The translations under genes were made by a program, and so were the position numbers. A model generated the notes under the pieces. That model saw only the letters and a list, made by a program, of their open reading frames with translations. It was not told the DNA's origin and searched no databases. A DNA stretch of 30,741 nt, taken from positions 1 through 30,741 of the IMG/VR virus record IMGVR_UViG_3300037189_028533; one strand, given 5' to 3'. This document shows positions 1-30,741 of this stretch, in pieces; the first letter of the stretch is position 1; the number at the start of each line of letters is the position of its first letter. The DNA comes from a virus.

Positions 1-1476
1 TACGCTCTGCGAAGCCGGCGAAAACGCCGCACCGAGTCCCTGAAGTATAATAACGTGGTAGTACAAGTTAGCACCGAAGATATTATCGACAACACCGTAT
101 CTGGTCAAGAGACCAACACGAGGCGCGAAATCATTCGGACCAATCGTACGTTGAACCATGACCGGAATGTACGGGCAGTAGATAATACCGGTATCATAGA
201 ATTCTGGACCTTTATACCCAAGAAGAGCATATTCAATGCCCTCGGAGTAAGCTCCTCTGCTAGTAGCGCCGAGGGACCCGTCACTATAGCCATTGTTTCC
301 ATATTTACCAGTGTTCTGAACTTCCGTACGAGTGTCACGATAAACGTTGAAACGTCCACCAAGATTACCTACCTTAGCAATACCAACAGGCTGAGTATTC
401 ACGTTGCCTTGGACCGGAACCCATTGGAATTCCGGAAGCATTTCGAGAATAGCGGCAACACGGGGAGTACAAACAATAAAGTTTGCAGCACCACGACGGT
501 TACGCACAGCAATGCGGTTTGCTTCGATAATAAGTCTTTGATAGAAATCTCTGTTTCGTTCAACTAACCAGCGACCATCGGCAGAAGCAGGATGCCAGAC
601 CGAGTACCCAACCCCATAAGAGGTGTTAAGACAGGTCTGAATCATCCGAACAATCATCTCACGGTCGATTTCAGCTTGGATCTCATACGCCATAGCGTTA
701 GTGATCTCAGCATCAACATCGATACCGTTCATGTTCTTAAGATCCTGCTCAAGTTCGACGGACCAGCGAGCGCCAAGACGTCTCGTACCAGCTTCCACGG
801 CAGTCTTCTCAAAAGAGATATCAACTTGAGGGATGTTATTGTTGATTTCCCAGTTCTGAAGGATTTCGGCCACGCCTTGATCCTGAGCTGCGAAGTTCCA
901 ATAATCACCACCCGAGAGTCTCGAGGAGGAAGTACCGGTAAAGCGAGTATCGATGAATTGATAGCCAAGTTCTTTTGTATCTGCAGTAGGCAATGTGTTA
1001 TGAGTGCCGGGAGAAGTTCTCCCGCCATCAATCTGTCCGGTCCCAAGACCTTCAGTATTGTACTTATAACGCAACGCGAACGCGAGACCAACAGGACCGC
1101 TCATCGGCTGAACGCCAACGATTTCGTTACTTATTAATTCAGGGAAAGTACGACGAATCATCGGAATAAGAATCTTCGGAAGACGAGCATCGTTGGTTGC
1201 ATAACCATCATTGCTCCGGATAGTTCCGGGAGGGTTATAAACCGTACCACCAGCAGCTGATCCGAAGGCCCCTTGACCACTGTAGTTGTTCTCCATAAGG
1301 AGACCACCTTCGGGGTCACGGCACCAGCCTTCTTGGTTTTCAAGCATGATAGCAGTATTAATACGAGTGCGCTCATCTTCAATAGGAGCGATAGACTTCG
1401 AGGTGTAGTTAAGCACTGGTGCCCACTTCTCAAGAAGGGTTTTCGCTCTGTTTTGATCGATATAGTTTCTATTCAT
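1..1476 (-). CDS. 23: Major capsid protein, T4 gp23-like (3' end cut by window edge)
   Basis: I translated the minus strand by hand from the ATG at 1476 and it stays open to base 1, giving 492 residues without a stop; T4 gp23 has 521, so little of the C-terminus is missing. Residues 99-139 carry the gp23 signature (LPKILIPMIRRTFPEL, then SNEIVGVQPMSGPVGLAFALR). The N-terminus (residues 11-24, KTLLEKWAPVLNY) also fits gp23, whose first ~65 residues are removed by the prohead protease in T4. The protein forms the hexamers of the head. It is the last gene of the order 21-67-22-23, as in T4. An in-frame GTG lies 18 bases upstream of the ATG, but the ATG suits the family better. The plus-strand open frames here are shadows. 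Identity is nearly certain; only the C-terminus is unseen. Confidence 0.97.
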   Translation of the reverse strand, partial: MNRNYIDQNRAKTLLEKWAPVLNYTSKSIAPIEDERTRINTAIMLENQEGWCRDPEGGLLMENNYSGQGAFGSAAGGTVYNPPGTIRSNDGYATNDARLPKILIPMIRRTFPELISNEIVGVQPMSGPVGLAFALRYKYNTEGLGTGQIDGGRTSPGTHNTLPTADTKELGYQFIDTRFTGTSSSRLSGGDYWNFAAQDQGVAEILQNWEINNNIPQVDISFEKTAVEAGTRRLGARWSVELEQDLKNMNGIDVDAEITNAMAYEIQAEIDREMIVRMIQTCLNTSYGVGYSVWHPASADGRWLVERNRDFYQRLIIEANRIAVRNRRGAANFIVCTPRVAAILEMLPEFQWVPVQGNVNTQPVGIAKVGNLGGRFNVYRDTRTEVQNTGKYGNNGYSDGSLGATSRGAYSEGIEYALLGYKGPEFYDTGIIYCPYIPVMVQRTIGPNDFAPRVGLLTRYGVVDNIFGANLYYHVIILQGLGAAFSPASQSV

Positions 1477-1501
1477 ATTCGTTTTTTCTTTCACTAGATT
1501 C

Positions 1502-1516
1502 AGGCTTCACAAGCCT
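1502..1516 (-). other. Hairpin in the gp23 mRNA leader
   Basis: A perfect 6-bp inverted repeat (AGGCTT / AAGCCT with a 3-base loop) lies between the scaffold stop and the gp23 start, ending 26 bases before the ATG. No T-run follows it, so it does not look like an intrinsic terminator. It could stabilise or mark the 5' end of the abundant capsid message; that role is inference. Confidence 0.5.
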
Positions 1517-1536
1517 CGACAAAAGGGGTTAAAAAT

Positions 1537-1544
1537 TATTTATT
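1537..1544 (-). promoter_or_regulatory. Candidate T4-type late promoter for gp23
   Basis: The minus strand reads AATAAATA, one base from the T4 late consensus TATAAATA. It overlaps the stop codon of the scaffold gene and lies about 60 bases before the gp23 ATG. T4 spacing rules put the start of transcription near 1531, giving a leader of about 55 bases that contains the hairpin at 1502-1516. The first-position mismatch and the AT-rich setting keep this tentative. Confidence 0.4.
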
Positions 1545-2469
1545 AAATGTATTTACCTAACTGCTCAAGATATCCATCAGTAGCGGCTCGTTGGGGCCGG
1601 GCTTGAGGAACTCTATTTATTTGTTCATTGATAATGAGGTCATCTATAGAGGGAGACTTAACTTTGACCTTTCTGGTCTCCATTGCTTCTTCTCTAAGGT
1701 TTTGAAGTTGCTCATTTTCTTTCTTATCATACAGCTTAAGAGTGTATTCAAAGTTTTCATTAATAAATTCAGGAGATCTGGTACCGAGAACCTTCTTGAG
1801 GTATTCCTTTTTCTTAGTAGGAAGGCCAGCGCTCTTTTGTTCGAGCAGAAGATTAGCAGCAACAACCCGGTAATGCTCGGTGAGATTCTCAATTTGCTTA
1901 TTTTTCTCATCCAACCGCTCTTGAAGAGCGTCGATTTGCTGTTTACCGTCAATAACCGCGGTGCGAACAGATTCATCAAGAAGAGAACTTCCAATAGATA
2001 ATTGGTTTCTCAATCCAGCAAGCACAGAGTAAGCTTTCTTGTTCTTAACTGCTTCGTTAATCGATTGCTGAGGAATTAATTCCTCCAAGTAAACCTCCAA
2101 ATAATCGCTAATGTGCTTAACAACAGACTCCTTAAATGTACGAGCATCCCCATGAAGAGCATTGTTATACTTTCTGATAACTTTCTTGAGCTTGAGGGCG
2201 TTATTCCTATCAATAGCTTCAACAACCTTAACAAGCTTTCTCGTCTTATCACGATCAATAGCTTCTAAAACTTGAACTAGCTTATCGGAATATTCTTGGT
2301 CTTGTAATTCTAAAGCAGCTTGCTCTCTAAGAACGGCTCTCTTCTCGACTTCTTCATTAAAAGCGGATTCGATAATTTGAAGAGATTTTTCATTGAGAAG
2401 CCCGTTTGTAGCTTCTCTAAGAACAGTTGCTATATTACTGTCGGAGGTTGTTTTCTGTTGCTTACTCAT
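1543..2469 (-). CDS. 22: Prohead core scaffolding protein, T4 gp22-like
   Basis: This 308-residue, highly charged and mostly helical protein sits directly between the core protein/protease pair and gp23, the position of gp22 in T4. Residues ~55-110 carry repeated charged helices (for example VQVLEAIDRDKTRKLVKVVE followed by a similar AIDRNNALKLKK stretch), and residues ~180-215 look like a coiled coil. T4 gp22 (269 residues) forms the inner core around which gp23 assembles and is then digested by gp21. A possible cleavage context of the L-x-E type is seen in YLEELIP. The start overlaps the stop of the preceding gene by four bases (ATGA), so translation is probably coupled. The call rests on position, composition and overall resemblance. 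Confidence 0.85.
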   Translation of the reverse strand: MSKQQKTTSDSNIATVLREATNGLLNEKSLQIIESAFNEEVEKRAVLREQAALELQDQEYSDKLVQVLEAIDRDKTRKLVKVVEAIDRNNALKLKKVIRKYNNALHGDARTFKESVVKHISDYLEVYLEELIPQQSINEAVKNKKAYSVLAGLRNQLSIGSSLLDESVRTAVIDGKQQIDALQERLDEKNKQIENLTEHYRVVAANLLLEQKSAGLPTKKKEYLKKVLGTRSPEFINENFEYTLKLYDKKENEQLQNLREEAMETRKVKVKSPSIDDLIINEQINRVPQARPQRAATDGYLEQLGKYI

Positions 2470-2624
2470 GGGTTAAAAATTTTATGTTGTTTAGCAGTTT
2501 TAATGCGGTCTTTAATTTTTAATTCTACCGCTTTCTCTAAAAAAAGGTTAGCGAATTTGTAGTCCTCTGCTATAATGGACGCTACAAATCCCTTTATACA
2601 TTTTTTTTGAATATGCTTATTCAT
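2466..2624 (-). CDS. 67: Small prohead core protein, T4 gp67-like
   Basis: This 52-residue protein lies between the protease and scaffold genes. Its pattern (residues 12-40: short helix with AEDYKFANLFLEKAVELK, then KDRIKTAKQHK) follows the N-terminal half of T4 gp67, which has a matching spacing of an acidic/aliphatic helix, D-x-I, and a lysine-rich IA helix. The acidic C-terminal tail of T4 gp67 is missing, so this is a short form. gp67 is an internal core protein needed for correct head shape. I chose the ATG at 2624 over an upstream in-frame TTG at 2648, since the extension is not family-like. Its stop overlaps the gp22 start in ATGA. Confidence 0.65.
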   Translation of the reverse strand: MNKHIQKKCIKGFVASIIAEDYKFANLFLEKAVELKIKDRIKTAKQHKIFNP

Positions 2625-2649
2625 TTTATAATAAATATATTTAATCAAC

Positions 2650-3327
2650 TTAGTAGATATTTCTTAAAAATTTGATAATTTGTTCCGTTAAATATTGCTC
2701 TTTTTCTTTAGAAGGCAGGTTTACAAAAGATTTTTCAAATGTTTCGTAGTTTTCTTGAAAATGCCCATCGTCTTTCAATACCCATTCTTTAGATTCAAGA
2801 ATGCCATTTACAAATGCTTCGCTAAAAGAAGGGTCAGCAACGCAGTCAATAGCGACGAGTCTCATATTTTGGACTTCATTATAGGAAGTCTTTTCAGTGA
2901 GTTGACCAAGAGCACGAGAAGACATACCAACCGTTACTCCATCATTGACGAGAGAATGAACAATTTTGCCGCAGGGAGTAGTTAAGACTTTAGACCTACC
3001 TACGAATACGTATCTATCACCTTCCTTTTCTTCTTTAAGGAATTCGACTAAATGACATGCTCTTTCGAGGTCTACATCAGCAGATGAAGGGTGGTTAAGC
3101 TCGCCCATGGCTCTCTTTTTACCAATCATTTCCTTGGTATATCTATCCACCTCGGATCGCATTTCCTCAATAGGATAGCGTCTCTTGTTTCTATTTACTG
3201 CTTCGGCTAGCATGTAAGGTCCTTGAATATATAGAGACCTTGGCTGATTGCGATCCTTCTCTTCAAAGATATATTCGAATTCATCAAGAGATGAAGCAGC
3301 CTCGTCAGTAATTAGTCGGAATCCCAT
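2650..3327 (-). CDS. 21: Prohead maturation protease, T4 gp21-like
   Basis: This 225-residue serine protease of the T4 gp21 family has the two catalytic motifs: GELNHP at residues 75-80 (catalytic His79) and GMSSRAL at 134-140 (catalytic Ser136/137). The preceding SLYIQGPYMLAEAVNRNKR stretch (31-49) is typical of the N-terminal strand region. The fold is related to herpesvirus assemblins. The enzyme digests the core proteins (gp22, gp67) and trims gp23 and other head proteins before DNA packaging. It is followed at once by gp67- and gp22-like genes, as expected. The start codon has no visible Shine-Dalgarno sequence but lies five bases after a perfect TATAAATA, an unusual arrangement described separately. 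Confidence 0.95.
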   Translation of the reverse strand: MGFRLITDEAASSLDEFEYIFEEKDRNQPRSLYIQGPYMLAEAVNRNKRRYPIEEMRSEVDRYTKEMIGKKRAMGELNHPSSADVDLERACHLVEFLKEEKEGDRYVFVGRSKVLTTPCGKIVHSLVNDGVTVGMSSRALGQLTEKTSYNEVQNMRLVAIDCVADPSFSEAFVNGILESKEWVLKDDGHFQENYETFEKSFVNLPSKEKEQYLTEQIIKFLRNIY

Positions 3328-3332
3328 ATATG

Positions 3333-3340
3333 TATTTATA
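3333..3340 (-). promoter_or_regulatory. TATAAATA late-promoter motif abutting the gp21 start
   Basis: The minus strand reads TATAAATA followed by CATAT and then the gp21 ATG. By T4 geometry (the motif spans about -13 to -6) transcription would begin on the A of the ATG, giving a leaderless message. A second, one-mismatch motif AATAAATA at 3384-3391, overlapping the upstream stop codon, would give a normal leader of about 50 bases and is an alternative promoter. Confidence 0.45.
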
Positions 3341-3392
3341 TGTACTTAGCTAAAAAAGGTAGAAATATTAACTTTTTTTTATATATTTATTA

Positions 3393-4241
3393 TTATCCGT
3401 ATAAATCTTTTTGAATTTCTCTCTCAACATCTCGCGCATTTATTTTATCGAGCTTATCAAATTGCTCGAGAGAGAGTGGCGCAAAAGCCCATGTAATGCC
3501 TTTAGCTGCTTTTAATACATCCTCTCTACTCACTTCTGAACGCTCTTCTCGCGCGCCTTTGATATGAGATTCGACTGCTTTATATGATACGCCGAAGATT
3601 CCTCCATTATCATGCCAGGCGTTTAAAGATAATGTTACAGCGATTATTTTATCTTTTAACGTTTGAGCATTTTGTAATTTTTTATATGAGGATAAAATAG
3701 AGACCCACGGCGTTCCCCACATTTCGCTGCCTTTATCTTTTGAATAAAATTTGTCTAAATCATAGTTATCATCCGTTATTCCGTAATTATGTGTTATAAA
3801 ATCGAAGACTTTTTTAACATTATCTTTGCTCTGGTATAATATTCTGGACTCTAATACTCCGAGCATCCATTCCCGTATCCAATCAAATAGAGAATTAATT
3901 TCATAAACTGAGAAATCTAATAGCTGTTCAGCATTTTCTTTTTTTTCTACCGGGGCCATATTTATTTCTTTTTTTAATAAATGGATTTTAAATTCCAGTT
4001 GATGAAATCTATACAGTTTGCTAAAAGCAATGCCGCTTTTAGAGGTCATATGCTTGATTAATTTTTCAGCGTGAATTTTATCTTGAAAATCGAACCCGCC
4101 GCCGCGACTGTTATACGTAAAAGGCTTACTCTCTTTTGCTAATCTTTCAACCTCAAGTCTCCAAGCTTTAATATCGCTTATATCATTTTCGCTTGATTCG
4201 TTTATTACCCGGTAGAGATAAAAATTATTAAACGTTAACAT
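3393..4241 (-). CDS. Unknown protein, paralogue B of a pair flanking the gp4-like gene
   Basis: I do not recognise the family. This 282-residue protein is clearly homologous along its length to the product of 4679-5398. Shared blocks in the same order include the N-terminus (M-x-TF-x-x-F, then an ES-rich stretch), a block KLYRFHQLEFKIHLLK near residue 93, EWMLGVLESRI near 140, LKDKIIAVTLSLNAWHDNGG at about 205-224 and FAPLSLEQFDKLDKI near the end. This copy has an extra ~20-residue charged insert after the NAWHDNGGIFG motif. No signal peptide or membrane segment is visible. Its place between gp4-like and gp21 genes suggests a virion or head-assembly role; that is inference. It ends 65 bases before the protease gene. 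Confidence 0.85.
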   Translation of the reverse strand: MLTFNNFYLYRVINESSENDISDIKAWRLEVERLAKESKPFTYNSRGGGFDFQDKIHAEKLIKHMTSKSGIAFSKLYRFHQLEFKIHLLKKEINMAPVEKKENAEQLLDFSVYEINSLFDWIREWMLGVLESRILYQSKDNVKKVFDFITHNYGITDDNYDLDKFYSKDKGSEMWGTPWVSILSSYKKLQNAQTLKDKIIAVTLSLNAWHDNGGIFGVSYKAVESHIKGAREERSEVSREDVLKAAKGITWAFAPLSLEQFDKLDKINARDVEREIQKDLYG

Positions 4242-4242
4242 T

Positions 4243-4677
4243 TTATATATTTAGTTCTTTTTCTGTTAGAATAACAAACTCGGCTCCGTGTCTTTTAGAC
4301 CATTCCTCTGCGGCTGCCCATTTTGCTTGATTTTGATTGAACATAGCTTGCTCGTAAAGTAGATTATTTTTATTACGATATCGCTTTGGATCAGGCGGGC
4401 TTGTATGTTTCTTGGGCTTTATTTCTATTAAATATCTTTTTATCTTATCCCCTTCTTTGAGAATAATAAAGTTATCTACAAAATAGCGAGAAGGTTTATT
4501 ATTATTAGGATTTACATATGGTATAATAATATTTTCGCTTCCCCATTTTACTACATTAGGATTTTCATCGCACCATCTAAAAAACTTTAACTCATACGAA
4601 GACCTATAAACAGCAGCCGTTCCCTCGAACTTGAGACTATTTTTAGGCTTAAAAACACCTTGTTTATAAGGCTTCAT
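4243..4677 (-). CDS. 4: Head completion protein, T4 gp4-like (nuclease fold)
   Basis: This 144-residue protein matches T4 gp4 (also called gp50/65) in length and pattern: YRSSYELKFFRWCDENPNV at residues 24-42, then WGSENIIIPY, RYFVDNF at 64-70, YLIEIKPKK at 82-90 and NQAKWAAAEEW further on. Glu29, Asp68 and Glu85-x-Lys87 have the spacing of a PD-(D/E)xK-type nuclease centre. In T4 the protein is needed to finish packaged heads so that the neck can attach; a DNA-end trimming role has been suggested but I treat it as inference. A good ribosome site (AAGGA) sits in the end of the upstream gene. The gene is bracketed by two paralogues of unknown function. Confidence 0.85.
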   Translation of the reverse strand: MKPYKQGVFKPKNSLKFEGTAAVYRSSYELKFFRWCDENPNVVKWGSENIIIPYVNPNNNKPSRYFVDNFIILKEGDKIKRYLIEIKPKKHTSPPDPKRYRNKNNLLYEQAMFNQNQAKWAAAEEWSKRHGAEFVILTEKELNI

Positions 4678-4678
4678 T

Positions 4679-5398
4679 TCAATTTAATTCCTTACGAATT
4701 TCCTGCTCTACTTTCCGCGGATCAATTTTATCTAGTTTATCAAACTGAGCCATTGAAAGAGGTGCGAACGACCATACATCCTCCCCGCCGAATTTTTCCG
4801 CATCTTGAGATGTTATGCCGAAGATGCCACCGTTATCGTGCCACGCATTTAATGCCAATGTAATTGCGATTACCTTATCTTTTAAAGACGATGCTGACTT
4901 TAATCTTATATAGGACTCCACTATAGACTCCCAGGGAATACCCATTTCTTTGCCTCCAATACCTGACCCGACACGTCGTTCTCTCTCAGGTATTGTAGCC
5001 TTTTGTTGGAGCTCATTCCACCGATTCAAATATCTCGGATTTTTATCCGTATCATAATATATCCTAGTCTCAAGTATCCCTAACATCCACTCTTTTAGCC
5101 ATTCGTATAAATTATTAAGTTCGTATGTAGTAAAGTCTATCAAATTACCGGTATTACCATTCTGCTTGAGTAAATGAAGTTTATATTCTAAAAAATGAAA
5201 TCTATATAACTTACCGTAAGCAATATCAGATTGAGACATTACATGTTCTCGTAATGCGCCACTCTCATCTCCCATACCTGATAACACCTTAACTTTATCT
5301 CGCCATTTTTTAATAAAGTTTAAAGCTGAATCATTCGCCTCGCTTTCTGAAACCAGCTGTAAAGCATATTGTTTAAAAAATTCTTTGAATGTTTTCAT
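4679..5398 (-). CDS. Unknown protein, paralogue A of a pair flanking the gp4-like gene
   Basis: This 239-residue protein is the partner of the gene at 3393-4241 and I cannot assign a family. Conserved blocks are KLYRFHFLEYKLHLLK near residue 65, EWLKEWMLGILETRIYY near 105, SLKDKVIAITLALNAWHDNG at about 175-195 and the C-terminal FAPLSMAQFDKLDKIDPRKV. It is shorter than its paralogue, mainly in two loops. The N-terminus MKTFKEFFKQY resembles the short amphipathic starts seen on many T4-like structural proteins. It starts three bases after the stop of the gp13-like gene, with GGATAAAAT before the ATG, so it belongs to the late head operon. A structural or packaged-protein role is plausible but unproven. 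Confidence 0.85.
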   Translation of the reverse strand: MKTFKEFFKQYALQLVSESEANDSALNFIKKWRDKVKVLSGMGDESGALREHVMSQSDIAYGKLYRFHFLEYKLHLLKQNGNTGNLIDFTTYELNNLYEWLKEWMLGILETRIYYDTDKNPRYLNRWNELQQKATIPERERRVGSGIGGKEMGIPWESIVESYIRLKSASSLKDKVIAITLALNAWHDNGGIFGITSQDAEKFGGEDVWSFAPLSMAQFDKLDKIDPRKVEQEIRKELN

Positions 5399-5401
5399 AT
5401 T

Positions 5402-6580
5402 TTATCCGACAAAGAACATCGCCGGGTCAGAATCGCCCATTCCTGGTGTTGTTTTTTCGTAAAGCATTGTTTCAAGTCTTTCCTTCTCCGCAGTGCCTTG
5501 AGTCATTAAATCTGTAGCATTAAAGGCCTGCCCGCCAAACAGAGTAAGATTGCCATATTTCCCTCTTACTTGAGCGAGAGTAATCTTACAAAGTGCGAGA
5601 GTGTATTGATATACCCAATGCTCTTTAATAACATCTCTGATAGGTCTTTCCACATAACACGATAAGACTCCATAAAATCTTGAGTTCGGAGTAGGCTCAG
5701 GATACATTTGTAGCATCTGAGTGCGGTCATTAAAGGTGTAGGTCCGACGAGTAGCGAGAAGTTTCTCTCTCATCTCGAGCCATTCTTTTAGAGTATACCA
5801 AGATACCAAGTCAAATCCATAGTTGCCCATAGCATATGAGAAATATGTTTGCTGCGCTAAGGTTTGCTCTATGGTAAACAGAGTGTTAATACCGGTAGAA
5901 GACCCTTCTTCAAAATCACTTACGGCTATTACTTTGCGATAATCTAATAAGTCGTAATCAAACATATTATTTACCTTATAACTATCGTCTCTTGTTTTGG
6001 TCTCGCCTCGAAGAGTTGGCTCATTGATGAACGATTCCATAAACAATGAACTTACCGCTATAGCGCTCAATGTATTGCTTGCTCGAAATGACGTTAAGAT
6101 GTCTGTGTATGTAGACTTATCAAATATTTGATTTTGGAATATCCCATTTTCAAATACAGAACTTAAATTTGCGAGAGATGTAAACCTGCTACTCGCTATT
6201 GCAGAAGTAGCAATATACATTGTCTTTGGCTCCGTAATGTAAAACGCTGCTTCAGGAGATTGTATTGTGTGATCGGCCTTTTGCTCAAGAGTTAAGGTCG
6301 GATTAGATAGAGTAAAGAGATAATCTAATCGTAAACCTTTATTCTTCTCGTAAAGATTAGAATCAAAAACTAAATATTCTGAAGTGTATCCTGCAAATTT
6401 AGTAAACATCTCTATTGCTATAGAGATGTTTTCAAATATCTGATCTTGGTGTAGCTCTACCTGTATTAGAGGTGCTCCCAGGGCTCTAACTACCCGATCC
6501 CCTAATCTATTGAAGGTGTTAATCCTACTGTTTAGATTGGTCGTCTGGAACGCGGAAATCGGGGTAATATTACAGGCCAT
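5402..6580 (-). CDS. Probable neck (head-tail connector) protein, T4 gp13-like
   Basis: The 392-residue product has the arrangement of gp13-type neck proteins. An N-terminal VELHQDQIFENISIAIEMFT stretch (residues ~41-60) resembles the 'V-E-L-x-x-x-Q-I-x-x-x-I-x-x-A' start seen in connector adaptors. The C-terminal half has EWLEMREKL, then a short strand region, YVERPIRDVIKEHWVYQYTLALCKITLAQVRGKYGNL and an NATDLMTQGTAEKERLETML helix. In T4, gp13 and gp14 close the filled head and dock the tail. This protein is longer than T4 gp13 (309 residues), mostly from a middle region. It lies directly downstream of the portal gene. The family call rests on remembered pattern similarity and should be treated as probable; another connector family is possible. 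Confidence 0.65.
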   Translation of the reverse strand: MACNITPISAFQTTNLNSRINTFNRLGDRVVRALGAPLIQVELHQDQIFENISIAIEMFTKFAGYTSEYLVFDSNLYEKNKGLRLDYLFTLSNPTLTLEQKADHTIQSPEAAFYITEPKTMYIATSAIASSRFTSLANLSSVFENGIFQNQIFDKSTYTDILTSFRASNTLSAIAVSSLFMESFINEPTLRGETKTRDDSYKVNNMFDYDLLDYRKVIAVSDFEEGSSTGINTLFTIEQTLAQQTYFSYAMGNYGFDLVSWYTLKEWLEMREKLLATRRTYTFNDRTQMLQMYPEPTPNSRFYGVLSCYVERPIRDVIKEHWVYQYTLALCKITLAQVRGKYGNLTLFGGQAFNATDLMTQGTAEKERLETMLYEKTTPGMGDSDPAMFFVG

Positions 6581-6605
6581 AAATATATTTAGGCCTTTGG
6601 GTTAT

Positions 6606-8420
6606 CTATGCTGATACTTCGGTGGCTGGAGGAGCGCCTTCAACGGGAGCCTCGGCCGTCTCGGCTGGAACTGGCTCTTCTAGACCAGTAGCGGCAGGTC
6701 CGCCGCTAAATGCTGGAGGCGCTCCTGCACCAAGATCCATTGCCCCTCCCATGTCGCCGCCCATATCCCCGCCAGCTGCCACTGCAGTTGCTTCAGCGCT
6801 CGCAGCGACCTGTTCACGCCAGTTCGGTCCCATATTAGTAATTTGAGTAAGTTCCCATTCAAGTTCCTTATCCACCCGAAGATACTGCCTATTTGCCAAT
6901 ATAGCATGGTCATCCCATCCAAGATATTTCTTCTGACAGTATGTTTTTGATATAAGATCGTTCGTCGAGAGATTAGTATAATTATCAAGTTTAAGCCCTA
7001 ATTTTTGAGCCTCTCTCAATTCATAATAGTTGGAAGGAGGGTTAAAATCGAAAGCTAAATCTGTTTCTTTAATTTCTAAACTTTCCCAAAGTTTAGTCAT
7101 TTTGAGATGAGTAATAAATCCTTGCTTTAAGCTAGTCGCGAAATGTTGCTGCATTCTTACGATAAATTTCGCAAACTTAAGTTCCTCACGAAGCATTGAT
7201 TTTGGATCTTGTAGCGCCGACTCTTCACTCAATCTATTGACTGGCACTTTTAAAGCCTTATAAAGCTTCTTAACAAAATACATTAAGTCCGTTAATTCGC
7301 CAAGATTAGCACCGCCTTGAAGCTGATCTACTGTAGTTCCTGCTTGACCGCTTCTTTTAGCAAACCAGAACGCATCAAGCATTGATTGAGGGTTAAACTT
7401 ATTAACAATATCCCCTTGGCTAGCATCAAATGTTTTCGTGGACCAGTACTGCGACATTAACTTGCGAAGGTATTGCTCGGCCTTAGGAGGAGCCATATTA
7501 CCTACATCAACATTGAATACGAGCCTCTCTGGCGCTCTAACCATTCTGTAAATAAGAATAGCGTCCTCAACTAGAGATAACTGTCTATATGCGCGACGAG
7601 CATTTTCAATAAATGGCAGTCTAACATTTTTAGTTTCGTTCCATATACCGCTATCAAAATAAACTACCTGGTTTTCATTGAGAGGTATATAATCAAAGTT
7701 ATCCTCGGCTTTATTAGGCTTGTTAGGATCGAGAATCGGCTTTCTATATAGATATCCTTTAATTAAAAGGTTCTGTATATTGTTATAGATCGGGTCTATT
7801 AACTCCGTAGGAACTCTCACCACACCTAATACACCCTTATCGGCGTGTTTAGAATGTATAATATGCTCGAAATAAACCTCGCCTTCAATAAGAATATCTC
7901 TAAAATATCCCCACCCTTTTCTTTCGAGTTCGAAGTAGTTTATATATTTTTTATACTCTTCAATAAGTTGCTGCTTATCATCAAACGAAAGTTCTTCTTC
8001 GAAGGCTTTATCAAAACTTATTTTTACTATATCTCCGTTATCATCCTTATTGATAATCTCGTCGCATATTTCATCAAGAGCATCGGCAATTTCGGCGAAC
8101 GCGGCCATTACCCTATAGTCATTTATTCTGGCATGCTTGTTCTTCTGAACGTTAGCATACATCATCTCGCTGAACTTACCAGCAGCATCGACCATCCCGA
8201 CGCCCTCGTTATTAAATTCGTTAGACTGAGATATAGAATATTTGGCAAGAACTTCTGGTCTTCTTACACCTTTATTTTCAAAATGCTTAAACTTAGGGTT
8301 AGATTCGTGGGCTGTATCTATTGCCTCAAATCCCGAGTAGGGCAGTTTCGAAGCCACATAATTCATTAGGTTGCGACCAAATGTTGACTGCTTGCCCTCT
8401 CCTGTAAAGTTTTTTGCCAT
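6606..8420 (-). CDS. 20: Portal vertex protein, T4 gp20-like
   Basis: This 604-residue protein is a T4-type portal. Recognisable blocks include EIADALDEICDEIINKD near residue 110, GEVYFEHIIH (~175), VVYFDSGIWNETK, ARRAYRQLSLVEDAILIYRMVRAPERLVFNVDVGNM (~270-305), LPQGGANLG-like DQLQGGANLGELTDLMYF (~360) and KALKVPVNRLSEES. The portal forms the dodecameric DNA entry ring and starts head assembly. It is longer than T4 gp20 (524 residues) because of a C-terminal tail of roughly 65 residues that is almost only Ala, Gly, Pro, Met and Glu (GGDMGGDMGGAMDLGAGAPP region). A perfect late-promoter motif lies about 45 bases before the ATG. Confidence 0.95.
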   Translation of the reverse strand: MAKNFTGEGKQSTFGRNLMNYVASKLPYSGFEAIDTAHESNPKFKHFENKGVRRPEVLAKYSISQSNEFNNEGVGMVDAAGKFSEMMYANVQKNKHARINDYRVMAAFAEIADALDEICDEIINKDDNGDIVKISFDKAFEEELSFDDKQQLIEEYKKYINYFELERKGWGYFRDILIEGEVYFEHIIHSKHADKGVLGVVRVPTELIDPIYNNIQNLLIKGYLYRKPILDPNKPNKAEDNFDYIPLNENQVVYFDSGIWNETKNVRLPFIENARRAYRQLSLVEDAILIYRMVRAPERLVFNVDVGNMAPPKAEQYLRKLMSQYWSTKTFDASQGDIVNKFNPQSMLDAFWFAKRSGQAGTTVDQLQGGANLGELTDLMYFVKKLYKALKVPVNRLSEESALQDPKSMLREELKFAKFIVRMQQHFATSLKQGFITHLKMTKLWESLEIKETDLAFDFNPPSNYYELREAQKLGLKLDNYTNLSTNDLISKTYCQKKYLGWDDHAILANRQYLRVDKELEWELTQITNMGPNWREQVAASAEATAVAAGGDMGGDMGGAMDLGAGAPPAFSGGPAATGLEEPVPAETAEAPVEGAPPATEVSA

Positions 8421-8463
8421 CTATATCTTGTATTTAATAAAAATAATGTAAATTACAATGCTC

Positions 8464-8471
8464 TATTTATA
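8464..8471 (-). promoter_or_regulatory. T4-type late promoter for the portal gene
   Basis: The minus strand carries a perfect TATAAATA that overlaps the stop codon of the upstream gp15-like gene. T4 geometry places the transcription start near 8458, leaving a leader of about 38 bases before the gp20 ATG at 8420. This is the most conventional late promoter in the window and implies use of a gp55/gp33-type late sigma and sliding-clamp activation; those factors are not in view. Confidence 0.6.
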
Positions 8472-9621
8472 GAATAAAGTTTCCAGACATAGCGCTATAT
8501 GTAGTATCCCAACCAACTATAGTATCAATGATAATATTATATTTACCGCTACCTGTTAGCGTCGGTAGTGTAATTTCCATAATATTTTCTGTTATAACCC
8601 TATACGTATTTTCCGGAATAATAGACGCTGTAAATGAAGGGTAGTATGTAAATTTAGCAGCAGTTAAATTATTATATATAGAGCTACTGCCACTTACATA
8701 TACATTTCTCGTATGATTAAATCGCTTACCATATATTACAATATTGCCGGGATTAATAATATTATAATTAGTATCAATTAGGGGGAACGAGCCGCGACCA
8801 CTACCAGACGGGGCAAAGAATACATTTGTAATAGTAGGCGAGCCCGATATACTTACGGTATCTACTTCGGTTATTTTTATCTGACCTTCACTATACGAAT
8901 AATCTGCTCCTGAGAGAGTAGCATAATCATCATACGTAATGAAGTTCCCAGCGGAAAGGATTCTAGTATTATAAAAGTTAGCGTCAATAAAGAAGATATT
9001 GTTAATTGGATCAACTATATCTTTAAATAACCAGCCCTCTATAGTAAAAGTAGCATCCGCTGTGATGACAGACCTCGCTGAATGGTTGATATCGACTGGA
9101 TATCCGAGAGATATATTACCGTCCCACTCTACTTTAGAGTTGAGAGGCATTGAAGCTGGAAGACCAAATTCTTCGGGAACCTTCCAGGAAATTATAATAT
9201 AAGGATTGGCGTAAGCGGCAAAATTTGAAATTAGCTGGTCAATATCAGTTTGATATGTAGCGAGTAAAGATAATTTTACCTTTATATCTACTGGAACTAC
9301 CGGGGGTATTTTTACTGTTGTTTTTGAGAAGCGATCCTGCCTTCTCGCGGGATATGTAAATCCCTCAATTTTATTAAACGCTCTATTGTTATTTCGCGAA
9401 ACGCTTTCGATAACTACAGACGCGATAGGCAGTTTTAAATTTTGCGCTCTATTTTCAATGTCATGTAAGACTCTCGCCTTAGGCTGATAAACATACGCGA
9501 CTTCTATTCTATCTTTTTCTTCTCTATTGCGATTAAAACGCCCAATAACAACATCATCAAATGCGGCTATAAATTGCCCCACTAAATCATGTATCTCCCA
9601 GCTGAACGCTCTGCTCTTCAC
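8467..9621 (-). CDS. 15: Tail sheath stabiliser / tail terminator, T4 gp15-like with added C-terminal TIG-like domain
   Basis: Residues 1-205 follow T4 gp15: a start helix, DRIEVAYVYQPKARVLHD (37-54), PVDIKVKLSLLATYQTDIDQ (110-129), ANPYIIISWKVPEEFGLP (138-155), KVEWDGNISL and ADATFTIEGWLFKD (188-201). gp15 caps the tail tube and sheath and joins the tail to the neck. T4 gp15 has 272 residues; here 384 are present. Residues ~262-384 look like an IPT/TIG (Ig-like) domain: SPTITNVFF, PGNIVIYGKRFNHTRNVYV and ENIMEITLPTLTGSGKYNII. The start is a GTG at 9621, the first start codon after the helicase stop in the same frame; the ATG two bases upstream is out of frame. A GATAAATA motif lies five bases before it. 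Homology of the N-terminal part is fairly sure, the TIG call moderate. Confidence 0.8.
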   Translation of the reverse strand: MKSRAFSWEIHDLVGQFIAAFDDVVIGRFNRNREEKDRIEVAYVYQPKARVLHDIENRAQNLKLPIASVVIESVSRNNNRAFNKIEGFTYPARRQDRFSKTTVKIPPVVPVDIKVKLSLLATYQTDIDQLISNFAAYANPYIIISWKVPEEFGLPASMPLNSKVEWDGNISLGYPVDINHSARSVITADATFTIEGWLFKDIVDPINNIFFIDANFYNTRILSAGNFITYDDYATLSGADYSYSEGQIKITEVDTVSISGSPTITNVFFAPSGSGRGSFPLIDTNYNIINPGNIVIYGKRFNHTRNVYVSGSSSIYNNLTAAKFTYYPSFTASIIPENTYRVITENIMEITLPTLTGSGKYNIIIDTIVGWDTTYSAMSGNFIL

Positions 9622-9626
9622 ATTAT

Positions 9627-9634
9627 TATTTATC
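9627..9634 (-). promoter_or_regulatory. Late-promoter-like motif abutting the gp15 start
   Basis: The minus strand reads GATAAATA, one mismatch from the T4 late consensus, then ATAAT, then the GTG start of the gp15-like gene. The spacing equals that at the gp21 gene, so predicted transcription would begin on the start codon. It overlaps the helicase stop codon by one base. Chance occurrence in AT-rich DNA is possible. Confidence 0.3.
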
Positions 9635-11217
9635 TACTGTACCCTGTCTACAAAGAATTTCGGCAATTTAGTCTTGCTCCTTTGTATGACATTAGATGCT
9701 CCCCCATCGAGAATGTATGTAATACACCAATCATCCTGACTTCTCACCCCGCGGCCGCATGCTTGAACGAGATTGGAAAGCATCTTATTTGTATACCAAT
9801 TCGAATCTTCTTCAAACAACGTTTTTATTCGTTCATCTCCTAAAGGCATATATGGTAATTTTACAATAATTTGAAATCTTGCTAAATCATCCTTTAGGTC
9901 TACCCCATGAGTAATGGAAGGACTTACAAGAACGCTCGGATAATCCGCTACAATATGCTCTTGTATTAGCTTTTCGTTATTTACCTCCTCATACCTATAC
10001 TGAAATCTATTACCAGATAGTTTATTTTTTAAAAACTCCGTAATATAACTAGTATGGGTATGGATTACTCCCTTCTCGTCTCCGTGTTCATCGCATATTT
10101 GTTGAATTAGGTTCGCTACTTTAGGTAAGTTTTCTTGAAGACTCTTATAATTGAGCTTGTATTTTGATGAGATATAGATTGGAGATTTATCAGCGCTAAA
10201 CGGAGATTTTGTTTCTATAAATTTATATTTTTCAATACCCAGGGTCTTCGCGAAGTCTTGAGGATCAATAATAGTAGCGGACATTAAAAGTATCTTCTTA
10301 CCATATTTAAATATCTTCGAGGACAGCGTTGATATATAAAGCGGCGTCACAGTAATATTATCATCCTTTTTAGTAATTACATACTTACAAGTATTCCACG
10401 ATTCGATAATGAGTTTAACTTTATCATTTAATCTGGTTAGTGCTTTATATTTGGTAACATCCTTTTCAGTCTTCTTGTTCGAAGAGATAGTGTTTTTTAA
10501 TTCAACAACCAAATCAGACATTAAAGAATCTAAATCGGTAAGCCATTTAAAGAAAGTATTATAGTTAGTCACATTAGGAAGTTTTGTTTTTATGTCAAGA
10601 AACTTTAAAGTTCTACTCGTAATCGATAGGGTAAAATGCTTTACCAATTGGTCTTCAATTTCGCTAGCCTCGTCGCAAATCAGATACTCTTTCTGCTTGA
10701 GACCAGAAGGAAGAGCAAAGAACATATCATAACTATAGGCAGAGAATTTATTAGTAAGAGCCTTATTGCGTTGCTCATAATAAGGGCACTTGTGTTGCGA
10801 CCAACACTCCTTCTTTAACTTAGGCAAATATAAACAAGGAGCTACCTCTACATCGCAGTTTGTATCTACTGCGCACATATAATTGCTTTTACCTTTTAGA
10901 GACTCGCAATCATCAAAAAGGGACGTATATTGGTCTTGAAGCGCTTTTGTAATCGTCAAAACAGCAGCGCCCTGGTCGGGCCAAACTTCTTCATAGTCCT
11001 GACGAAACGCCTTAAACGTTGTTATATCGTCTATAAAGTCTGGATCAATGTCCTTGCTAGCATTAGCAAGAGTTTTTGATAAGAATGACTTACCGGTCCC
11101 TGTCGGAGCGCTACAAATAACAAAGTCATACTCCTCAAATGCTTTTTCTATTTGCTCAATAAGTTCGATTTGAGCTGCTCGAGGCTGTATATTGGCAGGA
11201 AAATTTGATATAAGCAT
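9634..11217 (-). CDS. Superfamily 2 helicase, XPD/DinG (Rad3)-like with iron-sulfur cysteines
   Basis: The 527-residue protein has a Walker A motif SAPTGTGKS (36-44), a DEAS Walker B box (182-185), SATI-like motif III (LLMSATIID) and motif VI QACGRGVR (485-492). Between motifs Ia and II lie five cysteines (115, 121, 128, 138 and 144) in the place of the 4Fe-4S domain of XPD and DinG. Family members unwind DNA 5' to 3' and resolve R-loops, D-loops or replication blocks. It is shorter than bacterial DinG (~715 residues). It is not the T4 helicase set (Dda, gp41, UvsW) and its place among tail and chaperonin genes is unusual. The start at 11217 gives the expected Q-motif-like QPRAAQ at residues 11-16. 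Confidence 0.88.
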   Translation of the reverse strand: MLISNFPANIQPRAAQIELIEQIEKAFEEYDFVICSAPTGTGKSFLSKTLANASKDIDPDFIDDITTFKAFRQDYEEVWPDQGAAVLTITKALQDQYTSLFDDCESLKGKSNYMCAVDTNCDVEVAPCLYLPKLKKECWSQHKCPYYEQRNKALTNKFSAYSYDMFFALPSGLKQKEYLICDEASEIEDQLVKHFTLSITSRTLKFLDIKTKLPNVTNYNTFFKWLTDLDSLMSDLVVELKNTISSNKKTEKDVTKYKALTRLNDKVKLIIESWNTCKYVITKKDDNITVTPLYISTLSSKIFKYGKKILLMSATIIDPQDFAKTLGIEKYKFIETKSPFSADKSPIYISSKYKLNYKSLQENLPKVANLIQQICDEHGDEKGVIHTHTSYITEFLKNKLSGNRFQYRYEEVNNEKLIQEHIVADYPSVLVSPSITHGVDLKDDLARFQIIVKLPYMPLGDERIKTLFEEDSNWYTNKMLSNLVQACGRGVRSQDDWCITYILDGGASNVIQRSKTKLPKFFVDRVQ

Positions 11218-11246
11218 AATACAATATAATGTATGATTTTAAAAAA

Positions 11247-11594
11247 TCAAATATCATATTGAATCTTAACCTTATTATCGAACATTTTATTCTTTTTAAT
11301 TCTATTTAAAACCTTTAATTTATATATGAGCATCTTATTGCCCTTCGATAAGGTTTCAAGTGTGTAATCAAACTCGATTCCGTCTTCGAGAATATTTACA
11401 GCAAACGGATATGGGAGTTCATACACTTTACTCTCCCTATTATTTCCTCCAGAAATTGTAAACGTAGTATAGAAGTCTTTTATATTGAAAATAACTAATC
11501 TACCACTACGCACTACTTTATTGTTAATGATAAACTTTACATTACGTTGAAGTAAATGTGAAATCTTCTTTTCTATTGCTTCCCTGTTTATCAT
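11247..11594 (-). CDS. Unknown small beta-rich protein
   Basis: I do not recognise this 115-residue protein. It begins with a short helix (IEKKISHLLQRN), followed by alternating hydrophobic strands (VKFIINNKVVRSGRLVIFNI, then FYTTFTISG) and a lysine-rich C-terminus, which suggests a small beta-barrel or sandwich. Its start overlaps the stop of the gene at 11591 in ATGA, so the two are translationally coupled. The helicase gene follows after 29 bases. A role linked to DNA or RNA handling is possible from its neighbours only. Confidence 0.8.
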   Translation of the reverse strand: MINREAIEKKISHLLQRNVKFIINNKVVRSGRLVIFNIKDFYTTFTISGGNNRESKVYELPYPFAVNILEDGIEFDYTLETLSKGNKMLIYKLKVLNRIKKNKMFDNKVKIQYDI

Positions 11595-11968
11595 GTGTTC
11601 ATATAAAGGACTTTTTGTGCTGGAGACATTACGAAAAATTTCTCGTTAAATACTTTCCAGAACTCGTCATTCGCAGGATATTTATTAAGCAGTTCGCAAT
11701 CATCCATGGATACTGCTCTAAATTCTTGCATTAAAATATCCCACGTCATTACGATATTTTTACCCGCTGGGCTGAATTTTAATCCCTGCTTGGGAGGCGT
11801 AAAGTTTAAAGTAACCCTGCCATTGACGCTCTGTAATATAGCATCGCTATTGGTACAGAGCATAGTTCGGTAGGGCGCTCGAGTCGGGTCATTGACCCTT
11901 CTCCTAAATCTTATCTCGGCAACATTTTCGAGTAAAAGATTCTGTAATTGCGCCCTACCGACTTTCAT
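11591..11968 (-). CDS. Conserved T4-like phage small protein, possibly SH3-barrel (DUF2693/WYL_2-type)
   Basis: This 125-residue protein resembles a small conserved protein found in many marine T4-like phages: VAEIRFRRRVNDPTRAPYRT then MLCTNSDAIL (residues ~16-45), GRVTLNFTPPKQGLKF (~50-65), NIVMTWDILMQEFRAVSMDD (~71-90) and a C-terminal NDEFWKVFNEKFF. The strand pattern and the R-x-M-L-C-T block recall the Sm-like SH3-barrel family DUF2693, but that assignment is from memory and is weak. Its biochemical role is unknown. It starts one base after the stop of the cochaperonin-like gene and overlaps the next gene by four bases. Confidence 0.8.
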   Translation of the reverse strand: MKVGRAQLQNLLLENVAEIRFRRRVNDPTRAPYRTMLCTNSDAILQSVNGRVTLNFTPPKQGLKFSPAGKNIVMTWDILMQEFRAVSMDDCELLNKYPANDEFWKVFNEKFFVMSPAQKVLYMNT

Positions 11969-11969
11969 A

Positions 11970-12371
11970 TTACTCAGACTCAGACTCTACACACACTCCG
12001 AAAATTCTCGATTCATTGAGAAAGACTCCGTGTTTGATTTTGCCTTTACCGTCAATCTCGAGGTTCTCAATAGCAACTCCGTAGTTATTTGGGAATAAAA
12101 CTATTTCATCTTCTTTACTCCATTTAGCATCGACCCCAGCAATTATTACCCGGGCCTTTCTCCACGCCTGAGTGCGGACATGGAGAGGCACAAAAATACC
12201 ATTTCGTAAAATAGATTCACCATCTTCTGACATGTCAATAAATTCGCAGAATAAAACGTCTCCATGAAGTCGTGTTAATTTAAAATTATCAACATCCATG
12301 TCGACGACGGCATCGGCGGAAAGTTGTATTAGCCCTCGTTCGGGTAGAAGTTTATCAATATCGGCTCGCAT
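11970..12371 (-). CDS. GroES-like cochaperonin, probable functional analogue of T4 gp31
   Basis: The 133-residue protein has the GroES order of elements. A strand with the start of the mobile-loop region (GESILRNGIFVP, residues ~50-61) is followed by a barrel strand ARVIIAGVDAKWSKEDEIVL (73-92), LFPNNYGVAIENLEIDGKGK and the closing strand FLNESRIFGV (~117-126), which parallels the 'L-R-E-S-D-I-L-A-V' end of GroES. In T4, gp31 replaces GroES on host GroEL because gp23 is too large for the normal cage, and a gp23 gene lies in the same window. The match is structural-pattern based, so the assignment is probable. Its upstream 30 bases are AT-only-like sequence with no clear ribosome site. Confidence 0.6.
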   Translation of the reverse strand: MRADIDKLLPERGLIQLSADAVVDMDVDNFKLTRLHGDVLFCEFIDMSEDGESILRNGIFVPLHVRTQAWRKARVIIAGVDAKWSKEDEIVLFPNNYGVAIENLEIDGKGKIKHGVFLNESRIFGVCVESESE

Positions 12372-12401
12372 ATATTATATATAATAAATAAAAACTTTAT
12401 T

Positions 12402-12767
12402 TCAACTGTCGAAGAGGTCTTTGTAGAGTTTTAACTCTCTTACACTTATCTCTTTATTTTTTGCTATGATATCTAGATTGTCTTCTTTAATCTCTTCTTT
12501 AGTTGCTTTATTCTTTTTAATATATTGAATTTTTTTAAAGCGGATTTTAGGAAAGAGATAATAATACCAATTATATTGCTGCTCTTTTGTATTGAATAGA
12601 CTGCCATACCGGTTAGAGGTATTATTAATAACCTCTAACATTTCATCCGAATACATCGAAACCCACCTATTAATCATATACGGTGAAAATTGTGTCTCAT
12701 TATCTAAATTAATATCGATTTTTTTCTTAGAGAAAAATAGCGAATTGATAATATTAAAAATTGTCAT
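12402..12767 (-). CDS. Probable clamp-loader small subunit, T4 gp62-like
   Basis: This 121-residue protein has FSPYMINRWVSMYSDEML at residues 28-45, a mid-block EQQYNWYYYLFPKIRFKKIQ at about 62-81 and a C-terminal EISVRELKLYKDLF. That pattern (SPYMINR, then a Y-x-x-L/F-P-K-x-R-F helix) is what I associate with the short gp62 versions of marine T4-like phages, which pair with gp44 to load the sliding clamp gp45. T4 gp62 is longer (187 residues). gp44 and gp45 are not in this window, so context does not confirm it. Its ATG overlaps the stop of the small zinc-ribbon-like gene in ATGA. Confidence 0.55.
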   Translation of the reverse strand: MTIFNIINSLFFSKKKIDINLDNETQFSPYMINRWVSMYSDEMLEVINNTSNRYGSLFNTKEQQYNWYYYLFPKIRFKKIQYIKKNKATKEEIKEDNLDIIAKNKEISVRELKLYKDLFDS

Positions 12768-12928
12768 TCTATAAATTTATTTGGATAACTAATATATTTT
12801 TCTTTGCTGCAAAAGCGGCATCTCAATAATGAGTATCCTCTATTACTAGAGCGCTTACGCCAATTATGGTAGCCGAAAGAGCACCATATTTTAGAAATCC
12901 ACCTTCGAAGACGCAATAAAAATCTCAT
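12764..12928 (-). CDS. 54-residue zinc-ribbon-like protein
   Basis: I found this small gene by reading the minus strand of an apparent gap. It runs from an ATG at 12928, inside the end of the DUF366 gene, to a TGA that overlaps the clamp-loader ATG (ATGA). Residues 16-23 read CSFGYHNW and residues 37-40 CRFC, giving a Cys/His set (Cys16, His21, Cys37, Cys40) like small phage zinc ribbons of the C-x-F-G-H-x-W ... R-x-C-x-x-C type. The N-terminus is very basic (MRFLLRLRRW). Tight overlap on both sides and the sensible Cys/His pattern argue that it is real. It fills an otherwise empty 123-base gap. Function unknown; nucleic-acid or protein binding is inference. Confidence 0.75.
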   Translation of the reverse strand: MRFLLRLRRWISKIWCSFGYHNWRKRSSNRGYSLLRCRFCSKEKYISYPNKFIE

Positions 12929-13481
12929 CGTTTATAGAGTAAAAAATTTGAATGACATCATTCATAAATTTAGTGCAATCTTCATCACTAAGATTTGTTG
13001 AATATGCGAACGGAGGCGCTTTTCTTCCAGCCGATACATTGATACCCGTGTGGCCAATAGCGACATTATCTTTCGCATAGGTTATAGAAACACTACATTT
13101 ACCCTTATCGCGAAGTTGATTATCGCTGCCGGTAAAATCGTCTATAACCATTAAATCATCCCCCCTCACTTCGATAGGCTTCTTTAAATAGTTAAGAGAC
13201 AGAACATTAGCGATTTGAGTATTAAGCAATCGCTGAAACGCTACCGCGCCCTTCGGACAAAGGTTAGGGATTTCCCAGCAAAAGTTAATAGCATCATCGC
13301 TAACAATTGTATCATTCTGCAAAACATCCTCCTGGTCAATCATATTGTCAATAGAAACATCCATAGGCGCTCTAAATGCGACAATATTACCAATAGGTAG
13401 GGTATGGTTTCGGAAGTATTTATATGCAAATCTTTTATGGATTAACGCACCGTCGTAGAGTTTTATATCTTTAATAATCAT
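12891..13481 (-). CDS. DUF366 family protein
   Basis: This 196-residue protein matches the pattern of DUF366 proteins: YDGALIHKRFAYKYF (residues 9-23), GNIVAFRAPMDVSIDNMIDQ (32-51), EDVLQNDTIVSDDAINFCWE (52-71), RGDDLMVI (~106-113), a KCSVSI strand and HTGINVSAG (~144-152). DUF366 occurs in archaea, bacteria and phages; I know of no firm biochemical role. Its start overlaps the stop of the GDP-sugar epimerase gene (ATGA), which couples it to the end of the glycan operon, while its end overlaps the zinc-ribbon-like gene. It may therefore belong to either block. Confidence 0.75.
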   Translation of the reverse strand: MIIKDIKLYDGALIHKRFAYKYFRNHTLPIGNIVAFRAPMDVSIDNMIDQEDVLQNDTIVSDDAINFCWEIPNLCPKGAVAFQRLLNTQIANVLSLNYLKKPIEVRGDDLMVIDDFTGSDNQLRDKGKCSVSITYAKDNVAIGHTGINVSAGRKAPPFAYSTNLSDEDCTKFMNDVIQIFYSINDEIFIASSKVDF

Positions 13482-14476
13482 AGTTGTTCTTTAATCCAAC
13501 TATAAGTTATACCTATACCTTTTTCAAGCGAAAAGTTCGGGGACCATCCTAATTTTTCTTTTATTAGCTTGTTACAAGAGTTGCGACCAGGTACTCCTCG
13601 AGGGGCGTCGAGTTTATATTTTCTTGTAAGTTTTTTACCCTCTACTTTTTCAGCTAGGGCAACCAATTCATTTATAGTTACCATTTCATCCGAACCAATA
13701 TTTACAGGGCCAGTAAACTCAGAATTCATTAGACGCCTAATACCCTCGATACATTCATCAATATATAAAAATGACCTTGTTTGGTTACCATCGCCCCAAA
13801 TTTCAATGTCCCCATTTGATTGAATAACCTTTCTACAAATTGCCGCGGGAGCTTTTTCTTTTCCCCCATCATAAGTTCCTAATGGACCATATATGTTATG
13901 GAACCTTGCAATCCGAACATTGAGCCCGTAATTCCTCGCATACGCCAGATATAGTCGTTCACTAAAGAGCTTTTCCCATCCATACTCTGAATCCGGATTT
14001 GCGGGGTATGCCGAGGATTCTTCGCAGTTAGGATTAGAGGGATCGAGTTGATTATGTTCCGGATACATACAAGCACTTGAGGAGTAAAACACTTTCTTAA
14101 CCCCTTTTAATGCTGCTTGATTTGCTACGTTTAAATTTATAGTTGCAGAATTATGCATTACGTTGGCATCGTTCTCGCCGGAGAAAATATAACCTGCTCC
14201 CCCCATGTCTGCAGCAAGTTGATAAACTTCGTCAAAAGAATTCTCCGGATCGTTAATATGTGCCTGATTAGGGCCGACTATAACTCGGCTAACATTGGAC
14301 ACTTTACGTAAATCTGCTTCATCGCCCCATACGCAATCATCTGTTATCGATTCTTGATATTGAGGCTTTTTAATATCGACTGCGCGAACCCAATAGCCTT
14401 CTCTTTTTAATCTATTTACAAGATGATTGCCAATGAACCCACCGGCCCCTAAAACTAGCGCTGTCTTCTGCTTCAT
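13478..14476 (-). CDS. NAD-dependent sugar epimerase, GDP-mannose 3,5-epimerase-like
   Basis: The 332-residue short-chain dehydrogenase has GAGGFIG (10-16) for NAD binding, SSSACMYPE (132-140), YGWEK (165-169, catalytic Tyr165/Lys169), RFHNIYGPLGTYDGGKEKAP (191-210) and WGDGNQTRSFLYIDECIEG (227-245). These match plant GDP-mannose 3,5-epimerase (GME) block for block, including the positions of its second catalytic pair (Cys136 and Lys208 here). GME converts GDP-mannose to GDP-L-galactose or GDP-L-gulose. A ~20-residue insert (about 58-80) is unlike the plant enzyme. I chose the ATG at 14476; an upstream in-frame GTG adds 12 residues that do not look like the family. It is the last sugar enzyme of the glycan island. 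Confidence 0.85.
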   Translation of the reverse strand: MKQKTALVLGAGGFIGNHLVNRLKREGYWVRAVDIKKPQYQESITDDCVWGDEADLRKVSNVSRVIVGPNQAHINDPENSFDEVYQLAADMGGAGYIFSGENDANVMHNSATINLNVANQAALKGVKKVFYSSSACMYPEHNQLDPSNPNCEESSAYPANPDSEYGWEKLFSERLYLAYARNYGLNVRIARFHNIYGPLGTYDGGKEKAPAAICRKVIQSNGDIEIWGDGNQTRSFLYIDECIEGIRRLMNSEFTGPVNIGSDEMVTINELVALAEKVEGKKLTRKYKLDAPRGVPGRNSCNKLIKEKLGWSPNFSLEKGIGITYSWIKEQL

Positions 14477-14512
14477 AAATAAATATACACGATATAAATG
14501 ATAAATCAACAC

Positions 14513-15232
14513 TTATCTACCATGGTGTAACAGCTGTCCCCACGACTCTTTTCTATAATCATTACCATACTGAGTAATATCGTATATGGGCGCCAAATTA
14601 TTCTGTTTACAAAGCAAGCTAAGTACCGATTGATCGTGTCTATGATCTACAAACATTGGATAATTAGGTTTGCCCATTACGTTTTCTTTATCGGTAAGAA
14701 TTCTTTCGTCTTCGCAGAAAGTTAGCCATTTTTTTACTATATTAACAGTGCTAGGAGTTTTACGAAAAAATATATAACTAGCCCCTAATTGGCCTGGTAT
14801 AGGCTCGCTCCACATAGTATCATTATCACTATCAGTCAAAATTAGAGCATCTCTCTTACATACCTCTCGTTCATCACTCATACCATCATTTATTATAAAG
14901 GTAATAATATGTCTGTTAAATGCTAAAGCTAATACCTCGCTCAAATCATTAATTTGACTTATACAAGAATCACAATACATTAAAATATCATTTTCCTCCA
15001 TAGTAGATAATATTCTATCAATAAGATAAGGCTTCCATAGCCAATAACCCGCCCCTCTTTTTTGCGAAAAAATGTTAATATGCTTTTGATAATAGCCCTC
15101 CTTTATAGATTTTTCATCTAAAAGAAAATAAGAATCAAAATTATTAAAATGTAAAAAACTTTTAGCACACATATCACGGAGATTGCCGTGACAAGTGTGC
15201 GAGGTACCATAGCTCATAAAATATTTTTTCAT
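14513..15232 (-). CDS. Glycosyltransferase-like protein (GT-A type)
   Basis: This 239-residue protein carries GAGYWLWKPYLIDRIL (residues ~62-77), NDILMYCDSC (~82-91) in the place of a DxD-type metal site, a GQLGASYIFFRKTPSTVNIV stretch (~145-164), and HRHDQSVLSLLCKQNNL near the end. The order 'G-F/A-G-Y-W-L-W-K-P' then 'I-L-x-Y-x-D-x-G/C' then 'H-D-Q-S' is known from a family of uncharacterised bacterial and viral glycosyltransferases. I moved the start to the ATG at 15232, since a longer frame to 15319 only reads back into the FkbM gene. Donor and acceptor sugars are unknown. It is part of the coupled glycan operon. Confidence 0.75.
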   Translation of the reverse strand: MKKYFMSYGTSHTCHGNLRDMCAKSFLHFNNFDSYFLLDEKSIKEGYYQKHINIFSQKRGAGYWLWKPYLIDRILSTMEENDILMYCDSCISQINDLSEVLALAFNRHIITFIINDGMSDEREVCKRDALILTDSDNDTMWSEPIPGQLGASYIFFRKTPSTVNIVKKWLTFCEDERILTDKENVMGKPNYPMFVDHRHDQSVLSLLCKQNNLAPIYDITQYGNDYRKESWGQLLHHGR

Positions 15233-15270
15233 ACTAAAGATAATATATATTTTTTTTATGGCAACTTTTT

Positions 15271-15888
15271 TTAATTCGATCTCATATAAAACGCATCTCC
15301 CCAAGTACCTCCAGCCCAATCAATCTCCTTGCATTCAAACCCTTGCGATCTTAAAAATTCATCAAGCTCATCATAAAGTACACCTGTTTCATATAGTTCT
15401 TGATTGTTAACTTCAATTATTATATATTTTATATTTTTGAGCGTATTAATACCTCCCCTCAGTACTCTATCTTCGAATCCCTGTACATCGATATTTAAAA
15501 AATTATATGTACTATCTAATTGATAACTATCAAGAGTTTTGACCTGAACTTCAATCTCCTCTTCAAATGTTATATGCGGATATTGTATAATATGAACCTT
15601 TGGTTTTAGTAGAGAATTAGACATTTTAGACGCGCAGTCTACATGCATCGTCATAACACTCTCAGTATCTCCTAATGCAACGTTATGTGGGTAAACCTTG
15701 GAGTATTTAGCAGCGGCTTTAAGAAGTTGCTCGTATGACTCCGGGGTAGGTTCAAATATTTGAATACAACATTCTTTATTTATTTCTTTATATAATTCTA
15801 TCTCTGTACCAACATGTCCCCCTACATGTATAATATTTTCAAGCTTTATATTATATTTTTCAATAATGCTATGTAAATTGAAAATCAT
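15271..15888 (-). CDS. FkbM-family methyltransferase
   Basis: This 205-residue SAM-dependent methyltransferase has the FkbM layout: motif I HVGGHVGTE (~22-30), IQIFEPTPESYEQL (~43-56), a VALGD strand, and NIDVQGFEDRVLRGG (~132-146), which matches the family's 'D-x-E/Q-G-x-E-x-x-V-L-x-G'. FkbM enzymes O-methylate sugars or polyketides. The start is an ATG at 15888 whose TGA overlap with the upstream gene is ATGA; the upstream TTG extension is unlikely. It lies between another methyltransferase and a glycosyltransferase, so methylation of a glycan is the natural reading. Confidence 0.85.
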   Translation of the reverse strand: MIFNLHSIIEKYNIKLENIIHVGGHVGTEIELYKEINKECCIQIFEPTPESYEQLLKAAAKYSKVYPHNVALGDTESVMTMHVDCASKMSNSLLKPKVHIIQYPHITFEEEIEVQVKTLDSYQLDSTYNFLNIDVQGFEDRVLRGGINTLKNIKYIIIEVNNQELYETGVLYDELDEFLRSQGFECKEIDWAGGTWGDAFYMRSN

Positions 15889-16424
15889 TTTTTTGCGCAA
15901 ATATTTAGGCTCATGAGTCTACCTGTTTCTTTTTCAAGATGTGGTAAATATGATTGACTAAAATCATCTATGCTTGAGTGCTCTGTGTCTCTCCAGTCAT
16001 AACGTTCTACAAAAGAAAACCCTACATCTAAGAGGTCTTTTTTAAGATGTTCAAAATCCCAACACCAATAATGAAAATTTTCATTATAGTCCTGCCCGCC
16101 GTACATCAGGCCTCGTATAGCATTTAAATTTCCGGTCTCAATATAATATTCCACTATTGCTTTAAAATCTGGCACTGCAACTCTGAGAATGCCGCCGTGC
16201 GCGAGAATTTCATACCATCTTTTAAGAGCATCTTTATAATCCCAACGAGAAAAATGCTCAAGAACATGAGATGCATATATAGTACTTACAGAGGAGAGTT
16301 TATAGCTTCTGAGATATTTAATGTTGTCGACAGCATCGACGCCTGGAATGTACCTAACATCAATATTAGTATAGCCATCAATGTGCTTATTGCCACAGCC
16401 TAAATGTAATTTTATGTTATTCAT
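15885..16424 (-). CDS. Small SAM-dependent methyltransferase (class I)
   Basis: The 179-residue protein begins MNNIKLHLGCGNKHIDGYTN, a standard SAM-binding motif I with the acidic residue of the second strand following (NIDVR). Later blocks ASHVLEHFSRWDYKDALKRW and HGGILRVAVPDF are typical of Methyltransf_11-type proteins found in polysaccharide clusters ('predicted SAM-dependent methyltransferase'). I placed the start at the ATG at 16424. A longer frame to 16598 has a hydrophobic, out-of-family N-terminus and only reads back into the fucosyltransferase gene. It overlaps that gene by 8 bases and the FkbM gene by 4. The target is unknown. Confidence 0.8.
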   Translation of the reverse strand: MNNIKLHLGCGNKHIDGYTNIDVRYIPGVDAVDNIKYLRSYKLSSVSTIYASHVLEHFSRWDYKDALKRWYEILAHGGILRVAVPDFKAIVEYYIETGNLNAIRGLMYGGQDYNENFHYWCWDFEHLKKDLLDVGFSFVERYDWRDTEHSSIDDFSQSYLPHLEKETGRLMSLNICAKK

Positions 16425-17259
16425 TATTAAGAAAATGTTGATTAGGAATAGACATAGCAATATCTTGTGGCGACCAAACTGTTGTATTTTTATGATAATT
16501 AAACCAATACATTGGAGATATAATTGTTGGAGAATTTCTATTAAGCCATGCTCCCCACCATGAAAAACTAGATGCGGCAGTGATACAATGGTGGGCATTC
16601 TTCATAATACTTAAATCTAGAAGTTTATCTTCCACATCAAAGGGCGATACCTTAATATCAAACCCTTCATTAATTAATATATTAGCCCTATCGCTATTCT
16701 TATTATCCGATATGAATGCAATGCCAACATCCTCTTTGCTTAAGTTGTTTATTTCTAAAATTTTATCAACAGCTCTCTTAAAATACCAATCATTAGGAAT
16801 TGGAAACCCGTCTCCCGCTAAATAATCCCCCTCTCTGCTGTGTGCGCAAATAACCGCTTTTTTATTAAAGCTTTTTAAGAAGTTAATAGCTCTCTCATCA
16901 ATAGTTTTATCTTTAAAGGTAAAAAAATTGAGAATATCGTCTCTGCAATCAATAAAATATTTATCTGTTTGAAAATATCCTTCTAGCAGAGTATTATCAG
17001 CGACATTAAAAATTTCTGGATTAAACGTTTGTTCTGCACAGCTAGAATCCATAAAACAATGATGACAAACATTTGAAGTTTGAGTTTTAGGTGGTAGATT
17101 AAAAATTTCTATTCCATTCCCGCTCGGTGTACTATCATTACTAGCTCCGCCCCAGTCTGAATTAAACAATTCAAACCCCGTCTTTTTGCTTACAGCATAC
17201 GATACAGCCCACTGAAACATATTATTTCCAAAATTCGACATCCATGTATTACTAATCAT
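16417..17259 (-). CDS. GT11 alpha-1,2-fucosyltransferase-like protein
   Basis: The 280-residue protein has the GT11 hallmarks: NFGNNMFQWAVSYAVSKKTG (9-28; family 'G-N-Q-M-F-Q-Y-A'), GYFQTDKYF (94-102), the donor-binding motif HSREGDYL (140-147) and AASSFSWWGAWLNR (228-241). GT11 enzymes transfer fucose from GDP-fucose to the 2-position of galactose or similar. The donor motif is normally HxRRxDY; here the second Arg is Glu143, so donor or activity may be altered. A CHHC-containing loop (65-68) is an odd insert. It starts 16 bases after the C-methyltransferase stop. Confidence 0.85.
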   Translation of the reverse strand: MISNTWMSNFGNNMFQWAVSYAVSKKTGFELFNSDWGGASNDSTPSGNGIEIFNLPPKTQTSNVCHHCFMDSSCAEQTFNPEIFNVADNTLLEGYFQTDKYFIDCRDDILNFFTFKDKTIDERAINFLKSFNKKAVICAHSREGDYLAGDGFPIPNDWYFKRAVDKILEINNLSKEDVGIAFISDNKNSDRANILINEGFDIKVSPFDVEDKLLDLSIMKNAHHCITAASSFSWWGAWLNRNSPTIISPMYWFNYHKNTTVWSPQDIAMSIPNQHFLNNE

Positions 17260-17275
17260 AAATATATTTTAAAGA

Positions 17276-18505
17276 CTATATTATTTTAACAACAGGCATT
17301 GGCAGAATAAACTTTCCTGTATATTGTTTATTGTTTTTAATAATTGAGTCTGCCATATTCCATACAGAAATTATACAATAATCTGTTGGATTTGCATAAA
17401 AATAATCTCTATTAACAATCTTAATTTTTGCGCCAGGCGAAAATCTTCCCTGTTTGAGCGATGCATCATCAACAACATACTCAATTATATCATCATTGAG
17501 ATTAAAAAATTTACTAAACAAAGCAAATTTTGCCGGGCAACCATAACAGCTAATAGTCTTGCCTTGCTGCTTGAGAGATTTAATAAGACTTACAAACTCT
17601 GTGTGAAGCTCTGAGAGCTTATTAACAAATTTGGTATAAGTGCTCATCTCATGCAGATTGAAGCTATTTTCTGCTTCTATAGCCGCGTCCACCGCTTTAC
17701 TACTATCAAATTTACCGGTCAGCTGCTTTTGTGCAAAAATTCTAAAAGAACCTCCCTGAGTATCTACCATCTCAATATCAAAAATTTTGAGCTTATATTT
17801 GGCTAAGTATTTGATGAGTGGTATTATGCTAAAATACTGCAAATGTTCATGATATACCTGATCAAAGTATAACCCTTTGATAGTATCGAGCAGATAAGCG
17901 TTTTCAAACACCAAAATGCCTTCGCTACTCAAGCAACTTTCAATGCCCTCCATGATGCTGTCGAGTTGATCTACATGCGCTAATACATTATTTGCACATA
18001 TAACATCTATACACCCATGATTTTTAACAATTTTATCAGCCACTGTTTTATTGAAAAAGTCATTGTAAATGATTGCACCATCTATCTTAGAAGCTCTATT
18101 TACAATGTTTGTCGCTGGATCAACCCCAATCAAGTTACTGTACCCCATACACTTAATCGCGTTTAATAGAACACCATCATTGCATCCAATTTCAAGTATT
18201 TTAGGATTGGTATAATTTATAAATTTTTGCGCAATTGAATATGCATAATTTTTAAAATGGGTTAAGAGTGATGGTGAATCAGAGCTGGAATAAAGATAAT
18301 TTTCAAATAAATATTTAGGATCAATTGTTTCTTTCAGCTGAATATGAAAACATTCATTACATCTTACAACAGTTAGTGGGTATGTAGCTTGTGTCTCTTC
18401 TTTTGAGAGTGGAAAGGAGTTAGCAAGCGCGCATTCTCCAAATGAAACCACATTCTGTATATTAGGAGATTTGCATAGTCTGCAGCATTTAATATTCTCA
18501 ATCAT
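17276..18505 (-). CDS. Three-domain sugar C-methyltransferase (NovU/TylCIII type)
   Basis: This 409-residue enzyme has an N-terminal zinc domain with C8-x2-C11 and C49-x2-C52, a central SAM domain with KILEIGCNDGVLL (102-114), a YHEHLQYFS motif (~195-204) that contains the catalytic His/Glu pair of sugar C-methyltransferases, and a C-terminal domain with YGCPAKFAL and VVDDASLKQGRFSPG. That is the Methyltransf_13/11/14 order. Such enzymes add a methyl branch to an NDP-4-keto-sugar, usually with an epimerase or dehydratase supplying the substrate. The adjacent SDR gene at 18498-19421 is a candidate. Start overlaps that gene by 8 bases. Confidence 0.9.
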   Translation of the reverse strand: MIENIKCCRLCKSPNIQNVVSFGECALANSFPLSKEETQATYPLTVVRCNECFHIQLKETIDPKYLFENYLYSSSDSPSLLTHFKNYAYSIAQKFINYTNPKILEIGCNDGVLLNAIKCMGYSNLIGVDPATNIVNRASKIDGAIIYNDFFNKTVADKIVKNHGCIDVICANNVLAHVDQLDSIMEGIESCLSSEGILVFENAYLLDTIKGLYFDQVYHEHLQYFSIIPLIKYLAKYKLKIFDIEMVDTQGGSFRIFAQKQLTGKFDSSKAVDAAIEAENSFNLHEMSTYTKFVNKLSELHTEFVSLIKSLKQQGKTISCYGCPAKFALFSKFFNLNDDIIEYVVDDASLKQGRFSPGAKIKIVNRDYFYANPTDYCIISVWNMADSIIKNNKQYTGKFILPMPVVKII

Positions 18506-19421
18506 AACTAACTTTGTTGCTTCTTCCTGACATTATATAGTCGGCTTGCGGATTTTTTAAACTATCAATTATGGCTTTAATGCTGCCCCTAAAATTAAAA
18601 TTAAATGTATTGCAAAATTTTTCATTTGATGCAGAAAAACTATATATACTGTTTCCTCCAGAATTTTCGTACACCAGCTCGCAGCCCAGCTCGTCTGCTG
18701 TTTTAATGGCAATATCGCCAATAGTACTGTTGAAAGAAACTAGATTATATACACCTCTCTTTTGTGAATTACCTTTTGTGATAATAGTCTCAACTGCTGC
18801 AGATAAATCGCTAATATCTAAGATAGGCCTATAATTAGACTGGTTCATGCAAAATATTTTGTTGGAATCTTTAAATGATCTGTACATGGCATTTATCATG
18901 ATATCATTTCGTATGTTTGTTGACCACCCACAAACTGTACCGAAGCGCAGGGAATAATATTCTATGTCTTTTGTTATTGCTGAGTAATAATCAATCTCTT
19001 GTTTGGAAAGATCGTAATAGTTGTGGGGCGAAAAAAAAGCATCAGACTCTAGGGAAATTCTATCATGACAACTTCCATATACACTTGAGCTGCTCGCATA
19101 TATAAATTTGACCCGTTTTTGATTTAATATATTGTAAATTTTTTGCAACAATGAGCAAAAGTTTCTGACATTATTATTAAATGTAGGCATCATATTATCA
19201 ATGCACATACCTACACTTGAATGACCGGCTAACAAAATAATAGCATCATAATTTAAAATAAAAGATTCGTCAATGTGCGCAAAATCTTGTTTAATATTTT
19301 TGTTGTTAGATACATTGCCAAACCATTCTAGATCGATAGTATCTATTGAATATTTTTGATGCAGATCGAAAAATAATCTGCTTCCAATATAGCCAGTACC
19401 TCCAATGATTAAGATTTTCAT
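18498..19421 (-). CDS. NAD-dependent NDP-sugar epimerase/dehydratase
   Basis: The 307-residue short-chain dehydrogenase begins MKILIIGGTGYIGS (1-14), giving the G-x-x-G-x-x-G NAD site, and has KFIYASSSSVYGS (~105-117) with the catalytic Ser and YYDLSK (~134-139) with the Tyr-x3-Lys pair. LRFGTVCGW and YRPILDISDLSAAV follow, as in extended SDR sugar enzymes. It overlaps the C-methyltransferase gene, so it probably provides or reduces its keto-sugar. The exact substrate cannot be read from sequence. It starts in an ATGA overlap with the GT17 gene. Confidence 0.9.
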   Translation of the reverse strand: MKILIIGGTGYIGSRLFFDLHQKYSIDTIDLEWFGNVSNNKNIKQDFAHIDESFILNYDAIILLAGHSSVGMCIDNMMPTFNNNVRNFCSLLQKIYNILNQKRVKFIYASSSSVYGSCHDRISLESDAFFSPHNYYDLSKQEIDYYSAITKDIEYYSLRFGTVCGWSTNIRNDIMINAMYRSFKDSNKIFCMNQSNYRPILDISDLSAAVETIITKGNSQKRGVYNLVSFNSTIGDIAIKTADELGCELVYENSGGNSIYSFSASNEKFCNTFNFNFRGSIKAIIDSLKNPQADYIMSGRSNKVSYD

Positions 19422-20203
19422 ATATTAATAAAGTACTGTGAATAGCGGCGCATATTGTTCTGGACAGTTGACGGCATATTATCCAATGTATCGTATCCCC
19501 GAAATTTCATACCACTTGACCTCTCAATTGGATCTGACAGAGTATTAAAACGTTTTTGAATATCTTGTATTGTCATATGTACCCACTCTGTATGAGCAAA
19601 ACTTTGCAATTTACTAAAAATAAACTCTGGGCCGCCTGTATATGAAAAATGCCAACCACCATCTGCAACAAATGCAATTGTATTTCGCGATCTTATTGCT
19701 GCATCGTATATGCTGCTTTTGGATTTTAGCAGTTTCCACGGACATACATATGTACCGGGCCAATCCGTACTCGCTTCACCAAATTTTGTATTGAAGTACA
19801 AATAATAGAGCTGTTGCAAAAAATGTACATCTGTATCAAGGGATTGATACAACTCGCTAATGCGGGCAGGCTTTGGGATTTCATCAACTGCACTTACCAT
19901 AATAAGGTCATTGTCGGCGGCATCATTTAAACCTCGAGCAATACAGTTAAAAGCATGGGATTCATTATCCCATGAGTTATTTTGAGATTCTGCAGCAGGT
20001 ACAACTATATGAATAATTTTATCTGCGAAATTATCAAAGATGTGTTTGTTTTTTGCGAAATAAAGTTCCTTATCTTTATTTTGCCATGTTTGCTCTCCTT
20101 CAACTATAACGAACTTATCTACTACACTGTTTAATTCATTAAGTCTAAGCTCTAGAAGATGCAGCTCATTAAAAAATGTAAAACAATCGTAAACTTTTCT
20201 CAT
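19418..20203 (-). CDS. GT17-family glycosyltransferase
   Basis: The 261-residue protein matches GT17 (beta-1,4-N-acetylglucosaminyltransferase III-like, Glyco_transf_17). It starts MRKVYDCFTFFNELHLLELR (1-20), then VDKFVIVEGEQTWQ (28-41), DNDLIMVSAVDEIPKP (~97-112, the acidic DE site), WKLLKSKS, GGWHFSYTGG (~182-191) and SFAHTEW. The 'F-F-N-E-L-x-L-L-E-L-R' and 'G-W-H-F-S-Y' blocks are diagnostic. It probably adds a GlcNAc-like residue to the glycan made by the island. It follows the MycE-like gene by two bases. Confidence 0.9.
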   Translation of the reverse strand: MRKVYDCFTFFNELHLLELRLNELNSVVDKFVIVEGEQTWQNKDKELYFAKNKHIFDNFADKIIHIVVPAAESQNNSWDNESHAFNCIARGLNDAADNDLIMVSAVDEIPKPARISELYQSLDTDVHFLQQLYYLYFNTKFGEASTDWPGTYVCPWKLLKSKSSIYDAAIRSRNTIAFVADGGWHFSYTGGPEFIFSKLQSFAHTEWVHMTIQDIQKRFNTLSDPIERSSGMKFRGYDTLDNMPSTVQNNMRRYSQYFINI

Positions 20204-20205
20204 AA

Positions 20206-20817
20206 TTATTTTTTGAGGATGCAGGTCAAGCTATTAGCATCTGTATAAAGAACATTCATAAATTGGCACTCAAACGAGTCGCTATTGAGCATAATTTTAA
20301 AAATAGAGTTTAGTGTGGAATTTTCATTTTGCTTTTCGTAGTGTATGTCTTCAATTATGTAAATATCCCCAGATCTTAATTTTGGCCAAATGTGCTTGAA
20401 GGTAAATTGCTGATGCTCGTTAAAATGACTACCATCATCAATTACTACATCAAATGATTTATACTCATTAAAAATATTATCTAAAACATTTGCATCAACT
20501 TGACTGCCTTGCTTTAACACAATTGTATCTAGATCTGGCCATCCTCCACCCTCAACCCCCAACGGTCTAGATTTATCAACGTGATCGAGTGTAATATCGA
20601 GACCGACAATTGTAGCATTCTTAAAATATTCCTGCCACATGCATAATGATGCTCCTTTTGCAACTCCTATTTCAAGCAAGTTGATTGATTTATCTCTCAA
20701 ATGGGAGAGAAACAAATCATACACAGGAGCATACATATGCCCCGCTCCCGGCGCTTTATCAAAAAAATTAGTACCCTTGTCGGTAAGGTATTTGTCAGCT
20801 AATTCCAGTAGGTTCAT
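20206..20817 (-). CDS. MycE/TylE-like SAM-dependent O-methyltransferase
   Basis: The 203-residue protein begins LELADKYLTDKGT (4-16) and continues with HMYAPVYDLFLSHLRDKSIN, LLEIGVAKGASLCMWQEYFK (47-66), IVGLDIT, then FDVVIDDGSHFNEHQQFTFK (~124-143) and IYIIEDIHY. This is the pattern of sugar O-methyltransferases such as macrocin O-methyltransferase and MycE, which use a metal held by the D-D-x-S-H region. Substrates in that family are deoxy-sugars on glycosides. It adds a further methylation step to the glycan island. A 78-base gap with a vestigial start codon separates it from the upstream gene. Confidence 0.85.
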   Translation of the reverse strand: MNLLELADKYLTDKGTNFFDKAPGAGHMYAPVYDLFLSHLRDKSINLLEIGVAKGASLCMWQEYFKNATIVGLDITLDHVDKSRPLGVEGGGWPDLDTIVLKQGSQVDANVLDNIFNEYKSFDVVIDDGSHFNEHQQFTFKHIWPKLRSGDIYIIEDIHYEKQNENSTLNSIFKIMLNSDSFECQFMNVLYTDANSLTCILKK

Positions 20818-20895
20818 AAATTATTATAATATTGCGGCCCAGGCCTGTCTCTTCAACTACGTAGTTTGAATTTCATTTGCCTGTTATTAAAATTT
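20818..20895 (-). other. Spacer with a coupled but truncated start (possible gene remnant) and an inverted repeat
   Basis: In this operon most genes overlap, yet this gap is empty. An ATG (20897-20899) overlaps the stop of the upstream gene in ATGA and encodes only MKILITGK before a TGA at 20873-20875. MKILITG is the usual start of an NAD-binding sugar epimerase. It may be the stub of a deleted epimerase gene. The gap also contains the palindrome AACTACGTAGTT (20855-20866) with flanking near-complementary bases, and a GGCC-rich hairpin (about 20835-20845). The remnant reading is inference from eight codons. Confidence 0.35.
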
Positions 20896-21597
20896 TCATA
20901 ACGTTTCGTTAAATGATTGCCAATCCGTATATGGGGAAAGCTGACAAGCGTTCATGTGAGTTGTACATCCTGGCATAGGTATATATAGTCTTATTTCAGA
21001 ACTTATCAAGTGCCTAAAAAATGCTCTATCTTCAAGTAAGTAATGTTTTGCAGTTTTTATCAGCTGGTTGCCCCACTCCCCGCCCTTAGTTGCCCACGTA
21101 CACGTTGTACTTTCCGCAGTCCTCCAGTGACATGTTTTACCAAGTACGATAGATTCTTGACGATATGTATTATCATCTGTACGCGTATATCTATCCGTGT
21201 GATCATATCCTGTAACAAGATCGAAGCTATTTACGCCTTCAGATATTAAATCGATACTATTCGGTAAATGCAGATAATCATCCTCAACAAAATATACATC
21301 TCGGTTACTAAATTCATTTAAGTAAATATCATATACATGAGAAAGACATGCCGCATTTCCGTTTGCATTTATCTGTCTTATGTTTACATGCTTAAATGAT
21401 TCAATATATTCTGAAAGTTCGCCACGCGGTCCATCTAAAACTACATGCATTTCATGTTGACCGTCAAGTATATAGGACGCATGAAAGGCATCCATTATAC
21501 TCTTGAAGCACTTCTGCTTGCTAAACCAAAAGGGTCTGTTGGATTTAAATGCTCCTCTCTCCAACTCATAGTTTGATGCTCTATAGAGAATAATCAT
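20896..21597 (-). CDS. Glycosyltransferase-like protein (GT-A type)
   Basis: This 233-residue protein looks like a GT-A enzyme: a MHVVLDGP strand (~50-57), then DVYFVEDDYLHLPNSID (~99-115) with an E-D-D metal-binding site at the strand end, GYDHTDRYTR, a TTCTWATKGGEW acceptor-side stretch and a C-terminal GCTTHMNACQLSPYTDW. I cannot name the GT family. It overlaps the DUF5672 gene by 17 bases. The sugars used are unknown. Confidence 0.75.
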   Translation of the reverse strand: MIILYRASNYELERGAFKSNRPFWFSKQKCFKSIMDAFHASYILDGQHEMHVVLDGPRGELSEYIESFKHVNIRQINANGNAACLSHVYDIYLNEFSNRDVYFVEDDYLHLPNSIDLISEGVNSFDLVTGYDHTDRYTRTDDNTYRQESIVLGKTCHWRTAESTTCTWATKGGEWGNQLIKTAKHYLLEDRAFFRHLISSEIRLYIPMPGCTTHMNACQLSPYTDWQSFNETL

Positions 21598-22234
21598 GAA
21601 TTAATCCTTTATTACCGTGAAATCCAAAAGTTGCTGATTTATCTATTAATGGGTCTTGAGAGAATATATCTGCAATGTACTCTGGAGCGTATTTTATACC
21701 AAATGATTCAAAATACTCCTTGTTGTTGTTGCACACATAGGCATCCTCAGGCCCTGTAAATTGCTCCGGAGCAGTTGCGCACAAATTTAGTAATTTTTTG
21801 CTTCTCAGGCTGAATCCTCCATTACCTACAGTATTAATTTTTTCTATGCCTTGCTGCTTAATGTGGGGATGTATCCACTGACATTGATGCATTAACCTGC
21901 CTCTGTTCCACTTCGCGCCGATATAATCATAGTTGTAAAATTCATCTGTCCATTTGTTTGCATTAATTACAAAACCATCCGTCTGTACAATCAAGCAAAA
22001 ATCTGTATCAACTACGTCTGCGAGGCCTCTCACAACAAACTGACTATATTCTTCATAATTAAATTGCGAGATTTCAACTAGTTGATGGGTGCACGGCCTC
22101 TCTGGTTTTAATGCAGTAAAAATTTTACTCGAGCCGAACTTAATACCTTGGCAGCAAATATCGAGAGTTTTTACTGCATCATCCGAATTTACTGGCTCAA
22201 TAATTATTAAAGTGACGTTGTTTAAATCAAGCAT
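21581..22234 (-). CDS. DUF5672-family protein, glycosyltransferase-like
   Basis: The 217-residue protein has the DUF5672 pattern: an N-terminal VTLIIIEP strand, DFCLIVQTDGFVINANKWTD (~77-96) with a Q-T-D-G site, YDYIGAKW (~102-109), VGNGGFSLRSKKLL (~136-149), and PEDAYVC (~162-168). DUF5672 proteins occur in polysaccharide clusters and have a GT-A-like layout, with the 'N-G-G-F-S-L-R-S' motif near the acceptor site. No activity is established for the family to my knowledge. It overlaps its neighbours by 17 and 8 bases, so it is part of the coupled operon. Confidence 0.8.
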   Translation of the reverse strand: MLDLNNVTLIIIEPVNSDDAVKTLDICCQGIKFGSSKIFTALKPERPCTHQLVEISQFNYEEYSQFVVRGLADVVDTDFCLIVQTDGFVINANKWTDEFYNYDYIGAKWNRGRLMHQCQWIHPHIKQQGIEKINTVGNGGFSLRSKKLLNLCATAPEQFTGPEDAYVCNNNKEYFESFGIKYAPEYIADIFSQDPLIDKSATFGFHGNKGLIHDYSL

Positions 22235-22907
22235 GATATATCCAAGGTTTCTTAAAAAGGTTTTTTATATGAAAAAAGTTTGCTGGATTCCACTTAGAAT
22301 ACATATGTAAATCGTTAGTTGTATTCACTTTTTCAATAATATAGTTGATTGATGTTTCAACAGTGTGAATTGTTTGAGCTCGCTCAATAACCTTTGACCA
22401 GTCTAGCAGGGTAAATCCAACAATATTAGACATGCAAATTTCTTGCAATCCATTTATATTGGCCTGCCTAGCAGCTTCACAAATTTGCTCATGCGGTGGC
22501 GATGCAAAATGGAAATTTTTTAACGCATATTTTGAATCGTCCGTCAACTTTAAAACATCATAAAACAGAGCATCTTCTTTTCCATCAACGTTGCGATTAA
22601 ATTTAAAATGATCGCCCCAGTTGTCCCAGCGAAGATCCGCTAATTTATACTTAGCTTCCATAACTGATATATTTGGAAATAGCTTATCTGCGTCTTCAAG
22701 GGAAAATATTATATCATACTCAAAAGGCCTTTGTTCATTTATATCGCAAAAGACTATACCATCAATATAGTTTTTAATCCATAAAAATTCTGGAATAACA
22801 GGCCAAATAATTTCATACCCTTGATCTTGTATTTTTTTTGCTATCTTTTGACAGAAAAATATATCACCGATACCGGCAGGTTGCTTAATGAGAGCTCGTT
22901 TTTTCAT
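22227..22907 (-). CDS. GT9-like (heptosyltransferase-fold) glycosyltransferase, short form
   Basis: The 226-residue protein begins RALIKQPAGIGDIFFCQKIA (4-23), the GT9-type N-terminal 'G-x-G-D' strand-helix, and has a C-terminal DWSKVIERAQTIHTVETSIN (~169-188) that fits the nucleotide-sugar side of a GT-B enzyme ('A-x-x-x-I-x-x-x-x-T-S'). It is much shorter than classic heptosyltransferases (~320-350 residues), like small viral or polysaccharide-cluster versions. It has a purine-rich stretch CGGGGACCG before the ATG that could act as a ribosome site. A TAATAAATAA run directly follows the upstream stop codon. Confidence 0.7.
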   Translation of the reverse strand: MKKRALIKQPAGIGDIFFCQKIAKKIQDQGYEIIWPVIPEFLWIKNYIDGIVFCDINEQRPFEYDIIFSLEDADKLFPNISVMEAKYKLADLRWDNWGDHFKFNRNVDGKEDALFYDVLKLTDDSKYALKNFHFASPPHEQICEAARQANINGLQEICMSNIVGFTLLDWSKVIERAQTIHTVETSINYIIEKVNTTNDLHMYSKWNPANFFHIKNLFKKPWIYHA

Positions 22908-22929
22908 TTTTTCGGTCCCCGATTATTTA

Positions 22930-23751
22930 TTAGTTGAATAAAAATGGATAATTAATATACACCCAATCTTCCGGAATGCGATATTTTTCGACAATATCAT
23001 AATTTCCATTTATAGCATCAAGCTTATCATTGTAGATTTTATCGCCGTTAATTTTAATATCGTCGAGTATTGCTTCTAAAGAGTTGATATCTTCAAAGAA
23101 AATAATACCATCTTTATCAAAATGATCACAAATAGATTTATCGCCCCAAAAAATGGGTATCGTCTTAGTAGCAAAACAATCTACGATTTTTTCGGTCCAA
23201 TATCCTCGCTGAATGGAATTTTCAATAGTAATTGAAAATTTATATTCATCTAAAGCTTCTCGCTTATCTTCTATAGGCTTATAACCATACCCAAATACAT
23301 CTAGCCCGCTATAGTTTTTTTGTATTACTTCGTGTCTAAGTTGATGCCCTATAGTAAAATTTTTGCCAGAAGCAATAATAGAGCATAAATTTGTTTTATT
23401 GGAAGAAATAGGATCTCCGTTTATCCAGCAGCGACCGTGCGGGTAATATAAAAAATTCTCCCCACGGTCAATAAGATCAGTATCAAAAGTTAAAACAAAA
23501 TCAAATAATTTATTATTCTGCTCAATCCATTCGTAGCATTGTGAATGGATTGCTCTCGGCTCGAGAATCCAAGCAATTTTTCGTTGTACACCGCTAGCTT
23601 TTAATACATCCGGTAGGCACATATCTGTTATAAAACAACTCTTACTAACCGGGTTGTTATTGAATTCCCACTGTACGTATTTATTTACGCCCTTATGGCA
23701 AGATGAGGGCTCGCCACCAAAATTTTTATCTCTTATATTTACCTTTACCAT
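22930..23751 (-). CDS. GT10 alpha-1,3/4-fucosyltransferase-like protein
   Basis: This 273-residue protein has the GT10 signature KFSITIENSIQRGYWTEKIV (~169-188) followed by DCFATKTIPIFWGDKSI, the GDP-fucose-binding motif shared with Helicobacter FucT and animal FUTs. Upstream, RKIAWILEPRAIH (~57-69) and FVLTFDTDLI match the acceptor-side domain. It transfers fucose, or a related GDP-sugar, to a 3- or 4-position. It is one of two fucosyltransferase-type genes here, although no GDP-fucose synthesis genes (gmd, fcl) lie in view. It overlaps the preceding gene by seven bases. Confidence 0.9.
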   Translation of the reverse strand: MVKVNIRDKNFGGEPSSCHKGVNKYVQWEFNNNPVSKSCFITDMCLPDVLKASGVQRKIAWILEPRAIHSQCYEWIEQNNKLFDFVLTFDTDLIDRGENFLYYPHGRCWINGDPISSNKTNLCSIIASGKNFTIGHQLRHEVIQKNYSGLDVFGYGYKPIEDKREALDEYKFSITIENSIQRGYWTEKIVDCFATKTIPIFWGDKSICDHFDKDGIIFFEDINSLEAILDDIKINGDKIYNDKLDAINGNYDIVEKYRIPEDWVYINYPFLFN

Positions 23752-24542
23752 TGTTTAATATACCTTTTAAGTTGTTCTTTTTCTAAAGACTCGACAAACT
23801 GTACTATAGCTTCATTATTTTTATAAAAGCTGTGATGAGATTTATTCTCTGCTAAATTACTGTGAGGTAGGTGAAACAGGTAGTCATTTGAGATATTGCT
23901 CTTTAGTACATTAACACCTAGGCGATGAGCTCTCGAAATTATTTCATTATCCTCATATCCCCACCCTTTAAAAAATGGATTAAATCCATTGATGAGGTTA
24001 AACGTTTTTCTAGTAAGTATTAAACACCCTCCGACTGCCTGAGTATTGCCTAGAATACCATATTCATTTGAATCATTAGTATTTTTTAGACCCTTTATCT
24101 TAGAGTATAAATCCTCTATATTATTGGATTTTAAAAAATCAGACTCACCATTACTATTTAGGTAAATTGCTGCCCCATTATACCCAATTAAACATTCAAG
24201 CTCGCCGCTATTATAGAGATTGTTAATATTTTCTAGTAAAAAAATAGGGTTAACAATAATATCTACATCTAAAAATACTAGTATATCTTTTTTTGTTTGT
24301 TGGGCCCCTAAATTATAACAATATGTTTTGCGGGTATAATCTTCACTGCTTATTGTAATATACTGATCCCAATCTTTATACCAATCAGGCTGTACTCCAG
24401 ATGAGGATTCCTCGACACCTATAAATTCGCTCCCTTTAAAGTTAGATTTATAAAATTTAATTATAGACCTAATATTTTTTTCTCTCAGGCTATTATCAAT
24501 TTTTATATGCGATATAAATGCAATTTTATCTTGAATACTCAT
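23745..24542 (-). CDS. Glycosyltransferase with GT2/GT7-type domain
   Basis: The 265-residue GT-A protein has KDILVFLDVDIIVNPIFLLE (~88-107) with a D-V-D metal site and a C-terminal FNPFFKGWGYEDNEIISRAH (~188-207), the 'G-W-G-x-E-D' motif of the galactosyltransferase C-terminal domain (Glyco_transf_7C) also seen in GalNAc transferases. A GAAIYLN block and VGGCLILTRKTFNLINGF precede it. It probably transfers Gal or GalNAc-like sugars. Start overlaps the small upstream gene in ATGA. Confidence 0.85.
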   Translation of the reverse strand: MSIQDKIAFISHIKIDNSLREKNIRSIIKFYKSNFKGSEFIGVEESSSGVQPDWYKDWDQYITISSEDYTRKTYCYNLGAQQTKKDILVFLDVDIIVNPIFLLENINNLYNSGELECLIGYNGAAIYLNSNGESDFLKSNNIEDLYSKIKGLKNTNDSNEYGILGNTQAVGGCLILTRKTFNLINGFNPFFKGWGYEDNEIISRAHRLGVNVLKSNISNDYLFHLPHSNLAENKSHHSFYKNNEAIVQFVESLEKEQLKRYIKQW

Positions 24543-24856
24543 TCAATACCATCAATACCATCCCCATACTTGTTTTTAAGCCTAGTAATAGTACCCTTGA
24601 GGCCTCCGATTGCTTGAGCATCGCGAATCTTTTGCTCTCGCAACTCATTTAATTCCTCAGAGGGCCCTCGATCGGCAACCTCTGAGCAGCCCCATTTATA
24701 GGAACTGGTCAGCAACGCTACAAACCCATCTACAATCTTTCCGGGAATTCCTCTTACGTTAAATTGCGTTTTATTATCACATGAATGTATTGTTGCGTCT
24801 ACAATACCGTTTTCGTATGATTTATCAAGTTTCCAGGTCCAAGGTAGTTCTTCCAT
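24539..24856 (-). CDS. Unknown small protein inside the glycan operon
   Basis: I do not recognise this 105-residue protein. It starts MEELPWTWKLDKSYENGIVD, has a GIPGKIVDGFVALLTSSYKW stretch and ends with a charged helix (EELNELREQKIRDAQAIG). No membrane segment or signal peptide is seen. The ATGA overlap with the next glycosyltransferase and the 9-base gap to the upstream one show that it is translated with them. It might be a small accessory subunit of the island, which is inference from position only. Confidence 0.8.
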   Translation of the reverse strand: MEELPWTWKLDKSYENGIVDATIHSCDNKTQFNVRGIPGKIVDGFVALLTSSYKWGCSEVADRGPSEELNELREQKIRDAQAIGGLKGTITRLKNKYGDGIDGIE

Positions 24857-24865
24857 ATTTTTTAT

Positions 24866-25708
24866 TTAAGCTTCGTACAAATTCAAATCAACACTATATT
24901 TTTTAAATATATCAATTAGCCGCTCTTTTATTTTTTGCTCTGATTGATCCGGCACGAAGTTATCCCACGCAGGCCTATAACCGTGCTTCTTATAGAAATA
25001 TTCCGCCCCTTTCATAATATTTTCCTTCCAATCACTTCTTGGTCTTATAGTAGATGATTCCTCACTGCATTTTATTTCATCGAGTAATTCATAACTCTTA
25101 TCAATATCCGGCCACCACCAATATCCTGGTATCATATCTGCCTTAGCAACCATATATGAATGATCCACATGTTCGAAAGCATTATGATAGCCATCATCCA
25201 TATAGCCAACCTTACTAATACACCGAGCAGAATAATAACAAAACGCGCCCACGCAATGAAGATTCAGAAGCACTCTTATTTCATCTGAATATTCAAATAT
25301 AGAGCGCGGAAGAGGAGAGCCCTTAGATATATTTCCCTTATTTGCCGGCCCGTGATAGCCGAACATAAAATGCTGTATCCCGGTAGATCGGCTGTACTTT
25401 ATATATTCTTCAAAAACATTCTTATCGCTTCCGTTATTTTTTATAATATCATCCTCAATTATAAAAATATGATCGCACCCTTTTTCATAGAGTTTTTTGA
25501 TAGCGATATTTTTTGTTTTACCTACCCCTAAATTTTTCTTATTGGTAAAAACATTTTTAAAGTCTCCCTGCAACGGTTTTCCGTCATTTACAATAATGAC
25601 ATACGGGTCATTGAGATTGGATATATCCTCTCTAAAAGAGTCTACCGATTGCCTTAAAAAGTCTTCTCTATTACAAGTAATAAACGCGATTCCTACTTTA
25701 TCTGCCAT
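24866..25708 (-). CDS. GT2-like glycosyltransferase, first gene of the glycan operon
   Basis: The 280-residue protein has a GT2 start (VGIAFITCNREDFLRQSVDS, 5-24), DPYVIIVNDG (~34-43), GVGKTKNIAIKKLYEKGCDH (61-80) and IFIIEDDIIKN (81-91) with an E-D-D metal site. A later FEHVDHSYMVAKADMIPG stretch (~178-195) and a YWWWPDIDKSYE block fit the acceptor region. It is the most upstream gene of the leftward operon and starts 56 bases from the divergent fibre gene, so its promoter lies in that gap. The sugars it uses are not readable. Confidence 0.85.
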   Translation of the reverse strand: MADKVGIAFITCNREDFLRQSVDSFREDISNLNDPYVIIVNDGKPLQGDFKNVFTNKKNLGVGKTKNIAIKKLYEKGCDHIFIIEDDIIKNNGSDKNVFEEYIKYSRSTGIQHFMFGYHGPANKGNISKGSPLPRSIFEYSDEIRVLLNLHCVGAFCYYSARCISKVGYMDDGYHNAFEHVDHSYMVAKADMIPGYWWWPDIDKSYELLDEIKCSEESSTIRPRSDWKENIMKGAEYFYKKHGYRPAWDNFVPDQSEQKIKERLIDIFKKYSVDLNLYEA

Positions 25709-25764
25709 ACAAATATAATAATATAGTAAGTATATATATCAACTTTTTTGTATAAATAAAATTG
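25709..25764. promoter_or_regulatory. Divergent promoter region between glycan operon and fibre operon
   Basis: This 56-base, very AT-rich gap separates the leftward glycan operon from the rightward fibre operon, so it must hold or overlap both sets of start signals. On the plus strand a perfect TATAAATA is at 25751-25758. On the minus strand I see no such perfect motif, only repeated TATAT/TATTATATT runs, so the glycan genes may use a different promoter class. Confidence 0.5.
25751..25758 (+). promoter_or_regulatory. TATAAATA late promoter for the fibre operon
   Basis: A perfect T4 late consensus TATAAATA is followed by six bases and then the ATG at 25765. By T4 geometry transcription would start at 25764, leaving a one-base leader. 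No Shine-Dalgarno sequence is visible before the ATG. The late class fits fibre genes, which are expressed late in T4. Confidence 0.5.
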
Positions 25765-27699
25765 ATGTCTACTGGTAATTTAAGACGAGCCTTGCCTGAA
25801 ATAAATTCTGCAATCAGTGAAACTGATAGAATTATTGTTGAGACAGCATCAAAAGGAACCGTAACTACAGAATTTGGAAATTTAATTTTCGATAAAAGCA
25901 ATTTTGAGATTGCAAATGATTTAGATGATAACATCCTACTAACTCAAGAAATCTCTGGCGATATAATTGATTATGTCGAAGATAGATTATCTACTGTTAA
26001 TGTTCCGGAAATTCTTTGTTTATATTATAAGGAATATACTAATTCTACTGGATTAACTATCGGCCAGGAGGGCGTCGCTACTACAGATTTATCCTTAAAT
26101 TTCTTTCAAGTTAGTACAATACAGCCGGTAGAAATAGATAATAGTATAGAAACTAGTAAGGATATGTCAATTGGCGACGGGCCAGTATCTGAAAACTATA
26201 TTAATTTATCTACAGGCATTTATAAAGTAGAGTGTGTAGGGTCATTTACTCAATCTGGACCTGCCGGCAGACTCTTACCGACCGGTAAATTTACCGGTAA
26301 TGGCAATAGAGGATATTTAGTTTTAGAACTTTTTAAGAATAATCTACCAACCCAGTCGCTCTTAGTTAGTACTCCTATTATCACCCACGCTCCTGAAATT
26401 ACTATTACAGCCTCTCCATCGACTTGGTGTGGTACGCAGTCTGAATGGGAGACGTTTCAAGCCAATAATTATGAGATTGATTCAACCCATACAACATATA
26501 TGTATGGTTATATATCATTATGCGAGCCATCAAATATAAGATTTAAAATACATACAGCAGGGTCCTATGTTGTCGGCTATACAAATCCAGATAACGACAC
26601 GGATTTGCCTCCCGCTCTCTACAACCCTATACAACTCATATTTGAAAAAGTAACAAATAATCCGTTTGAGTTCGATGTAACGGGGCCGGAGAGCAAATTT
26701 ATTATCGCGCCGCCTCTCACCGGGCGACCCGTTATTCCTATTTCCCCGACGATCGTCGATCCCCCTATCCTTATCAACCCTGATCCTGATATCGTAACTC
26801 CAACAAGAGCGCCAGAGCCTAGCGGGCAGAAAACATTTAGTACCCCTGGTAAATTTAAATGGAAGGTGCCTGAAAATGTAAATACAATATCCATTGTAGC
26901 GGTAGGCGGTGGCGGCGGAGGCGCCGCGACTAATGATAGGGTGCCGAATGGAGGCAATGGGGGCGATTTGAGGTGGAGAAATGACTTTAAGGTAACCCCC
27001 CGATCGATATTAACAATTGATGTAGGTGCTGGAGGAACCTCTTATAGATCGAATATCGATAATTTAGATACGGACGGTACAGATGGAGGGGACACAGAAA
27101 TAACATATGCTGGCCGCACTGTATTTAGAGCATCCGGGGGCCATGGGGGCCGAGCATATAATACAACCCAGCCTCCGAACAGAGGGAGTTCAAGCACCAG
27201 ATCAATACTCGTCGGCGGCGGCGACGGCGGCCGCGGCGGCACGGGAGCCACTCCTGAAGATGCAACTGCCGGCGGCGGAGGCGGCGGCGCAGGAGGGTAT
27301 ACGGGGGATGGTGGTCGTGGTGGTAATTTTGGAGCTAACGGCGGAGATGGCAAGGGCGGGGGTGGCGGAGGAGGCTCCGGTGGTAAAGGAACCGGTACTG
27401 CTGGGGGTGGGGGCGGTGGCGTCGGATTATTTGGAAAAGGAGTAGATGGCGCCGGGGGCAATGCCCCGCCTTCAAGAGCCAACGGTAAATCAGGCCGTAC
27501 TGGCTCAAGAAATTTACACGATGGCATAGACCTTACCGATCGTGATTCATTTGGATTTAACTATGGCGGCGGTGGTGGTGGTAAAGGGGAATTTATGGGC
27601 GCTACTATCGGTCGTAGTATATCAAAACAACACGGGGGTAATGGAGCAGTAAGAATTATATGGGGACCGGGAAGAAGCTTCCCCGATAACGCGAGATAA
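25765..27699 (+). CDS. Glycine-rich fibre or adhesin protein
   Basis: I set the start at the ATG at 25765 (644 residues); a TTG directly before it is not needed. Residues ~1-40 (RRALPEINSAISETDRIIVE) resemble the N-terminal 'L-P-E-L ... D-x-I-I-V' anchor found on marine phage fibre proteins. The middle (~70-350) is beta-rich and unidentified. Residues ~350-644 form a glycine-rich domain that opens FSTPGKFKWKVPENVNTISI, as in the widespread Gly_rich domain of phage and bacterial structural proteins. Many GG-rich runs, mostly four to seven glycines, follow. Such runs can form polyglycine II lattices, as in the T4-like gp38 adhesins, but that is inference. A proline-rich frame on the other strand is only its shadow. 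Confidence 0.85.
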   Translation: MSTGNLRRALPEINSAISETDRIIVETASKGTVTTEFGNLIFDKSNFEIANDLDDNILLTQEISGDIIDYVEDRLSTVNVPEILCLYYKEYTNSTGLTIGQEGVATTDLSLNFFQVSTIQPVEIDNSIETSKDMSIGDGPVSENYINLSTGIYKVECVGSFTQSGPAGRLLPTGKFTGNGNRGYLVLELFKNNLPTQSLLVSTPIITHAPEITITASPSTWCGTQSEWETFQANNYEIDSTHTTYMYGYISLCEPSNIRFKIHTAGSYVVGYTNPDNDTDLPPALYNPIQLIFEKVTNNPFEFDVTGPESKFIIAPPLTGRPVIPISPTIVDPPILINPDPDIVTPTRAPEPSGQKTFSTPGKFKWKVPENVNTISIVAVGGGGGGAATNDRVPNGGNGGDLRWRNDFKVTPRSILTIDVGAGGTSYRSNIDNLDTDGTDGGDTEITYAGRTVFRASGGHGGRAYNTTQPPNRGSSSTRSILVGGGDGGRGGTGATPEDATAGGGGGGAGGYTGDGGRGGNFGANGGDGKGGGGGGGSGGKGTGTAGGGGGGVGLFGKGVDGAGGNAPPSRANGKSGRTGSRNLHDGIDLTDRDSFGFNYGGGGGGKGEFMGATIGRSISKQHGGNGAVRIIWGPGRSFPDNAR

Positions 27700-27701
27700 A
27701 T

Positions 27702-28541
27702 ATGAGCCAGAAAAACTATATAAAAACTTCTACTATACCAGAATATAGCGATATACCGTCTAGCCAAGTCTTTAATTTTTCTGGATTTTTATTTTACGTA
27801 GATGGGTGGTCTTGGGATAATATAGAGGGGGAGTCTAATCTCGACTATCCCGGTATTTTAGACGAGGTTAGTAGTGTTAGTGTCTCGAATCCATATGAAG
27901 CGATAAGATCAACTATTTTAAACCGGCCAACGAGCAGAACTGATCCCCGGGCATGGAGACCTAACGTAGAGTTTTATTGGATGGCCGCGGCTTGCCGAAG
28001 ATACCAAATATATAGCTCCTGGCGAGAGAGATACAGAGAAAATATAACCCCTAGATTTTTAGATAGCTATACAGATAATGCGCTTGGAAAATCTCCACTG
28101 GCTGATGGTAACCTAACATGGACAGCATGGTCTGGCGATATCCAATCATTTACCCCTTCTCCAAACGGGGTCTTAAAAGAGGGCAGCTATATATTTGCTA
28201 AAAATTTAGATATACAACAATATACTCCTGTCTCTATTGAAAATAGCTCAAAAGATATAAAATTTGATAAAGGATACGGGGAAATAATATCAAAAAACTA
28301 TATTACTAATTACTATAACCCTATTGAAGTATATAACTTTGATTTATTTTCTCTAAAGGATGGCTGGTATGGGGTAGTGTCTCTCGATAGTACGCCATAT
28401 GTTATAGAGCCATTAGTTGGTATTACGTTTGATACATTCATTAAGATAGAATCTAACAAAATTATCGATTTCCACGGTAATTACCAGCTGCTGGGCGCGT
28501 CTGAGTATGGTAATAAGAAGAGAACGTTTATAAGTAGATAG
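27702..28541 (+). CDS. Probable fibre or baseplate-associated protein, unknown
   Basis: I do not recognise the full 279-residue protein. It begins two bases after the stop of the glycine-rich gene. Residues ~80-115 are rich in Trp, Arg and Tyr (RAWRPNVEFYWMAAACRRYQ). The C-terminal third contains GVLKEGSYIFAKN (~155-167) and SLKDGWYGVVSL (~216-227), which resemble the EPGSYQGYAK and DPGWYGLVSD blocks in the next protein. That suggests a shared beta module, so it is likely a fibre or tip component. The gene lies between two fibre genes in one operon, so late expression is expected. Confidence 0.75.
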   Translation: MSQKNYIKTSTIPEYSDIPSSQVFNFSGFLFYVDGWSWDNIEGESNLDYPGILDEVSSVSVSNPYEAIRSTILNRPTSRTDPRAWRPNVEFYWMAAACRRYQIYSSWRERYRENITPRFLDSYTDNALGKSPLADGNLTWTAWSGDIQSFTPSPNGVLKEGSYIFAKNLDIQQYTPVSIENSSKDIKFDKGYGEIISKNYITNYYNPIEVYNFDLFSLKDGWYGVVSLDSTPYVIEPLVGITFDTFIKIESNKIIDFHGNYQLLGASEYGNKKRTFISR

Positions 28542-28546
28542 AATGT

Positions 28547-30739
28547 ATGTCTTCGAATATCCCAACTATTAATGATCTACCTATAACTCAAGATTTTAAA
28601 TCTGGGGATAAGATAATAATATATAGATATCCCTTGCCAGTTGATATTAGAAATGAATTTACATATTTCCCAGAAGTCGCCGACTTTGATCGAATATTTA
28701 TAAAAACTGATCAGATTACATTTCGGGGAGATTTATCCACTGATTCAAATCAGGTTTCGCAAATTTTAAATTTAGCTAAAAGCGAGTATATTAAATTAGT
28801 TAATAACGTTAATAGCCTATCAAGCAAAAGGCCCGTTTCATACATATCTGATACGACAGATATTTCTACGGATACTCAATCTGCTAGCTCTTCCATTTAT
28901 ACCCAACCCATTAAGGGTACGAATAAAAAAATTACAGGCAAAAATAATCTTATACTTACAAATAATTTCTCAATTAATCAAAATAATGCGGCCCTTTCCG
29001 CTATAGATCAAAATAGCTGTGATGGTAATAACGTTATTATAGATAAAGGGGTCATTAATTTGCCTAAAGGTACATATAAAATAGGAGCTAGTATTACCCT
29101 ATCTCCTGAAATTCAAGAGGATGTTAGTGATTATCAAAAATATACTTCTCTAGATCAGATATCTACATTACGAGAAAAAGATTTATTAAATTCCCTTAAA
29201 GAGTCGGGAGTTAATCCCGCATACGATTATGCGCTACCCTTGTTTGGTATAAATCTTAATACTCTTAGTGGGTACGGTCTTTTAGATCGAGATGGATTAG
29301 AAACTCCCATTGAGCAATCAGATATTGTAAGTCTCGCAAAAAAACAACAACAAGTATGGTCATATTTATCGTTTGATAGACTCACCTCTCCAGAGAAAAC
29401 TATATTAAATGGTACGGGATGTACAACATTTAATGTTGTCGGAGGAAGCATCACTCTCGATCTCAACGGGTATTTTTATAATGAGACCATACAGCAGTAT
29501 GGATTAAGGGTGCATGCTCTCGGGGAACTATGCCCAGGTATTATTAGTAATACATACAATCAAGACACCACTAATGATCAAATAGATCGAATAAAGTTGA
29601 GGGTTAGCGATTTTTTTAATAGAACTAAATTTACCCAAACTCGAATAACAATCGAAAAAATATCAGATATAGATGCTCTGTCACCAAAAATAGACTCTCC
29701 ATTGAGATCCCTACAGCCTATTAATATTCTGCACGTACCATTAATATATGAGGCAGGATGGGTAAATAAGTTGCGAGCTCCGAATACTAATAGCATACCC
29801 TTCAATAGAACTACAATCGAAAAGTTACCTTTTGAATACCGAGCGGGGGTCGGGGATTATTTAGGAGAATTTAAATGTTATATTACCGAGCCTGGATCCT
29901 ATCAAGGGTATGCTAAAGTCGGTGATAGTGTTAGATATATTAGTCAGATACCCGATCGAGATGGGAATGTAAGTAGATATTCTAGTCGTTATGATATTAG
30001 AGATCCAAGCTTGAGTATACTCGATCCCGGCTGGTACGGTCTAGTGTCAGATATAAAAAAGCAGGTAAATGATTTCTATAATACCATCTTTAGAGTAGAT
30101 GCAAACGGTGTAATCACTCGCAGATGGATTATATCTACAACAAAAAAATGCCCCCCGGTGCCTGTATATATACAGGAAGAGTCTGGGTTTGGCGATAGTT
30201 TATTTGCCCCTACATTATCAGCATCTCCAGTATTCCTCCCGACCGGATCTATAGTTCCTTATGCGGGTATTACATCTCCAGATGGATGGCTTCTTTGTGA
30301 CGGATCTGTTAAAAATATATCTGATTACCCAGATCTATCTAATATAATACGGGCTCAATTTGGACCTATAACTAGTACTACATTTACTCTTCCAGATTTA
30401 AGAGGTCGGGTTGTAGCTGGAGTTGATAATATGGATAATATTATTGGGATTGGAGGCGGTGCTGCTGAGCGATTAAGTTATACATCTATTGGATCTACAG
30501 CCGGCTCTGAATCTCACTTAATAACTTCATCTCAAATAGGTATACCTCAGCACGAGCATTATACATACGCGGGGATTAATGATGTAGCACGAAACACTGG
30601 CCAGCAAGATAGGTTAACTCGACTTGCAGGCCCTGGAGGCGCGAGTGTAGGTAGAGCAAGTATTGTATCAGAAGATGCGACTGTACCGCATAATAACGTT
30701 CAACCGACAATAATCTTAAACTATATTATTAAAACCTAA
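28547..30739 (+). CDS. Tail fibre with phage tail collar domain
   Basis: The 730-residue protein starts with a fibre-type N-terminus (IPTINDLPITQDFKSGDKII, 5-24). A long beta-rich shaft follows, with the shared GSYQGYAK/PGWYGLVS module (~448-505). Residues ~565-725 are a phage tail collar domain (PF07484 type): PTGSIVPYAGITSPDGWLLC, FTLPDLRGRVVAGVD and a closing HNNVQPTIILNYIIKT. The region also has PQHEHY with an H-x-H that may hold metal, as in T4 gp12. It is probably a short tail fibre or a receptor-binding fibre. The reading frame ends two bases before the window edge, so the gene is complete. Confidence 0.9.
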   Translation: MSSNIPTINDLPITQDFKSGDKIIIYRYPLPVDIRNEFTYFPEVADFDRIFIKTDQITFRGDLSTDSNQVSQILNLAKSEYIKLVNNVNSLSSKRPVSYISDTTDISTDTQSASSSIYTQPIKGTNKKITGKNNLILTNNFSINQNNAALSAIDQNSCDGNNVIIDKGVINLPKGTYKIGASITLSPEIQEDVSDYQKYTSLDQISTLREKDLLNSLKESGVNPAYDYALPLFGINLNTLSGYGLLDRDGLETPIEQSDIVSLAKKQQQVWSYLSFDRLTSPEKTILNGTGCTTFNVVGGSITLDLNGYFYNETIQQYGLRVHALGELCPGIISNTYNQDTTNDQIDRIKLRVSDFFNRTKFTQTRITIEKISDIDALSPKIDSPLRSLQPINILHVPLIYEAGWVNKLRAPNTNSIPFNRTTIEKLPFEYRAGVGDYLGEFKCYITEPGSYQGYAKVGDSVRYISQIPDRDGNVSRYSSRYDIRDPSLSILDPGWYGLVSDIKKQVNDFYNTIFRVDANGVITRRWIISTTKKCPPVPVYIQEESGFGDSLFAPTLSASPVFLPTGSIVPYAGITSPDGWLLCDGSVKNISDYPDLSNIIRAQFGPITSTTFTLPDLRGRVVAGVDNMDNIIGIGGGAAERLSYTSIGSTAGSESHLITSSQIGIPQHEHYTYAGINDVARNTGQQDRLTRLAGPGGASVGRASIVSEDATVPHNNVQPTIILNYIIKT

Positions 30740-30741
30740 TA

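What the first reader, a model, noticed from the sequence alone, without database searches (positions are those of the whole stretch)
3393..5398. Paralogous unknown proteins bracketing the gp4-like gene
The genes at 3393-4241 and 4679-5398 share long blocks in the same order (LNAWHDNGG, KLYRFH, APLS-x-x-QFDKLDKI), so they are an old duplication with the gp4-like nuclease-fold gene in between. I cannot match the family, and T4 has nothing similar here. A packaged or head-completion function is plausible from place alone. The one with the insert may have taken a new role.
Basis: partly seen in the sequence, partly recalled or inferred. Interest (0 to 1): 0.7.

Follow-up and report, generated by a model that had tools for sequence, protein, structure and literature searches.

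The report
Duplicated capsid-cargo proteins flanking gp4
Two sister genes on either side of a head-closure gene in a marine T4-like phage most likely make proteins that are loaded into the virus head with a short removable address tag, nearly the same tag phage T4 uses, and injected into the host with the DNA.

Summary
Genes A (3393-4241, 282 aa) and B (4679-5398, 239 aa) are paralogues (41% identity, E 8e-61) on either side of a gp4-like head-closure gene. No Pfam, PHROG, NCBIfam, PDB or fold match was found. Only one distant relative turned up in IMG/VR, beside a terminase in another phage.

The useful signal is at the N-termini. B begins MKTFKEF, identical to the first seven residues of the T4 internal protein IPI capsid-targeting sequence. 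A begins MLTFNNF. Both keep the aromatic residues 4 and 7 that T4 needs for targeting, followed by a gp21-type site (VINE|S, LVSE|S).

In 80 portal relatives the core order gp20-gp14-gp4-gp21 is constant and A/B are missing, even from a relative 94-100% identical in its core proteins. The two gaps beside gp4 are accessory slots. In other phages they hold unrelated genes that carry the same leader or a second one (..LI[WFY]E). Gene A sits in one slot between 12-bp direct repeats that are single in the empty site.

Best reading: A and B are T4 internal-protein-like cargo, targeted into the prohead, trimmed by gp21 and injected. The host target is unknown; anti-defence is a guess by analogy. They are not conserved head-completion parts. 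Packaging itself is untested.

The parts
4679..5398 (-). Gene B, 239 aa: predicted internal capsid cargo protein
   Evidence: ORF; paralogue of A; absent from relatives
5345..5398 (-). B leader MKTFKEFFKQYALQLVSE (18 aa), predicted capsid-targeting sequence cut after E18
   Evidence: first 7 residues identical to T4 IPI; E18 invariant in A/B/L002 alignment
3393..4241 (-). Gene A, 282 aa: paralogous predicted capsid cargo protein
   Evidence: ORF
4197..4241 (-). A leader MLTFNNFYLYRVINE (15 aa), predicted capsid-targeting sequence cut after E15
   Evidence: aromatics at 4 and 7, INE site
4242..4253 (-). Direct repeat TAAATATATAAA, copy before A (overlaps gp4 stop)
   Evidence: single copy in the empty site of L038
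3378..3389 (-). Direct repeat TAAATATATAAA, copy after A
4243..4677 (-). gp4-like head-closure gene between the two cargo slots
   Evidence: phrog_218 1.3e-46
5402..6580 (-). gp14-like neck/adaptor gene, upstream border of the gp14/gp4 slot
   Evidence: phrog_211 3.4e-22
2650..3327 (-). gp21-like prohead protease, predicted to cut the leaders
   Evidence: phrog_207 1e-52, Peptidase_S77 9.6e-29
1543..2469 (-). gp22-like scaffold candidate, rich in [IL]xE sites
   Evidence: position between gp21 and major capsid gene; sequence; no family hit
1..1476 (-). Major capsid protein (gp23-like, cut by window end); site GGLLME|NN at residue 62
   Evidence: open ORF and sequence
6606..8420 (-). Portal gp20
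   Evidence: Portal_T4 1.9e-96
8464..8471 (-). TATAAATA, possible T4-type late promoter ahead of gp20-gp14-B-gp4-A
   Evidence: count in the window is not above chance, so weak

Best explanation
A and B are diverged copies of an internal capsid cargo protein that works like the T4 internal proteins. They are made late with the head genes. An N-terminal capsid-targeting leader (15 or 18 residues, aromatic at positions 4 and 7) recruits them to the scaffold core of the prohead. The gp21 protease encoded next door removes the leader after [IV]xE, leaving mature helical bodies of about 31 and 26 kDa in the head, and they enter the host with the DNA. Most likely they then act on a first-line host defence or another early host target, each copy possibly on its own variant. 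Shown: the paralogy, leader sequence, cleavage-site motif, accessory slot position and gain/loss. Inferred: late synthesis, packaging, cleavage, injection. Guessed by analogy: an anti-defence role.
For: B starts MKTFKEF, identical to residues 1-7 of T4 IPI as read from NC_000866; IPII/III start MKTYQEFIAE. In T4 the leader is 10-19 aa, residues 4 and 7 direct targeting, 8 and 10 processing (PMC9026906); A and B have F4 and F7 and an [IV]xE site at 15 and 18. That Glu is one of few invariant residues near the N-terminus of A, B and L002. A scan of IMG/VR for MKTFKEF gave 118 proteins in 63 body families: 23/63 have [ILVM]8-x-E10 against 0.9% background, 42/63 have [ILVM]xE at 10-20 against 10% expected. 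Slot families carry the T4-rule leader in 3/7 cases against 1/142 elsewhere, p 2.5e-4. The major capsid protein has LLME|N near the T4 gp23 cleavage position (the T4 position is from general knowledge). A/B are lacking in all 80 portal relatives apart from the contig of the same virus, as expected of cargo. T4 IPI, IPII and IPIII are injected and inhibit GmrSD restriction enzymes (PMC12373910). A without its leader gave a more confident fold than full-length B (pLDDT 70, pTM 0.71), which is only consistent.
Against: No virion proteomics and no cleavage data. A's leader is only partly like T4 (MLTFNNF). B's site is VxE, a weaker match than [IL]xE. T4 IPs are basic (PMC9026906) and smaller, while mature A and B are near neutral (pI about 6.7 and 6.1). 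No family or fold match gives a host target. The pair is known from one assembly.
Confidence: 0.72

Rival explanations
1. A and B are core or scaffold components that help build the prohead (like T4 gp67/gp68, or the morphogenesis role reported for IPIII), enter the head through the same leader, and have no job in the host.
For: Same leader and site logic; neighbours are gp21 and scaffold; T4 IPIII mutants have slower head assembly (PMC9026906). Helical bodies.
Against: Gene-level presence/absence among viruses with nearly identical head proteins suggests they are dispensable for building that head; the slots elsewhere hold unrelated bodies.
Confidence: 0.13
2. A and B are head-completion or neck proteins (for instance replacing T4 gp13) acting with gp4 and gp14 at the portal vertex.
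For: Place between gp14, gp4 and gp21; no gp13 homologue was identified in the window.
Against: Relatives with 95-100% identical gp14, gp4 and gp21 have no such gene. No match to connector families. A removable capsid-targeting leader is not expected of a neck protein added after packaging.
Confidence: 0.04
3. A and B are accessory genes (morons) that merely sit in the late operon and act in the infected cell without being packaged; the leader likeness is chance or a relic.
For: Accessory position with 12-bp repeats around A; L049 carries a different, leaderless, possibly selfish ORF in the same slot.
Against: 7 of 7 identity of B with T4 IPI, two leader classes on unrelated slot bodies, and the strong MKTFKEF to [ILVM]xE link across IMG/VR.
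Confidence: 0.11

Closest known systems
T4 internal proteins IPI, IPII, IPIII with capsid-targeting sequences (Mullaney and Black 1996; reviewed in PMC9026906; GmrSD inhibitors in PMC12373910)
   Same: Short N-terminal leader with aromatics at 4 and 7 and a gp21-type [ILV]xE end; B shares MKTFKEF with IPI; variable cargo in a T4-type phage; more than one per phage
   Different: Bodies unrelated, larger (about 31 and 26 kDa mature against 8-20 kDa), near neutral, helical; genes lie in the head cluster beside gp4, whereas T4 ip genes lie at 65.4-66.4 and 73.6 kb, apart from its head cluster; packaging not shown
T-even ip loci with many exchangeable internal-protein genes behind a conserved leader (Repoila et al. 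1994, as cited in PMC12373910; also PMC3012670)
   Same: Conserved leader, exchangeable bodies, gain and loss between close relatives
   Different: Here two slots border gp4, two leader types are seen, and the same body family is found behind either leader
SPN3US ejection proteins with propeptides (PMC5694885)
   Same: Head proteins with removable propeptides that are ejected into the host
   Different: Mostly much longer propeptides and another protease; no sequence likeness tested here

Membership tests
T4-type internal (capsid-targeted) proteins | N-terminal leader of about 10-19 aa with aromatic residues 4 and 7 | tested here: met
   A MLTFNNF, B MKTFKEF; T4 IPI MKTFKEF read from NC_000866
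T4-type internal (capsid-targeted) proteins | gp21-type cleavage site at the end of the leader | tested here: met
   INE at 15 in A, VSE at 18 in B (motif only, VxE being the weaker form); same site type in the virus's capsid protein LLME
T4-type internal (capsid-targeted) proteins | gp21-like protease and gp23-like capsid in the same virus | tested here: met
   Peptidase_S77 9.6e-29; MCP by sequence and position
T4-type internal (capsid-targeted) proteins | Variable between close relatives | tested here: met
   absent from the portal relatives of other viruses
T4-type internal (capsid-targeted) proteins | Basic mature protein | tested here: not met
   pI 6.7 and 6.1. This is a property of the T4 IPs; no source read here makes it a requirement for targeting, and foreign proteins such as GFP are packaged through the leader (PMC9026906). 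So A/B are filed under capsid-targeted cargo, not under the T4 IP protein families
T4-type internal (capsid-targeted) proteins | Present in virion, cleaved, injected | not testable with these tools
   needs proteomics or an injection assay
Head-completion / neck protein | Conserved in all close relatives with the same head | tested here: not met
   L038, L042, L049 and others lack A and B
Type IV restriction (GmrSD) inhibitor | Binding or inhibition of the enzyme | not testable with these tools
   no fold or sequence likeness found

The most novel reading that the evidence does not exclude
The two gaps beside gp4 in this marine T4-like group are general loading docks for injected cargo genes, and the group uses two interchangeable capsid-targeting leaders: the T4 type (M.TF..[FY]) and an undescribed type (M..[DE]..LI[WFY]E). 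A/B would be a new family of injected anti-defence proteins found through this address code.
Probability: 0.4. Interest if true: 0.68.

Novelty: new member of a known kind. Interest (0 to 1): 0.5.

Why it matters
If right, an orphan gene pair gains a testable mechanism from sequence alone, and the T4 capsid-targeting code extends to uncultured marine T4-like viruses that are only about 30% identical in portal to named phages. Leader plus slot position would then be a handle for finding injected proteins, likely counter-defence factors, among unknown marine phage genes.

Tried and rejected
Family libraries (Pfam, PHROGs, NCBIfam, PADLOC) and PDB by sequence: nothing for A/B (a PADLOC hit of the L002 relative at 0.0017, 13 bits within a 1,657-position profile, is taken as chance). 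AlphaFold of full-length B: pLDDT 52, fold search meaningless. Mature A: pLDDT 70, all helical, no PDB or viral match with E below 0.05 and query TM-scores at most about 0.3. More relatives: motif scans on WHDNGG and on the middle of the protein gave only the same two contigs; two scans of 84,980 genomes gave none. Head-completion idea rejected because of absence in close relatives. T4 late promoter TATAAATA: right places ahead of gp20 and gp21, but the total count is not above chance, so not used as evidence. HTVC008M genes between portal and gp21 do not carry the leaders, so the slot use is not universal in marine T4-like phages.

Full report
Observation. The two ORFs exist as described. A is 282 aa and B is 239 aa; BLASTP aligns them from end to end with 41% identity, E 8e-61. 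The gene between them is a gp4-type head-closure protein with a TnsA-like nuclease fold. Around them lie portal gp20, a gp14-like adaptor, protease gp21, a scaffold candidate and the gp23-like major capsid protein. The window is a 30.7 kb virus record; its portal is about 30% identical to those of cyanophages and pelagiphages, its nearest named relatives.

Relatives of the pair. No annotated phage and no family model matches A or B. IMG/VR holds one contig of the same virus (99.98% identical, ending just after B) and one distant relative, L002/L009, with a single copy beside the terminase gene of another phage. A and B are 47-48% identical in the multiple alignment, and each about 31-32% to L002, so the duplication probably happened after that split. 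The most conserved block is LN[AV]WHDNGGIFG. Two scans of bacterial and archaeal genomes found none.

The slots. Eighty portal relatives were fetched, one of them the contig of the same virus. The order gp15-gp20-gp14-gp4-gp21-scaffold-capsid is conserved, but neither A nor B occurs in any of the others. In L038, with gp14, gp4 and gp21 95-100% identical, the gp14-gp4 gap is 5 bp and the gp4-gp21 gap 51 bp. Most other relatives also have empty slots. Some have other genes there: a 128-aa gene (L039, L041), three small genes (L045), a 117-aa gene (L083, L084), and an ORF that looks to me like a homing endonuclease but has no family hit (L049). L042 keeps an 11-codon 3' scar (MKIAGNRHSVE-stop) of the L041 gene, and L045 keeps a degenerate copy of it in the other slot, after gp4. 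So genes come and go on both sides of gp4, and one family has been on both sides, just as A and B are. DNA homology with L038 stops at the B start codon and resumes in gp4. Gene A is flanked by a 12-bp direct repeat TAAATATATAAA that is single in the empty L038 site.

The leaders. T4 internal proteins carry a 10-19 residue capsid-targeting sequence; residues 4 and 7 matter for targeting, 8 and 10 for processing by gp21 (PMC9026906). From the T4 record, IPI starts MKTFKEFTSTTTPVSTITE and IPII/IPIII start MKTYQEFIAE. B starts MKTFKEFFKQYALQLVSE|SEAND and A starts MLTFNNFYLYRVINE|SSEND. Unrelated slot genes start MKTFKQYYGNQRLIQE|A (L039) and MVTFRQYIMGPINE|S (L045). The rule 'aromatic at 4 and 7 plus [ILVMF]xE at 10-20' holds for 3 of 7 slot families and 1 of 142 others (p 2.5e-4); A and B count as one family here. 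The 1 is L009 MVTFKQYLTE, in the phage that also carries the A/B relative. A second leader..LI[WFY]E or near it, is found on L041, L045 and L009 genes. The pattern for it was written after seeing examples, so its p value (2e-6 when both are counted) is only indicative. The 128-aa family has the T4-type leader in L039 and the second type in L041, and the A/B family has the T4 type here and MNCDSHLIYEKW in L002: the leader was swapped in front of the same body in two families. This is what one expects of exchangeable address tags.

Independent check. Among 63 unrelated bodies, 23 have an aliphatic residue at 8 and Glu at 10, the exact T4 IPIII spacing (0.9% expected), and 42 have [ILVM]xE at 10-20 (10% expected). 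The downstream residues were not used for selection. MKTFKEF is thus a leader coupled to a gp21-type site across many phages; 36 of the 119 loci hold a recognisable T4-type core gene in the stretch at hand, many of them short stretches.

Structure. Full-length B folded poorly (pLDDT 52). A without its leader gave pLDDT 70 and pTM 0.71, nearly all helical, with no convincing match in PDB or viral models. The two jobs differ in more than the leader, so the gain is only consistent with a removable leader.

Mechanism. Shown: paralogy, leaders, sites, accessory slots, gain and loss. Inferred: late synthesis in the head operon (intergenic gaps of 1-3 nt), core targeting, cutting by gp21, injection. 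Guess by analogy: action against host defence, since T4 IPI, IPII and IPIII each inhibit a different GmrSD enzyme (PMC12373910) and IPIII loss narrows host range (PMC9391042). A retained duplicate would fit two variants of a target, but nothing here tests that.

Verdict. A new member of a known kind, the capsid-targeted internal proteins of T4-type phages, in an unexpected place and with a new body family. I found no paper that reports this leader in marine T4-like phages, but only open-licence papers were searched.

Noticed in passing
L041:5862-6248; L045:13082-13713; L009:1114-1854 and 8079-8426: A second N-terminal motif, M..[DE]..L[IM][WFYM]E, on unrelated small proteins in slot or accessory positions; may be a second capsid-targeting leader.
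   Followed up: partly
L042 gp14-gp4 gap; L045 gp4-gp21 gap (about 14505-14883): Scar and degenerate copy of the L039/L041 128-aa cargo gene, showing loss from either slot.
   Followed up: partly
window 13478-25708: Block of about a dozen glycosyltransferase-, methyltransferase- and epimerase-like ORFs on the - strand between structural gene groups; identified by reading only.
   Followed up: no
L009:3060-5766: Terminase large subunit ORF looks interrupted by two intein-like segments (weak PT-HINT match).
   Followed up: no
L007:9287-11377 and 11469-13661: Two neighbouring related tail-fibre-like ORFs, another duplication in the same virus.
   Followed up: no
L049:13010-13990: 326-aa ORF in the gp14/gp4 slot of a very close relative, homing-endonuclease-like by eye, no family hit.
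   Followed up: partly
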